Assembly: GCF_001904615.1 (NCBI RefSeq) | Contig: NZ_MRBY01000014.1 | Location: 1 to 64,000, forward strand | Direction of reading: 5' to 3' | DNA from: [Limnothrix rosea] IAM M-220 | GTDB lineage: Bacteria > Cyanobacteriota > Cyanobacteriia > Cyanobacteriales > MRBY01 | DNA: 64,000 nucleotides | Shown here: in pieces, positions 1-64,000 of the stretch | Layout: the number at the start of each line of letters is the position of its first letter | Position numbering within the stretch: the stretch's first letter is position 1 | Notes under the pieces: model-generated | Told to the model about the DNA's origin: nothing | The model's input: only the letters and a program-made list of their open reading frames with translations | Database searches by the model: none | Position numbers and translations under genes: made by a program

Positions 1-224
1 ATAAGCTCCTTTACTTTACCCCTTTCCTGTCTTTTATTTTGATGCGATTACCCTGATTGCGAAAGGATGACGACAAAAAACACGCTCAGATAATTAGTTT
101 GGCGAACAAACAGAAGAAGCTATTAGCAGAGAAGAAAAAAATGCATCAGGAGATCAGTAAATTAAGGCGAGATGCTGAACGATGGGAAAAATAACCATGC
201 GATCGCCCACCTTAGCAAATAGAA
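1..224. other. Leader-distal flank of the CRISPR array with a gene remnant
   Basis: No recognisable intact gene lies here. A reading frame on the + strand from a TTG at 57 to a TAA at 192-194 gives 45 residues that are very rich in Lys, Glu and Gln. It looks like the end of a coiled-coil protein and may be a remnant, because it lacks a ribosome binding site and begins directly after an in-frame stop. A HIP1 site is present near 199-208. The first array repeat starts at 225. This is the old (trailer) end of the array, judged from repeat orientation. Confidence 0.4.
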
Positions 225-2934
225 GTTTCAGTCCCGTGATCGGGATTTGATAGATCGAAAGAATACAAGCAGTGCAAAGCACCCTGATACCCGCTATGTT
301 TCAGTCCCGTGATCGGGATTTGATAGATCGAAAGTATGCCCTGCTTTGCCTAATTTGACCCAATAGTTGTTTCAGTCCCGTGATCGGGATTTGATAGATC
401 GAAAGGATGGGAACAGCAACAGGCCATCGTCCCAAACGTCAAGTTTCAGTCCCGTGATCGGGATTTGATAGATCGAAAGCTTCTAAGGCCATGGTTGTTC
501 TCAGCGCGCTGAGGTTTCAGTCCCGTGATCGGGATTTGATAGATCGAAAGGCATGCGTAAATGTCGTTAGGCGTGGCACTTTCCCCAGTTTCAGTCCCGT
601 GATCGGGATTTGATAGATCGAAAGCCCTACGTTCTTCCCTTTGATTACTAGACCTTCTGGGTTTCAGTCCCGTGATCGGGATTTGATAGATCGAAAGGTG
701 GGGGCTAAAAGGCATTGGTGGGCTAATAAGAGTTTCAGTCCCGTGATCGGGATTTGATAGATCGAAAGAATTTCTGAAGGCGATCGCCAAATGTTTAACG
801 ACTGGTTTCAGTCCCGTGATCGGGATTTGATAGATCGAAAGCTTTTGAGCCAAAATCATAAATCTCAACTCTTAGGTTTCAGTCCCGTGATCGGGATTTG
901 ATAGATCGAAAGGAAGTGGCGATCGCCCAAGAGAAAGAGAAAGAAGCGTTTCAGTCCCGTGATCGGGATTTGATAGATCGAAAGAACAATGCCCACAATC
1001 GTAAACAATACTGATCTAGTTTCAGTCCCGTGATCGGGATTTGATAGATCGAAAGTTTTACGTCTTCCATAACTTTCCTTGGTTTCTTCATTGTTTCAGT
1101 CCCGTGATCGGGATTTGATAGATCGAAAGGTCGTAGCCGTTGAGGGGACTGGGATTGGGGTAAGTTTCAGTCCCGTGATCGGGATTTGATAGATCGAAAG
1201 AGGCTACTGGAGAATCGTTAGCCGTTGTTGGTGATATGTTTCAGTCCCGTGATCGGGATTTGATAGATCGAAAGGAAGCGTTTACCGAGGCGGGGCACAT
1301 CCTCTCTGGTTTCAGTCCCGTGATCGGGATTTGATAGATCGAAAGTTAGCAAGGTCATCAATAAATTTTTCTAGCTCCTCGTTTCAGTCCCGTGATCGGG
1401 ATTTGATAGATCGAAAGACCGAAACGTGTGGGAAGCTTTCTGAATTTGAGCAGTTTCAGTCCCGTGATCGGGATTTGATAGATCGAAAGTCTCATTTTGG
1501 GTAGACCCCCTACCCAATTTAGCCCGTTTCAGTCCCGTGATCGGGATTTGATAGATCGAAAGCTTTAAAGCGTGACCTCGATGGCGATCGCCAAGATGGT
1601 TTCAGTCCCGTGATCGGGATTTGATAGATCGAAAGCTGGCGGTCTTTCCGTCCGGAATTTTGACGATACGTTTCAGTCCCGTGATCGGGATTTGATAGAT
1701 CGAAAGTTGGTCGGTTTTAATGAGTTGCCCGCCCCTATCCAAGTTTCAGTCCCGTGATCGGGATTTGATAGATCGAAAGGTAGTACCTTCGTTCCATCAT
1801 CTGCTTCTGTAAAATGTTTCAGTCCCGTGATCGGGATTTGATAGCTCGAAAGATACCCAAGATCCAGCCAACCCTTTGCCGATCTGGTTTCAGTCCCGTG
1901 ATCGGGATTTGATAGATCGAAAGATTGAAAGCTGAACTGGAAACAGCGATAAATACTCAGTTTCAGTCCCGTGATCGGGATTTGATAGATCGAAAGCGCT
2001 CGAACCTAGAGAATTTAATATCAATGGCGCTGTTTCAGTCCCGTGATCGGGATTTGATAGATCGAAAGGAGAAGAGTGAAGATAGTTGACACAAGAAAAA
2101 TCCGTTTCAGTCCCGTGATCGGGATTTGATAGATCGAAAGCTAAGAGTAAATTCGTATCAGCTCTAAATCGCATGTTTCAGTCCCGTGATCGGGATTTGA
2201 TAGATCGAAAGTTGAAGCGGCGATCACCGATGCCACGTCCGAAGCCGAGTTTCAGTCCCGTGATCGGGATTTGATAGATCGAAAGCGCTCGAACCTAGAG
2301 AATTTAATATCAATGGCGCTGTTTCAGTCCCGTGATCGGGATTTGATAGATCGAAAGGGGATATTTATTACAATGCATGGCGGCGTTTCTGTCGTTTCAG
2401 TCCCGTGATCGGGATTTGATAGATCGAAAGTACCCGTTTTCTTTTTTAAGGGCTTTTAAAGTAGCGTTTCAGTCCCGTGATCGGGATTTGATAGATCGAA
2501 AGTTTCCACAGAGGGTCGAATAACTATGGGTGTGAGGTTTCAGTCCCGTGATCGGGATTTGATAGATCGAAAGCGTCACCTTCAACATGAATTTTAGGGT
2601 CAAAATCTTGTTTCAGTCCCGTGATCGGGATTTGATAGATCGAAAGCTATTGAAGCTTTTGAGGCCGATTTTAGTGAATTTGTTTCAGTCCCGTGATCGG
2701 GATTTGATAGATCGAAAGATGGGAAGAAAAAGGTGGTAGAGTTCGTATTCTGGTTTCAGTCCCGTGATCGGGATTTGATAGATCGAAAGTTCTTTGCATA
2801 AGCCCACCAATGCCCCCGCGAATAGTTTCAGTCCCGTGATCGGGATTTGATAGATCGAAAGCAGATAGGGGCGGAGGGGCGATCGCCAACATCACAGGTT
2901 TCAGTCCCGTGATCGGGATTTGATAGATCGAAAG

Positions 2935-5108
2935 CAGCGAGTTCTAGAGTTTAAGGACACAATAAAAGGTTTCAGTCCCGTGATCGGGATTTGATAGATC
3001 GAAAGCAACAGGCGGTGGGCTACAAGACCCGACGACTACCGTTTCAGTCCCGTGATCGGGATTTGATAGATCGAAAGAATATTCCTGAGGCATCGCCGCC
3101 TTGCCAATGAGTAGTTTCAGTCCCGTGATCGGGATTTGATAGATCGAAAGTAGCGGCGCTGTTTTTTCTGCTGTAGCGTGGCTTGTTTCAGTCCCGTGAT
3201 CGGGATTTGATAGATCGAAAGTCTCCGCCAACCGTGTGCAATTCGTACTCTGCAATGTTTCAGTCCCGTGATCGGGATTTGATAGATCGAAAGTTGGCAC
3301 GATGCCTATCACCTGCACGACGGCGGTTTGCTCTGGTTTCAGTCCCGTGATCGGGATTTGATAGATCGAAAGTTAACTTATGGGTTGGTGGTGGTCTTTG
3401 AGGTAGTGTTTCAGTCCCGTGATCGGGATTTGATAGATCGAAAGAATCGCTCAATCTTTGCCATCAACACCAGCACAACAGTTTCAGTCCCGTGATCGGG
3501 ATTTGATAGATCGAAAGACTCATCAACATCTAAATGGAAGGGTTCCTTGTCTGTTTCAGTCCCGTGATCGGGATTTGATAGATCGAAAGGTTGCTATTTT
3601 TCTTGTTGGGACACATGTAGATCCGTTTCAGTCCCGTGATCGGGATTTGATAGATCGAAAGCTTAATCGAGTAATATGATCAAAGACCGAAGGCTGGTTT
3701 CAGTCCCGTGATCGGGATTTGATAGATCGAAAGAGTCATTCGTTGATTATTGTTCCCGATGAGAATTTGTTTCAGTCCCGTGATCGGGATTTGATAGATC
3801 GAAAGAAGAAGCTGAGTATAGTGCCATCCTTAAGGTTTTGGTTTCAGTCCCGTGATCGGGATTTGATAGATCGAAAGTGGACTTGGGTGATGGCCTAATT
3901 CGCACATTCGTGTTTCAGTCCCGTGATCGGGATTTGATAGATCGAAAGACTTGCACTCTGCATTATGCGGGTAGCGCCCAGCGAGTTTCAGTCCCGTGAT
4001 CGGGATTTGATAGATCGAAAGCAGCGAGTTCTAGAGTTTAAGGACACAATAAAAGGTTTCAGTCCCGTGATCGGGATTTGATAGATCGAAAGCAACAGGC
4101 GGTGGGCTACAAGACCCGACGACTACCGTTTCAGTCCCGTGATCGGGATTTGATAGATCGAAAGAATATTCCTGAGGCATCGCCGCCTTGCCAATGAGTA
4201 GTTTCAGTCCCGTGATCGGGATTTGATAGATCGAAAGTAGCGGCGCTGTTTTTTCTGCTGTAGCGTGGCTTGTTTCAGTCCCGTGATCGGGATTTGATAG
4301 ATCGAAAGTCTCCGCCAACCGTGTGCAATTCGTACTCTGCAATGTTTCAGTCCCGTGATCGGGATTTGATAGATCGAAAGTTGGCACGATGCCTATCACC
4401 TGCACGACGGCGGTTTGCTCTGGTTTCAGTCCCGTGATCGGGATTTGATAGATCGAAAGTTAACTTATGGGTTGGTGGTGGTCTTTGAGGTAGTGTTTCA
4501 GTCCCGTGATCGGGATTTGATAGATCGAAAGAATCGCTCAATCTTTGCCATCAACACCAGCACAACAGTTTCAGTCCCGTGATCGGGATTTGATAGATCG
4601 AAAGACTCATCAACATCTAAATGGAAGGGTTCCTTGTCTGTTTCAGTCCCGTGATCGGGATTTGATAGATCGAAAGGTTGCTATTTTTCTTGTTGGGACA
4701 CATGTAGATCCGTTTCAGTCCCGTGATCGGGATTTGATAGATCGAAAGCTTAATCGAGTAATATGATCAAAGACCGAAGGCTGGTTTCAGTCCCGTGATC
4801 GGGATTTGATAGATCGAAAGAGTCATTCGTTGATTATTGTTCCCGATGAGAATTTGTTTCAGTCCCGTGATCGGGATTTGATAGATCGAAAGAAGAAGCT
4901 GAGTATAGTGCCATCCTTAAGGTTTTGGTTTCAGTCCCGTGATCGGGATTTGATAGATCGAAAGTGGACTTGGGTGATGGCCTAATTCGCACATTCGTGT
5001 TTCAGTCCCGTGATCGGGATTTGATAGATCGAAAGACTTGCACTCTGCATTATGCGGGTAGCGCCCAGCGAGTTTCAGTCCCGTGATCGGGATTTGATAG
5101 ATCGAAAG
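2935..5108. repeat. Perfect tandem duplication of 15 spacer-repeat units
   Basis: The segment 2935-4021 (1087 bp, 15 spacers and repeats) is repeated directly as 4022-5108. Both begin with the spacer starting CAGCGAGTTC and end after the spacer starting ACTTGCACTC. I saw no difference between the copies. The most likely origin is unequal recombination between repeats; an assembly artefact is possible. Confidence 0.95.
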
Positions 5109-6629
5109 AAGATTGGAGAAAATCAAATGACATTCGAACAAATGTTTCAGTCCCGTGATCGGGATTTGATAGATCGAAAGTGACCGTGGCAATTCTCGGA
5201 AGATTAGGGTAGGGGTTTCAGTCCCGTGATCGGGATTTGATAGATCGAAAGGAAGTATTACGCATTTTAGGTTTGGGAAAAACTCAAGTTTCAGTCCCGT
5301 GATCGGGATTTGATAGATCGAAAGAGTGGCTAGGCCTCGTATCTTCAAGGCATTAGCTGTGTTTCAGTCCCGTGATCGGGATTTGATAGATCGAAAGGGT
5401 TTAGCCCCGGTGGATTGATTTTGTCTGGATTGTTTCAGTCCCGTGATCGGGATTTGATAGATCGAAAGTCGAGCTTTTTGCCAGAGACAAAGCCGATGGC
5501 TGGGTTTCAGTCCCGTGATCGGGATTTGATAGATCGAAAGCTGAAGTTCAACGATACCTACCTGCTTAGCGTGAATGTTTCAGTCCCGTGATCGGGATTT
5601 GATAGATCGAAAGGAGAAGTCACAGACATATTTAATAGCAGGTGATTCGTTTCAGTCCCGTGATCGGGATTTGATAGATCGAAAGTCACCCTTACGAAGG
5701 GGGATGTTTACTGTTGGCTTGTTTCAGTCCCGTGATCGGGATTTGATAGATCGAAAGTATTCCAAGCGATTTGAGACTGGGGGTGCACTTGAGTTTCAGT
5801 CCCGTGATCGGGATTTGATAGATCGAAAGCTGTTTGTTGGCACTGAAGGGGGGTGTTACTTGTTTCAGTCCCGTGATCGGGATTTGATAGATCGAAAGAA
5901 GTTTAGGAAGATAACGACGCAAATACCCTAAGAGTTTCAGTCCCGTGATCGGGATTTGATAGATCGAAAGTTTTCAGTTGATTGAAAACAACTTTTATTC
6001 ATAATTGTTTCAGTCCCGTGATCGGGATTTGATAGATCGAAAGGTCAAAGCAGACGTTGAGCCCATGACCCAACGGGAAGTTTCAGTCCCGTGATCGGGA
6101 TTTGATAGATCGAAAGTTGTCGCAGGGGGCTGCGCCGCTATTAACTGCCGTTGAGTTTCAGTCCCGTGATCGGGATTTGATAGATCGAAAGGGTGGGGCT
6201 TTTTATTTGTTGCTTTTTCAGATTACGTTTCAGTCCCGTGATCGGGATTTGATAGATCGAAAGCTGTTGTTTCAATCTTTGTCTTCAGATTGGGTAGCGT
6301 TTCAGTCCCGTGATCGGGATTTGATAGATCGAAAGTTTCACTTGTTTTAGTCCCTTGCGAGGGTAGTAGAGTTTCAGTCCCGTGATCGGGATTTGATAGA
6401 TCGAAAGCTAGGGGCTGAGTGAAGGACTACCAATACTGCTGAGTTTCAGTCCCGTGATCGGGATTTGATAGATCGAAAGGTCAAAAGATCTAGACGAAGG
6501 CAGAACTTTTACAGGTTTCAGTCCCGTGATCGGGATTTGATAGATCGAAAGCCGGAAAATTGATAATTCTGATTGCAGTTTGATCGTCTCTCGTTTCAGT
6601 CCCGTGATCGGGATTTGATAGATCGAAAG

Positions 6630-6720
6630 TCGCCACCCCCACCCGTGAGAACGCCCAAGCATTTTCGATGATGGGGATTGCTAGTTTGAAGGGGGGAGTT
6701 TGTGATCGCCCAGTCAAATA
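6630..6720. other. 91-bp irregular interval between two CRISPR repeats
   Basis: The interval between the repeats at 6593-6629 and 6721-6757 is 91 bp, far longer than a normal spacer. Around 6660-6692 it contains a stretch (CGATGATGGGGATTGCTAG and following) that aligns loosely with the second half of the repeat, with several mismatches and gaps. It could be two spacers flanking a decayed repeat, or one oversized insert. It adjoins the 355-bp interval with the embedded gene. Confidence 0.5.
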
Positions 6721-6796
6721 GTTTCAGTCCCGTGATCGGGATTTGATAGATCGAAAGTTGATTCATAATTGGCAGTGTCAGTCTGCGGAGAAAACA

Positions 6797-7000
6797 ATGC
6801 AGTTTTTAAAAACGAAGAAAGGGAAAATTGTTGCTGGAATGACAGCGATCGCCATCGTGCTTACTGGGGTGTTTCTGTGGTCAACAACGCGACCATCCGG
6901 AACCTCTGTTGAGGTTGAAAACACCACGGAGGAATTGAGTGATGACCTTGAGGCTCTAAAGGAAGAGCAAAGGCGGCGCGAAGCTCAACGGCAAGATTAA
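6797..7000 (+). CDS. Small single-pass membrane protein encoded inside the CRISPR array
   Basis: The 67-residue product starts at the ATG at 6797, preceded six bases upstream by GGAG. It has a basic N-terminus (KTKKGK), one hydrophobic segment at about residues 11-29 (IVAGMTAIAIVLTGVFLW), and a highly charged helical tail (TEELSDDLEALKEEQRRRE). That predicts a membrane-anchored protein with a short coiled-coil tail. It lies in a 355-bp interval (6758-7112) between two intact repeats and is read against array transcription. A HIP1 site inside the gene (near 6844) suggests cyanobacterial DNA. The neighbouring repeat has TTGATA at 6743-6748 and a CATAAT lies at 6764-6769, a possible though short-spaced promoter. 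I do not recognise the family. Confidence 0.55.
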   Translation: MQFLKTKKGKIVAGMTAIAIVLTGVFLWSTTRPSGTSVEVENTTEELSDDLEALKEEQRRREAQRQD

Positions 7001-7112
7001 GACTCACTGGATGCCTCCAGCAATGCGAGATAATTAGATATAGAAACGAGGGCTAGATCCAGCTCCGTTTTGTCTATTTGCCGTTCTCCTTTCCCTAGGC
7101 ATTCCATAAGGA
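7001..7112. other. Remainder of the non-spacer insert in the array
   Basis: These 112 bp follow the stop of the small membrane-protein gene and end at the next intact repeat (7113). A minus-strand frame of about 36 residues runs from the ATG at 7107 down to about 6997, overlapping the end of the small gene convergently, but has no ribosome binding site. I saw no degenerate repeat or terminal inverted repeat marking the insert edges. Confidence 0.4.
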
Positions 7113-9889
7113 GTTTCAGTCCCGTGATCGGGATTTGATAGATCGAAAGTCGCCGCATGCATGGTTGGGATGACTGCCGTGTTTCAGTCCCGTGATCGGG
7201 ATTTGATAGATCGAAAGAGAAATCAGAGCGTCCGGGTTGCCCAACTCTACAGGGTTTCAGTCCCGTGATCGGGATTTGATAGATCGAAAGGCAGATTAAG
7301 TATTGATGCCACCTTGTTTGTTGGTGTTTCAGTCCCGTGATCGGGATTTGATAGATCGAAAGCCTCAATATAAGTTTCACTTAGTCGATGCAAATTCTCG
7401 TTTCAGTCCCGTGATCGGGATTTGATAGATCGAAAGTCTTCTCGGTACAAGTGCAGTTTCGCAAAAGTAAGTTTCAGTCCCGTGATCGGGATTTGATAGA
7501 TCGAAAGCTTCTCAAAGTCATTTGTTGCTGGGGTTTGAATCCTGTTTCAGTCCCGTGATCGGGATTTGATAGATCGAAAGGATAGCACGCAGGGTCGCCG
7601 AAGTCCGAAGAAAAGTTTCAGTCCCGTGATCGGGATTTGATAGATCGAAAGACAAACTTGTTAAAACATGGGGCACGGCTGATCCGTTTCAGTCCCGTGA
7701 TCGGGATTTGATAGATCGAAAGAAGCTACCGACCCACCAATCAAACCTCGGAATCGTGTTTCAGTCCCGTGATCGGGATTTGATAGATCGAAAGAGAGGA
7801 TAGCGCCGGGTGCCCTCTCGTTCATGTCGGTTTCAGTCCCGTGATCGGGATTTGATAGATCGAAAGCTTCCGTAGCCTGCGCAGCCTCCATCGTTTTAGC
7901 AAGTTTCAGTCCCGTGATCGGGATTTGATAGATCGAAAGCTGGCACAATGATGGGTTGGTTTTACTTGGGAGAGTTTCAGTCCCGTGATCGGGATTTGAT
8001 AGATCGAAAGTTGAATGTGGGAATGACCCCAACGGCTGGGGGCTGGTTTCAGTCCCGTGATCGGGATTTGATAGATCGAAAGGAACTTATTAAGGACATT
8101 GAATCGGCATCGTACCCCGTTTCAGTCCCGTGATCGGGATTTGATAGATCGAAAGGCTAATTTGCAGCGGCACTGGTAGCACTAAAAACTGTTTCAGTCC
8201 CGTGATCGGGATTTGATAGATCGAAAGAACAATCGAAGGTTACCTAAAGTTTTATTTAGCTGTTTCAGTCCCGTGATCGGGATTTGATAGATCGAAAGCA
8301 GCACTACAGCAGCAGAAGCCCAAGCGTACGCCCGTTTCAGTCCCGTGATCGGGATTTGATAGATCGAAAGAGCGCGCTATTACAATGGAATCAGCTTTTT
8401 GGGTGCGTTTCAGTCCCGTGATCGGGATTTGATAGATCGAAAGGAGACCGCCTACAGCTACCCCCTGTGTCGGCTAGAGTTTCAGTCCCGTGATCGGGAT
8501 TTGATAGATCGAAAGTTAACAGTTTTGCTCATATATTTTGCCAAGTAAGCTGAGTTTCAGTCCCGTGATCGGGATTTGATAGATCGAAAGTTTGTTCATG
8601 CGAATAACGAACAGATTATTGAATATGTTTCAGTCCCGTGATCGGGATTTGATAGATCGAAAGTCTCCCAGCACCGACTTCTGTTGATGGGTCGTTGTTG
8701 TTTCAGTCCCGTGATCGGGATTTGATAGATCGAAAGTCTTTGTATCTAAAATTGTGAGCCTGCCCCAAAAGTTTCAGTCCCGTGATCGGGATTTGATAGA
8801 TCGAAAGTCTATGTTTTCCTTCTCTATCAGTCGTGGGAACAGTTTCAGTCCCGTGATCGGGATTTGATAGATCGAAAGCTCAATATCTCATCTACTATAG
8901 CCTTCATTTTTGTTGTTTCAGTCCCGTGATCGGGATTTGATAGATCGAAAGTCTTAAATTTCCAAGTAGCTGTGTAAGATTCCCCAGTTTCAGTCCCGTG
9001 ATCGGGATTTGATAGATCGAAAGGCCAGATAGCAACGGTGAGGTTTACTGGAAGGTAGAGTTTCAGTCCCGTGATCGGGATTTGATAGATCGAAAGTGAC
9101 CAACGGCGACTGAGTTCTGTTTCGCTAACTCGTTTCAGTCCCGTGATCGGGATTTGATAGATCGAAAGACGCATGGGCAGCAGAGCGACGGTTAGAAGCA
9201 AAAGTTTCAGTCCCGTGATCGGGATTTGATAGATCGAAAGATAGCACGCAGGGTCGCCGAAGTCCGAAGAAAAGTTTCAGTCCCGTGATCGGGATTTGAT
9301 AGATCGAAAGGACTATTGCCTCAGCCCCCATCCTCTCCGAAGTCCCGTTTCAGTCCCGTGATCGGGATTTGATAGATCGAAAGTTAGAAATGTTTTTAAT
9401 CATTGATTTAGAGACCGTGTTTCAGTCCCGTGATCGGGATTTGATAGATCGAAAGTCTCGCGTTAAATCATTGGTTAAAATCCCTTTTAAGTGTTTCAGT
9501 CCCGTGATCGGGATTTGATAGATCGAAAGTGTTATGTCAGATAGGTTTGCTGTAGAAAGCAGATGTTTCAGTCCCGTGATCGGGATTTGATAGATCGAAA
9601 GGCAATTTTAGCCAATCACCACGAACGCAAGGGACTAGTTTCAGTCCCGTGATCGGGATTTGATAGATCGAAAGGATCCGGAATTGGTGGATGTGCCATA
9701 AAACCTCGTGTTTCAGTCCCGTGATCGGGATTTGATAGATCGAAAGTCTCTGTAGCAGGCGGTGGCGGCAATTACATCGTGTTTCAGTCCCGTGATCGGG
9801 ATTTGATAGATCGAAAGAGAGCTTTGACAGCTTGGCGGTGGAAGCTTTTTATGTTTCAGTCCCGTGATCGGGATTTGATAGATCGAAAG

Positions 9890-9967
9890 TGGCGCAATTA
9901 ACAACGACAAGGTAGCGGCTGGTGCTGGCATTGTCACCACAAAATTAGCGGACGGCGCAGAATTTAT
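9890..9967. other. 78-nt oversized spacer with a phage tail-fibre-like reading frame
   Basis: This interval between two intact repeats is 78 nt, about twice the usual spacer. One + strand frame is open across its whole length and reads ...NNDKVAAGAGIVTTKLAD..., which resembles the repeated 'AGAGI..SKL' segment common in phage tail-fibre and structural proteins. Because the frame is continuous, it looks like one long protospacer rather than two spacers fused by repeat loss. Confidence 0.7.
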
Positions 9968-12900
9968 GTTTCAGTCCCGTGATCGGGATTTGATAGATCG
10001 AAAGATTGTTTATAGCCTCGGCTATGGCGACGCAGCATTGTTTCAGTCCCGTGATCGGGATTTGATAGATCGAAAGTCACGACTCAAAGAGCACCAGTCG
10101 TTAATTAATCGTTTCAGTCCCGTGATCGGGATTTGATAGATCGAAAGTTGGCAGCGGCATACAATTCGGCGCGGGAATTTGGGTTTCAGTCCCGTGATCG
10201 GGATTTGATAGATCGAAAGATGCCAGCACTGAAACGTTCTCTTTCAGGTACAGTTTCAGTCCCGTGATCGGGATTTGATAGATCGAAAGCGTTGTCAATG
10301 GTACGAAGTGACAGAGGGGTTTGAACGTTTCAGTCCCGTGATCGGGATTTGATAGATCGAAAGAATTGTGGATGTGCCTTGGCTTATAGAGACTTTTAGT
10401 TTCAGTCCCGTGATCGGGATTTGATAGATCGAAAGTTTCTCTCGGTTGTTCGTAAATCTAGCCGTTTCATTGTTTCAGTCCCGTGATCGGGATTTGATAG
10501 ATCGAAAGTGATTATAATGGCGGGAAAGGATGCAACCATGCAGGTTTCAGTCCCGTGATCGGGATTTGATAGATCGAAAGCGTTGAGGTAAACGTGCTCG
10601 CTCCCAGAAGTGGGTGGTTTCAGTCCCGTGATCGGGATTTGATAGATCGAAAGCAACTGGAGCCACAAAAATAAGCCTAAGAGGGGCAGTGGGTGGTTTC
10701 AGTCCCGTGATCGGGATTTGATAGATCGAAAGCGGGACGGCTTCTCCGTATCTCAAGAAAGGCTTTGTTTCAGTCCCGTGATCGGGATTTGATAGATCGA
10801 AAGACATTGCCTCTAAAGTTAGTGATTGCTCTTCTGTGTTTCAGTCCCGTGATCGGGATTTGATAGATCGAAAGATGGAGGCTGCGCAGGCTACGGAAGG
10901 GGCGGCATTAGGTATGTTTCAGTCCCGTGATCGGGATTTGATAGATCGAAAGTGTTCAGAGCGTCTATTACTCGTTGTTCTTGCGTGTTTCAGTCCCGTG
11001 ATCGGGATTTGATAGATCGAAAGGAAAGTTTTGGGTCGCGCACCGCGTCATTAGAGATGTTTCAGTCCCGTGATCGGGATTTGATAGATCGAAAGACTAA
11101 CGGGAACTTTGAATAATTCGGGGCCATTTAGTTTCAGTCCCGTGATCGGGATTTGATAGATCGAAAGCAAGCCCCGGTCGCCAATTGATTGCACAGGGAT
11201 TGGTTTCAGTCCCGTGATCGGGATTTGATAGATCGAAAGTTTTGTTTCAACCCCCAAGTCACCAGCCGTAATCATGTTTCAGTCCCGTGATCGGGATTTG
11301 ATAGATCGAAAGTTGTTCAGGAAACACAGGTGGTTGTTGATGGGCGATGTTTCAGTCCCGTGATCGGGATTTGATAGATCGAAAGCCTGAAAGAGGTTGA
11401 GTCCTTGAATGAATCTGACAAAAGTTTCAGTCCCGTGATCGGGATTTGATAGATCGAAAGCAGGTTCCGGAGATAGATTTGCCAGATGGCGATCGCCTAG
11501 TTTCAGTCCCGTGATCGGGATTTGATAGATCGAAAGTGTTAAACAATTTGGACGGTTAAATTGTCAGACCAGTTTCAGTCCCGTGATCGGGATTTGATAG
11601 ATCGAAAGCCTAGGCGACTTGGCTATGTTGGCGGCATATTGGTTTCAGTCCCGTGATCGGGATTTGATAGATCGAAAGCTGTGGGAATCCCGGCGATCGG
11701 CACAGCGCCAATAGTTTCAGTCCCGTGATCGGGATTTGATAGATCGAAAGATTCGAGCATTGTTTCAAGTGCTCCAGCTAACGTGGTTTCAGTCCCGTGA
11801 TCGGGATTTGATAGATCGAAAGTTTTCACCGAGGCCGTAGTTGCCAACTGGAATTCGTTTCAGTCCCGTGATCGGGATTTGATAGATCGAAAGGCTGAAA
11901 ATCTAGCGCAGCGCTACGCGGGTCTGTGTTTCAGTCCCGTGATCGGGATTTGATAGATCGAAAGAATCGAATCTCTAAAGGATGAGCGCTCGGAGGCTAG
12001 TTTCAGTCCCGTGATCGGGATTTGATAGATCGAAAGCGACTATTGTTAAGTTGTTGGCGATCGCTAATAACTGTTTCAGTCCCGTGATCGGGATTTGATA
12101 GATCGAAAGCATAAGCTTTGTGCCACTTTTCAGGGAAGCGATCAGTTTCAGTCCCGTGATCGGGATTTGATAGATCGAAAGGAGAGAGAACAGCCTACAG
12201 ACTGCAATTAAGGGCATGTTTCAGTCCCGTGATCGGGATTTGATAGATCGAAAGTCCGCCACAGTCATCTGCCCACACTGCCGCGTTGAAAATTTCTTTG
12301 TTTCAGTCCCGTGATCGGGATTTGATAGATCGAAAGTTAGTGATTGTTGCAGTTGTTGTGGTCATATTTTTAGTTTCAGTCCCGTGATCGGGATTTGATA
12401 GATCGAAAGTTTTCTTTCAGGTACACAGACGGTCTCCCCTTCTGGTTTCAGTCCCGTGATCGGGATTTGATAGATCGAAAGTCATCTACGCTGGCGATCG
12501 CCGTCTCAAATGCTTTTAGTTTCAGTCCCGTGATCGGGATTTGATAGATCGAAAGAAGAGCTTTGCGCGGGTTAGCCCCCAGCCAATTTGTTTCAGTCCC
12601 GTGATCGGGATTTGATAGATCGAAAGGTTGCAGATTTGCGGGGGGAAATTCAACATGCACGTTTCAGTCCCGTGATCGGGATTTGATAGATCGAAAGCCA
12701 ACAGGATCGAATCGAAAGGCTAGAACAGCAACTGTTTCAGTCCCGTGATCGGGATTTGATAGATCGAAAGTAGGCGCAAATTGACAATCGCCATCACTTC
12801 ATTGGTTTCAGTCCCGTGATCGGGATTTGATAGATCGAAAGCTGACCCAAATGACGAGGTAAGCATTCATCGCAGTTTCAGTCCCGTGATCGGGATTTGA

Positions 12901-15530
12901 TAGATCGAAAGAAGTTTTTGGGGAGGTGATTGCTGATTTAATACAACTTTCGATGTTTCAGTCCCGTGATCGGGATTTGATAGATCGAAAGCCGAAGTTG
13001 AGCGTATCTGGAATGATATTGCTGAGATGGTTTCAGTCCCGTGATCGGGATTTGATAGATCGAAAGTCCTGACGGCTCCATTTGTCGAGGTCAAAGCCCG
13101 TGTTTCAGTCCCGTGATCGGGATTTGATAGATCGAAAGCCGCTTCCGACGATTGCGATCAACCGACAAGCCATTGTTTCAGTCCCGTGATCGGGATTTGA
13201 TAGATCGAAAGGAGACTTCGGGACGTTTGCCTGTGGCAGTCTGTTTGTTTCAGTCCCGTGATCGGGATTTGATAGATCGAAAGCTCGGATGGTTTGGGAG
13301 CTTAGTGGTGCGTGATGTCGCGTTTCAGTCCCGTGATCGGGATTTGATAGATCGAAAGATTGCGGTGGTCTTTGAACGCCTCTAAAAATGTCGCGTTTCA
13401 GTCCCGTGATCGGGATTTGATAGATCGAAAGGCTGAAATCTCGCGATCTAGTTCGATGATTTTGGTGGTTTCAGTCCCGTGATCGGGATTTGATAGATCG
13501 AAAGGAAGATTTTTACGTTCAACAACATCGCCTTTTAGTTTCAGTCCCGTGATCGGGATTTGATAGATCGAAAGCCAACTCTTCAGGCGTGTAGACAGGG
13601 GCGGAGAAGTTTCAGTCCCGTGATCGGGATTTGATAGATCGAAAGTCAACAAGATTGTTCCGCTAGTGCCTGATCATCATCGTTTCAGTCCCGTGATCGG
13701 GATTTGATAGATCGAAAGTCAGGTTAATCTTCATTTATGCTTCCCAACCATCAGTTTCAGTCCCGTGATCGGGATTTGATAGATCGAAAGTCTTGCTCCA
13801 AGAAAAGAGTGAAGCTGCCGAACTTATGTTTCAGTCCCGTGATCGGGATTTGATAGATCGAAAGATGGGTGGGTAGAATATTGAACAGAAGTTGTACGGG
13901 TTTCAGTCCCGTGATCGGGATTTGATAGATCGAAAGTTGCTGGTTTGCGCCGGGGGGCTATTGCTGACAAGTTTCAGTCCCGTGATCGGGATTTGATAGA
14001 TCGAAAGCAGCAACATTCCAAAACGAATAATTTCAAGCGATATGTTTCAGTCCCGTGATCGGGATTTGATAGATCGAAAGTTCCCCCATTCGTCGAACTG
14101 AGGGGCAAGCCACAGTTTCAGTCCCGTGATCGGGATTTGATAGATCGAAAGTTGATTTGCAGACATTCGGGAAAAGTGGCAATGGTTTCAGTCCCGTGAT
14201 CGGGATTTGATAGATCGAAAGCCCCACGGCGATCGCCACCCAATCAGGAACGGTCAGTTTCAGTCCCGTGATCGGGATTTGATAGATCGAAAGTATGGCT
14301 TTATCTAAATCGGTATTCGGAGAGGAGGGGAAAGTGTTTCAGTCCCGTGATCGGGATTTGATAGATCGAAAGAGTGGTGCAAGCTCACTCATAAGCAATG
14401 GCTTAAAAGTTTCAGTCCCGTGATCGGGATTTGATAGATCGAAAGATGGCAGTGAAGAAGGGAAAGAATGGCACAAACTTGTTTCAGTCCCGTGATCGGG
14501 ATTTGATAGATCGAAAGTCTTCCATCGCATCAATTTCTCGCTCTATCCCCTCGTTTCAGTCCCGTGATCGGGATTTGATAGATCGAAAGATGAACTTGAT
14601 TAAAAACATCTTCTTGCTAACAATGGTTTCAGTCCCGTGATCGGGATTTGATAGATCGAAAGTCTGGGATGATGCCGAGGGGGATTTTGACGATGAGTTT
14701 CAGTCCCGTGATCGGGATTTGATAGATCGAAAGCTGGCAAGATGTTTGGTTATCTTCTGAGCCTCCCACGTTTCAGTCCCGTGATCGGGATTTGATAGAT
14801 CGAAAGCAGAATAAATCCCGCGTCAATCAGCTCAGAATTTGTTTCAGTCCCGTGATCGGGATTTGATAGATCGAAAGAGGTCAAGAACTGCCAAAAGCTG
14901 TGGAAAACTTTTTTGTTTCAGTCCCGTGATCGGGATTTGATAGATCGAAAGCTGACGCTGTGGAACGTTTAGGGGAGGCACTACAGTTTCAGTCCCGTGA
15001 TCGGGATTTGATAGATCGAAAGAGGGAATTAAATTTGTTGACCTGCTTATCGTCAAGGTTTCAGTCCCGTGATCGGGATTTGATAGATCGAAAGTCGAGC
15101 TTGATGGTGGTGCTGGTCGTCGCCTCTACGTTTCAGTCCCGTGATCGGGATTTGATAGATCGAAAGCTGCCAACAAAGCTTTTTCTACAGCCTCTATAGC
15201 AGCGTTTCAGTCCCGTGATCGGGATTTGATAGATCGAAAGTTGGCAGGGACGGCGATCACCCTTACTGATGATGGGTTTCAGTCCCGTGATCGGGATTTG
15301 ATAGATCGAAAGTCTGCGGCGTTTAATGCGACCATCGGCTCCCTTGTGTTTCAGTCCCGTGATCGGGATTTGATAGATCGAAAGTTTCGTCGACAACTTG
15401 AGTATCGTCTAAATAAATTGTTTCAGTCCCGTGATCGGGATTTGATAGATCGAAAGTCTCGGTAATCTTCGAGGGGGAATTGCAACGTGCCTGGTTTCAG
15501 TCCCGTGATCGGGATTTGATAGATCGAAAG

Positions 15531-15740
15531 ACTGTTGTCTAGATCTGTTGATATGGTTGGGCTTGATCGATATTTTTGGCGAACCAGAAGATTCTAGCTT
15601 GAATTTGCAGCGATCGCCACAAAGATAGCCTGTTCCATATCCGCGAAAAGTATTGATTTATCAAGGTTCTGGAGATTTTGGCAAAGCCTCTAGGGTTTTT
15701 GACCTCGCTATAGGTTTGCCAATTTAATTTTAGAGGAACT
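15531..15740 (-). promoter_or_regulatory. CRISPR leader
   Basis: This is the non-coding, A/T-rich 210 bp between the stop of cas2 and the first (youngest) repeat. A related motif occurs three times: TTTTTGGCGAACC at 15573-15585, TTTTGGCAAAGCC at 15676-15688, and in inverted orientation GGTTTGCCAATTT at 15713-15725. These may be adaptation or promoter elements. On the minus strand, TTGATA followed after 17 bases by GATATG is a weak candidate promoter for the pre-crRNA. The leader role follows from position and repeat orientation; the motif functions are inference. Confidence 0.8.
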
Positions 15741-16034
15741 TTAGAGAATAATACTACCAGGCTCTTCAGGTTTTGTTGTGCCATAGGCGATCGCCTTTTT
15801 GACAGCAGTAGCATCGAGAACATAAATACAGACAGCATCTTCATCGGGTTTAATTAACTTTTCGATAGTGGTTTGTAGCTGGGCAAATTGCTTTGCTGTG
15901 AGAAAACATTCAAAGACACTAAATTGTTTCCACCTACCATAACCTGATAACAAATCAAACAATCTTTTACGACGCTTATCACCCGCTTTTGTAGAAGGCA
16001 AATCGTAGATTACAAGATACAATAATTTAGTCAT
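15741..16034 (-). CDS. cas2: CRISPR-associated endonuclease Cas2
   Basis: The 97-residue product has the Cas2 ferredoxin-like start LYLVIYDLPSTKAGDKRR with the conserved Asp after beta-strand 1, followed by VFECFLTAKQF. Cas2 dimers form the core of the Cas1-Cas2 integrase that inserts new spacers at the leader end. The gene is last in the cas operon, directly beside the leader. The gap to cas1 holds a lone block of TATCAGGTATCAG repeats just upstream of its ATG, and no convincing Shine-Dalgarno sequence is visible. Confidence 0.95.
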   Translation of the reverse strand: MTKLLYLVIYDLPSTKAGDKRRKRLFDLLSGYGRWKQFSVFECFLTAKQFAQLQTTIEKLIKPDEDAVCIYVLDATAVKKAIAYGTTKPEEPGSIIL

Positions 16035-16037
16035 TTT

Positions 16038-16074
16038 AGGTATCAGGTATCAGTTATCAGTTATCAGGTATCAG
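16038..16074. repeat. Solo TATCAG(GT/TT) repeat block between cas1 and cas2
   Basis: About five tandem copies of TATCAG-type heptamers fill the start of the cas1-cas2 gap, in the same orientation as the blocks at 17102-17175 and 18234-18274. Unlike those blocks it has no four-helix-bundle gene or inverted partner, so it may be a remnant of an excised element or a separate repeat expansion. Confidence 0.75.
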
Positions 16075-16122
16075 TAGAAAAAAATAATGCTGAGATATCT
16101 GAAAAGTATTACTATTTCCCTT

Positions 16123-17100
16123 TTATCTAATGATTAGTGGTTCATAAATGATGCCTTCTTGAAGGTGGCGGGCTAATAGTCTCGCTTGTAGTTCAATGGC
16201 ACGGCGATAGGTGCATTTGTATTTAAAGGTTGGGTGCTTAAATTCTGAAGAAAGTTTGCGATCAAAGGCCGACAAAAAGACTTTGCAAGCATCATCTTTG
16301 AGGCGATAAGCCCCTAGGCTTTCAGTAAAATCTTTAGGCTTGATTTCTTTTTGTTTTAGAACAGTAAGCACGACGCTGTCGGCAACCAATGAGCGAAACT
16401 CTTCCATTAGATCTAGTACCATGGCGGGCTGTCCTCTGGTAGTTTCGTGGAGAAAACCGATGTAGGGATCGAGTCCGGCAATGTGAGCGGCGGCGGTTAA
16501 TTGAGTGCGTAATAAGCCATAACCAAAGCTGAGTAGGGCATTGACAGGATCGGTGGGAGGGCGACGGAAACGCCCAGTAAATTCCCAATCTTTGCCAAGC
16601 ATATCTTGCCAGCAAGCGAAATATTCCCTCGCGGCTAATCCTTCGACACCACGTACTTCATCGATAGAATGTTTTTGTAAAACGAGTTTTTCACGGCCTT
16701 TAAGGGGATTTTCTTTTTGCCCACGGCGATAAAGTAAATTGTATTGATTGTGAATTTTTCCTCTAACAATAGATTTCACAATTTCTAAGCGTTGATTAGG
16801 ATCTTCATGGGCACGAAATTGAGCTAATCGTAACTGACCATTGCGGGATTCATTAGGTAAAGCCGAGCCGACGTATTTCCCAAATCGAGATAAATAATGC
16901 ACGGGTAAACCGAGTTCGAGGGCATATCCTAGGGCTTCCCCTGTGACACTGGGATATCCTAGTAAGACAATATCTTCTAAGATTTGGGCGGGAATAGATT
17001 GCTTTTTCCAGTTGCCATCTTCTTGTTTTAAGGCAATGTTAAAAGCTTCATGTTTTTTGCTCAATACGGCATCGGGCTGAGTCAAATATAAAGTAGTCAT
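16123..17100 (-). CDS. cas1: CRISPR-associated endonuclease/integrase Cas1
   Basis: The 325-residue product has normal Cas1 length. The C-terminal all-helical catalytic domain shows NALLSFGYGLLRTQL, then GFLHETTRGQPAMVLDLMEEF, carrying the conserved His and acidic metal ligands. It integrates spacers together with Cas2, and Cas4 trims and selects the pre-spacers. The ATG at 17098-17100 follows directly on a tandem repeat block, so any native ribosome binding site has been displaced; translation may depend on upstream elements of the operon. The stop at 16123 is separated from cas2 by 88 bp. Confidence 0.97.
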   Translation of the reverse strand: MTTLYLTQPDAVLSKKHEAFNIALKQEDGNWKKQSIPAQILEDIVLLGYPSVTGEALGYALELGLPVHYLSRFGKYVGSALPNESRNGQLRLAQFRAHEDPNQRLEIVKSIVRGKIHNQYNLLYRRGQKENPLKGREKLVLQKHSIDEVRGVEGLAAREYFACWQDMLGKDWEFTGRFRRPPTDPVNALLSFGYGLLRTQLTAAAHIAGLDPYIGFLHETTRGQPAMVLDLMEEFRSLVADSVVLTVLKQKEIKPKDFTESLGAYRLKDDACKVFLSAFDRKLSSEFKHPTFKYKCTYRRAIELQARLLARHLQEGIIYEPLIIR

Positions 17101-17101
17101 G

Positions 17102-17175
17102 TCAGTGAACAGTTATCAGTGAACAGTTGTCAGTGAACAGTTATCAGTGAACAGTTATCAGTGAGCAGTTAGTAG
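17102..17175. repeat. Left inverted-repeat block of four-helix-bundle cassette 1
   Basis: About five units of CAGTGAACAGTTAT occur in tandem directly upstream of the cas1 start. The block at 17621-17678, on the far side of the four-helix-bundle gene, is in the opposite orientation (AACTGTTAACTG), so the two could pair as a long imperfect stem in the operon mRNA. Confidence 0.8.
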
Positions 17176-17192
17176 TTTTTATTTGTCTGCTG

Positions 17193-17567
17193 TCAGGATT
17201 TGGAATTTATGCGGGTTTTCTTAAGAATAGAAAAAAGAATTTTTGCAATTTCATCAGCGTCTTTAAAAAGGCTTTCTGCTGCTTTGATTTGAAAGTATCC
17301 TGTGTCCTTGAGAAGAGATATCCAGTATTTTGTTTCTAGGCACTCTTTATAAGCAATAGAGACTTTTGCTGAAAAATCATTGGTAGAAATTGCACCTTGA
17401 GCTTCAGCGAGATTGGCCCCAATGGATGTACCACTTCTTAAAAACTGCTTCGATAAAATGTACTCTTTTTTTTCATCTATCAAATATCTATATGCATTCA
17501 CAATGCGAATTGCAAATTGATAAGCCTTACTATAGGCAATACTTTCTTTTTCTAAGTTGCTTTCCAT
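17193..17567 (-). CDS. Four-helix-bundle protein (S23/IVP family), copy 1
   Basis: The 124-residue, mostly helical product contains the family signature SKQFLRSGTSIGANLAEAQGA, followed by a helix with SIAYKECLETKYWISLL. Such proteins were first described from 23S rRNA intervening sequences, and relatives act as accessory proteins (Avd) of diversity-generating retroelements. Their biochemical role is mostly unknown; a positively charged pentamer that binds nucleic acid is known for Avd. It is a close paralogue of the product at 18288-18659 and lies between cas4 and cas1 on the same strand. No reverse transcriptase or template/variable repeat is nearby, so a retroelement role is unsupported. 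It is probably part of an inserted cassette rather than a core Cas protein. Confidence 0.9.
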   Translation of the reverse strand: MESNLEKESIAYSKAYQFAIRIVNAYRYLIDEKKEYILSKQFLRSGTSIGANLAEAQGAISTNDFSAKVSIAYKECLETKYWISLLKDTGYFQIKAAESLFKDADEIAKILFSILKKTRINSKS

Positions 17568-17620
17568 TTAAGGGTTCTCCATTTTATAAATCATCTTCGA
17601 GATTTAAGAGTCATTAAGTA

Positions 17621-17678
17621 TTCACTGTTAGCTGCTCCCTGATAACTGTTAACTGTTAACTGTTAACTGTTAACTGTT
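17621..17678. repeat. Right inverted-repeat block of cassette 1, overlapping the cas4 3' end
   Basis: The block reads TTCACTGTTAGCTGCTCCCT, then GATAACTG and four TTAACTG units. Read on the minus strand it gives repeated TTAACAG. It encodes the last residues of Cas4 (QLTVNS) and its TAA stop, so the native cas4 end was probably rewritten by this repeat. Confidence 0.8.
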
Positions 17679-18234
17679 TAATTTCTTTCGGTAAACAAAG
17701 CCGCTTCAGGCTACAGTCTTTACATTTTTTTTGATTTTTTAATGGCAAAGGCATAGGGCGATCGCCTGCGAGATGTGCTGCCATGATTGCTTGTTCGGTC
17801 AGGTTACGGAGTGTTTGGGTAAATTCAACTTGTTGGCGACGACGATTACCGTAATAAAAGATTTCGCCGTAGGGAATTTCTTGACCTGTTTTTTCTTCGA
17901 GGCATAATGCCGCCGCACAAAGCTGAAAATGGTCGTTTAAATGTTTCCCCATTTTTCCTTTTTTGTATTCGAGGGGAATTAATAAACCATCGGTTTCTTC
18001 GACTGCATCGATAATGCCTTTAACTTTTAGGCGATCGCTCCAAACCCATTGTTGTCGATGAATCCGAGTATCTCCTTCAGTTGATGTGCCAGCTTCATTA
18101 ATATTGCGATGGAGATGAGTGCCACGAATAATATGGTCATTAATTTCCATTTCTCCAAGGACATATTCAAAATAAAAACGTCTTTGGCAATATTCCCAAG
18201 CGTTTAAATATGCAAGCGGTAAGTAATTATCCAT
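17656..18234 (-). CDS. cas4: CRISPR-associated exonuclease Cas4
   Basis: The 192-residue product is a RecB-like nuclease. It shows an N-terminal Cys (WEYCQRRFYFEY), the nuclease motif GIIDAVEETDG...LIPLEYKKGK with the Asp, Glu and Lys residues, and a C-terminal cluster CKDCSLKRLC for the 4Fe-4S centre. It processes pre-spacers and helps choose PAM and orientation with Cas1-Cas2. The start ATG abuts a TATCAG repeat block with no visible ribosome binding site. The last six codons and the stop come from another repeat block. The gene is thus framed by the two inserted four-helix-bundle cassettes, but its catalytic motifs look intact. Confidence 0.95.
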   Translation of the reverse strand: MDNYLPLAYLNAWEYCQRRFYFEYVLGEMEINDHIIRGTHLHRNINEAGTSTEGDTRIHRQQWVWSDRLKVKGIIDAVEETDGLLIPLEYKKGKMGKHLNDHFQLCAAALCLEEKTGQEIPYGEIFYYGNRRRQQVEFTQTLRNLTEQAIMAAHLAGDRPMPLPLKNQKKCKDCSLKRLCLPKEIKQLTVNS

Positions 18235-18274
18235 ATCAGGTATCAGTGAACAGGTATCAGTGAACAGGTATCAG
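18234..18274. repeat. Left inverted-repeat block of cassette 2
   Basis: TATCAGG followed by units of TATCAGTGAACAGG runs up to the cas4 start codon. The block at 18683-18750 is its inverted counterpart. Confidence 0.8.
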
Positions 18275-18287
18275 ACGGAGTGTAAGT

Positions 18288-18659
18288 TCAAGTGCGATTT
18301 ATGCATGTTTTTTTGAGGATTGAGAATAGGATTTCACTAATCTCATCTACGTCTTGAAAAAGGCTATCAGCTGCTTTCTCTTCGAAGTAACTTGTGTCTT
18401 TTAAAAGAGATATCCAATATTTAGTTTCAAGGGATTCTTTATATGCAATTGAAATCTTTGCGGAGAAGTCATTGTCTGAAATTGCACCTTGAGCTTCTGC
18501 ACAATTCGCTCCAATAGATGTTCCACTTCTTAAAAATTGCTTCGATAAAACATATTCTTTTTTCTCTTCTGTTAAATACCGGTAAGCATTCACTACCCGA
18601 ATCGCAAACTGATAAGCCTTCTGATAAGACAAACTTTTCTTCTGTAGACCTTCATCCAT
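18288..18659 (-). CDS. Four-helix-bundle protein (S23/IVP family), copy 2
   Basis: The 123-residue product carries the same signature as copy 1 (SKQFLRSGTSIGANCAEAQGA; SIAYKESLETKYWISLL). The two are about three-quarters identical by eye and differ mainly in the first 12 residues and the C-terminal third. Divergence at this level suggests that the duplication is not brand new and that both copies are kept as coding genes. It lies between cas6 and cas4 on the operon strand. Function is unknown; a link with CRISPR activity is only by location. Confidence 0.9.
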   Translation of the reverse strand: MDEGLQKKSLSYQKAYQFAIRVVNAYRYLTEEKKEYVLSKQFLRSGTSIGANCAEAQGAISDNDFSAKISIAYKESLETKYWISLLKDTSYFEEKAADSLFQDVDEISEILFSILKKTCINRT

Positions 18660-18682
18660 AATGCTTCATTTACTGTTTCCTT

Positions 18683-18750
18683 TTCACTAAAAACTGATAC
18701 CTGTTCACTGATACCTGATACCTGGTACCTGTTCACTGATACCTGTTCAC
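18683..18750. repeat. Right inverted-repeat block of cassette 2, overlapping the cas6 3' end
   Basis: Units of TTCACTGATACCTG run between the four-helix-bundle gene and the end of cas6. On the minus strand the last codons of cas6 (VNRYQ) and its TGA are read from GTGAACAGGTATCAGTGA, that is, from the repeat itself. Confidence 0.8.
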
Positions 18751-19572
18751 TTGTCCCATGCCCATCGGTGTTTTACGCCCTACTCCTGCGTAGAAAGAAA
18801 AGTTGGCTAAGGTATTAATTTGTTTAATAATTTGAGGATCAACATCACCTAAAATACTGAAGCTGATATCACCCATACAGCCGATAAATTTACTGCGCTT
18901 ATCACCAACTATTTCAGTTTTAATATTGAAGAAACTAGGATAGATAGATTCAAAAATAGTCTCTGTAAATTCAAAGGGATTTTGACTATATTGATTCCAT
19001 CGTTTAAGTAAACTACGAAAAATCAAGTCTCGGTCAGGCAATGAAACATCATATTTTGATTTTCTAAATGCTGTGGGTGTGCAAAATCTAAAGTTTATTT
19101 TTTTCGCCGCTTGAGATGTTTGACTATCTGTTCCATCAAGGGCTTGTTCATAGAGCTTTTCATAGGAAATAAAATTTGCCCATGGCTGTTGGGGCTGGGG
19201 ATTAGAAAGAATACTGACAATATCGAGCCGAGCCGAGCCGAGTTGCCATGGTTCCTGACGATTAACGTTTAGCCAGAGATGGGCAAGTTTTCCGAATAGA
19301 CTGTCATCCAGTAATGTAACCCGCCACCAACAAGGGGTTCCGGCGGCGATCGCCTTTCTATAGCTCCACTGCAAAAGTTTACGATTAAGCTTGATCTGCA
19401 CAGGGCTAAGGGTAAAAGCTTTTTCGCTTTGCTGCTGGTGTAAAGAGGTTCCTAATTCTTTATCAACGGAACTGACTAAATCGAGAAATAAAGCATGAAG
19501 ATTACGACCGTTTAAATGGGTTTTTAAAAGGGGCGATCGCGGCACAAAATTAATGATTAAACTGTAGGGCAT
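18733..19572 (-). CDS. cas6: CRISPR-associated endoribonuclease Cas6 (type I-D)
   Basis: The 279-residue RAMP-family protein ends with the glycine-rich loop FYAGVGRKTPMGMGQV typical of Cas6. It cleaves pre-crRNA at the base of the repeat hairpin, leaving an 8-nt 5' handle, and in type I-D belongs to the effector complex. Conserved His candidates for catalysis lie near the N-terminus (LLKTHLNGRNLHALF). It starts four bases after the csc1 stop, so the two are translationally linked. The last five residues come from the inserted TGAACAGGTATCAG repeat, just after the G-loop, so the fold should be unaffected. Confidence 0.92.
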   Translation of the reverse strand: MPYSLIINFVPRSPLLKTHLNGRNLHALFLDLVSSVDKELGTSLHQQQSEKAFTLSPVQIKLNRKLLQWSYRKAIAAGTPCWWRVTLLDDSLFGKLAHLWLNVNRQEPWQLGSARLDIVSILSNPQPQQPWANFISYEKLYEQALDGTDSQTSQAAKKINFRFCTPTAFRKSKYDVSLPDRDLIFRSLLKRWNQYSQNPFEFTETIFESIYPSFFNIKTEIVGDKRSKFIGCMGDISFSILGDVDPQIIKQINTLANFSFYAGVGRKTPMGMGQVNRYQ

Positions 19573-19576
19573 AAAC

Positions 19577-20302
19577 TCAAGAGGTGAATTGATAAGACAT
19601 CTTGCTAGGTAGCTTTAAACCTTGCATCTGTTTAGGCAAATTCTTAAACGAAAAATAGTCACCAATCATCCGAATATTTTGCAATAAACTAACAGGCGGC
19701 ATGTTAATTGTGTCAAAACTTAATACTTGATTTTGGGTCATGACATCCAAAGGATTCAGTAAATAAGAAAATGTAAATTCTTGCTCTGAATAATGTTTAT
19801 CAATTTCTAGAATCTTGGTTTTCAGCTCTGCTTTAGATGCCCATTTCCCCATTCGTACCCATTTCGGAAAATCTAATTTAGACTGAGCAATCACAAAAAA
19901 ATTAAATTCACTTTCGGGAGCAATCTCTTTTGTACGACCAAAGCTTGGGATATTTTTAGAAGTAGGCTTCATCTTTACATGGTAATGATTATCGGCATAT
20001 TTCCATGTATTTAAAACTGAGGTATGCCTGATTGATTTTGCTGGCGTAATGTAAATACCTTGCTGATTAAGGGGCGTTAGCTGTTGCTCATATTTGGGGA
20101 TTTGTTCAGCACAAAAATAGCGGTAAGAGTCTTCTTCTTTTGCGACAACTGTATTGTACTTAGGACTATCGACAAATCCTAAAATATAGGCGAGGGCATA
20201 GTTGTGTACGACAGGTTCGGTTTCATAAAGTCTCCCAATTTCACGAGTAGCGAAATAGAGACTATCATGAAGTTCCAAAGTGCAATGGTAAATGATAGTC
20301 AT
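19577..20302 (-). CDS. csc1: Type I-D Cascade subunit Csc1 (Cas5 group)
   Basis: The 241-residue product has the Csc1 start IIYHCTLELHDSLYFATREIGRLYETEPVVHNYALAYILG. As the Cas5-like subunit it caps the 5' handle end of the crRNA and, with Cas10d, takes part in PAM-proximal target recognition. The ATG is preceded by GAGGTGA, a good ribosome binding site overlapping the end of the gap after csc2 (14 bp). The product has the expected length and sits in the standard order csc3-csc2-csc1-cas6. Confidence 0.93.
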   Translation of the reverse strand: MTIIYHCTLELHDSLYFATREIGRLYETEPVVHNYALAYILGFVDSPKYNTVVAKEEDSYRYFCAEQIPKYEQQLTPLNQQGIYITPAKSIRHTSVLNTWKYADNHYHVKMKPTSKNIPSFGRTKEIAPESEFNFFVIAQSKLDFPKWVRMGKWASKAELKTKILEIDKHYSEQEFTFSYLLNPLDVMTQNQVLSFDTINMPPVSLLQNIRMIGDYFSFKNLPKQMQGLKLPSKMSYQFTS

Positions 20303-20316
20303 CTGATTTCACCTCT

Positions 20317-21306
20317 TTATTTTTTCTTACTAGATGATTTTGGTTTTTCGATATAGGTCTGGTAGTAACTTTTTGCTTGTTGATCTGCTGCTGTGAGAAT
20401 AGAACGTATCCCTTCCTCACTCGCTGTTAATGTTTTCATCTCGCTTAAGAGTGCTTGAAAATCTTCACCAATTAGATCGGTGTGCACAATGAATTCTTCT
20501 GACATCAGTTGGGCGATCGCCTCTTTTGCTGCGGTGATCACATCTTCTTCTTGGAGTGGATCAGGAGGATTAAGTTTGCCTCCAGCGATCATCAGATCAT
20601 AAATAGCCTGAGTCCAACGCAAATTACTAACAATCTCACCATCAGCAAAAACGACACCAATTAATTCATTCCGTAAACGTCCCGTGCGAGTAGTTTGTGC
20701 ACCATAGTGACGAGTCCGCAAAATGTTATTCATCACATACAGAAATGTCGCTTCTGTCGGGTCTTTGAGGGTAACAATGCTGGGAAAGAAGACCTGAGGA
20801 CGAATGTGATCCTGCTGATTAATCCGGCTTGTAACAGCACCTTGTTTACTCATTGTGCCGCTTTCATAGGGGGCATTTAGAGTAAATGTTTCGTGAGATT
20901 CATCGAAAGGAGTTATGGAAAAAGCCGTATCTACGACCACTTTTGATTTCTCTGAACCAGAATCACCAATGGCAAAACCATACACAACACAATCAGGATT
21001 ATTCATCGCAAAACTTTCATTGTATTCACACTCTTCAGCAGTCATGAATTCGTAGTTTCGCAACAGTTCTCGACCCACTAAACGTTCTGGAGTAGATTGT
21101 TTGCGTTTAAACATTGCCAAGCGACTAATCAAACTTTTATCTGCAACACCTGCGGTTACTCTGGCTTTATTAAGCTCCCCGTCAGTTTGAAAGAGTGGAT
21201 ATGATTCTGTCACGCGAACCGTTAGAAAGTGAGCATATTTTCCCATAGGCTTACTAGGGATTTCTGCATGAAAAAACTTGGAATTAATGGATTTGAGTAA
21301 AGACAT
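20317..21306 (-). CDS. csc2: Type I-D Cascade backbone subunit Csc2 (Cas7 group)
   Basis: The 329-residue product matches Csc2 in length and content (MGKYAHFLTVRVTESYPLFQ near the start; RTRHYGAQTTRTGRLRNELIGVVFADGE in the middle). Csc2 is the RAMP protein that polymerises along the crRNA spacer to form the effector backbone. The C-terminus ends in Ser/Lys-rich KPKSSSKKK. It lies 54 bp downstream of cas10d and 14 bp upstream of csc1. Confidence 0.95.
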   Translation of the reverse strand: MSLLKSINSKFFHAEIPSKPMGKYAHFLTVRVTESYPLFQTDGELNKARVTAGVADKSLISRLAMFKRKQSTPERLVGRELLRNYEFMTAEECEYNESFAMNNPDCVVYGFAIGDSGSEKSKVVVDTAFSITPFDESHETFTLNAPYESGTMSKQGAVTSRINQQDHIRPQVFFPSIVTLKDPTEATFLYVMNNILRTRHYGAQTTRTGRLRNELIGVVFADGEIVSNLRWTQAIYDLMIAGGKLNPPDPLQEEDVITAAKEAIAQLMSEEFIVHTDLIGEDFQALLSEMKTLTASEEGIRSILTAADQQAKSYYQTYIEKPKSSSKKK

Positions 21307-21360
21307 AATTAAGTTCCTGAAATGTGTAAGAAAAATAAAAGGCGAGATGAGAAAAAATTG

Positions 21361-24300
21361 TTACTCGTTTTCTTGAGCTTCTTTTGCTGCTTTTCGTTCT
21401 TGATTTTCTTTATCCTGCTCAAGACGATAAAGAAACTCACAGGTATCACGAATTAGGTTCAGTTGTTTGCCTGCAAGACGGGCGCGATCGCCTTTAAATC
21501 CTCCTTCAAAAACATCCATGACAAAATACTTGGCAAATTCAAGTACTTTTTGTCGTTCAGCCTCTCGGTCGCTCAATACCCAACGACCTTCAGCCGTAGA
21601 AGAATGAACGCGATCCATGAGTTTAGAGACTTCTGCCGCCGCGACAGCGACCAATGTTTCACTATCCATTAAGCAATTATCTGCGTTGAGAATTGCCTGA
21701 GCTGCCACATCAATGGGTTTTAAAACAGCATTTGCTTTCGGGTTGTAGGATTTATTTGCGCGATAGAACTCTCGGTATAGTTCAGTGAGCTTTTGAGGAT
21801 GGTTCAAAGGTGATTTCTCCTTCTGGTCGATAGAGTTGTAATAGGGATCAAAACAGGGATAAAAATGCTCTGCATAAAGTTTGATTTTGCTGATCGGCGG
21901 TGATTCCGCTTCTTTTCCTCTCCTCCATTTACTGAGATAACTAAACACATTGAGGGGACTAGACTGAAAGTCTTTGGCAAGCTCTGTTAATTTTCCCCAA
22001 TTCGCGTCATAGCCTCCCTTACCGCGTTTTGGATTTACATCGAGATGAATGGCATAGGCTGCGGTTAACGCTTTTAGCGGTGATGGATATGCCCGACCAC
22101 TTCCATCGCGCCACCCTTCTAGGATGTAATCAAGACGGAATCGATCTACTCCAGTCAGGACTCGGAAGGCTTGGGGAGCACTATCAAGAAAAACAGTCTC
22201 TTCAAATTCCGTGCCATCAGTAAAGGGTGGAATAGGCGACTCTGAAACAACGGTTTTAACATCCAAAATCATCGGCATCACAAAGGCTAACCATGTGGGC
22301 ATCACCCAAGATTCGGTATCTGTCGGATCTCGCCCCGGCGGTAAAGCAATAAAGTAAAAAGTGAGGGGCTGATCATCTGGATACGAAAGCTTAAAGGTGC
22401 GATCTTTTCGATAATTTGGATCTTTTTCTGGTAGTTTTTGTTTAGCCTGAATGTTTTCATCCATCAGAAGAAAATCAACGGACTGATAATTTGCTTTGCT
22501 TAGGTCAATTTCACCTTCTTTGCTAATAAAATGATTTCTGAGTCCAGTATCAAAACGGGTCTGGGCGATCGCCTGATAAGCTTGCCGCAAAAAATTGTTA
22601 GTTTCTGGAGTGAAGTAATAGGTCGGATAGAAATATAGATAGCGATATTTTCCATCTTCAAAGCGTTTACCAACAGCTTGGGTCTGATTCATCAAGATCT
22701 GCCGGAGCATCATCTCAATCCCCGAAATACTGGAAATATTACGTTTGGCGTTAGACCCCCCTAAATGCTGTTTATTGGTATAAACCTGCGGCGTAAATAA
22801 AACAGCAGATTCCATTTGCTCAGTCACAGAGTAGGGGGAATTAGAAATAGAGCAAATAATTTCTTTCCCTCGCCCAGACTTTTTCGCAGCTTGATAAGCA
22901 TTGAGTTCTTGTAAGAAAATTTCAATCTGTTCTGCATTCGATGCCATTTCCTGTTGCGGCAACATCACCACTCGTCTAACCCATTCGCGGATATCTTGCC
23001 AACCATCATCAACGGAATATTGTTCAATAATCGGTTCGATTAAATCAGCGACAAATGTAATGAGTTGTTCTGCCACTTCTCGAATATTTTCTAAACCGGG
23101 ATTCGCTTCTAGATACTTAGTAGCAAGGTAATACCATTCGTAGGGAACACCACCTGTATTACCCTTGAGCTTATTCTCTTTAAGAGATTTATTAATATCT
23201 TGAATCTGTCGAAGCTGAGGAATATATTCTGCTAAATTCCAAAATTCGGCAACTTTTAGAATGACTTCTTCCGGTGGTAATTGTGGTTCTGGTAATTCTG
23301 CAAGGGTTTTCTTTTTCTTGCGATCACGTATTCTTTGTTTATAGAGCTTTTCTAATTCCTTGTATTTTTCTCCCCAAATTTTTCGGCAAATTGTATCTCC
23401 AAATTCAGCGAGTTGATCCATCCGGATATCTTCTTTAAGTTGAAGATCATCGTGAGCTGATAAAACCCCTAATCCTTGGAAATTTTGTAGTTTTTCAGTG
23501 CGGGCAGGAGCAACAGATTTTTTCCCACTATGCAAGATTTTTAAGGTTGCATCGAGAGCAATATCCATCAAGCCCCGCTCATCACAAAAGAGATTGTAAT
23601 AATCGGCATATTTCATGCCCTTGCCATCACGACTAAATCCCGTTTGTCTAGCTTTTAGTTGTTTAAAGCAAAGATTTTTGATTTTTTTTACAACGCGATC
23701 GCCTAACCCATCTGTCGGAATATCTGGAGCATTTCTACTTTTGAGATAGATTACCCCAGTCGGTAAATACAGTAATGGTTCATAGAAAATTTCATCTTCT
23801 GTATTTAGGCTAGTATGCAGATCCATCACCGCATTGTTAACAACATTGGTTAAAACACCACGGTTTTCAGCAAGGTGATGATAAGTCAGGCTCAGTTGCC
23901 CGTCACTCAAACCATGCATTAACTCTTTAAATTTCGTTTTTGTAGCATCTTGGGGATGCTTAATAATCGAAGCAAAGGAATCAGCTAGACAAGTTAAATC
24001 TGCTAGTTGCCTTAATAGTTTAGTGGGAATTTGTGGATGTAGACCGTACTCCGAAAAATTCCAATTAGTGTCCCAACGTCTTTGGGCATTACAGATTAAA
24101 ACAGTCAGATCATCAAGGTATTCTCTGTAGCCTTCTGGATTGTTTAGATCGATAAATTTATTTAGATCTAATTCCAGAATTTTCTGGGTGATGATTTCCT
24201 TCTGCTGCTGAATATCAAGCTTTCGGCAATCTTGGGGAACGTCAGGGAATTTCTCAAAATCATGGAGGATAAACCCCGAAATGGTTAATCGTCTTTCAAA

Positions 24301-24717
24301 GTCTTCGATATAGCGACCAATTGTCGTATCGAGCTTTTCTAAGCGTTTTTCGATTTGATTGGCTGGGAATAAACCATTCAATAAATGAGTATTTAAGGAT
24401 TGATCGGCGGCATTATCGCGACGAACTTTTGCTTTTCCCTCGGCTATATTTTTTGCATCAATTTCATCAAAAAACTTACCGCCTTTGGCTGTGACACCGA
24501 TAGCAACTTGCAACAATTTTGGTAAAACAATCTCAGCAAAATCTGCCATCACTGGATCATCTTGGTTGGAATCTTGGATCGCCTTGCGCAAAAGCTTGAG
24601 GGTTAATAGCTCTCGTTGCTGTGGTTCAAGCTGGCGATCGCCGCCCTCATCTAACCCAAAATCATTAGAGTCAAGATTATCGAGATCAATTTCTGTACAG
24701 TTATTTTTTTGAGACAT
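21361..24717 (-). CDS. csc3: Type I-D large subunit Cas10d/Csc3 with HD nuclease
   Basis: At 1118 residues this is a full-length Cas10d. The N-terminal HD region shows LNTHLLNGLFP (about residue 107) and ISGFILHDFEKF (about residue 150), the metal ligands of the nuclease that in type I-D sits on Cas10d rather than on Cas3. I found no GGDD palm motif, as expected for Cas10d, so cyclic-oligoadenylate synthesis is not expected. It acts as the large subunit in PAM recognition and DNA cleavage. The acidic N-terminus (EIDLDNLDSNDFGLDEG) and the Lys/Glu-rich C-terminus look flexible. It lies 39 bp after cas3 in the operon. Confidence 0.96.
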   Translation of the reverse strand: MSQKNNCTEIDLDNLDSNDFGLDEGGDRQLEPQQRELLTLKLLRKAIQDSNQDDPVMADFAEIVLPKLLQVAIGVTAKGGKFFDEIDAKNIAEGKAKVRRDNAADQSLNTHLLNGLFPANQIEKRLEKLDTTIGRYIEDFERRLTISGFILHDFEKFPDVPQDCRKLDIQQQKEIITQKILELDLNKFIDLNNPEGYREYLDDLTVLICNAQRRWDTNWNFSEYGLHPQIPTKLLRQLADLTCLADSFASIIKHPQDATKTKFKELMHGLSDGQLSLTYHHLAENRGVLTNVVNNAVMDLHTSLNTEDEIFYEPLLYLPTGVIYLKSRNAPDIPTDGLGDRVVKKIKNLCFKQLKARQTGFSRDGKGMKYADYYNLFCDERGLMDIALDATLKILHSGKKSVAPARTEKLQNFQGLGVLSAHDDLQLKEDIRMDQLAEFGDTICRKIWGEKYKELEKLYKQRIRDRKKKKTLAELPEPQLPPEEVILKVAEFWNLAEYIPQLRQIQDINKSLKENKLKGNTGGVPYEWYYLATKYLEANPGLENIREVAEQLITFVADLIEPIIEQYSVDDGWQDIREWVRRVVMLPQQEMASNAEQIEIFLQELNAYQAAKKSGRGKEIICSISNSPYSVTEQMESAVLFTPQVYTNKQHLGGSNAKRNISSISGIEMMLRQILMNQTQAVGKRFEDGKYRYLYFYPTYYFTPETNNFLRQAYQAIAQTRFDTGLRNHFISKEGEIDLSKANYQSVDFLLMDENIQAKQKLPEKDPNYRKDRTFKLSYPDDQPLTFYFIALPPGRDPTDTESWVMPTWLAFVMPMILDVKTVVSESPIPPFTDGTEFEETVFLDSAPQAFRVLTGVDRFRLDYILEGWRDGSGRAYPSPLKALTAAYAIHLDVNPKRGKGGYDANWGKLTELAKDFQSSPLNVFSYLSKWRRGKEAESPPISKIKLYAEHFYPCFDPYYNSIDQKEKSPLNHPQKLTELYREFYRANKSYNPKANAVLKPIDVAAQAILNADNCLMDSETLVAVAAAEVSKLMDRVHSSTAEGRWVLSDREAERQKVLEFAKYFVMDVFEGGFKGDRARLAGKQLNLIRDTCEFLYRLEQDKENQERKAAKEAQENE

Positions 24718-24756
24718 GGTTTAAGGTTGAAAATATTAAAGTGAAATTGAGCCAAC

Positions 24757-26940
24757 TTAAAAAATCAAGGCTTTACCTCCATCTTGCTTGAAGCAGTATG
24801 CGAGCGTATCGATTAACAGAGCACTTTGCCCGAAAGCTATCGAGTAAGGTGCTTTTGGGTCATGAAAACTATGGCGATCGCAGATCGGATAAATCTGGAA
24901 ATGCATCGGTAACCTCAAACGTGCCCTAACCTCAGAAACCGGACGCGGCAAAAGATAGGCGACCATTCCCTGCTTCGATAGACGCTTATTGATGGCAGAA
25001 ATCCAACGATTATCCGGCTGCCAAATCTCAAATCCCGCCAGCACCTGAACTTCCCAACGATTGATCAAATCCTGCAAATCACCGTTATAGGTAAACTTCC
25101 AATCTAGTCGCTCATCCCGATAACGCATCAACTTCATAAACGCCAGACAATAATTAAAACGACCCTTGGCAATAGGCTGACCCGTTTGCTGAATAGTCTG
25201 ATCCAGCGATCGCCGAAATTCCGCCTCAGTCATTGGTTCAATTTCAAGATTACTGAGAATACCGGGCAAACCATAGGTCTTAAACCGAAACTGCTCATTT
25301 TGTTCTGTCAGATCATATAAGCCACATTGCAAATCACTAGAACCTCGAAAACTACAAGCTTCTTCAGCGATGGGATTGCCTTTCTTCCCCGATAAATCAC
25401 GCCATTGATATTCAAAATATTTCCATTTTCCAGCCACTCGCGATAGAGACATATCAAAAACATCTTCAGCTAATGCAACAAATACTTTTTTACTTTCAGC
25501 ATAAGTTTGAGCAATTGTTTTCTGATTGAGATCTAAGAAAAGCTTGAAAGATTGAAACCCTCCCCATTGCTTGTAATAACCCAAAAAATCATTAATATTG
25601 CGATATTCTGCCTTAATTACTTCGTAAAAAAATGGACGTTCATACGACTTATTTAGTATCAAAGAGGCATCATCTTTTTCAAATAATCGCTCCACAAAGA
25701 AATTTGGCACTAAAGCAAAAGCTGTAAAGGAATAAAACTCAATGGTTTCTCCATTTTTCTGATAACTCTCATGCCTTCCCAAACGCCCAAGACGCTGAAT
25801 GAAGTTACCAGAATCTGCGGACTCGAAGAACAGAAAATTAATTTTAAAATCCACCCCCACATCAATAGTGCTAGTACCAATCACTAAATCTGTAGATAAT
25901 GACTTTTTCTTTGTTTCACTACTTGTAAGACCTGTATTTTCCCCCACCGTAAATCCATGGGGTTCTAAAAAATCTTGAAAAAAACGAACTAATCTCTTAA
26001 CCGCAGCGACAGAGTTGAGAATGATTGCTCCCTTACTCGGTGTTTTAGTAAATTGTTCTAAAATTATTTCGGCATTGTCCTTCAGCCATATTTCTGATGA
26101 GCGGCTAGTAGATTCTAAAGGAATAAACTTGAGATCAATATCGCTAACTACTTTACGCCAATTCTGTTTGAGTAATTCTTTTTGCTCATTTTTCGTCACG
26201 GGAAACTGGTATTTATGCTCCTTTTCCGGGTTGATAACATGACAGTTAAATCCAGCTTTTTTTAATCGCTCAATAAATTCTTCGTCAGGTGTAGCGGATA
26301 AGAAAAGAAATTTTTTATTAATGCTCTGGGTTGTACGAATTAAGAGCATTGTATTCAACACACTGGATACTTGAGGTGCAGAGAAGATGTGAAATTCATC
26401 AAATATGAACAACCCAAAATCTTGATTAATTCTGCCCCAAAGTTTATCTCGATTATCTAGAGGCGTTAAGTAAGCACCACGGTGCAGATAATGGAAAATA
26501 TCAGGGTTACTCATTAATATTTCGGACTGCCCTGTACGGGTGGCGATCGCCGCCCCTTTTTTTAAACCTTCATTCTCTGCATAAACCTCTAGTAATTCAC
26601 CACTTAAACGTGTATATCTCGGTTTGAATTTAGGTTGAAATAGCTCTATATACTTCTGAATTTGTAATTCTTGATCTCGCGCTAACTCATTTGTTGGATA
26701 AAGAGAAATCACAGAATACAATTTCTGGGTCAATGGCTTTAAATATGCCGCTAAACTTTTACCATCTCCCGTCATCGCCACGTTCAAAACCACGTCGACT
26801 TCAGGATTATTTAGAGCATCTAATGTTTCTTTTTGATGCCAAGACAATGACGACCAACCATCTGGTAATTTCACTCCTCGCGGCAGACTGTCAGCCGGAG
26901 CTGAGAACACAGGTTTGAGCTTAATAGAATAGTCAGTCAT
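24757..26940 (-). CDS. cas3: CRISPR-associated helicase Cas3' (type I-D)
   Basis: The 727-residue superfamily 2 helicase shows Walker A (AMTGDGKSLAAY), a DExH box variant (LFIFDEFHIF), motif III (FLSATPDE) and motif VI (FIQRLGRLGRH). No HD domain precedes the helicase, the normal type I-D arrangement. It unwinds target DNA for cleavage by Cas10d. I chose the ATG at 26940 (MTDYSIKLKP); an upstream in-frame extension to 27054 would cover the divergent promoter and overlap the regulator gene, so it is unlikely. It is the first gene of the minus-strand cas operon. Confidence 0.95.
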   Translation of the reverse strand: MTDYSIKLKPVFSAPADSLPRGVKLPDGWSSLSWHQKETLDALNNPEVDVVLNVAMTGDGKSLAAYLKPLTQKLYSVISLYPTNELARDQELQIQKYIELFQPKFKPRYTRLSGELLEVYAENEGLKKGAAIATRTGQSEILMSNPDIFHYLHRGAYLTPLDNRDKLWGRINQDFGLFIFDEFHIFSAPQVSSVLNTMLLIRTTQSINKKFLFLSATPDEEFIERLKKAGFNCHVINPEKEHKYQFPVTKNEQKELLKQNWRKVVSDIDLKFIPLESTSRSSEIWLKDNAEIILEQFTKTPSKGAIILNSVAAVKRLVRFFQDFLEPHGFTVGENTGLTSSETKKKSLSTDLVIGTSTIDVGVDFKINFLFFESADSGNFIQRLGRLGRHESYQKNGETIEFYSFTAFALVPNFFVERLFEKDDASLILNKSYERPFFYEVIKAEYRNINDFLGYYKQWGGFQSFKLFLDLNQKTIAQTYAESKKVFVALAEDVFDMSLSRVAGKWKYFEYQWRDLSGKKGNPIAEEACSFRGSSDLQCGLYDLTEQNEQFRFKTYGLPGILSNLEIEPMTEAEFRRSLDQTIQQTGQPIAKGRFNYCLAFMKLMRYRDERLDWKFTYNGDLQDLINRWEVQVLAGFEIWQPDNRWISAINKRLSKQGMVAYLLPRPVSEVRARLRLPMHFQIYPICDRHSFHDPKAPYSIAFGQSALLIDTLAYCFKQDGGKALIF

Positions 26941-27036
26941 CGTTAGAGAAAGTGTACGTAAATCCTTGTTGATATCTATTCTAGCTGCAAAAATTAAAGG
27001 TGAAAGTACAAAAAATGCGAGAGTGTACGTACAAAT
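26941..27036. promoter_or_regulatory. Divergent cas/regulator promoter region with TGTACGTA operators
   Basis: This 96-bp intergenic region has GTGTACGTA at 26952-26960 and GTGTACGTACA at 27023-27033, the latter containing the perfect palindrome TGTACGTACA. The second lies only a few bases before the regulator ATG, the first near the cas3 start. A third TACGTACA is inside the regulator gene at 27239-27246. Such paired sites fit autoregulation and control of cas by the WYL protein. This is an inference from symmetry and position. Confidence 0.6.
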
Positions 27037-27894
27037 ATGGGTCGTAAAGGTCAATCTGTTACGTTGTCGCTTCTGGAACGGGAAAAGGCAGAGCTAGAAA
27101 AGCTGGCTCTAGAGTTTGGCTGTGAGTGGGGCGATCGCCCAAATATTTCTAAGCTGATTAAGCAAATTGCCAAGCGGGAACTGAAAATTGCGCCTAATAA
27201 TAACTGGCAGGCAGAACGTATTAACACTTTGGAGAAAATACGTACATTTCTCATTGATCGAGGGCAAACAGAGGAGGCGATCGCCCTTGCGGAGTTAATG
27301 GTGGAGCGCGGGGAATTAAAAAACGTTGCCCTAAAGCAAAAGATCGAAAAATTTCTTCAGCAACCCACATCCCCTTGGCGACAACGCATCGATAGCTATA
27401 TTCACCGTCAGCAACCCTTCCAACTTTTTTATCGCGATGCAAGGGAGAGAGAATTTACCTTTTCTATTCATCATGCCCAGATTGTCACCCACGAGAAACG
27501 CGAATATCTCGATTGCTGGGCGACGGAAACCGAGGACAATTTTGACTTACCTGAACTACAACACAACTGGAGCCTAAGGCTAGACCGAATTCAAGATTCT
27601 GCCACTATCTCTCTAAACCACAAATGGCGATCGCAGCTCGATTTTATTCCCGTAGAACTCCATTTATATAGTGGATTAGCCTTTGGCTATGAAGGAAAAG
27701 TTACCGACATCGAAAACGATTGGCATCCAGAATTGCCTAAAACACGCAGAGTTGTCCGCAATATTAGTAGTACCTTTTGGTTTATTCGTGAAGTGCTTCG
27801 TTATGGCAAAGATTGCAAAATTATTAGCCCCGATGCTGTCGGCGATCGCCTCAAGGCAGAAATTCGAGCATTACACCGACTCTATGATTTATGA
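27037..27894 (+). CDS. WYL-domain transcriptional regulator of the CRISPR locus
   Basis: The 285-residue product has an N-terminal DNA-binding part (MGRKGQSVTLSLLEREKAELEKLAL, resembling ribbon-helix-helix) and then a WYL domain (about 125-210: QPFQLFYRDAREREFTF...HEKREYLDCWATE, with LRLDRI). WYL domains bind nucleic acid or nucleotide ligands. A related protein, Sll7009, represses the type I-D CRISPR1 locus of Synechocystis 6803. The gene diverges from cas3 with 96 bp between. The ATG lies next to the TGTACGTACA palindrome with no clear ribosome binding site, so binding there could block its own expression. Confidence 0.88.
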   Translation: MGRKGQSVTLSLLEREKAELEKLALEFGCEWGDRPNISKLIKQIAKRELKIAPNNNWQAERINTLEKIRTFLIDRGQTEEAIALAELMVERGELKNVALKQKIEKFLQQPTSPWRQRIDSYIHRQQPFQLFYRDAREREFTFSIHHAQIVTHEKREYLDCWATETEDNFDLPELQHNWSLRLDRIQDSATISLNHKWRSQLDFIPVELHLYSGLAFGYEGKVTDIENDWHPELPKTRRVVRNISSTFWFIREVLRYGKDCKIISPDAVGDRLKAEIRALHRLYDL

Positions 27895-27982
27895 AATGTC
27901 AGTAAAGATTGCGCATATGGGGTTTTTGGGGATTTTTTCTAAGGTAAAATCAGACACTTAAGTATGCTCTACTGTTGAATTT

Positions 27983-28636
27983 ATGAAAGTTTCTAACCAG
28001 TTTGTTTTGTCTGCCTGCGGTGTTGTTGTCTTGGGCTTTAGCGCGACACCTGCTCAGGCATTGACCCTTAAGACATTTACAAACGAATCTGAATTTACGG
28101 CGATCGCCACCAGCCTAGCGACAGAAACTTTTAATGATGCAACTTTGAGCGATAAGAAAAATCATGTTTTAGATGACTTTGCGATCGCGTCCAATATGAC
28201 TTGGAGCCGCATTGTGGACGGTAGTACAGCAGGTAATATTGACGGCTCAAATTTTTTACGCCTGCAGTCCCGCAACTCAGATACAGCCGCCGCTTTTAAC
28301 TTTGCAGATAGCATTAATGCCTTTGGTTTTGACTGGGCTAATACCGATAGCAACGGCGATACATTAGAACTCATGGTTGGCGGTCAGATTTTTACATTTG
28401 GTTTAGCTGGGGGGAGTGGCTTTTTTGGTGTGATTGCCACCGACGGGGATTTTGATAGTGTGCAATTCTCTGATGATGCAGGATCCACATTTTTGCAATA
28501 TGGCAGTATCGATAATGTCCGCTACGGTAATGTTGCTCCCCAAGCTGTCCCAACCCCTGCGGCGATTTTACCAAATCTATTTTTGCTGGGTTTGAATGTG
28601 TTAAGCCGTCGTGGCGATCGCCCAACTAACCCATAA
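27983..28636 (+). CDS. Secreted PTPA-CTERM sorting-domain protein
   Basis: The 217-residue product has an N-terminal signal peptide (SNQFVLSACGVVVLGFSATPAQA), an extracellular beta-rich body rich in Asp, Asn, Ser and Gly, and the C-terminal sorting signal VPTPAAILPNLFLLGLNVLSRR. That signal is the PTP(A) variant of PEP-CTERM that cyanobacterial exosortases process. It is probably exported and anchored or released at the outer surface. The ligand or role of the body domain cannot be told from the sequence. The gene stands alone, 88 bp after the regulator. Confidence 0.8.
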   Translation: MKVSNQFVLSACGVVVLGFSATPAQALTLKTFTNESEFTAIATSLATETFNDATLSDKKNHVLDDFAIASNMTWSRIVDGSTAGNIDGSNFLRLQSRNSDTAAAFNFADSINAFGFDWANTDSNGDTLELMVGGQIFTFGLAGGSGFFGVIATDGDFDSVQFSDDAGSTFLQYGSIDNVRYGNVAPQAVPTPAAILPNLFLLGLNVLSRRGDRPTNP

Positions 28637-28756
28637 AAAATAGGCACTATTTTAAGAATTTTGCCCGTAGGTCACCGGCTAAAGTAGTCTTCCCATGGAC
28701 AATCTTTTCCGATACATTGCAACTATTGCCTTGTTAAATAATCGGAGCCACGATAG

Positions 28757-31228
28757 TTGTCCAATTCCCATTCCGCCCATCAGAATCAATCCACTTGGTT
28801 TGAAATTTTATTTCTCGTTTTGCTGTGGCTCGGCATCAATCTCGGCGATCGCCTGTGGCTCAATCTTGATCAAAGTATGCCGGGGTGGGACGAAGCGAAT
28901 CATTTAACAGGCAGCCTGAACTATATGGCGGCAATTTTTCAATTTTCAGGATGGCGAGATTTTTGGCAAGTCTCCAATAAATTTCCGCCCCTCACCTATC
29001 TTTTAGCCGTACCGTTTCAATTGATTTTCGGCAAAGGCAGTGATAATGCCCTGATGGTGAACTGGATTTTTAGTGCCATCACCCTCTGGGCGACCTATAG
29101 TATCGGCAAACGTTTATTTAATCCCATTGTCGGGCGGTGGGCAGCGGCGATCGCCCTATTAATGCCCCGCTTTGTTTACTATCGCCTCCATTTCATTACC
29201 GACATTGCCCTGACGAGCGTCACCGTTTTAAGCTTTGCCTGCCTCACCCATTGGTATTTTTCAGAAAAGCGTAGCTCCCAATGGCTCTGGATTTTAGCCT
29301 TTGGCTGTTGTCTAGGCATTGCCCTCATGACCAAACAAACCTGTATGTTCTTCCTATTTGTGCCCTTACTGTGGTCAGCGGGAACCAGTATTTGGCGACG
29401 GCAATGGGAACGAATTTTACAACTTTTTTGTAGTGCCTTCGTTTCAGCTTTATTTTGGGGCGGTTGGTACAGCACGAATTTTATTTATCTGTTTAGTACC
29501 TATGAGCGGGCGAATGTCACCGCTGCGGCCAATGAAGGTGATCCGGCATTAAACACGATTCAAGCGTGGATTTACTATTGGCAAGATTTACCGAGGGCGG
29601 TGTCGTGGCTATGGCTCATTGTGCCGATTGTCGGGTTATGTCTCCATTTTGGGAAACGCTTCCCCCGCCGCACAGAAACCTACGTTTTACCGGAAAAAGA
29701 AAGTCTCACATGGCTTGGGGTCTATTTTGTCGGGTCTTATCTAATGTTTTCAGCGCTGTACAACAAAGATCCACGCTACATCATGCCCTATCTGCCCATT
29801 GTGGGAATTTTTCTTGGCTATGGTTTAACGCAATGGCGGGGACGCTGGCTCTTTGTACGCTGGCTAACATTTGTCTGTGTGGTGGTTTTAGCGGTCGGGC
29901 GACTGTTTCCGTTACCGATTTTAAGTACTATCTTGCCGCCCAAATATGCGGCCGACACCAATAATTATCCCCAGCCTGAAGTGATCGACAATGTGGTTCG
30001 CACCCACCCCTATACCCGTAGCAATATTGGCGTTATTCCCAGTTTATTTTGGCTAAATCATAACAATATCAACTATTTTGGGGCGCTGCGGAAATTTCAA
30101 GTTTATGGTCGGGAACTGGGCGATCGCCCAGAAATGGTCGCCCAAGATGCCATCGGTTTTGATTTACTGCTCACAAAAACCGGTAATAACGCTAACGCAA
30201 AACAACCGCAACTAGAACTAGCTGAACAACTAAAAAACAATCCTGATTTTTATGTCCAAAATACTTGGCCACTGCCCGATAAGACAGAACTAACCCTTTA
30301 CCAGCGGCAACGCTCCCTCGTCACTGTTGCTCATTTTGATGGGGTCAAACAACCGCTGCAATTAGATTTAGTCGATGTCCCCGATGGGGCGATCGCCGGC
30401 CAGCCGATTCCCATCACCTACAACTGGTCTGGCAATTGGGATGATCTAAAAAATGGTTTAGTTCTACTGACCTGGAGTAATGGCCAGCGTTTTTGGATCC
30501 ACGACCATGCCATCGGGTTTGGGACACTCTACGACGGGCGTTTAGCAACGGCAGAACGGGATGATCGTTTTAAGGTGATCGAAAAAACCGCGATGCTTGC
30601 CCCGGCAGACTTTCCGGCGGGAACCTATAATCTACAGGCGATTTACCTCGACCCCAACACCGGACAAACAACTCCGATCATTCAGCCGACGACCTCCATC
30701 ACCATCCAAGCCGCTCCCCCTGAAACAACCCTCACACCCCTGCAACTTGTCGAGTTAGACTGGCTTAGCCAAGAACGGGCGATCGCCCCCCAGCTAGGCG
30801 TTGGCATTGACGGTTTAGACCCACTCTTTGCCCATATTGCCCGCCTCAATCAATACGACCCCGAACAAAATTACCTTAAACAACTGGAGCAGACCTTAGG
30901 TTTCCGTCTGAGCAAAGCCCAAACGAATTCTCCGCAAATTCGCGATTGGTATTACGCCAAAGTCCTTGCCCATGCCCTCCAAGAGGAACCCACCGAAACC
31001 CTCGCCACCCTTGAAGCATTGCGGGAACTAGAACCCGAAAATCCCTTTGTCCCTGCCTATATTGCCTTTGTAAATCTCTATAAATTTCAACCAAAAGCCG
31101 CCGAAACAGCTATCCAACAAGCCTTACAACTTGCGCCCGATGTCCCAGAATTTCAGGCGATCGCCGGAGTCTCTGCCCTCCTCCAAGGGAAACCCTTCCA
31201 AGCATGGTCACTCCTAACAAACTTGTAA
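28757..31228 (+). CDS. GT39-type membrane glycosyltransferase with C-terminal helical repeat domain
   Basis: The 823-residue product begins with a multispanning membrane region (about residues 15-400) of the ArnT/PMT type. The catalytic acidic motif MPGWDEANH lies in the first periplasmic loop, and YNKDPRYIMPYLP follows further on. Such enzymes transfer sugars from lipid-linked donors in the periplasm. A periplasmic beta-rich region follows, and the last ~120 residues look like TPR-type helices (ALQEEPTETLATLEALRELEPENPF). The only reasonable start is a TTG at 28757; the next Met is after the first membrane segment. Acceptor and donor are unknown. Confidence 0.8.
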   Translation: MSNSHSAHQNQSTWFEILFLVLLWLGINLGDRLWLNLDQSMPGWDEANHLTGSLNYMAAIFQFSGWRDFWQVSNKFPPLTYLLAVPFQLIFGKGSDNALMVNWIFSAITLWATYSIGKRLFNPIVGRWAAAIALLMPRFVYYRLHFITDIALTSVTVLSFACLTHWYFSEKRSSQWLWILAFGCCLGIALMTKQTCMFFLFVPLLWSAGTSIWRRQWERILQLFCSAFVSALFWGGWYSTNFIYLFSTYERANVTAAANEGDPALNTIQAWIYYWQDLPRAVSWLWLIVPIVGLCLHFGKRFPRRTETYVLPEKESLTWLGVYFVGSYLMFSALYNKDPRYIMPYLPIVGIFLGYGLTQWRGRWLFVRWLTFVCVVVLAVGRLFPLPILSTILPPKYAADTNNYPQPEVIDNVVRTHPYTRSNIGVIPSLFWLNHNNINYFGALRKFQVYGRELGDRPEMVAQDAIGFDLLLTKTGNNANAKQPQLELAEQLKNNPDFYVQNTWPLPDKTELTLYQRQRSLVTVAHFDGVKQPLQLDLVDVPDGAIAGQPIPITYNWSGNWDDLKNGLVLLTWSNGQRFWIHDHAIGFGTLYDGRLATAERDDRFKVIEKTAMLAPADFPAGTYNLQAIYLDPNTGQTTPIIQPTTSITIQAAPPETTLTPLQLVELDWLSQERAIAPQLGVGIDGLDPLFAHIARLNQYDPEQNYLKQLEQTLGFRLSKAQTNSPQIRDWYYAKVLAHALQEEPTETLATLEALRELEPENPFVPAYIAFVNLYKFQPKAAETAIQQALQLAPDVPEFQAIAGVSALLQGKPFQAWSLLTNL

Positions 31229-31311
31229 AATCTTTCCTCTTACCCCAGAAAGACATGGGTTTTCCACCATTGTGATACCGTGAATAAAACGCTGCTCTCA
31301 AGGAAAGATGA

Positions 31312-31899
31312 ATGGTGGTACAAGTGGGACAACTCGCGCCGGACTTTACAGCTACGGCGGTATTTGAAGAAGAATTTAAAACAATCAAACTCTCCGATTA
31401 TCGCGGTCAATACGTCGTTTTATTTTTCTACCCCCTCGACTTCACCTTTGTCTGTCCCACTGAAGTTGCAGCCTTCAGCGATCGCCACCAAGAATTTGCC
31501 GAACTTAACACCGAGATTTTAGGCGTATCCGTTGATAGCGAATTTGCCCACCTCGCCTGGATTCAAACCGACCGCAAAGAAGGAGGCGTTGGCGAGCTCA
31601 CTTTCCCCCTAATCTCCGACCTCAGCAAGACCATTAGCGAACAATATGGTGTCCTCGAAACCGAAGCAGGCATTGCCCTCAGAGGTTTATTTATTATTGA
31701 CGGTGAAGGCATCGTGCAGCACATCACCATCAACAACTTTTCCTTTGGGCGCAGTCTTGACGAAACCCTGCGTATCCTCAAAGCAGTGCAACATGTGCAA
31801 ACCCATCGTGACGAAGTTTGCCCCGTCGATTGGCAAGAAGGTGCCGCCACCATGGTGCCTGAACCCAAAGCCTCAAAGGCATATTTCTCAACCCTCTAA
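31312..31899 (+). CDS. 2-Cys peroxiredoxin
   Basis: The 195-residue typical 2-Cys (AhpC/Prx1-type) enzyme has the peroxidatic Cys at about residue 48 in [13 protein letters not shown] and the resolving Cys in EVCPVDW near residue 170. It reduces H2O2 and alkyl hydroperoxides, probably using thioredoxin, and protects photosynthetic metabolism. The C-terminal GG...YF region of sensitive peroxiredoxins is partly present (SKAYFSTL). The gene stands alone, 83 bp after the glycosyltransferase. Confidence 0.95.
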
Positions 31900-32101
31900 T
31901 TTCGGCAAGATCAAGACAGCACAGGCGGTTTATTCAGTAGGGCAAGAAGGATTTATCTGACTCAACTCAGCCCAGAGAGTATCAAACATCCATCCAGACA
32001 AGAAAAAATCCTAAGACTTTAAAGACCATAAACGGGAAAAGTCCACAAGATCATCTAAACTAATGCGCAAAGGTCTTTTCCTATAACAATTTCTTTGCTT
32101 A
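31900..32101. other. Intergenic region without recognised feature
   Basis: This stretch separates the peroxiredoxin and phosphatase genes. It is A/T-rich and probably holds the phosphatase promoter, but I could not fix one. No hairpin or small gene was convincing. Confidence 0.4.
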
Positions 32102-33409
32102 ATGTCTGACTCTTCCCCTAATGATGCCGTATTAAAGCTGAGTGAATCCCATCATGACTGGGAGGCGATCGCCAGCTGCGAATTATTTCAGGGAGTCCAG
32201 CCAACCTTACTAAAAGACCTAATTCAAAAATGTTCTATCCAAGTCTTTCCCGCCGGTTCTAGCATTACCGAACCCGGCCAAGAAAACCACACCCTCTACA
32301 TTTTGCTGTCAGGTCATCTCATGGTGTACCTCGCCGAACGGGAAGATGCGGTGTTAAATCCCGATATGGGTTTTCGGATTCCGGTTGGTGAATGCATTGG
32401 CGAAATGTCCATCATTGAGAATATGCCCGTTTCTGCCTATGTGGTCGCCGCCACAGAATGCCGTCTGCTAAGCATTCCAGAAAGCATCTTTTGGGACGAG
32501 CTCATGTCTTGGCCAGAGGTGGTCAAAAGTTTACTCACAGGCCTGTCTAGCCGGATGCGTCGCCTCGATAAAGTGGCCATTAAAACCCTCGAAGAACGCC
32601 TGAGATTTGAGCAGATTGAGCGGGATTTAAAAGCCGCAGCGCAAATTCAATCCAATATTTTGCCCCAAGAAAAACCCCTCTTAGCCCAATATCCCCAGAT
32701 TGATGTTGCCGCCAGTATCGAACCAGCCCGGGAAGTGGGCGGTGATTTTTTTGATACATTTCCCATCGATGAAAATACAGTGGGTTTGGCGATCGGGGAT
32801 GTGTCTGGTAAAGGGATTCCGGCCGCCCTATTTATGATTCGCGCCGTCACCATTTTGCGTGCCAGTATTGCGCGGTTAAATATTCAAGATGAAAACCTCG
32901 CTTCAATTTTTTCATCTATTAATCGTCAACTTTGTGAGAGTAATATCAATTGTCTATTTGTGACGATCTTTTTCGGTATTCTCGATGTCAAAACTGGTAA
33001 ATTAACCTACGTTCATGGTGGTCACAATCGTCCTTTCCTCAAACGGGTGAATGAAACTCCCCAGATGATTCCAATCCCTGACGGTATGCTTTTAGGTATT
33101 TTTGAGGAGGCGGAATATGAGCTAGCAGAATTGACTCTAAACAGCGGTGATTTGCTGGTGATGTATACCGACGGTGTGACGGAGGCGCGGGATCGCGATG
33201 GTCAGTTTTTTATGGAAGAGCGCGTCATTAATATTTTAGATGAACTACCCACAGCCATTGCCTCGACGGATATTGTTGGGATTTTAGGCAATCGCGTTAA
33301 GCATTTTACGCAGCAAATGCCCCAATCTGATGACATCACAATTATGACTCTGCGTTATCACGGCTCACCATCGACAGCGGCAACTAACGTTACACCAGAA
33401 ACTTTCTAA
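32102..33409 (+). CDS. Cyclic-nucleotide-binding SpoIIE-type Ser/Thr phosphatase
   Basis: The 435-residue product has an N-terminal cNMP-binding domain (about 20-150, with the binding cassette GECIGEMSIIENMPVSAYVVA), a linker helix (ERLRFEQIERDLKAAAQIQSNILP), and a C-terminal PP2C/SpoIIE phosphatase domain. Metal-binding motifs are EVGGDFFDTFPI, IGDVSGKGIPAALFM, YTDGVTEARDRDG and QSDDITIMTLRY. It probably dephosphorylates an anti-sigma-factor antagonist in response to cAMP or cGMP; the partner is not nearby. Confidence 0.9.
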   Translation: MSDSSPNDAVLKLSESHHDWEAIASCELFQGVQPTLLKDLIQKCSIQVFPAGSSITEPGQENHTLYILLSGHLMVYLAEREDAVLNPDMGFRIPVGECIGEMSIIENMPVSAYVVAATECRLLSIPESIFWDELMSWPEVVKSLLTGLSSRMRRLDKVAIKTLEERLRFEQIERDLKAAAQIQSNILPQEKPLLAQYPQIDVAASIEPAREVGGDFFDTFPIDENTVGLAIGDVSGKGIPAALFMIRAVTILRASIARLNIQDENLASIFSSINRQLCESNINCLFVTIFFGILDVKTGKLTYVHGGHNRPFLKRVNETPQMIPIPDGMLLGIFEEAEYELAELTLNSGDLLVMYTDGVTEARDRDGQFFMEERVINILDELPTAIASTDIVGILGNRVKHFTQQMPQSDDITIMTLRYHGSPSTAATNVTPETF

Positions 33410-33454
33410 TTTGTGGCACATCGATTTGTGGCATGTCGATTTGTGGCACATTTC
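33410..33454. repeat. Three tandem 15-bp repeats
   Basis: TTTGTGGCACATCGA, TTTGTGGCATGTCGA and TTTGTGGCACATTTC follow one another directly after the phosphatase stop codon. The rest of the 327-bp gap to 33736 shows an A/T-rich stretch, one HIP1 site and no gene that I can support. Confidence 0.8.
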
Positions 33455-33736
33455 ATATTATTAGTTTTTTTTTAAATGGAAAAAGCTTTTAATTGATATA
33501 TAGATCGATTTCTATGGTGAGGAAGTCCCTAGCCTGAGAAAGGCGATCGCCAATGTAACAGACTATTATTTAACAGATTATCAATATCATTTCTAGCAAC
33601 AAGACCCATAATAAATGCGGCGATGAATAACTTATTTTAGGTCACAGAAATAAGCGTTACTTTCATTTAGGGAAAATCAGCTCTAGCTTGTGAAGATTTT
33701 GCAGGAAAAATATTAGAGTATGGGTGGCGTTAAACA

Positions 33737-34360
33737 GTGAAAAACGCATTTTTAAGATTACAAACTAGTAAACAACTTGCACTTGTTTCGCGGGCATTGC
33801 TCTTTCTGATCAGTGGGGTCATCGTTATTGCAGTTTCTTCTGGTGTGAGGATTGCCACCTACCCACAAGATAATTACCAGGGAACCTATGATTGCGCCAT
33901 CGTGCTCGGTGCTGCGGTTGATGTGTCAGTACCCACGCCCGTTTTTGAAGCTCGCATTCAGCATGGTGTGGATCTGTATCACCGGAAAATTGTCCGTAAT
34001 CTCATTTTTACCGGAGGACTAGGGGATGGCGATCGCCTTTCCGAAGGTGAAGTAGGAGCAGTCTATGCAGAGCAACAACAAATTCCTCGTCATCATATCT
34101 TCTTTGAAGAACAGTCAAAAACGACCCCACAAAATTTGATTGAAGCGCAAAAGATGATGGTCGAAAATAATCTAAATTCGGCAATTATTGTCTCCGATCA
34201 TTTTCATTTACAGCGCAGTTTTATGGTTGCCTATTCGTTAGGAATGGAGGCAGGCACTTCAGCAACACACTATTCGAGATATCGTTCGTGGAAAACAAAA
34301 TTCCCCTTCCTTTTACGCGAGGTTTATTTCTCAATTAAATTCAAATTTCTTCATGGATAA
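33737..34360 (+). CDS. DUF218/YdcF-SanA family membrane-anchored protein
   Basis: The 207-residue product has one N-terminal membrane segment (ALLFLISGVIVIAVSS) and a DUF218 domain with YDCAIVLGAAV, RIQHGVDLYHRKIVRNLIFTGG, EGEVGAVYAEQQQIPRHHIFFEEQSKTTPQN and IIVSDHFHLQRS. SanA-type members influence envelope permeability and vancomycin exclusion in enterobacteria. The biochemical role is not settled. GTG at 33737 is the start that gives a full membrane segment. The gene converges on the aldo/keto reductase with 33 bp between. Confidence 0.85.
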   Translation: MKNAFLRLQTSKQLALVSRALLFLISGVIVIAVSSGVRIATYPQDNYQGTYDCAIVLGAAVDVSVPTPVFEARIQHGVDLYHRKIVRNLIFTGGLGDGDRLSEGEVGAVYAEQQQIPRHHIFFEEQSKTTPQNLIEAQKMMVENNLNSAIIVSDHFHLQRSFMVAYSLGMEAGTSATHYSRYRSWKTKFPFLLREVYFSIKFKFLHG

Positions 34361-34393
34361 ACTTTTTTAGGAGCCATGCAATTCCCCCAAATC

Positions 34394-35575
34394 CTAACTT
34401 TGAGAGAGACGCTTTACTTCTGATGCCCCTAACAATTCATCTGCTTCTTTGAGCGCTTGGGGAATTTTGTCGCGGTGGGGACTGAGACGAATGGCGTTGG
34501 TAATATCATGCTCCGCCAATCTATCGGCTTTATATCCCGGAAACCAGTGACTACCATTGCCCATGAGGTTATAACGTGCTTGCCCATACTCAATCATGTC
34601 GTAGGCGATCGCCAGATTTCTTAGCCAAAGAATAGTCGGAATATTGATATGACCCGGCGTGTGTTCATAACGCGGTAAGCCGACTTTCCACGTCTTTACC
34701 CAGTCTTCCCCAAGGGTGGCGATCGCCCGATTTTCTAAACGCGCCAAAATATCCGGCAAAATTTCATCCGCTTTATCGAGCAAGGGCAAAACCTTGAGGT
34801 GCTCATCAAAATCGCTCGGACGTGCCGCCCCCAAACTCAAAGTATGTACCTGCGGGTGGGATAAACAAAATAAATCATTAAACACCATGGGATGTAGAGG
34901 CTCACAGAGATCCCTTAATATCTGTGGCGGATCATAGAGATGCCCCCCCTTATCCGACGGACTAATAATAAACACGCCCATATCGTGACGCGTCGCCGCC
35001 TGAACAGCCTCCCAATTATCCTGATTAATCCAATACCAATGGAGATTGACATAATCAAGCTCCCCCGTTTCAATGGTTTTGACAATCATGTCCGTCGCGC
35101 CATGGGTCGAGAAACCCACATGACGAATGCGTCCTTCCCGTTGAAAGTCCCGCACAACTTCTAAACAACCACCCTTACGAAACGTATAGTCATATTGCTC
35201 TTGGGTATTAATGCCGTGAATACCAAAAAGATCAATGTAATCGAGCTGTAAATAATTTAGAGATTTTTCTATTTGCGCCCGAAACTCCTCAGGATTAGCC
35301 TTTGGAGCACCTTTTGTTTGGATAATCATCTCCTCGCGGGGAAATTGGGACAAGACCCACCCCAACTGCATTTCTGAGGTGCCATAGCCCCTCGCCGTTT
35401 CGATGTGGTTAATGCCAAGTTCCAGCGATCGCCGAATCACCGCCACAAGATTTTTTTGATTTTCGTCAGGAATATTGGCGGGAGGCTGATCCTGCCACTT
35501 AAATTGATATCGCATACCGCCACAAGAAAAGACGGGCATTGGCAGTTCAGTTCGACCAAAACGACGGTATCGCAT
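34394..35575 (-). CDS. Aldo/keto reductase family oxidoreductase
   Basis: The 393-residue TIM-barrel product has the AKR start MRYRRFGRTELPMPVFSCGG. The active-site Tyr region is INHIETARGYGTSEMQLG, the Lys IIQTKGAPK and the His LFGIHGIN; NADPH-site residues are in LSLGAARPSDFDEHL. It is longer than plain AKRs by an extra C-terminal helical part. It reduces carbonyls with NADPH; the substrate is unknown. The gene has its own upstream gap of about 240 bp, where I could not place a promoter. Confidence 0.9.
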   Translation of the reverse strand: MRYRRFGRTELPMPVFSCGGMRYQFKWQDQPPANIPDENQKNLVAVIRRSLELGINHIETARGYGTSEMQLGWVLSQFPREEMIIQTKGAPKANPEEFRAQIEKSLNYLQLDYIDLFGIHGINTQEQYDYTFRKGGCLEVVRDFQREGRIRHVGFSTHGATDMIVKTIETGELDYVNLHWYWINQDNWEAVQAATRHDMGVFIISPSDKGGHLYDPPQILRDLCEPLHPMVFNDLFCLSHPQVHTLSLGAARPSDFDEHLKVLPLLDKADEILPDILARLENRAIATLGEDWVKTWKVGLPRYEHTPGHINIPTILWLRNLAIAYDMIEYGQARYNLMGNGSHWFPGYKADRLAEHDITNAIRLSPHRDKIPQALKEADELLGASEVKRLSQS

Positions 35576-35823
35576 AAAGCTCTAAATAATTTAATCAACT
35601 CCTGTAAAGTGATTTTAAACAAAATCTAATAGATAAGGCATCAGCCTGTTTGCCCCTAAGGCTTTGACTAAAAATTTATTTTTCATCTGAGATTTTAGAG
35701 ACAAGGGGATTTTGGCAATATTTGCATTGCTCTCACCAAAACTGGTGGACTAGGGTAATCTTCCCGTCACCATGTCACCATGACAGGCTATGTGATTGAA
35801 ATTACGCCAAACACAGAATTTCG

Positions 35824-37254
35824 CTAGACAAAATCTGCCCGCGATCGCCGAACCAATAAACCCGCCCTCACCAAACTATCTAACTGCTGACGACTTAAAC
35901 CACTGGCCGATTCCGCCTGCTCCACAGTCAGAGAATGTTGGCTATCAAGATTCGAACATTGCAACAACTGCTGCAACACCTCATTTTGCACATAGCCATC
36001 AAGATAATCATTGTAATAACCCTGAGTCCCCCGATAACACCAAGCCGGAACAGCCAACCGATCCGCAGCATGCCAAGGAGGAGCAGCCCTTTCCGGCAAA
36101 GGCTTGAGGCAGCGCGTTTGAGTGAGCACTGTGTCATGGTCTTCCACCATTTGCTGCTGATTGTAATGCTCGCGGATATACTGACGACCAATGTCAGGAT
36201 CAGGAGGATCTTGTAACAATCTCTCTAGGGCATCCACCGCCGCATCGGCATCTCCCGGATCAACCTTGGCAACAATCGACTCCGGCAAGCTAGAGCGGTA
36301 GGCCGCCACCCTCGTCAAAATTGGCGGCGTTCCACAGGCTAAAGATTCCATATGGACATTACCAAACGTCTCAGGGAATGTGCCCAAACAGAAAGTCACC
36401 CGTCCCAAACTAAAGTAGGCCGGTAAATCCTTACTTTCTAACCAAGGATGAAAAATTAACAAGTCATCAATGCCGCGCTCTTGGGCATAGGGCAAAATCA
36501 GATCATAGGTGTCCGAATCATTTTCCGACGCACCATCATGCCACTTAGGAATCAACAACCGCAGGCGATCGCCCTGCTTACCATGACGTTGTCGATATAA
36601 AGCCAAAACATCCAAAACATTGTAAATGCCCTTACGGGGGTCAGGCCGATGGGGATAGAGCAAAGGAATCACATCATCCGGAATGCCAAATCGACGAGCA
36701 AGGGGCTGCGGATCAACAGGCTGCAACAGATCCAAATCAAAGCCATTGGGAATGACCGTCATACGTTCCGTGATCTGGGGGCAGAAAATAGACATCGTAT
36801 CCACCGCACAGTCACGCATGTAGTTAGAATTTAGCAACAGATGATCACGACGGAAATTTAAGCCATTCCCCAACGTATCAGAGTAAATAAAGTTGCGAAA
36901 CGAAATCACTGTGGGGATCTTTTCGTACAAAAAGTGAAACGGCAACACCGCATCAAGTATGTAGAGCACATCAGCAGTAGCCAAAATCTCTTGGGTATCG
37001 AGAATGAGATGGGTCAGATTGTAGGGAGTAGTATTACAAATTTCGGGGAAGTGCTGTACGGGCAAAATGGGGAGAACTTCGACACCTTCCGCCAAGGTAA
37101 AAGGCTCATGGCAATTAGCACGGGCAGAACTGAGAATGCGGACGCGATGGCCTAATTGCCCTAAATATCGCACCACCTTTCCCAAGCTCTGTTGCGCTCC
37201 ACCAGTGGTGTGCTTTGGGAAGAAGGGAATTCCAGAGAAAAAAACGATTTCCAC
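35824..37254 (-). CDS. GT4-family glycosyltransferase
   Basis: The 476-residue GT-B enzyme has the N-terminal acceptor domain (GIPFFPKHTTGGAQQSLGKVVRYLGQLGHRVRIL) and the GT4 donor-site motif HMESLACGTPPILTRVAAYRSSLPES around residue 320. It probably transfers a sugar from a nucleotide donor in cell-surface polysaccharide or glycolipid synthesis. The last ~60 residues after the GT-B fold (LTVEQAESASGLSRQQLDSLVRAGLLV) look like a small winged-helix-type module, unusual for this family. Confidence 0.88.
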   Translation of the reverse strand: MEIVFFSGIPFFPKHTTGGAQQSLGKVVRYLGQLGHRVRILSSARANCHEPFTLAEGVEVLPILPVQHFPEICNTTPYNLTHLILDTQEILATADVLYILDAVLPFHFLYEKIPTVISFRNFIYSDTLGNGLNFRRDHLLLNSNYMRDCAVDTMSIFCPQITERMTVIPNGFDLDLLQPVDPQPLARRFGIPDDVIPLLYPHRPDPRKGIYNVLDVLALYRQRHGKQGDRLRLLIPKWHDGASENDSDTYDLILPYAQERGIDDLLIFHPWLESKDLPAYFSLGRVTFCLGTFPETFGNVHMESLACGTPPILTRVAAYRSSLPESIVAKVDPGDADAAVDALERLLQDPPDPDIGRQYIREHYNQQQMVEDHDTVLTQTRCLKPLPERAAPPWHAADRLAVPAWCYRGTQGYYNDYLDGYVQNEVLQQLLQCSNLDSQHSLTVEQAESASGLSRQQLDSLVRAGLLVRRSRADFV

Positions 37255-37471
37255 AGCGACTCGATACTAAATTTTTCTTGAATCATGTCATCGTAACGTA
37301 ATATCCGAGCCTCGCCGGCTCCACTCAACATATTTCTCTTTTTTTGATCGGTAGTCATGATACTTAATAAATTTAAAAGCAGGTATCGCGACCACAATAG
37401 TGATGCCATTAAGGGATAGATTGACCAATGGCGCGGAAAACTTGCCAGAAATCGGCCTTGGTTCTGGAGGC
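37255..37471 (-). other. Gap with a possible out-of-frame C-terminal extension
   Basis: No separate gene is convincing here. In another minus-strand frame, a stretch continuing past the nucleotidase stop reads TEPPEPRPISGKF, then a hydrophobic segment (LNGITIVVAIPAF) and a basic tail (KYHDYRSKKEK). It looks like a membrane anchor cut off by a frameshift, or is coincidence. Confidence 0.3.
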
Positions 37472-39298
37472 TCAGTCTCGGATCTGGAGACGATTATCGG
37501 TGAGGAGACCACCAGCGGCTGCAATGCCTCCTTGCTTTTTCACATAAGTCGCGAGTGTCTCTCGCAATAACAAATTTGTGTCTTTGGTCGGTAAGTTATC
37601 TAATTTCACAGGTGCGAAACCTTCTAATGCACTGAGATGTTCCCACGGAAGCGCCGTTTGCCTTAAGAAGCTATGGCTGACGATCGTCAAGGTTTTTCCT
37701 AACTGATCTTGGAGGGGATGGTTGCCGACCCAAACATCTGAAATGCTAGTGCTATGGCGGTCTGCACCGAGGTGGATGGTGTAGCGAATTTGCGTACTGA
37801 ATTGAATAAACCCTCGCTCAAGATGGGGTTCACCGGGACGGTTGGCGCGGCGGGCATTGTCTAATAGAAATTGCCATAGTTGTTCTCCTGTCAGCTGAAA
37901 TAGTGTAAGGGTGTCGGCATAGGGCATCAGGGCAAACCAGTCGGCGTAGGTTAATGTGCCTTTTGGTAAACCTGTTTTAAGAATTGCGGCATCGGTCATT
38001 GCCAGATCAACGCCATAGCCTTGGGCTTTTACTTGGGTTAGCAGGCCTGCTGTGACAAAGTTGGCGATCGCCAACTCCCGACTTGCAAAATCATTTAAGA
38101 CCGCATCAATGCCTAAATCCGGATGGGGCTCGACGATACCAAGGGACTGATTTAATTTGTGCTTCAGGGACTGCACCACAGGCTCAACGTAATTGGTTTC
38201 AAAGGGTTGATCAATGGGTAGATCAGCCGTCGTCGTCAGTTTGGCATTGGTCACGGTGACGGTGTGCTGACTCTGTAAGGTTAGGGTCACTTCTCCGATG
38301 AAACGCCCCATGGCTCCGGCCTGCATGATCGGAATGCCATTGACGATATTTTTATGATTTAGCCCCGTTTCATTTAAAACATGGTGGGTGTGACCACCGA
38401 TAATCGCATCAACTGCCCCATAGGGTAAAGCTTCTGCGAGTTGGCGATCGCCATACCCTTCCACCGTAGCGCTCGTCGCGTGCAGATCATAGCCGAGGTG
38501 ACTCAAAATAATCAGCACATGGCAGTAGGGACGCAACACAGGCAGCAAATTATTAACCACATCCACCGGATCCGCAAACTGGAGTAATTTCGCTTCCGCA
38601 CTTTTCATTTGTGCCGTCGTCGTTAACCCAATAATGCCGACACGCACCCCTTTGATATCGATCAAAGCCGCAGGATGAACTTGCGACTTTAGGGGAGCCG
38701 GGACGTAGAGATTGGCAGACAAAACAGGAAAATTCTGGGCACGGCCAATAATTTGACTGAGAGTGTGTGTCCCTAAATCAAGATCATGGTTGCCCAATGT
38801 CGCCACATCCACCCCAAGCTCTTGATACAGCTCATAGGGATGATTTTGGTTTGCCATCAAAATATCGAAGGGTGTCCCCACCATATCGTCCCCTGCCGAA
38901 AGGAGCATTACGCCCCCCTGGGGATTGTCATAGTATTTTTGCCACTGGTGTTTATAACGGGAAACAATACGGGAAAAAATTGGCGAACAGCCCATCTCCG
39001 TTAGATGGCTCATCCGTCCGTGGAGATCATTAAAGTGAAGAATCTTTAAACGAAATGGAGTTTGAATCGGTAAGCTTGCAGCGGCGGGAATTTGATAACG
39101 ACTCGACAGTTCGGGCTCAACTTCGATATTGGTAATCGGTTGGGTAGCATTGCCCCATAGCAAAAATCGCTGTCGTCGATTGTGGGGAGTTTGAAACGGA
39201 CAAGCCCTGAGCGTTAGGGGATTATGGGCGGGAAATGCCACTTCTTCGCGGTGTGAAGGGAGTCGCTTTTTTTGACTAGGTTGTTTATCTCGTTGCAT
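37472..39298 (-). CDS. 5'-nucleotidase-family metallophosphatase
   Basis: The 608-residue product has the calcineurin-like metallophosphatase motifs LHFNDLHGRMSHL, LLSAGDDMVGTPF, TLGNHDLDLG, ILSHLGYD and IGGHTHHVLNETG (about residues 88-310). A C-terminal 5'-nucleotidase domain follows (ALMPYADTLTLFQLTGEQLWQFL). This is the UshA/bifunctional 2',3'-cyclic phosphodiesterase layout for nucleotide scavenging. Such proteins are normally secreted, but no standard signal peptide is visible in the first 60 residues, which are basic and Pro-rich. A C-terminal anchor may be out of frame downstream. Confidence 0.85.
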   Translation of the reverse strand: MQRDKQPSQKKRLPSHREEVAFPAHNPLTLRACPFQTPHNRRQRFLLWGNATQPITNIEVEPELSSRYQIPAAASLPIQTPFRLKILHFNDLHGRMSHLTEMGCSPIFSRIVSRYKHQWQKYYDNPQGGVMLLSAGDDMVGTPFDILMANQNHPYELYQELGVDVATLGNHDLDLGTHTLSQIIGRAQNFPVLSANLYVPAPLKSQVHPAALIDIKGVRVGIIGLTTTAQMKSAEAKLLQFADPVDVVNNLLPVLRPYCHVLIILSHLGYDLHATSATVEGYGDRQLAEALPYGAVDAIIGGHTHHVLNETGLNHKNIVNGIPIMQAGAMGRFIGEVTLTLQSQHTVTVTNAKLTTTADLPIDQPFETNYVEPVVQSLKHKLNQSLGIVEPHPDLGIDAVLNDFASRELAIANFVTAGLLTQVKAQGYGVDLAMTDAAILKTGLPKGTLTYADWFALMPYADTLTLFQLTGEQLWQFLLDNARRANRPGEPHLERGFIQFSTQIRYTIHLGADRHSTSISDVWVGNHPLQDQLGKTLTIVSHSFLRQTALPWEHLSALEGFAPVKLDNLPTKDTNLLLRETLATYVKKQGGIAAAGGLLTDNRLQIRD

Positions 39299-39492
39299 TA
39301 TCCCATGATTTTAAGGTTGAAATCGGGCTAGGTTAAAGCCTCAAATGATCAGCTCTTGCGAATGTTAAATACAACAATTTAACAAGCTATTTTTTATTTT
39401 TTGGCAGGTGGACAAAAGGAATTATGAGCCTAAATGATTGACCAAGTTGATTCCTTTCGGTGTAGCTATCCTATGACAAGGAGGAATACTTA

Positions 39493-39543
39493 GTGACAGT
39501 TTTCTGGAATGCTTTACCTCTGTGTTTCAGGGAATTTCTCTGA
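39493..39543 (+). CDS. Possible 16-residue micro-protein
   Basis: A GTG at 39493 is preceded eight bases upstream by a strong AAGGAGG (39478-39484). The frame reads MTVFWNALPLCFREFL and then stops. The ribosome binding site is better than that of many real genes here, but the frame is so short that it may be a leader peptide or chance. Family not recognised. Confidence 0.25.
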   Translation: MTVFWNALPLCFREFL

Positions 39544-39662
39544 GATTTACATAGTTCATTAATCGTGAAGTTAAGGGAATGTTATTTTTTTAGCTCATTT
39601 AGTTATGGTCAAATATTGGTCGAAGCCCATCCATGGGAGATGAATCGATCAAGGGTCAATAA

Positions 39663-39692
39663 AAAGAGACACAGCGATGGCCATGTCCCTTT
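39663..39692 (-). terminator. Terminator after the mechanosensitive-channel gene
   Basis: On the minus strand, AAAGGGACA and TGTCTCTTT form a nine-pair stem with one G-U, followed by TTT. It lies about 105 bp downstream of the channel gene's stop. Confidence 0.65.
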
Positions 39693-39796
39693 TAGTCTCA
39701 AATAATTTTATTTAGAAAAAGTACTGTTCTAGCTTGAATTGTCTTTTTGAGAAATCACGATAGGTTTTAGAACAAATTTCTGGATTAAATACGTGA

Positions 39797-41425
39797 CTAG
39801 TACGTGGGTGGAGAGGGAGGAGTGGTGTTGTCATCTTTCATGGAATCCAACCAGTTACGAACCTGCTCACCAGCAATTTCTTTACCGCCAAGGCCAAAGG
39901 CAATGGCGATCGCCACAGCGATACCACCAGCGAGGAGACCGAAGGCAAGATTGACAATATTCGTTGCGATGCCCATTTGCTCCAGCGCCATTGCACCAAC
40001 AAGGGTGAGGATAATGATACGAGCGGCCTGACCAAGAATCTTGGACTGACGGGAGCCGGAGGAGGAGAGAGCACGGTAGGAAATATTGGAGAAGTATAGA
40101 CCTAAGGCAAAGATCAACAACGCCACTAAAACTTGACCGGCGATCGCCAAAATAATACCGACCACAGAAGTTAATGCCTCAATTTCAAGGACATCAACCG
40201 CCGTAAGGGTCGCGATCAAAAGAATAACAACGAGGGACACCGTACCCATCACCTGGGAAGGTGTTTTAGCGGGTTTACCTGCTTCACCATCGGCAGGCGT
40301 TGCGCCAATCATACCGTCAAGACCAAGCCAAGTGAGGACATTGTCAAAACCAAAACCCGTTAGGACATTGGTCACCAACTCAGACACATAATCACCAACA
40401 ACATAGGCAAAGGTCAGGATAATCGATGCACCGAGAATTTTCGGTAACAGCATCAATACTTGATCCAACATGGCGATCGCCGGCGTTGCAATGGCCTCAA
40501 TCTGAGCAACCTCTAACGCAGAAATCGCCACAGGGATCAACACTAAAATATAAGCAATCGTACCGAGGATCCAAGAAAGAGACTGACGACCGTCAGTACC
40601 CGTGAGACCCATCTTTGCACCGAAGCTATCCACACCAGTCGCTTTCAGGACATTAGTCACCAAACGACGGACAATCTGAGCAATAAACCAGCCCACAACG
40701 CCGATCAGAACGGCCGCAAACAGGTCAGGCAAGATCAGGAGAACTTCATCCACCAAACCCTGAAGTGGCGCAAGGGTGCTCTCTAGGCCAAGGGTTTCCA
40801 GAATTGGCGTGAGGAAGAAAAAGAAAACAAACCAATAAAGCGCATTACCGATAGTTTCAGTAACACCAAGGTCTTCCTGACCATCACCATCGAGGTCAAC
40901 CATTTCTTGGTTGAGACGCTTATCGAGATCGAAGGAGCCAAGACCTTTAATCACGATTAACCTGACAATGGTTGCAATCAGCCAAGCCACACCAAGCCAC
41001 AATGCTGCACCAAAAAGCTGGGGCACAAAATTAGTAACTTCGCTTAATAGCTCATTGAGAGGCGTATATACAGCATCGAGTTGCAACGTCTCAAGGGCAG
41101 CAACAATGGTGAATAAAATCACCAACCAAAAGGTCGTACCGGCAACCCATTTTTCAATGGGAAGATCTGTTTTTTCGTCTGCACCAGTCACCCAGGCAGC
41201 GATTTTATTGTCGATTTCTGTTCGACTGAGTAATCCTTGAATAATAGATTTGACAATAAGTGCCACGATCCAACCAACCACCAAAATGGCGATCGCCTTC
41301 ACGATGTTAATAGCGTCCATGCCAAGGAGATTTTTCAACTCATCTGGCAGGGCTTGCAACGCAATCAACGGGTGATAGGGGATCGATGTTGGCACAAGAG
41401 AAAGGGATTCAATCAACTGTGACAT
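39797..41425 (-). CDS. Mechanosensitive-channel-like membrane protein with repeated TM-helix domains
   Basis: The 542-residue product is strongly hydrophobic with about twelve membrane segments. A repeated unit recurs: a helix with a Gly/Ala-rich glycine-zipper (AIAILVVGWIVALIVKSII; FAAVLIGVVGWFIAQIVRRLV; GASIILTFAYVVGDYVSELV), each followed by a short soluble loop. These match the 'conserved TM helix' family related to MscS channels. The final hydrophobic segment (LAFGLLAGGIAVAIAIAFGLGGKE) is the best pore-helix candidate. I chose the ATG at 41425 (MSQLIESLSL) over a TTG at 41455. Confidence 0.75.
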   Translation of the reverse strand: MSQLIESLSLVPTSIPYHPLIALQALPDELKNLLGMDAINIVKAIAILVVGWIVALIVKSIIQGLLSRTEIDNKIAAWVTGADEKTDLPIEKWVAGTTFWLVILFTIVAALETLQLDAVYTPLNELLSEVTNFVPQLFGAALWLGVAWLIATIVRLIVIKGLGSFDLDKRLNQEMVDLDGDGQEDLGVTETIGNALYWFVFFFFLTPILETLGLESTLAPLQGLVDEVLLILPDLFAAVLIGVVGWFIAQIVRRLVTNVLKATGVDSFGAKMGLTGTDGRQSLSWILGTIAYILVLIPVAISALEVAQIEAIATPAIAMLDQVLMLLPKILGASIILTFAYVVGDYVSELVTNVLTGFGFDNVLTWLGLDGMIGATPADGEAGKPAKTPSQVMGTVSLVVILLIATLTAVDVLEIEALTSVVGIILAIAGQVLVALLIFALGLYFSNISYRALSSSGSRQSKILGQAARIIILTLVGAMALEQMGIATNIVNLAFGLLAGGIAVAIAIAFGLGGKEIAGEQVRNWLDSMKDDNTTPPSPPTY

Positions 41426-41631
41426 CGTTTCTAAACTCAAAATTCGAGTGTTCAATTTAAAAAATTATGACAAGAGTCCATAGATATACCTACGTAGTTT
41501 TGTCACAACCATAACCTTACAAAGAAGCAGAACATTATTCACCCGTCAAAAGTCTAAAATATCCAGAATTCGCTATATTTTTTGTCGTAACTTAAGGAAA
41601 ATCAACCTCAAAAGGTAAGTACAGAACATTC

Positions 41632-42075
41632 ATGGAAGTTTTTGAGCAATCAATCCAAGTTCGGGCAAGTGCGACTTGCATTGAACAATGTTTTACGGAT
41701 TTACCGACCATGCACCGTTGGCTCAATCCGATGTTGCGCTGTGAGCCTGTCGGCCAAGAGTGGAGTACGGCTTTAGAGAGTCGCAGTCGTTTTTGGCTCA
41801 GGATTCCCCTTGTTAATCTGGTGCTCAATAATCAAGTGGTGGAGCGGGAACCGGGCTTAATCGTCTGGCAGTTTTCTGGTTTTTTCCGGGGGCGGGATCG
41901 CTGGGAATGTGTCCCTAATGAAACGGGTACACAATTGATCAATCGTTTTCAGTTTGACATTCCTAATCCTATGATCCGCTGGGGGTTCCATCTGTTTGCG
42001 GCTCGCCTGACTAAAAAAGATATGCAGGCGCAATTACGGCGCATTAAGGCGATCGCCGAATCTATCCAACCCTAA
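41632..42075 (+). CDS. SRPBCC (START-like) family protein
   Basis: The 147-residue product fits the polyketide-cyclase/SRPBCC fold: an opening strand MEVFEQSIQVRASATCIEQCFTDLPTMHRW, a central sheet, and a long C-terminal helix (RLTKKDMQAQLRRIKAIAES). Such proteins bind hydrophobic ligands in a deep pocket. The ligand here is unknown. It starts 176 bp after the divergent channel gene. Confidence 0.75.
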   Translation: MEVFEQSIQVRASATCIEQCFTDLPTMHRWLNPMLRCEPVGQEWSTALESRSRFWLRIPLVNLVLNNQVVEREPGLIVWQFSGFFRGRDRWECVPNETGTQLINRFQFDIPNPMIRWGFHLFAARLTKKDMQAQLRRIKAIAESIQP

Positions 42076-42211
42076 TGGGCTCACAAGTCTCTAGGGACAA
42101 CCATCGACGGTCAGATAACGGTCAGATAAACGATAGGCAAATGGATCGAGAAAGTTTTAGGTCTCAGAAAACGTTTAAGATAAAACAAGCAACATAATTC
42201 CCTGAATGTGA

Positions 42212-42484
42212 ATGTATAGTCTCGATCTCACACTGAAATATAGCCCCATGCCAGTTTCCGTCCAACGTAAAGAGGAAGAGGCAGCCAAAGCACTGTACCA
42301 ATCTGTACTAGAGGCCATGAAAGCAGACCCCGCAACGATTGTCGAACTCACTTGCGAAAAGGATGAAGACAAAAAAGTAGCGTTTGTAAGTGATCAGATC
42401 AGTGCAGTCATTCTCAACAAACGTAGTGGTGCAGCCGCTTCTGGTCGGACACCGGGCTTCTTTGCAACCCAAAATGCCGAATAG
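42212..42484 (+). CDS. UPF0367 family protein (conserved in cyanobacteria)
   Basis: The 90-residue product begins MYSLDLTLKYSPMPVSVQRK and continues YQSVLEAMKADPATIVELTCEKDEDKKVAFVSDQISAVIL, the pattern of the cyanobacterial UPF0367 family. No function has been assigned to this family to my knowledge. It is small, soluble and slightly acidic. A variable, probably disordered tail follows after residue 74. Confidence 0.8.
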   Translation: MYSLDLTLKYSPMPVSVQRKEEEAAKALYQSVLEAMKADPATIVELTCEKDEDKKVAFVSDQISAVILNKRSGAAASGRTPGFFATQNAE

Positions 42485-42554
42485 GTTTCTAGCTTTGCTT
42501 TGGGAGGCTTACGGATGGTAGGTCTCTTTTTTTATTTATTTTTCTTTCTAGCCC

Positions 42555-43223
42555 ATGACTATGCCGGCGATCGCCGTTCAGAATCTCAACTTTAGTTGGC
42601 AATCCGACCGCAAAATCCTTGACCATTGCAATCTCGACGTTCCCAAAGGTGAATTTTGGATGCTCCTCGGCGCTAATGGCAGCGGTAAATCCACCTTACT
42701 TCGCATCCTCGCCGGGCTCCTCCAACCAACCTCTGGGGCAGTAAAACTTACCCAACCCCTCGGCTTTGTCTTCCAAAATCCCGACCATCAGCTGGTGATG
42801 CCCACAGTAGGCGCTGATGTTGCGTTTGGATTAGTCGCCGAAAAATTATCAATGCAAGCCACCAAAGAACGGGTTTCCGAAGCCCTGACAGCAGTCGGCT
42901 TAGAAGCCTTTGCCCGCCGTCCAATCTATGCCCTCAGCGGTGGACAGAAACAACGAGTAGCGATTGCCGGGGCGATCGCCCGCCATTGCGAAGTACTACT
43001 CCTCGACGAACCGACCGCCTTACTAGACGGCGATACCCAACTCGACCTTGTACGGCAAGTCCGCAACCTCGTCAAAGAACGAGGCATGACCGCCCTCTGG
43101 GTGACCCACCGCCTCGACGAACTAGACTACAGCGATGGCGCTTTCCTACTAGAAGATGGTCGCGTCGTTGAACAAGGCAACCCCCAAAAACTAAAACATC
43201 GTCTCCAAACAACCCACCCTTAA
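42555..43223 (+). CDS. ABC transporter ATP-binding protein (CbiO/EcfA-like)
   Basis: The 222-residue ATPase has Walker A (LLGANGSGKSTLL), the Q-loop (FVFQNPDHQLVM), the signature (ALSGGQKQRVAIAG), Walker B (EVLLLDEPTALLD) and the switch His (WVTHRL). The FQNPDHQL Q-loop is typical of energy-coupling-factor and cobalt/nickel transporters. In cyanobacteria such stand-alone ATPases often pair with a membrane subunit encoded elsewhere; no partner is here. The dut gene starts 31 bp downstream. Confidence 0.88.
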   Translation: MTMPAIAVQNLNFSWQSDRKILDHCNLDVPKGEFWMLLGANGSGKSTLLRILAGLLQPTSGAVKLTQPLGFVFQNPDHQLVMPTVGADVAFGLVAEKLSMQATKERVSEALTAVGLEAFARRPIYALSGGQKQRVAIAGAIARHCEVLLLDEPTALLDGDTQLDLVRQVRNLVKERGMTALWVTHRLDELDYSDGAFLLEDGRVVEQGNPQKLKHRLQTTHP

Positions 43224-43254
43224 ATCCCACCCTTAACCATTCTTCCTTTTTTCC

Positions 43255-43683
43255 ATGGATCTCCGTCTCCGTAAACTCCACCCCGATGCCATCATTCCCC
43301 AGTACCAACACCAAGGCGACGCAGGCATAGACTTACACGCCATTGAAGCCATGGCGATCGCCCCCCAGACCACCGCCCTCATCAAAACAGGACTAGCCGC
43401 CGAAATCCCCCTCACAACAGAACTACAAATCCGTCCCCGTAGCGGACTAGCCCTCAAACACAGCATCACAGTACTCAATACCCCCGGCACAATAGATGCC
43501 AACTATCGCGGCGAAATCGGGATTATTCTCATCAACCACGGCTCTGAAACATTCCAAGTCACACCCGGCATGAGAGTTGCCCAAATGGTCATGGCCAATA
43601 TTGTTCAGGCCAACATCATTGAAGTCACCGAACTTTCAAATACCACCAGAGGTTCGGACGGGTTCGGTTCTACAGGGCGGTAA
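43255..43683 (+). CDS. dut: Deoxyuridine 5'-triphosphate nucleotidohydrolase (dUTPase)
   Basis: The 142-residue trimeric dUTPase has all five motifs: [10 protein letters not shown] (motif 1), [13 protein letters not shown] (2), [15 protein letters not shown] (3), MRVAQMVMA (4) and [11 protein letters not shown] (5). It hydrolyses dUTP to dUMP and pyrophosphate, keeping uracil out of DNA. It follows the ABC ATPase by 31 bp on the same strand and may be cotranscribed. The C-terminal motif 5 is complete. Confidence 0.97.
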
Positions 43684-43748
43684 TTTTCCATAACACTAAG
43701 CTAAATTAGAAATAACAGCGCAGTTGGCAATAGGTTGCAAGAATCCCA

Positions 43749-44612
43749 ATGGACTTATCTTTATTTGTAGGCGTATTCTTTGGTGGCATTGGCTCATTTG
43801 CCATCCTCAAAACACTCCACAAAAAAGAAGTCGCCAAACTCAAAAGATATTTCTCCAACCAACAAGAAACCTACGCCGAAGAATTTCAACAAAAAGTCAA
43901 ATCCCACGGCGAACTTATTAGCGAACAGCAAGCCCGCTACATCGCTGAAATCGAAAAGCTCCAACAACAAATCCATCAGCAAACAGCCGAAAAAGAAAAT
44001 GTTCTGACACAGCTTGAAAAAGAAAAAGAACTAAACCACGCTCACCAGAAAAAACTCCGCGAAAACAATCAAGACATTGACGAAATCCTCGAATCCTTAG
44101 AAAAACACCAGCAAAGTCTCATTGACAGCAAAGACGTAGAAATCCAAGCCCTACAAGCACAAAATAAAATCCTTGCCATCAATCTTGAGCAGCTTAAGGT
44201 GGAGCTATTTACTCTCAAGCAAAATCGCATTGCAAAAACTGCGCAAAACGATGAGACTGGCGACTCTTCCAGTTGGACAATCGATCAAATTACTGAGCTT
44301 TTACAAACCTTATTTCCAGATATAACCTTACTACGAGATTCTGTAGCCGTACTAGCTTCACAGCCAGAAAATCTCGTCAAACTCATTAAAGCCATTAAAG
44401 ATATTTATGACGGTCATCCCTATTCACCGACAAAAGTTAGAGCGACAGATAAAAAATGGACAGAATGTCGTGTCCCTCACATTAATTTAATGCGCATCTA
44501 TTTTCAGAAGTGCAAAAAAGCATCTGGCTATCAAATTCTGATTTCACCTAAAAAAAATCAAAAAAGCCAAGATCAAGATTACGAATGGCTCAAAAGTCAC
44601 CAAGCTTGTTAG
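43749..44612 (+). CDS. Membrane-anchored coiled-coil protein, unknown function
   Basis: The 287-residue product has an N-terminal hydrophobic segment (LSLFVGVFFGGIGSFAIL), a long coiled coil (about residues 30-165, rich in Glu, Gln and Lys), and a C-terminal globular part (VRATDKKWTECRVPHINLMRIYFQKCKKASGYQILISPKK). The last part resembles small toxin-like or ParE-like folds in its Arg/Tyr pattern, but this is too weak to name. It lies 65 bp after dut and may share its transcript. Confidence 0.6.
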   Translation: MDLSLFVGVFFGGIGSFAILKTLHKKEVAKLKRYFSNQQETYAEEFQQKVKSHGELISEQQARYIAEIEKLQQQIHQQTAEKENVLTQLEKEKELNHAHQKKLRENNQDIDEILESLEKHQQSLIDSKDVEIQALQAQNKILAINLEQLKVELFTLKQNRIAKTAQNDETGDSSSWTIDQITELLQTLFPDITLLRDSVAVLASQPENLVKLIKAIKDIYDGHPYSPTKVRATDKKWTECRVPHINLMRIYFQKCKKASGYQILISPKKNQKSQDQDYEWLKSHQAC

Positions 44613-44624
44613 CACTTGAAAATG

Positions 44625-45023
44625 TCAAGGATGATCAATAGTTGTTTCTATGGTGAGTTGCTCAGATAAAAAACGATGGACTGGACAACGATCGCCGATC
44701 TCCTTGAGCCGTGCCCTCTGAGCTTCATCTAAATCCCCCGAAAATATGAGTTGTGCTTGCACAAAAGGTTTTTCCTTAGCAGAAGACCGTTCATAATTTA
44801 TCTGGACATCGACAGTATCCAGAGACCACCCCCTACGCTCCGCATACATCCTGATCGTAATGGCTTTGCAAGCCCCCAAACCCGCCAAAACATATTCCAT
44901 GGGAGTCGCCCCGCGATCATCACCACCAATGCTTGAGGGTTCATCAGCAACAAATTGAAAATCACGAACAGAAACGTTTTGACCATAGCGTGTGCCGTTG
45001 GATGAAACATTGATCGTTGCCAT
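44625..45023 (-). CDS. OsmC family peroxide-reducing protein
   Basis: The 132-residue product has the OsmC/Ohr fold: GGDDRGATPMEYVLAGLGACKAITIRMYAERRGW with one conserved Cys, and the second region KEIGDRCPVHRFLS with the other. The two Cys would reduce organic hydroperoxides. It is the last gene of a tetR-cupin-osmC cluster on the minus strand, which suggests an oxidative or electrophile stress module. Confidence 0.88.
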   Translation of the reverse strand: MATINVSSNGTRYGQNVSVRDFQFVADEPSSIGGDDRGATPMEYVLAGLGACKAITIRMYAERRGWSLDTVDVQINYERSSAKEKPFVQAQLIFSGDLDEAQRARLKEIGDRCPVHRFLSEQLTIETTIDHP

Positions 45024-45061
45024 AACAAAATACCTACAAATTATTTGATGTCATCAACCGA

Positions 45062-45715
45062 TTAGGATAAATGCCCTGTTTTGACATAGATAAGGCAACC
45101 TTCGTCACTAAAAGGTGTGTGAATACTATTGGGCGGATTCCGTAGCCAAGTACCTTGAGGATAAACGCCTTGTTCGTCAGCAAAAGTTCCTTCTAGGACG
45201 AAAATTTCTTCACCTCCCCAATGGCGATGGGTTTGAAATTTTGTGCCCGACTCCCATTTCACAAGAGCCACACTTTCAGTGCCATGGGCATGGAGTGGCA
45301 GTACGCTCAACCCCCTCACCATTCCCGGCAACCAATGTTCTGCATTAGTATCAATGACTTTTTGTTGATCATCTTCAGGCGACATTTGCCAAAGCTTAAC
45401 GAAAATAGTACAGCCCGCTTCGCTAAAGGGAGTATGGCTAGAGCCAACGGGATTGCGCCCATAGGTTCCCGGAGGATAATCGCCATGCTCATCGGAAAAG
45501 ATACCTTCTAGAACAAAAAACTCCTCACCGCCACCGTGGGTATGGGCAGAAAAATGACTACCCGGTGCATATTTCACTAAAGAAGTTGCCCGCGCGACTT
45601 CTGCGCCATCTCGATCTAACATGCGCCTTTGCACACCTCCCATTGGGGACGCTTGCCAATCTAACTGTTCGGTTTCAATAACAGCTCGCTGGTTTAAGTC
45701 GGCATTAATTTTCAT
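45062..45715 (-). CDS. Double-cupin ChrR-like protein
   Basis: The 217-residue product contains two tandem cupin repeats. The first has FSAHTHGGGEEFFVLEGIF...SSHTPF and the second FQTHRHWGGEEIFVLEGTF...SIHTPF, each with the His-His-Glu-His metal set. It resembles the cupin part of ChrR anti-sigma factors, but no N-terminal zinc anti-sigma domain is present, so it is more likely an enzyme or sensor than an anti-sigma factor. It lies between the tetR and osmC genes with about 40-bp gaps. Confidence 0.85.
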   Translation of the reverse strand: MKINADLNQRAVIETEQLDWQASPMGGVQRRMLDRDGAEVARATSLVKYAPGSHFSAHTHGGGEEFFVLEGIFSDEHGDYPPGTYGRNPVGSSHTPFSEAGCTIFVKLWQMSPEDDQQKVIDTNAEHWLPGMVRGLSVLPLHAHGTESVALVKWESGTKFQTHRHWGGEEIFVLEGTFADEQGVYPQGTWLRNPPNSIHTPFSDEGCLIYVKTGHLS

Positions 45716-45755
45716 ACATTAACGAAATTAGCGTACAGTTGAGCACCATCAATAT

Positions 45756-46334
45756 TTAAAATTCCATGGAAAATTTAGCACCCAAGAGTGGCTCAATAAT
45801 TTGATCAAAGGTTTCAAAGGGATTGTTTGAAGAGCGGGCAATCAGTTGTGCGCCTTGCAATAGTGCAATTAACCCCTTTGCTTCGACCTGCACCGAAGAG
45901 GAACATTCCCACAAACCAGCGTTACAACCTTTCTGTAAAAGCTCAACAAGCCAAGCCTCTGCTTCTTGAAAAAATAACTGGATTTCCGCTTGGGTCGCTT
46001 CTGGTAAAACAGCAAAATCGGCTGACAGCATGGCACATAGACAAATTTGATTTTTGTCGAGGCCATGGCGGTATAAACCAGTAAATTGCATCAGCTGAAC
46101 GTCAAAACGTGTCGATGAGGCTGCAATCCAAGCGCAATCTCGACCCATATTTTTGCGATATCGTTTAACTAGCGATCGCACTAGATTGTCTTTAGAGGCA
46201 AAGTGATAGTGGATACTGGCCTTGCGAATACCGACTTCCTCGGCAATATCGGCATAACTAAAGGCGCTATAGCCTCGATTACGGACAATATCTTGGGCAA
46301 CGTCAAGTATTTTAGTGGCTGTTTTACTTTCCAT
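45756..46334 (-). CDS. TetR-family transcriptional regulator
   Basis: The 192-residue product has an N-terminal helix-turn-helix (ILDVAQDIVRNRGYSAFSYADIAEEVGIRKASIHYHFASKDNLV) and a C-terminal ligand-binding helical domain with Cys residues (QICLCAMLS; KGCNAGLWECSS). I chose MESKTATKIL at 46334, because the upstream in-frame part is not family-like and carries a HIP1 site. As first gene of the tetR-cupin-osmC cluster, it probably represses all three genes and itself. Confidence 0.88.
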   Translation of the reverse strand: MESKTATKILDVAQDIVRNRGYSAFSYADIAEEVGIRKASIHYHFASKDNLVRSLVKRYRKNMGRDCAWIAASSTRFDVQLMQFTGLYRHGLDKNQICLCAMLSADFAVLPEATQAEIQLFFQEAEAWLVELLQKGCNAGLWECSSSVQVEAKGLIALLQGAQLIARSSNNPFETFDQIIEPLLGAKFSMEF

Positions 46335-46636
46335 ACATAAAGCACCTACCATTTGATAGGTTGGTTTCAAGTTTGTTTTTTTGAAGAGTAGGCGATCGCC
46401 CAAGTTTTGATTAAAAAGTCATCTTAAATCTATAAGAATAGACCCTAACTGCGGCTTGACACAGATTTTTAATATTAAAAATAACGTTAATGATTACCGA
46501 AAAAAATTAGGCTTTCAGAAATGGATCCTTTTTTTCTAGATCGCCATATCAAATTGATTTTGTCGGGAGCGTAGCGAATGTAAAGACTTGTGATAATCTG
46601 GCTTGTGGCTTTCGTAACTGTCATAAGGAGAATATT

Positions 46637-47086
46637 GTGGAACGTACTTTTGTAATGGTGAAGCCCGACGGCGTACAGCGCGGCTTGGCTGGGAATGTCA
46701 TTGCTCGCTTTGAGGCAAAGGGTTTTAAGCTTGTCGGTCTCAAGCTTGTGTCCGTATCTAAGGAGCTTGCAGAAGAGCATTATGGTGTTCACAAGGAAAG
46801 ACCTTTCTTTGGTAGCCTTGTTTCCTTTATCACTTCCTCTCCTGTTGTGGCAATGGTTTGGGAAGGCAAGAATGTTATTTCTGCCGCGCGTACGCTCATC
46901 GGTGCAACGAATCCCATTGAGGCAGCACCCGGCACAATCCGTGGCGATTTCGGTATGGATATCGGCCGCAATTTGATTCATGGTTCCGACGGCGCTGATA
47001 CTGCGGCTAGCGAAATTGCACTTTGGTTTAACGAAGATGAGCTTGCGAGCTGGGAACCTGCAACAACGTCTTGGTTGTATGAATAA
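46637..47086 (+). CDS. ndk: Nucleoside diphosphate kinase
   Basis: The 149-residue product has the NDK start [33 protein letters not shown] and the active-site His in [20 protein letters not shown]. It transfers phosphate between NTPs and NDPs through a phospho-His. The start is GTG at 46637, seven to twelve bases after AAGGAG. A stem-loop terminator follows at 47231. Confidence 0.97.
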
Positions 47087-47167
47087 ATTTTTGTGATTTC
47101 GACCGAAAAGAAAAATAATCACTGATAGTCGTTTCAGTAAAGCTTTAAACCGATCAAGAAGCTCAAG

Positions 47168-47185
47168 CCCCCCTTAACAAGGGGG
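47168..47185. repeat. CCCCC/GGGGG inverted repeat of a cyanobacterial dispersed type
   Basis: CCCCCC-TTAACAA-GGGGG followed by GATTTAGGAGATCC resembles the widespread cyanobacterial element with a CCCCTT...AAGGGGG core. It lies downstream of ndk. Confidence 0.6.
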
Positions 47186-47230
47186 ATTTAGGAGATCCTA
47201 AGTTTTAGGCTTAATCGAAAAAACTATATT

Positions 47231-47264
47231 TCCCCTTTGAGATATTCTCCGAGGGGATTTTTTT
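47231..47264 (+). terminator. Terminator of ndk
   Basis: TCCCC pairs with GGGGA around an inner GAGA/TCTC stem, followed by a run of seven T. It is 145 bp after the ndk stop. Confidence 0.7.
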
Positions 47265-47289
47265 GTTATGGTCGTGGTCGGCAAGACTG

Positions 47290-47317
47290 GTAGGGGTTTA
47301 ACATGTTAAACCCCTAC
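47290..47317. repeat. Perfect 28-bp palindrome
   Basis: GTAGGGGTTTAACA and its exact reverse complement are joined head to head. It lies between ndk and nurA. Palindromes of this type recur in cyanobacterial genomes as dispersed repeats. Confidence 0.85.
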
Positions 47318-47383
47318 AGGATAAGGCTTTAAAGTTTATCTGATGTCTTAACTTTGATGGCTTTGACTATACTTGTGAAATCT

Positions 47384-48607
47384 CTAAGCAACAGAACCGC
47401 GTTTACGGGTTTCTTTGTAGGATACACCGACATTTTTTAGGCCAGCTTTCACCATTTGTTGTTCGAGCAATGAGAAAAATCTTGCCCGATCGCCGCCTCG
47501 AATAACGGCTTGATTGTGGGCTTCGGCGATCGCCACTGGATAGCCAAATCCTTTATTCACCTGACCTAACAAAATGCCGAGAGTCTGATCCAATAATTTT
47601 TCGTCTTCCGCTAGCCACAGGGGAAACTCAACACGAGCAACTTCTGCACCGACATGGATATAACAAAAACAAACTTGATCTTCGGGCGGATACATCTGCA
47701 AAATACGGGACTGACTTTGCCAAATACCGCTGCGTTCTCCCGGTTTTAATTGGTTGTTCCAGAGGGTACTGTCGCGAATCGGTTCAATGGTTTGACAGGG
47801 AAGCGTTTCACGAAATTCTGGTCGGCGATCGCCCGTAGTTTGGTCGAGGCAATGGGTCGCACAATCTGGATTTTTATGGGGACAAGCCGCTAAACGCAAG
47901 TAATGTACTGCATCAATACTGCGTGTTGAACTGATGTAACCCAACAGCGGAATTTTCGTTTCCCGCAGCCGTTGCCATGCCTCCAACACCGGAATTAAAA
48001 TCCTTTCCCGTGCCTCCAGCGGAATATTCTCTAAAAACCAATACACCAGTGAACCATCCACCATCGCCACATTCGGAATATGCTCGTGGGAACCCGGTGG
48101 TAACACCCACTTACAAGCCATCTCTGCAAGCATCTGTCCCTCCGATGCTGTACGACAATAGCCCATCCATTCATCGGTGCGAATACCCCATTTCCGAGAC
48201 ACATAGAGATCTTCAGGGCGATAAAAAACTTCGGGAATATTGTCTAGCAATGGATGCAAACTCTGACCGTAATGCAGCATAATCCGCCCGACATTAATCA
48301 GGTAGCAGTAGGCAATTTCGTGGTGGGAAGGGGCGATCTGAGAGCCGTCCGTCGCAAATACTGTGTGGGCTTTTGGCGGCGCAGAAATCATAACGCGCGT
48401 ATCCAGCGGCTCCAAGGGCACTGCGCAATTAAAAATTAGGCGATCGCCCCACCTTGCATACAGATCTTGTAATTGCTGAAAATTCTGCTGAGCCGCACCG
48501 AGTAACGCAATACCTCGCTCCACCCGTTCCCTACCATCATTCGCTTGCTGCCGGAGATGCCTCCCCATATCGGGAAGTTGCCCAGCAATTTTTGTCAGAT
48601 CCAACAT
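47384..48607 (-). CDS. nurA: NurA-domain nuclease
   Basis: The 407-residue product has the NurA motif VFATDGSQIAPSHHEIAYCYLINVG with the metal-binding Asp, a second acid in VAMVDGSLVYWFLE, and YPVAIAEAHNQAVI near the end. NurA is a 5'-3' nuclease that in archaea resects double-strand breaks with the HerA translocase. Cyanobacterial members are stand-alone, as here. A Cys/His-rich insert at about 245-265 (CPHKNPDCATHCLD) may bind a metal. Confidence 0.88.
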   Translation of the reverse strand: MLDLTKIAGQLPDMGRHLRQQANDGRERVERGIALLGAAQQNFQQLQDLYARWGDRLIFNCAVPLEPLDTRVMISAPPKAHTVFATDGSQIAPSHHEIAYCYLINVGRIMLHYGQSLHPLLDNIPEVFYRPEDLYVSRKWGIRTDEWMGYCRTASEGQMLAEMACKWVLPPGSHEHIPNVAMVDGSLVYWFLENIPLEARERILIPVLEAWQRLRETKIPLLGYISSTRSIDAVHYLRLAACPHKNPDCATHCLDQTTGDRRPEFRETLPCQTIEPIRDSTLWNNQLKPGERSGIWQSQSRILQMYPPEDQVCFCYIHVGAEVARVEFPLWLAEDEKLLDQTLGILLGQVNKGFGYPVAIAEAHNQAVIRGGDRARFFSLLEQQMVKAGLKNVGVSYKETRKRGSVA

Positions 48608-48721
48608 ACATTTGCGTTGCTCTCTAAGCCCTGTCGCTGACTATTTTAATTGTTGCAAACAAAAGTAGATCACCTAGGGCGATCGCCTCACATTTTACAA
48701 AAAAACTTCGCCGTAAAAAAC

Positions 48722-48967
48722 CTATGTGTCCGCCGACCAATGATTAATCCGGTCTAACAATAGCGGCACTACAATAACCACAAGCTTAATCATCCAAGGC
48801 GCGTAACACACAGCCAAAAATCCAGTAAATACAGCAACAGAGGCCGTGGCTACTTTCACAACTTCTTCCTTTGTATTGAAGCTCAAACAAATGGCACAGA
48901 CTGCAATACCGAGAGCAAACAGGGAAAGATTCATATTTTTTAAAAGCTCAATGACTTTCAGAAGCAA
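48722..48967 (-). CDS. Small two-segment membrane protein, unknown
   Basis: The up-to-81-residue product has hydrophobic segments LSLFALGIAVCAICLSF and VAVFTGFLAVCYAPWMIKLVVIVVPLLL. The start could be a TTG at 48967 or the ATG at 48934 (MNLSLFAL); neither has a clear ribosome binding site. I do not recognise the family. Confidence 0.5.
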   Translation of the reverse strand: MLLKVIELLKNMNLSLFALGIAVCAICLSFNTKEEVVKVATASVAVFTGFLAVCYAPWMIKLVVIVVPLLLDRINHWSADT

Positions 48968-48991
48968 TATGTGCGTTCCTTCAGGAGTCCC

Positions 48992-49060
48992 CTACTTCCG
49001 TCCTCTGGCTGTCTTGCGGCGGCGGTCAGAAGATGAACGATTCATTAAGATATATGTCAT
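48992..49060 (-). CDS. Possible 22-residue basic peptide
   Basis: An ATG at 49060 with GGAG upstream encodes MTYILMNRSSSDRRRKTARG and two more residues. It is just upstream of the small membrane protein. The size makes it uncertain. No other feature was found in the 213-bp gap to 49180. Confidence 0.25.
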   Translation of the reverse strand: MTYILMNRSSSDRRRKTARGRK

Positions 49061-49180
49061 TGTACTCCGTTATTTTTCCCTGTCAATCAGCAAGGGACTA
49101 AATATTTCGTAATCAACATAGCCGCAATGTCCACTAGAACGATATAGGCAGGATGACATCCCCCGTGATATTTACGAATG

Positions 49181-49720
49181 TTACGGAGTAATCACTTCGC
49201 CGTCGGGAATATCCAGTTCGATCGCCGCACCGCGATCCATCACTTCCACATCCCACTGTCCCCGTCGGGCTGATTCGAATACGACATAACGGCCATCGGG
49301 GCTAATTTGCGGATTGCGTACCCAGTGGCGATACCCTTGGGTCAAAATATCTGAACGCTTGGTGGCACGGTCATACAAAATAATATCAGGCTTCCCCTGG
49401 GGACTCGACAGATAAACGATATAGCGGGCGCTACGGCTCAGACTAGGGCTTTCGTGAATCGCGCCTTTTTGGTTCAGATTTGGCAGAGAAATGAAGCGTT
49501 TCTGGGTCAGGTCATAAAATAAAACTTCGCTAGTACCGTTGCGATTTGAGATAAATGCCAGCCAGCGACCATCGCCACTGAGGGCAGGCTGTTCATCGTG
49601 GAAGCGGCTATTGAGGGTTGTGGGTGCTGAGGTATCGTTCCCGAAGGTACAACCTCCGAGGCTGAGAATCAAAATAGTCAGCCAAAGCTGAAACGGAATT
49701 TGCCTATACACAGCACGCAA
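49181..49720 (-). CDS. TolB-like beta-propeller lipoprotein
   Basis: The 179-residue product has a lipoprotein signal (LWLTILILSLGGC, lipobox LGGC at about residue 24). Three WD40-like (PD40) repeats follow: EQPALSGDGRWLAFISNRNG, ESPSLSRSARYIVYLSSPQG and NPQISPDGRYVVFESARRG. It is a partial propeller, shorter than TolB, and probably acts by protein contact in the periplasm or outer membrane. It lies 37 bp after ycf66 and may share its transcript. Confidence 0.82.
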   Translation of the reverse strand: MRAVYRQIPFQLWLTILILSLGGCTFGNDTSAPTTLNSRFHDEQPALSGDGRWLAFISNRNGTSEVLFYDLTQKRFISLPNLNQKGAIHESPSLSRSARYIVYLSSPQGKPDIILYDRATKRSDILTQGYRHWVRNPQISPDGRYVVFESARRGQWDVEVMDRGAAIELDIPDGEVITP

Positions 49721-49757
49721 TGATCAGAAGAATAGATTCGATACTTTTAGTAATGCT

Positions 49758-50654
49758 TTAGTAGTCGAAGTTGACAGGATTTTCAGGGCGGCGATCGCCT
49801 TCATTTATTTCAGGCGTTTCAGGGGCTTGATCATCCCAATCTTGGGTTTCATCACCTTCAAAACTCACACCATTAATCGGTTGATAATCAACGGTTGCCA
49901 CATCTTCATTAGCACTATCATAACGCTCAGGACGAGGACGGCGGGGACGGCGGGGCGCTTCTCCATTAGGGCGAGGACGACGGGGGCGGTTTGTGGGGGG
50001 CGTTTCCACCGGGCGATCGCCTTCATCCCAAGCATCTTCAGACCAAACATCCGTCACACCACCAGCTTCATAACCACCAGCGGCATCATAGCCATAGTCA
50101 TCTGGGCGGGAAGGACGACGATTTGGGGTACGGGCAGGGCGGCGGTTAGGAGAACGCGGTGGACGATTCCGGGAAGGGACAGAGCTGCGGCTAGCACGGG
50201 GTGTTGGTGCTTGAGCTTCTTCTTCATAGCCTCGGCTACGACTGGGGCGGGGTTCTTCATAGCCACGCAGACGGCGTTCGTAGCGATCTTCCGTTTGGTA
50301 GGGTTCGATTTGATCTAGCTCCGCGCGATATACCCGGCTAACAGGGCGATCGTCATCCACAATGGGCGTACTGCGACGTGCCTGTTCTGTGGCCAAGCCT
50401 CTCAAACGAATCGACTCAATCGCAAAAAATACCGCTGAACCGGACAGTAAAAATTGTCCGAACTGGAGAATCGGGTCGAGTCGCCAACCCTGAAATAACA
50501 AAATAAAGCCACAGAGTAGCCCCACTGCAGCGAAAAAAATGTCGTGGTCACGGGAGAGCTCAGGGCGTACCGAACGCAAAAAATAGAGAGCAGCCCCTGC
50601 TGCTGCTAGAGCAATTCCCAAAATACTGGCGGAATTTAGCCCGAAATTAACCAT
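49758..50654 (-). CDS. ycf66: Ycf66 family protein with long disordered tail
   Basis: The 298-residue product begins with the Ycf66 domain (MVNFGLNSASILGIALAAAGAALYFLRSVRPELSRDHDIFF) and has membrane segments up to about residue 90. The rest is low-complexity, rich in Arg, Pro, Asp and Glu (NRPPRSPNRRPARTPNRR). Ycf66 occurs in cyanobacteria and some plastids; its function is unknown. The tail is much longer than in plastid versions. Confidence 0.9.
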   Translation of the reverse strand: MVNFGLNSASILGIALAAAGAALYFLRSVRPELSRDHDIFFAAVGLLCGFILLFQGWRLDPILQFGQFLLSGSAVFFAIESIRLRGLATEQARRSTPIVDDDRPVSRVYRAELDQIEPYQTEDRYERRLRGYEEPRPSRSRGYEEEAQAPTPRASRSSVPSRNRPPRSPNRRPARTPNRRPSRPDDYGYDAAGGYEAGGVTDVWSEDAWDEGDRPVETPPTNRPRRPRPNGEAPRRPRRPRPERYDSANEDVATVDYQPINGVSFEGDETQDWDDQAPETPEINEGDRRPENPVNFDY

Positions 50655-50794
50655 GTTTGATCTCCCTTGACTCTACCTTCTATACTAACGAGTTCGGTTC
50701 TAAGATACTAAGATACTTCAATAGCAAAACAGGTGGACAGCGATACAACGTCATCCACCCGACAGAGATTTTGAAATTTGCAAAATGAAGAATA

Positions 50795-50911
50795 TTAACG
50801 TTGGATTTTGTCCTGCTGGCTAATAAAAATGAGAAATGCGGTTGCAGGGATAACAACGATTAAAGTGCCGGCTAAAAGACTATAGAAGAAGTTTGCTAAA
50901 GAAGGAGTCAT
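50795..50911 (-). CDS. psbX: Photosystem II protein PsbX
   Basis: The 38-residue product reads MTPSLANFFYSLLAG, then a hydrophobic segment (TLIVVIPATAFLIFIS) and QQDKIQR, matching PsbX, a single-helix subunit near cytochrome b559 and the QB region of photosystem II. The ATG is at 50909-50911. The gene is divergent from the PhnE-like permease. Confidence 0.93.
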   Translation of the reverse strand: MTPSLANFFYSLLAGTLIVVIPATAFLIFISQQDKIQR

Positions 50912-50986
50912 GGGAACGTTTCCTAATGGTATTTAATAATTTGTTGTTGATAATTTTGCCATATTCTTCGCCCTATCTAGCCATTG

Positions 50987-52639
50987 ATGTTTAGAATCTC
51001 CCTTTCGGCTCCGAAAAAGATGCCTTGGCGGATGTGGGGCTATTACTGTTTTGGTGCGGCGATCGCCTTTAGTCTATGGGACGTTTTTCAAAATAATAAT
51101 GGGCTGCTCAATGGTGGTGGTTTTGCCTTACTCGGTGGGTTTTTACGGGCAAGTTTACAGCCGGATTTAAGCGCTGAGTTTCTCCAGATAGTGACGACCG
51201 CAACCCTCACCACTTTTGCCTATGCGGTGTGTGGCACATTTTTTAGTTTAAGTTTTGGGTTTGTCGGAGGATTGCTCAGTGCCAAGGTTGTTTGGCAATC
51301 TCTCTTGCCTCGGCAGTCGTTAATTATTTGGCAGGGTATTCGTGCTGTGTTGGCTGTACCTCGCGCGATTCATGAGTTGGTGTGGGGGTTAATCTTGATT
51401 AATATTTGGGGGTTAGATTCGCTAGTGGCGTTGGGGGCGATCGCCTTACCCTTTGGCGCGATTGTGTCTAAAGTTTTTGCAGAAATTTTAGATGAAACAC
51501 CCAAGGAAGGATTTAATACACTCGTCGTCGCTGGCATCCACCCAGCACAGGCAATGCTCTATGGCCTCTTGCCCCAAGCTTTGTTTAATCTGTTGTCCTA
51601 CGGTTTTTATCGTTTTGAATGTTCGCTGCGTTCGGCTGCTGTCCTCGGTATCATTGGCGCAGGCGGGCTGGGCTACGAAATTTTCCTAAGTTTACAGTCG
51701 CTGCGATATGAGCAGCTTTGGACGCTTTTCTATGCCCTCATTGCGCTCAATGCGGTGGTGGATTGGAGTAGTGGCTTCCTGCGAAAAAAGCTTGGTTGCA
51801 CGAGCCGACTAGACCTCAATACGAAGCGATACCAAGTCAATGTCCAAAAACGGCATTGGCTCCTGGGCACAATGTTCGGCGCGGGGGGATTAGTGAGTTG
51901 GGGTTTTTGGTTTATTCGCCCGGACTGGCAACGGCTATGGTCAAGGCAAGCGGGTCTTTTTCTGGAAGAAGTGACATCGCAACTGCAACGTTTTGAATTT
52001 AACCGAGAGATGCTCATTGATTTGTTTTGGCTCAGTGTTCAAACTCTCGAAATGTCAATTTTGGCGATCGCCTTAGCTGGTGTTGGCGGATTTATCCTTG
52101 CTTTTTGTGCGGCAGAGATTTTTAAAACAAATTCGACTCGACCCCAAGTTTTAGCGCCGGGGGCGCGTTATTTTAGTCGTTTCGTTTTATTAATTTGCCG
52201 GGGTATTCCTGCCCCCATCTGGGCGTTGGTGATTTTGTTTATTCTGTTTCCGGGGATCTTGCCGGGGGCGATCGCCCTAGGGATTCACAACCTCGGCGTT
52301 TTAGGGCGCTTAATGACCGAAGTGATCGAAAACCTAGACCGCAAACCCATTGAGGCTTTAGATCAACTGGGAAGTTCTCCTAGCTCTGTTTTTCTTTACG
52401 GCGTTGTGCCGCTAACCTTACCGAACTTCATTGCCTACACTTTCTATCGCTGGGAAGTTTGCTTAAGGGAAACAGTCATTGTCGGTTTAGTGGGGGCGGG
52501 TGGTTTGGGGCGACTCCTCACAGAACAGCTCAGTAGCTTTAATTATGCTGGGGTAATGCTCACACTGATTTGCTTTTTGGTGTTAACCCAGTTTGTTGAT
52601 CAATTTAGTGCTTTGCTACGCCGGAAATCAGACCCTTAA
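50987..52639 (+). CDS. ABC transporter permease, two PhnE-like domains fused
   Basis: The 550-residue product contains two copies of a binding-protein-dependent permease domain (about 70-265 and 340-545). Each has the EAA-type loop: IHPAQAMLYGLLPQALFN in the first, LGSSPSSVFLYGVVPLTLPN in the second, with paired GIIGAGGLGYEIF and GLVGAGGLGRLLT. This is the phosphonate/phosphite (PhnE/PtxC) type. A single polypeptide could act as the whole membrane part. No binding protein or ATPase is adjacent, so the substrate is uncertain. Start is ATG 50987, three bases after a TTG. Confidence 0.85.
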   Translation: MFRISLSAPKKMPWRMWGYYCFGAAIAFSLWDVFQNNNGLLNGGGFALLGGFLRASLQPDLSAEFLQIVTTATLTTFAYAVCGTFFSLSFGFVGGLLSAKVVWQSLLPRQSLIIWQGIRAVLAVPRAIHELVWGLILINIWGLDSLVALGAIALPFGAIVSKVFAEILDETPKEGFNTLVVAGIHPAQAMLYGLLPQALFNLLSYGFYRFECSLRSAAVLGIIGAGGLGYEIFLSLQSLRYEQLWTLFYALIALNAVVDWSSGFLRKKLGCTSRLDLNTKRYQVNVQKRHWLLGTMFGAGGLVSWGFWFIRPDWQRLWSRQAGLFLEEVTSQLQRFEFNREMLIDLFWLSVQTLEMSILAIALAGVGGFILAFCAAEIFKTNSTRPQVLAPGARYFSRFVLLICRGIPAPIWALVILFILFPGILPGAIALGIHNLGVLGRLMTEVIENLDRKPIEALDQLGSSPSSVFLYGVVPLTLPNFIAYTFYRWEVCLRETVIVGLVGAGGLGRLLTEQLSSFNYAGVMLTLICFLVLTQFVDQFSALLRRKSDP

Positions 52640-52758
52640 AACATCAGGATAGCGATGAGGCGATCGCCAACCTTGAAGAACTTCAAGCCATTTTGACAAT
52701 CCGATTTTTTTAAGCTTTACTTACAGGTGAACTTCCGAGTCCATAGGCTTTCCGTCCC

Positions 52759-54666
52759 ATGTCCGATGCCGCATCTTCGCTAAATCTCCATACCCTTGAG
52801 CAGGATCTGCAAAATCGACTCCATGCGGAACCATCCCAAACGCAACCAATGCAAGTGCGCTGCGTTTTTAAAGAAGGCATTTTAATTGTCCTAGTGCAGC
52901 ATGGTGCACCCGCTTTGCCTTACCCCCGGAAAGTTTTTCGAGCGATTCGCCAATTTCTCTACGAAGGCGATATTCTCCACCAACATCAAGTTCTAATGTA
53001 TTTGCGCGTTGAGGGCAGTAATCAACCCTACGCTTTCCATACCCTGACAGAACAAAGTAAACCTCCCACAGCAGAAGCGACAGCAGCGCCCACACCGATA
53101 GAGGCGGAAGCCCCGGCCGAGGCTGCCAGTGTTGCAGAATTGGAGGCAACAACAGAATCATCATTTGACGAAACGGATGAAGACTTTGAGGAATTTGCGT
53201 CGCCCTTTGAGCAAGACTCTGAAGTCGGAGTAAATGCATTAGATGACGATGCTGATTTTGCAATGCCGGCGGCAGCAATGGATGAATATGATGGGGAAGA
53301 TGAAGATCTTGGCTTTGAAGGTTTTACCTCAATGGATGAGGGCTTTGAGGACGATGATGATGAGGTAGATGAAGTTGGCGATCGCCGTTTAGGAAAAGCA
53401 ACCCTCGCCTTTGCTGCTTGCCTTGCCCTCGCCTTTTCCGGCACAGCATTTTACGTGTTGACTCGCCCCTGTGTAATCGACCGCTGCGAAACCATGAGTC
53501 GTGCCGAAAAACTGAGTGAGCAATCCATTAAAACATTCCAGAGCAATCCCACAGGCCAACAGATCCTGACAGCACAAGGACAACTAGACGATGCCATCAA
53601 AAAACTTGAAGCCATTCCTTTTTGGTCGCCCCGCTACACCGAAGCCCAAAGAAGATTAGAGGAATACCGCGCCCTCTCCGGCAGCCTTGATCAGGTGGTT
53701 AGCTCTTTGTTTAAAGCCTCTGAAGCTGCTCAAATGAGTCAAAATCCCCCCTTCCCCGCCGAAAAGTGGGCGGAAATTGCAACACAGTGGCAGGCGGCGA
53801 TCGCCGGCTTGAGTCAAGTGCCGCCCCAAGACTTTTTCTATCCCTTCGCCCAAAGCAAAATCGACGCTTACGAGCGCAACTTAAATGCCATTAACCAACG
53901 CCTTACCCAGGAGGAGCAAGCTGTCGAAATCCTTGCCCAAGCCAAAGAAGCTGCCAAAGTTGCCCAGGTGCAACAGGGTGTCGCTCAATCCCTCGACAGT
54001 TGGGAGCAGGCCTATCTCTCATGGGCTAACGCTGTCCAGAAACTAGAGACTGTGGCGGAAGGTACAACAGCCTACGACGAAGCCCAAGAGCTCATCAGCA
54101 GTTATGTACCCCAGATGAGCGATAGCAAAGAACAGCAAGATAAAGAAACCTTTGCGAGAGATATCTACAACCAAGGTATCCGTATCTCCCAATTGGCGAG
54201 GGATGCAGAACTGGCAGAAAATTGGGAAGAGGCAACTTTTCACTGGCGTAATGCGATTCGCTACATGGAAGAAGTGCCAGAGGATACCTACCAAGCAACC
54301 CTCGCAAAACCGGCGATCGCCCGCTTTAACCAAGCCATCGAATCATCCCAAGTGCAGTTGCAGCTCTACACACGCCTCAGACAAGCAGAAAACGATTTAC
54401 GCCGTACCTGCGCTGGCGAACCAAATATTTGTACCTTTACCCTTGATGCCCGCAATATCAATGTCAGACTGACGGCCGCCTACGTTAACGAAGTGCAAGA
54501 GACCGCTGTTCAAGCCAGCGCGACTAATAATAGCGACGCCAAAATCCGCATTCTCGACCACATTGCCACCCTTGAGCAAGCCCTTGAGGTGATTAGCAAA
54601 AATACGAATGTGCCTGTGCAGGTCTATGACGTAAATGGCGTGCTTTTAGTTGATTACAAGCCTTAA
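52759..54666 (+). CDS. Single-pass membrane protein with acidic linker and helical periplasmic domain
   Basis: The 635-residue product has an N-terminal domain of about 100 residues (LEQDLQNRLHAEPSQTQPMQVRCVFKEGILIVLVQH), then a long linker extremely rich in Asp, Glu and Ala (about 110-210). One membrane segment (LAFAACLALAFSGTAFYVLT, about 216-236) and a C-terminal helical repeat region follow. The C-terminal part shows repeated aromatic-rich helices (W..A...W..A...L..V) like TPR/SEL modules. I do not recognise a named family; it looks like a cyanobacterial conserved protein. Confidence 0.7.
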   Translation: MSDAASSLNLHTLEQDLQNRLHAEPSQTQPMQVRCVFKEGILIVLVQHGAPALPYPRKVFRAIRQFLYEGDILHQHQVLMYLRVEGSNQPYAFHTLTEQSKPPTAEATAAPTPIEAEAPAEAASVAELEATTESSFDETDEDFEEFASPFEQDSEVGVNALDDDADFAMPAAAMDEYDGEDEDLGFEGFTSMDEGFEDDDDEVDEVGDRRLGKATLAFAACLALAFSGTAFYVLTRPCVIDRCETMSRAEKLSEQSIKTFQSNPTGQQILTAQGQLDDAIKKLEAIPFWSPRYTEAQRRLEEYRALSGSLDQVVSSLFKASEAAQMSQNPPFPAEKWAEIATQWQAAIAGLSQVPPQDFFYPFAQSKIDAYERNLNAINQRLTQEEQAVEILAQAKEAAKVAQVQQGVAQSLDSWEQAYLSWANAVQKLETVAEGTTAYDEAQELISSYVPQMSDSKEQQDKETFARDIYNQGIRISQLARDAELAENWEEATFHWRNAIRYMEEVPEDTYQATLAKPAIARFNQAIESSQVQLQLYTRLRQAENDLRRTCAGEPNICTFTLDARNINVRLTAAYVNEVQETAVQASATNNSDAKIRILDHIATLEQALEVISKNTNVPVQVYDVNGVLLVDYKP

Positions 54667-54717
54667 GCTCTCGCCCCTCTTTAGCATCAAAACCACCCTA
54701 AAAATCTAAAAGGAAGT

Positions 54718-55539
54718 CTAAAAAGATAGCGGCGCGATTGTATCGATCAGCGTTGCTGTTTTGAGTGATTTACCGATGTGGTATTCACTGTAATCTCGCA
54801 TCAACCTCTCTAGTCGCAACCATGCAGTTTCGAGAGGAAATACAGTATTTTTTGACGACCACTCCGCAAAATTAGGCAACTGTGCCGCAGCCAAACCCTG
54901 TAAAAGTTCTAACTCTAGCGCCGTTAAACGTTGGTCAAGTTTGAGACTAGCAGGACGTTGATCTAATCGGAAAACGCCGCCGAGACTATGGCTAAAACCT
55001 GTCCGCCAGCGGGGATCAACAAAATTTGCGTCGATAATCTCTTGGGTGACATTGCAACGTTGGGTTTGGGGAGCCAGTCCGGCGATCGCCAACAAATGAA
55101 AAACAGCTTGGGTAAGATGCGCCACAATTTCAACAACGCGATTTTCCGGCGTAATGTCTAATTGCTCTAGGCGCTGCAAATGCTCTAGTAGGAGACTATA
55201 AAGTTCAGTCTGGTACAGGTCACTAACGCCGAGATAACCCACTAATTCTGCTAAATATTGCCCTGCCGCCAACTTACCAAAATCCTTGCTCAGCCCTGCG
55301 TGGGACGTTAATGTTTCCGCCTGGCTCACTCGATTCAGCGATCGCCCTTTAATCAGTAGAAAATCATTCACCACCAGAAGCTCAGTACGCCCCCGCAACT
55401 GAGAACGATGCTTCCGCGCTCCCGGCACCACCGCCTTTAATAACCCTAGCTCCGGCGACAAAATCGTCACCAAGCGATCCGATTCCCCCAGCGGATAACC
55501 CTTAATTACAATGCCTGTCACCTTAAAGGGAGTCGCCAT
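54718..55539 (-). CDS. recO: DNA repair protein RecO
   Basis: The 273-residue product begins with the OB-fold MATPFKVTGIVIKGYPLGESDRLVTILSPELGLLKAVVPGARK and continues with the helical RecO C-domain. It helps load RecA on SSB-coated DNA together with RecR. I chose the ATG at 55539, one base after the deoC stop; the upstream in-frame part overlaps deoC. Most bacterial RecO C-domains have a zinc cluster; only a single Cys (RCNVTQE) is visible here. Confidence 0.93.
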   Translation of the reverse strand: MATPFKVTGIVIKGYPLGESDRLVTILSPELGLLKAVVPGARKHRSQLRGRTELLVVNDFLLIKGRSLNRVSQAETLTSHAGLSKDFGKLAAGQYLAELVGYLGVSDLYQTELYSLLLEHLQRLEQLDITPENRVVEIVAHLTQAVFHLLAIAGLAPQTQRCNVTQEIIDANFVDPRWRTGFSHSLGGVFRLDQRPASLKLDQRLTALELELLQGLAAAQLPNFAEWSSKNTVFPLETAWLRLERLMRDYSEYHIGKSLKTATLIDTIAPLSF

Positions 55540-55540
55540 T

Positions 55541-56215
55541 CTAGTCCGCCATCGCGTCTCGCTCTTCCATAATTTTGACACCCCGCGACGTGCCCAATCG
55601 AGTTGCCCCAGCCCGAATCAAATTCAGAGCCTGTTCTGGGGTTTTGATTCCCCCCGCCGCCTTAATCCCAATGCGACCCTTGGTAATGCCACTCAGTAAT
55701 TTGACATCATCTGTAGTCGCCCCCCCAAACCAACCAGTCGATGTTTTGAGGTAATCCGCCCCTGCATCTAGGCATATTTCTGCGGCTAAACATTTTTCGT
55801 CATCGGTCAGTAGGCTCGTCTCCAAAACTGCCTTCACAATGACCCCGGTTAGCTCCCGAATTTCTGCAATTTCTTGGTAAACATCATCAGACCGACCCAT
55901 TTTTAGTAAACCGAGACTGAGAACAACATCGAGTTCCGTTGCGCCATTGTCCACCGCTTCTTGGGCTTCATAGAGTTTTGTCGCTCGCGTATGGGCACCG
56001 GAGGGAAACCCGATAACAGTACAAACTTGGGTACGACTATTATGCAATTCTTCCTCAGCAATGCGCACCATATTTGGATACACACAGACACAGGGAAAGC
56101 GCCACTGGTCTGCCTGCTGACAATAATGTTTGACCTGTTCCACCGTTGCCGCCGGATGCAGCATCGAATGCTCAATGTAGCGAGAGAGATCAATTTCGTA
56201 TTCAGAAATAGCCAT
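55541..56215 (-). CDS. deoC: Deoxyribose-phosphate aldolase
   Basis: The 224-residue class I aldolase has the Schiff-base Lys in [21 protein letters not shown], a second Lys in [13 protein letters not shown] and one in [13 protein letters not shown]. It splits 2-deoxyribose-5-phosphate to glyceraldehyde-3-phosphate and acetaldehyde. It is directly followed by recO and is probably cotranscribed with it. Confidence 0.96.
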
Positions 56216-56352
56216 AGGTGTGTCGTCAACAAACTCCTTTAATTTTGACAGATTGATGAGGTACTGGACATTTCCTTACTAAGAATTACGAACAGATAAT
56301 GTAATAATGCCCCAATTTCTTGCTCAGCATCAAAAAAACTAAGCATAAAAAA

Positions 56353-56375
56353 TCCCCCGCAATGGTTGTGGAGGA
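56353..56375 (-). terminator. Terminator after petN and the 45-residue gene
   Basis: On the minus strand TCCTCCACA and TGCGGGGGA form a stem with one mismatch and one G-U, followed by TTTTTT. It lies 58 bp after the small gene's stop. Confidence 0.65.
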
Positions 56376-56433
56376 ATGTCATTACAAGATTAATAGGAAT
56401 GATATTTTGCTGTTAAAGGGCACACTTAGGTCA

Positions 56434-56571
56434 CTATTGACCTCGACGATCCCGCTCTTGGCGACGGCGATCGCGCCATTCAACAAAAGTAAGATAGGAA
56501 ATGCCGCCACTGACGAGTAGCAATAATACTAGTGCCCCTAGAAAAAGAGAGTTTAAAAAGTATGTTTCCAC
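56434..56571 (-). CDS. Small single-pass membrane protein next to petN
   Basis: The 45-residue product starts at a GTG (56571). It reads METYFLNSLFLGALVLLLLV, then SGGISYLTFVEW and a highly charged tail DRRRQERDRRGQ. One membrane helix with a cytoplasmic basic tail is predicted. It lies 18 bp downstream of petN on the same strand, and the pair precede a terminator, so they are probably cotranscribed. That suggests a thylakoid protein, but I do not recognise it as a named photosystem, cytochrome or NDH subunit. Confidence 0.65.
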   Translation of the reverse strand: METYFLNSLFLGALVLLLLVSGGISYLTFVEWRDRRRQERDRRGQ

Positions 56572-56589
56572 AATTTTTTTTGAAATTTT

Positions 56590-56679
56590 TTAGAAACCGT
56601 TTCTAGCCCAAACAACCATGGCGATCGACCAAGCAAAGAGAGCGAGCATTGCGCCCCAGCCTAAAGAAAGAACATCCAT
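56590..56679 (-). CDS. petN: Cytochrome b6f complex subunit VIII (PetN)
   Basis: The 29-residue product reads MDVLSLGWGAMLALFAW, then SIAMVVWARNGF, matching PetN. It is the single-helix subunit needed for assembly and stability of the cytochrome b6f complex in the thylakoid membrane. ATG at 56677-56679. Confidence 0.95.
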   Translation of the reverse strand: MDVLSLGWGAMLALFAWSIAMVVWARNGF

Positions 56680-56778
56680 ATGTTTAAATATGCTTAATTT
56701 TTATCAAGTTATCCCACACATAATATCGTGAAACCAGACCTGAAGTGAACGTCATTATTGAAGTTTCTCATCTGGTTA

Positions 56779-56808
56779 GAAAAAAATCCCCCACATTCAG
56801 TGAGAGAC
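56779..56808 (-). terminator. Terminator of the nusA-infB operon
   Basis: On the minus strand CTCTCAC pairs with GTGGGGG (with G-U pairs) around a TGAAT loop, followed by A and seven T. It is about 50 bp after the infB stop. Confidence 0.75.
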
Positions 56809-56858
56809 TTTCATTGAGTTTCTAGTTTTTCGCTAGTTTATGTTGCGGCGATCGCCAT

Positions 56859-59792
56859 CTAGCTTTTACGACCGGCTAACAGACGACGCTTAAACACCAT
56901 CTCAAAGGCTTCAATAATATCGCCCTCTTTCCAGGTGCTAAATTTATCAACGCCGATACCACATTCATAGCCAGAATTCACTTCGCGAACGTCTTCTTTA
57001 ACCCGCTTCAGAGAATCAAGGGGACCTTCATAAACAACGGTATTGCCGCGTTTGACGCGTACCATGCGGTTACGGACAACCTTACCAGACTGGACATAGC
57101 AACCAGCAACGGAGCCACGACCAACGGGGAATACAGCCCGTACTTCAGCTTGACCGAGGTGCTCCTCAACCTCTTCAGGATCAAGAAGACCTTCCATCGC
57201 CCCTTGAATTTCTTCGAGGAAACGATAAATAACGTTGTACTCACGAATATCAACACCTTCTTGTTCTGCTGCTTGTCTAGCCCCCGGTGCGAGGGTTGTA
57301 TTAAAGCCAATGATGACAGCGCCACTAGCAGCAGCGAGATCTACATCGGTTTCACTAATCTCGCCGGGAGCAGAGAGCAAGACACGAATTTGTACTTCGT
57401 CTTGGGGAAGCTGTTGGAGTGATCCCAAGATAGCTTCGACAGAACCTTGTACATCTGCTTTGAGAATAAGGTTCAGTTCCTTGAGTTCGCCTTCTTCTGC
57501 CTGTGCGGAGAGACTACTCAAGCTCACACGGCGGGAAGACATGGCCTGTTGGAGTCGAGACTGGCGGTTGCCTTCCGCTCGTTCGTCGGCGATCGCCCGC
57601 GCCTCTTTCTCATTGTTGTAGACATCAAACTCATCACCAGCAGCAGGCACTTCATTAAGACCAAGAATCTCCACTGCAAAAGAAGGAGTTGCCTCAGCCA
57701 CATGCTCACCACGGTCGTCGATCATGGCACGGATTTTACCCATGACAGAACCCGCAACAATCACATCACCCACGCGTAATGTACCGTTCTGAATCAAGAG
57801 TGATGCCACAGGGCCCCGTGCTCGGTCAAGATGAGCCTCAATAACAGTACCCTTCGCCAAACGATCTGGATTCGCAGAGAGCTCTTCAATCTCTGACACA
57901 AGCAGCAGCATTTCGAGCAAAGTATCAAGATTGTCACCCGTTAAGGCACTAACAGGAACCATAATGGTCTCTCCGCCCCACTCTTCCGGCAATAAACCCT
58001 GTTCAGACAACTCCTGCTTCACACGGTCTGGCTCTGCCGTTGCCTTATCCATCTTGTTAATGGCAACAACAATGGGAACCTGCGCAGCCTGGGCATGCTT
58101 AATGGCCTCCAAGGTCTGGGGACGAACACCATCATCAGCTGCTACGACGAGCACTGCGATATCGGTGACTCTCGCACCACGGGCTCGCATTGCCGTAAAG
58201 GCTTCGTGACCGGGCGTATCGAGGAAAACGATCTGGGACGGCTTGCCATTATGTTCCACATCAACATGGTAGGCCCCGATATGCTGGGTAATGCCGCCGG
58301 CTTCGCCCTGGACAACTTTAGTCTCACGAATCGAGTCAAGGAGCGTTGTTTTACCATGGTCAACGTGTCCCATGATGGTAACAACAGGGGGACGATGCTT
58401 AAGGTTATCAAAGTCGGCAACATCTAGCATTTCAGTAGATTTTGTTGCTTCCGATTTCGCCTCTGGAGCATTCACGGTTACCTCAAACTCTTCTGCAACC
58501 ATTTGGGCAGTGTCGTAATCGAGGGTTTGCGTGATATTAATAGCGATCCCCTTCGTAAACAGACGGCGAATAATATCTGTCTCTGAAATATGCAGCGCCT
58601 CTGCCATTTCCCGCAAAGTCATCGTCTCCGTTAAGGTGATTTCCTCTGGAGGAGCCTGCACATCGGGGCGATCGCGCTTCTGATTTTTCTGCTGAGCCGC
58701 AGAACTACCACCAGAACCACCTTTTTTCATACTTGGCTTGCGGGGCTTTGATGTGGGAGGTTTATTAGTCGTTGCCTTTTTCGGTCTTGGAGGACGTGCA
58801 ATGGACAAGCTCACTGGCGTTGCTTCTTTGTCGCTACCGAGAGCTGTTTCAAATTCATCATCGTCATCATCAATGACAAGGGGACGACGCTTGAGTTTTG
58901 AGTTCTTGTTCTTCTGCGCGTTTTGCTGTTCTTCTTCTTCGTCTTCCCACTTCTTGCGTTTACTACTAGGCTTAGTTCCTAACGATTTTTTGGGTTTTGG
59001 TTGAGGACGCTTGGGTGGTGCGAGTAGTGCTTCCGATACGGTGCTATCATCATCGTCGGACTCACCATCGGCACTTGTTGGCGTGAGTTCTGGCTCTGCT
59101 TCCTTCGGTTTTTTCGCATTACGACTGACGGTCCCGACAATTTGAGGCTTTGGCTTCAATTGCAAATTTTTAGAGGGTTTGTCGCCATCACTCGTTGTCT
59201 TGTCTGAACTTTGCTTGCTATCAGGGCGAGAGTTGGAGCCGCTAGAAGGTTTTGTCGTCGTTTTTTTACTTGGTCGTGACGGGGGCGCCACGAGTTTAGG
59301 TTTAACGATATTTTGTTTTGCGGTAGTGGTAGAGTCTTCTTCGACTGTATTTTCTACGGCCTGTACCGTAGGAGCAGACTCTGCTGGCATCTTGACAACT
59401 TTTGCTGCAGCTGTTGTACTACCACGACTGGGAGGAGATTGTAATCTCGGTCGCTCTAGCTTACGGCTAGATGAAGAGTTATCGTCTTCACTAGCATTTG
59501 CCGGAGCCTCGGCTACTGGGGCTGGTGCTTTTTGAGTATCGTCTTTCGGAGTAGATTGTATTGACAAGATTTCTTGTTTCTTTTTCTTGGGTCGCTGGGG
59601 TTTCGGCTTGCTGGCAACTTTTGATGTGGCGGTTGTTGCATTGGCTCGAATTTTTTCAGCTTCGTCTTCTGTAATGGTACTGCTATGGCTTTTAGCTGCA
59701 ATAGAAAGATGCTCACAGATTTCCAAAATATCTTTATTTTCGAGATTCAGCTCCTTCGAGAGTTCGTAAATTCTAACTTTGCCGTTATTCAT
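56859..59792 (-). CDS. infB: Translation initiation factor IF-2
   Basis: The 977-residue product has the IF2_N domain ([24 protein letters not shown]), a long Lys/Pro/Ser-rich linker typical of cyanobacterial IF-2, a second N-domain ([21 protein letters not shown]), the GTPase domain with [16 protein letters not shown] (G1), [15 protein letters not shown] (G3) and INKMDK (G4), then domains II-IV. It brings fMet-tRNA to the 30S subunit. It ends the rimP-nusA-ylxR-infB operon. Confidence 0.98.
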
Positions 59793-60045
59793 TCAATAAT
59801 GTCCTTTCCTGAGTCTATAGGTGTGTTTTTTGAATAGTTGTGAGTTGTGTAAAAGGGGGTTGGGGTTAGGGGGTGTTAGTAAAGGAATGTCCTGTCCTCC
59901 TAATTTTTATTGGGGTGGGCTGTTGAGTCATAGGGAGAGGTTTTGTTGGATTGTTTTTTAGGAGGTATAAAAGGTACAAAAATCAGGGTAAGAGTAAAGT
60001 CTTCAAGAGGAATTAATGGTTAATCAATCGCCAATTAAGGGTTTC

Positions 60046-60294
60046 TTAGTTGAGCCTCAAAGCTAGTTGCTGATAGATTTCAGTGGGTATATTTTTTTTA
60101 AGTGATCGCCTAAGGCGTTGTTTTCGTTGGGCAAGGGTTAGACAGTCTCGGTTGGGACATAGATAGGCTGAACGTCCCATACCTCGATCTAATTGTACCG
60201 TTTGGGATGGATAGACTCTCACGACTCGCCAAAAAGATTGTTTCGGTGCTAATTTGCGACAGGCGACACAACGGCGATAGTTAGTTTGAGTCAT
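60046..60294 (-). CDS. ylxR: YlxR family RNA-binding protein (DUF448)
   Basis: The 82-residue product begins MTQTNYRRCVACRKLAPKQ and has RVVRVYPSQTVQLDRGMGRSAYLCPNRDC, the YlxR hallmark. Some family members act on RNase P or in transcription. It lies between nusA and infB, the family's standard place. I chose the ATG at 60294, which puts the start at the conserved domain. The 253-bp gap to infB (59793-60045) holds no gene I can see. Confidence 0.92.
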   Translation of the reverse strand: MTQTNYRRCVACRKLAPKQSFWRVVRVYPSQTVQLDRGMGRSAYLCPNRDCLTLAQRKQRLRRSLKKNIPTEIYQQLALRLN

Positions 60295-60341
60295 GTGTTT
60301 CTTTGGGGGGCGATCGCCTAACGGAAGAACCATTAATAATG

Positions 60342-61616
60342 CTATTCCTCTTCGGTGTTAGATTCAATTACCTTCGGTTCAGTCGTATCAGATTTGTTCT
60401 CTATCTCAAGGTCAATATTGTTAGGTTCTGTTGCTTCGAGGGGCTCTGCTACCGCTGCGCCAGCCAATGCCGCTTGCTCTTCTTCATATTTTTGACTGTC
60501 CTTAATATCAATTTTCCAGCCAGTCAGACGAGCTGCCAAACGAACATTTTGCCCTTCTTTACCAATCGCTAAACTCAATTGATTTTCCGGAACAAGCACA
60601 ATGGCTTGTCGCTCTTCTGCATCCACCAAAATTACACCATCAACCCTAGCGGGGCTGAGGGCGTTGGCAATGTAAGTGGAAGGGTCGGGAGACCAACGAA
60701 TCACATCGATTTTTTCACCACGTAGCTCGTTAACGACTGCTTGAATACGAGAGCCTCGCGCTCCAATGCAAGCACCGACCGGATCAACGTCGCGCTCAAC
60801 GGTATCTACAGCAATTTTTGTCCGAGGACCAACATAACGAGTCGGTGGGTTGGCTTCCCTTGCCACGGCGACAATGCGCACAATTTCTTCTTCAATTTCT
60901 GGTACTTCGTTGGCAAAAAGATAAACCACAAGATCCGCTGCTGCCCGGGAAACAACGAGCTGAGGCCCGCGGTGGGAGCCTTCTTTGACTTTTTTGAGGT
61001 ACACCTTAAAGGTGGCATTGGCGCGGTAGTTATCGTTGGGAAGCTGCTCACGGCGAGGCAACTCGGATTCGGTTTCTGGCTGACCAAAGGCACTGGTGAC
61101 TGCCATGATGATCGAATGACGTTCAAAGCGTAGTACTCGTGCTTGGAGTACTTCTCCTTCTAATTCTTGAAATTCTTCTTGGACGAGCTTGCGCTGCTGA
61201 TCCCGTAATTTTTGCAATAGTACTTGCTTTGTCTGAATCGCTGCCATCCGGCCGAAATCATTTTGTTCGGGTGTGACATCGAGAATGACGGAGTCTCCTA
61301 GTTGGGCTTCGGTGGCCACTTCTTGGACTTCGACGAGGGCAATTTGGTGATCGGTATTTTCAACTTCTTCGACAATTAATTTTGTGGATAGTACCCGAAA
61401 GCCTTCTTCTTCTAAATCAAGCTCTACTTCGAAGTTATCAAAATAGTCTTCGGGGAAGGGGGCTACTTGATCGAGGTTTTGGGAGCGACGATAGCGTTCA
61501 TAGCCCTTCAATAATGCTTCACTAAGGGCGTCTTGGACGGCTGTTTGGGGGAGGTTATGGCGATCGCTGATTTCACCAACGAGCGTACTTAGACCAGCGA
61601 GGTTAACAAGGGACAT
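60342..61616 (-). CDS. nusA: Transcription termination/antitermination factor NusA
   Basis: The 424-residue product has the N-terminal RNA-polymerase-binding domain, an S1 domain (about 135-205) and KH domains (VGACIGARGSRIQAVVNELRGEKIDVIRWS; LAIGKEGQNVRLAARLTGWKIDI). The acidic tail (EPLEATEPNNIDLEIENKSDTTEP) replaces the C-terminal repeats of E. coli NusA, as usual in cyanobacteria. It modulates pausing and termination. The ylxR start lies 47 bp downstream. Confidence 0.97.
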   Translation of the reverse strand: MSLVNLAGLSTLVGEISDRHNLPQTAVQDALSEALLKGYERYRRSQNLDQVAPFPEDYFDNFEVELDLEEEGFRVLSTKLIVEEVENTDHQIALVEVQEVATEAQLGDSVILDVTPEQNDFGRMAAIQTKQVLLQKLRDQQRKLVQEEFQELEGEVLQARVLRFERHSIIMAVTSAFGQPETESELPRREQLPNDNYRANATFKVYLKKVKEGSHRGPQLVVSRAAADLVVYLFANEVPEIEEEIVRIVAVAREANPPTRYVGPRTKIAVDTVERDVDPVGACIGARGSRIQAVVNELRGEKIDVIRWSPDPSTYIANALSPARVDGVILVDAEERQAIVLVPENQLSLAIGKEGQNVRLAARLTGWKIDIKDSQKYEEEQAALAGAAVAEPLEATEPNNIDLEIENKSDTTEPKVIESNTEEE

Positions 61617-61693
61617 AGAATTTTAATCTAAATAAAAACTAGAAACGAAAAAAATGAAAGGCTTTGTGGTTGATGTGATCAGGGGGAGCTTGG

Positions 61694-62161
61694 TTACGAT
61701 TCGGTTTGGTCATCTAGCTGAACCTTGGCAACGAGTTCCCGGGGGATGGCGATCGCCTTGCCTTTCTGGGTGAGTCGAATCATCTCATCATCCCGCTGTT
61801 GCAAATTGCCCCGCCATTCTTTTTTGTCTTTATACGGCGCGTAGGTTTTAACAACGACAGGAAAACCGCGAAAAGCCACAAACTCGCGATCCAAGCTCAG
61901 AGTGCGTGTTGTGCCGGGACTCGACACCTCCAGTACGTAGGCACCCGGAATCAAATTTTGCGATTCGAGGTGAGGATCAAACGCACGACTGAACTGTTCA
62001 CAATCTTCCAAACCTGTATCCTGCTCTAAATTACGAATATCAATCCGGAGTACAGGCGGTTTTTTATTAGTCTGGAAAACGACATCGACGACCTCTAAAC
62101 CCAAGCTCTCGGCAATTGGTTTAGCACAGGCGACAATATCGGGAATCAGGGGATGAGCCAT
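61694..62161 (-). CDS. rimP: Ribosome maturation factor RimP
   Basis: The 155-residue product begins MAHPLIPDIVACAKPIAESLGLEVVDVVFQ and has the RimP core YVLEVSSPGTTRTLSLDREFVAFRGFPVVVKTYAP. It assists 30S subunit assembly. It is the first gene of the nusA operon. I chose the ATG at 62161; the 14 residues upstream of it are not family-like. Confidence 0.95.
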   Translation of the reverse strand: MAHPLIPDIVACAKPIAESLGLEVVDVVFQTNKKPPVLRIDIRNLEQDTGLEDCEQFSRAFDPHLESQNLIPGAYVLEVSSPGTTRTLSLDREFVAFRGFPVVVKTYAPYKDKKEWRGNLQQRDDEMIRLTQKGKAIAIPRELVAKVQLDDQTES

Positions 62162-62449
62162 AAACAAACAGACAACAAAAAAAGCGGGCTTGACCCACTT
62201 CAATGAACTTTAAATCGAGGTGTGATTCGTAAAGCTTGCTACTTTACTCTAATAATTATACTATCACCGTCCCAATAATATGACCTTGTCAAAGGGACAT
62301 AGCACAAATTTTGATCTCCGTAGGGATCATAGCTTTCGCCAAATGCCTTAGCAAATTTCGATATTGCCGTTGAAAATCAGTCGCTTCATTGTAAGATAGT
62401 AGACTGTAAATTTTTGAAACCAATTGTCTATTTGGGTTCGGAGGCTTCA

Positions 62450-62752
62450 TTGGCAGAAAGATTTCTATTAAAGGTTCTTTGGTTAGATAAAGATGTGGCG
62501 ATCGCCGTTGATCAGGTAGTCGGAAAAGGAACAAGTCCTTTGACTGCATATTTTTTCTGGCCCCGTAACGATGCTTGGCAACAGCTTAAAGATGAGATGG
62601 AAGCAAAGCATTGGATTTCTGAGGCAGAGCGCATTGATGTGCTTAACCAAGCAACAGAGGTCATTAACTACTGGCAAGAAAACGGCAAGAAGACCAGCAT
62701 GGCAGAAGCTCAGGCGAAATTCCCTGAAGTAGCATTTAGCGGCAGCAACTAG
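62450..62752 (+). CDS. ycf65: Ribosomal protein PSRP-3 / Ycf65
   Basis: The 100-residue product begins at TTG 62450, five bases after GGAGG (62440-62444). It reads [20 protein letters not shown], then [27 protein letters not shown], the Ycf65 pattern. In cyanobacteria and plastids it is a small-subunit ribosomal protein. The frame can be extended upstream to 62414, but the ribosome binding site supports the shorter form. It diverges from rimP. Confidence 0.92.
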
Positions 62753-62940
62753 ATTCTAGATTGACTCAAACTATTTATTCTATTTTGTCCTGCAAAGCGT
62801 AGCCCCACCCAAAAAAATTGGTCATGACTCCTTTGTGCGGCATGAATGTACTTGGTATTGAAATCGATTAATTTTTATTTGTAGTTAGTTAGGCGTTCAC
62901 TCGCTTCTTCCGTTAACTAAAAACTTATGTGTGATTAAAC

Positions 62941-62972
62941 AAAAAGAGGTAGCCCCATGGCTACCTTTTGAT
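62941..62972. terminator. Bidirectional terminator between ycf65 and atpC
   Basis: GGTAGCC-CCAT-GGCTACC (62948-62965) forms a perfect seven-pair stem with A-rich sequence before and TTTTGATTTT after, so it can end transcription from both sides. The rest of the 297-bp gap shows nothing else. Confidence 0.8.
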
Positions 62973-63049
62973 TTTATTAATATTAATTTAGTAATACTTC
63001 TTTAGCTTCTCTTAAAGTTCTAAATCCTTCGTCAAGCAAAGACTTAGAC

Positions 63050-63454
63050 CTAGACCATGCCACCAGCGGCCATGAAACGCGCACGTGCACGCTTAAACTC
63101 TTGGCGAGCATCAAAATAATCTTTACCAGATTCGCTGCTCATACCCTCAAACTTAGATTGAGCGGCGGTGAATACTTGGCGAGCTTCCTCTAAATCAATG
63201 TCGGATGCTTTAGTTGCTGCATTGACGAGAACTTTCACTTCATTCTCTTCGACTTCTGCAAAACCATCGGTGATGGCAATATTTTCCCAGTCATTTGTGC
63301 GTACTCGTAAAACACCTGTTTCCAGTGCTGTTAGTAGGGGAGCATGCCCAGATAAAATACCGACTTGGCCAGAACTACTCGGCAGAATGACTTCTTCTAC
63401 ACTGTCATCCAAAACCGTCTGATCTGGCGTGATCACTCTTACTTTTAAAGCCAT
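63050..63454 (-). CDS. atpC: ATP synthase F1 subunit epsilon
   Basis: The 134-residue product begins [47 protein letters not shown], the epsilon beta-barrel, followed by the two-helix C-terminal hairpin. It couples rotation and regulates ATPase activity of the thylakoid F-type ATP synthase. It follows atpD by 111 bp on the same strand, the standard cyanobacterial atpB/E pair (subunits beta and epsilon). Confidence 0.97.
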
Positions 63455-63565
63455 TAGTTTATATTATTCCAAAAAAATAATTCAAAAAATAGGACGACTC
63501 ATTGGTAAAAGGTCAGCACTCTGCTTTACACAAAAGTACTGACCTTAAACTTAGCAATCTAACGA

Positions 63566-64000
<435 letters not shown>

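Follow-up and report, generated by a model that had tools for sequence, protein, structure and literature searches.

In a type I-D CRISPR array, one interval between two intact repeats is ten times as long as an ordinary spacer and holds a small open reading frame (ORF) that looks coding. This 355-bp interval is best regarded as a spacer or insert of unusual length that carries a gene. We favour tentatively, and stop short of calling probable, the explanation that it is an untrimmed fragment of foreign DNA that was integrated as a spacer, with the gene as a passenger. Supporting this explanation are the exact repeats on both sides, a phage-like 78-bp interval in the same array, coding-like codon scores in the three outsize intervals (0.351, 0.208 and 0.214) and the single copy of the 355 bp. 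We infer the foreign origin of the fragment, its untrimmed integration, the fate of its transcript and the lack of a role for the ORF in its present place.

Three outsize intervals in a type I-D array

The window, by which we mean the whole stretch of 64,000 nucleotides that was analysed, is the start of contig 17 in a draft genome of 92 contigs, and the array begins 224 bp from the contig start (Table 1). All but one of its repeats are identical (205 of 206), and the sole variant differs by a single mismatch at position 1816. The repeats enclose 205 intervals, 202 of which measure 31–45 bp with a peak at 35 bp; Table 1 of PMC3575380 gives 31–41 nt for the type I-D spacers of Synechocystis CRISPR1. 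The three outsize intervals are numbers 89 (91 bp), 90 (355 bp) and 129 (78 bp). An apparent interval of 107 bp was rejected, being merely the product of a one-mismatch variant repeat.

The 210-bp gap between the youngest repeat and cas2 fits the size given for cyanobacterial I-D leaders in the accessible text of PMC10212523 (202–220 bp), and on this ground transcription and spacer ageing probably run from high to low coordinates. The crRNA strand would then be the minus strand and the 67-aa ORF would be antisense to the pre-crRNA. The original prediction had described one intact repeat with a long interval on each side of it; this was borne out: the repeats that start at 6593, 6721 and 7113 are all exact. 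It had also placed about 89 older and about 116 younger spacers on either side of the 355 bp. The first figure holds, while the second should be 115, the 355-bp interval being number 90 of the 205.

Table 1 Features of the array and its surroundings in the window (strand: + forward, - reverse,. none assigned).
Feature	Position	Strand	Remarks
Type I-D CRISPR array, 206 repeats of 37 bp	225-15530	-	strand is the probable crRNA strand
Exact repeat, older side of the 91-bp interval	6593-6629	-	
91-bp interval	6630-6720	.	frame +2 open throughout; codon score 0.208 (coding-like)
Exact repeat separating the 91- and 355-bp intervals	6721-6757	-	
355-bp interval	6758-7112	.	single copy; no direct repeats, no terminal inverted repeats
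Shine-Dalgarno-like GGAG, 6 nt before the ATG	6787-6790	+	
67-aa ORF, ATG to TAA	6797-7000	+	basic N-terminus, hydrophobic segment, charged C-terminal part; orphan
Open frame of 37 codons	6997-7112	-	stop overlaps the stop of the 67-aa ORF; coding score 0.014 (weak); no homologue
Exact repeat, younger side of the 355-bp interval	7113-7149	-	
78-bp interval	9890-9967	.	phage tail-protein-like peptide in frame +1
Candidate leader, 210 bp, youngest repeat to cas2	15531-15740	-	
cas2, cas1d, cas4, cas6, csc1, csc2 and cas3' of the type I-D locus, plus putative cas10d	15741-27054	-	named by family scan, cas10d excepted
Putative cas10d, 1118 aa	21361-24717	-	named from place and length alone

Sub-threshold matches to the Rfam family CRISPR-DR52 lie on the minus strand within 6500-7300, where one further Rfam match was taken as chance. 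In the plasmid collection the repeats found their closest matches in type I-D arrays on four Picosynechococcus plasmids. The whole array had no match at E 0.1 in the phage collection, and a repeat-pattern search of GTDB genome contigs returned none.

Several other features of the locus can be recorded here. An exact tandem duplication at 2935-5108 repeats 15 consecutive spacers (38–52 equal 53–67) with a shift of 1087 bp, and spacers 25 and 29 are identical. The spacers at 7581 and 9241 differ by one base at one end: either one protospacer was acquired twice with a one-base slip, or one base was lost later. Two similar four-helix-bundle genes (TIGR02436), at 17193-17567 and 18288-18659, are interleaved with cas1, cas4 and cas6 in the cas operon. 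In the four sibling plasmids that are annotated, the gaps separating cas1d, cas4 and cas6 are about 10 bp or less, which leaves no space for TIGR02436 genes.

Content of the 355-bp interval

The 355-bp interval has the intact flanking repeats of an ordinary spacer and lies far outside the 31–45 bp range. Its GC content (0.47) is close to the spacer mean (0.466), and its predicted RNA structure has a z score of -0.87. It occurs in one full copy in its own genome, the remaining matches there being 15–31 bp long. We found no direct repeats in it, and its inverted pairs are all internal, none terminal. A Pfam scan of the interval gave nothing over the cut-off, transposase families included (best E 0.041). 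With its single copy, lack of direct repeats and internal inverted pairs, the interval is unlike an IS or a MITE. Nor does it appear to consist of several spacers in a row around a recognisable decayed repeat: its gapped likeness to the repeat is at chance, with 1598 of 2000 shuffles and 529 of 713 genome pieces scoring as high. In a k-mer comparison for a relict leader, the only 11-mers common to the interval and 15531-15740 sit at a HIP1 site. This site, which had been pointed out originally, is indeed present at 6845 and is uninformative, as 8 other spacers have one.

DNA searches returned no source for the interval. Among 60 relatives, matched stretches covered at most 52 query bases, and the best match (E 0.0017) extends over 24 bp beside the HIP1 site. 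Phages and plasmids gave only the repeats and one 23-bp stretch, in a Sinorhizobium plasmid, which was rejected as chance.

The 67-aa ORF looks coding, given its host-like codon score and the rarity in shuffled sequence of its length together with a Shine-Dalgarno-like site. An ORF of 67 or more codons from an ATG arises in 287 of 2000 shuffles of the interval, and an ORF from any start that matches the longest observed (80 codons) arises in 256 of 2000. An ATG ORF that long plus a Shine-Dalgarno-like site arises in 21 of 2000. The ORF frame scores 0.214 bits per codon, against 0.286 ± 0.110 for coding chunks of the host taken from genes in the window; the 99th percentile of wrong-frame scores, 0.2125, is about the level of the ORF. 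The hydrophobic segment has a Kyte-Doolittle value of 2.1 over residues 11–29. The description of a gene-like ORF with a ribosome binding site, read against the array, therefore stands, its antisense placement depending on the probable direction of transcription.

No credible relative of the 67 residues came to light in its own genome, relatives, genomes of the class, phages, plasmids, viral contigs or GTDB genomes; for these collections, one half of the refuting condition named in the original prediction, a lack of homologues of the small protein, therefore holds. The second-best match in its own genome has E 0.51. Of the 60 relatives, 23 (own genome included) have a match at E of 1 or less, the best outside its own genome being E 0.038. 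Phages and plasmids yielded no credible homologue at the protein level, and pattern searches gave 83 stretches in viral contigs and 593 in GTDB genomes, none of them confirmed. Among 388 genomes of the class one other match appeared (E 0.008, 27% identity within a 330-aa frame), which we took as chance. The ORF matched no known toxin or antitoxin family; its best Pfam match (E 0.041) is below the cut-off and PADLOC assigned none. The nearest PHROG families are spanins (E 0.015 and 0.024), which beat 9 of 9 segment shuffles (best 0.12) and are not significant. A single-sequence AlphaFold2 model shows two helices, residues 3–31 and 40–62, with a mean pLDDT of 65, too weak for use as a search query.

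The 78-bp and 91-bp intervals

The 78-bp interval is probably one contiguous over-long piece of phage DNA. Its peptide matches two viral contigs with 84% identity over 19 aa; the corresponding 57 bp exceed any ordinary spacer in this array, which is what argues for a single contiguous fragment. The contigs were found with a degenerate pattern that fixes 9 of the 19 residues, and 7 of the 10 others agree. In L037 the matched region is part of a 738-aa ORF that resembles a tail protein, and a weak PHROG match of the interval is also to a minor tail protein (E 0.19). The best-frame codon score, 0.351, is coding-like. Likeness to the repeat is at chance (1761 of 2000 shuffles). Matches to three relatives over 24 bp were dismissed as chance, one of them lying in a long frame read as Mrp, and so were matches of the 78- and 91-bp peptides to tail proteins of a mycobacteriophage and a Gordonia phage (E 6–9).

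The 91-bp interval is harder to read: it may be an over-long spacer, or two short spacers around a decayed repeat. Its middle (about 6669-6690) aligns with the inner repeat at 18 of 23 positions with one gap; 35 of 2000 shuffles and 4 of 719 window pieces score at least as high, with three intervals tested. This alignment is suggestive only; a repeat that once separated two spacers of about 27 bp may have decayed there. Such spacers would be shorter than the array minimum of 31 bp, and the 206 repeats have one substitution in all. No source of the 91 bp was matched in the collections searched, and a 19-bp match was rejected as chance.

Long intervals in related arrays

To place these intervals in context, we searched 388 genomes of the order for Cas1d, which gave a match in 206. 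From these we took 136 stretches, mostly beside cas1d and with long contigs preferred among the matches listed; 109 arrays in 108 stretches had at least 8 repeats of 34–40 bp. These arrays comprise 5106 intervals, 29 of them over 60 bp, and six of the 29, all in L196, contain runs of N. The 23 N-free intervals are spread over 19 of the 109 arrays: seven carry a transposase, one a YefM-YoeB pair, one cas6, one cobS, one a ParA-like gene and four an ORF without a family (L151, 396 bp; L165, 282 bp; L096, 645 bp; L207, 753 bp), with eight others. Inserted genes in these other arrays occur on either strand.

In three of the four Picosynechococcus plasmid arrays, a nucleotidyltransferase gene and a DUF86 gene stand between repeats, in intervals of 989 bp, except that one of the three measures 2177 bp and also has an IS4 transposase. 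The pair lies between the most leader-distal repeat and the remainder of the array. In L071, the one scanned (L071:5944-6932; the same interval is present in L073 and L074), the DUF86 gene is HepT-like. The nucleotidyltransferase-HepT pair may stabilise the array or the plasmid. The YefM-YoeB pair occupies 740 bp (L082:10563-11302) with 5 repeats on one side and 57 on the other, and the I-D array of L117 holds three different transposase-bearing inserts.

The nearest parallel is L151:6234-6629, where 396 bp between exact repeats hold a hydrophobic frame of 116 codons of no named family. This frame has two weak matches in other genomes (30%, E about 8e-4). A match of its ORF to two viral contigs was rejected, as it covers 25 aa in a 325-aa frame with no further likeness.

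Genes inside I-D arrays are thus not unique to this genome. The original prediction had called a gene inside an array unusual, and this claim is weakened: N-free intervals longer than 60 bp are present in 19 of the 109 arrays surveyed, several with genes that are not all transposases, and three of four sibling plasmids carry a toxin-antitoxin pair there.

The present array may be rich in long intervals. Clean intervals of 60–130 bp number 2 of 205 here versus 2 of 5106 in the survey (L188 and L174; Fisher p 0.008), and those of 60–400 bp number 3 of 205 versus 5 of 5106 (p 0.003). If the 91-bp interval is left out, the first class falls to 1 of 205 (p 0.11) and the second to 2 of 205 (p 0.027). 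Because the length classes were drawn after inspection of the data, and the L188 and L174 intervals contain 10-nt pieces of their own repeats, we treat the excess as no more than an indication. The 91- and 355-bp intervals are neighbours, an arrangement with a chance of 0.029 for two out of three; it would support a single episode of poor trimming only on condition that the 91 bp are truly a long spacer.

Origin of the 355-bp interval

Under the explanation we favour, a phage or plasmid fragment would have been taken up by Cas4-Cas1-Cas2 without being trimmed to about 35 bp. Integration at the leader-repeat junction would leave a perfect repeat on each side, and the 67-aa membrane-protein gene would have been carried in as a passenger. 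Cas6 cleavage would then release a long precursor, and ruler-like trimming of its 3' end could leave one ordinary crRNA, consisting of the tag and the sequence from 7112 downward.

What has been published on adaptation makes such a route plausible. In type I-D, according to the accessible text of PMC10212523, each end of the prespacer, with or without the PAM, is handled by its own half-complex, the non-PAM end is trimmed by a host nuclease, and spacers are mostly 35 nt long and lengthen by 1 nt on loss of Cas4. With separate end handling and trimming by a host nuclease, a failure of trimming is a plausible event. Type II-A Cas1-Cas2 without a trimming partner integrates unprocessed substrates in vitro (PMC8034620, in the part available), and V-A spacers shift longer without Cas4 (PMC9419969, likewise in part). 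It is these II-A, V-A and I-D precedents that lead us to favour untrimmed integration. In Synechocystis the crRNAs are cut back to fixed lengths although the spacers vary (accessible text of PMC3575380), and a spacer of as much as 355 bp could thus still give one usable crRNA.

Several observations count against it. The 355 bp are ten times the norm, and the Cas4 effects in the accessible parts of these publications are small. Searches of relatives, phages and plasmids by DNA, of phages and plasmids by protein, and of viral contigs and GTDB genomes by protein gave no source for the interval, and the array as a whole had no match in the phage collection. The 91 bp contain a repeat-like stretch, without them the excess of long intervals shrinks, and the 84% match of the 78 bp includes residues fixed by the search pattern. 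Genes enter other arrays by other routes, and the most similar intervals, those of L151 and L165, sit in arrays without other clean long spacers. The original prediction had spoken of a cargo gene. As a function this is unproven; an over-long spacer accounts better for the 78-bp interval and may account for the 355-bp one.

Entry of a cassette by recombination or on a small mobile element, replacing or splitting one or more spacers, is conceivable, though we consider it somewhat unlikely. What speaks for it is that relatives carry such cassettes: the nucleotidyltransferase-HepT pair in three of four plasmid arrays, YefM-YoeB, the seven transposase inserts, cas6, cobS and the ParA-like gene, besides the family-less ORF intervals of L151, L165, L207 and L096. 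The 355 bp themselves, however, show no transposase family, no terminal inverted or direct repeats, a single copy and no homologue of the ORF, and they border exactly on repeats; a cassette would also leave the 78-bp interval unexplained.

We give little credence to the proposal that the ORF encodes a working and perhaps toxic membrane peptide silenced by antisense pre-crRNA. The interval would then be an addiction device comparable to a type I toxin-antitoxin pair, and cells that lost or silenced the array would die or grow more slowly. The probable antisense placement, small size, single hydrophobic segment and good Shine-Dalgarno site would suit such a device, and toxin-antitoxin pairs are present in sibling arrays. 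A 10-nt seed match to one crRNA lies upstream of the ATG, against a mean of 0.28 such matches in control stretches, and at the Shine-Dalgarno site another crRNA matches over 8 nt beside a GTT PAM. But the 10-nt match is accompanied by GCC, not GTN, and the match with GTT pairs at only 13 of 34 positions. The interval and its borders hold seven 8-nt matches versus 4.0 ± 1.9 in controls, and of the seven one is the interval itself and two lie in the flanking repeats. The ORF is without relatives and so gives no sign of selection, its one promoter-like match is at the level of shuffled sequence (0.8), and inserted genes elsewhere lie on either strand. CRISPR-regulated toxin-antitoxin modules (CreTA) offer the obvious model: in the accessible parts of PMC9458426 and PMC8501985, CreT is an RNA toxin repressed by Cascade through a degenerate-repeat guide RNA. 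Like CreTA, the present ORF is a small gene beside type I repeats. Unlike in CreTA, the flanking repeats here are perfect, and no seed match with a GTN PAM and further pairing was found.

Fusion of ordinary spacers whose separating repeats were deleted or decayed is equally hard to credit for the 355 bp. Broken repeats do account for long intervals elsewhere (113 and 109 bp on pAQ4, one in L079, 219 bp in L113 and 198 bp in L207), and the repeat-like middle of the 91 bp points the same way. Yet likeness to the repeat is at chance for the 355 and 78 bp, one coding frame spans more than half of the 355 bp, and the viral match of the 78 bp crosses its middle. Even for the 91 bp, the testing of three intervals, the implied spacers below 31 bp and the nearly unmutated repeats speak against it.

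Finally, unrelated sequence joined through the identical 37-bp repeats during assembly, which the draft state of the genome and the nearby contig start would allow, is a very improbable source of the interval, given its spacer-like GC content and host-like codon use and the resolved 1087-bp duplication, which a naive short-read assembly would tend to collapse.

Discussion

The 355-bp interval shares with ordinary type I-D spacers its intact flanking repeats, the same cas1d-cas2-cas4 set and apparently coding DNA. It differs from them in length, as do the 78-bp and perhaps the 91-bp interval of the same array, and in holding a whole small ORF. The HepT and YefM-YoeB intervals of sibling arrays likewise place genes between I-D repeats, but those are recognisable toxin-antitoxin pairs in intervals two to three times as long, whereas here there is one orphan ORF for which no partner turned up; the HepT interval is leader-distal and the 355-bp interval lies mid-array. 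Closer in kind are L151 (107-aa ORF in the 116-codon frame) and L165 (66-aa ORF), which resemble it in size, in their hydrophobic ORF without a Pfam or PADLOC family, and in near-perfect flanking repeats (0–1 mismatches), a likeness by description and not base by base. Their ORFs run with the crRNA strand as judged from the repeats, unlike the 67-aa ORF, and the L165 interval is at the end of its array, unlike the 355-bp interval.

Among the titles listed in a literature search, most subscription journals aside, none dealt with genes captured as over-long spacers, and genes between repeats are not mentioned in the accessible parts of PMC3710099 or PMC12737573. A bolder reading, which we regard as distinctly unlikely, is that I-D adaptation integrates gene-sized foreign DNA and that the array at times behaves like an integron, capturing whole small genes with a perfect repeat on each side, the membrane peptide captured here, placed antisense, being expressible or addictive.

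If Cas1-Cas2-Cas4 can integrate fragments of ten times normal size, spacer length in type I-D adaptation would be gauged less strictly than thought, and CRISPR arrays would be a possible entry point for whole genes. Genes that lie between cyanobacterial I-D repeats, toxin-antitoxin pairs included, could stabilise the array against deletion.
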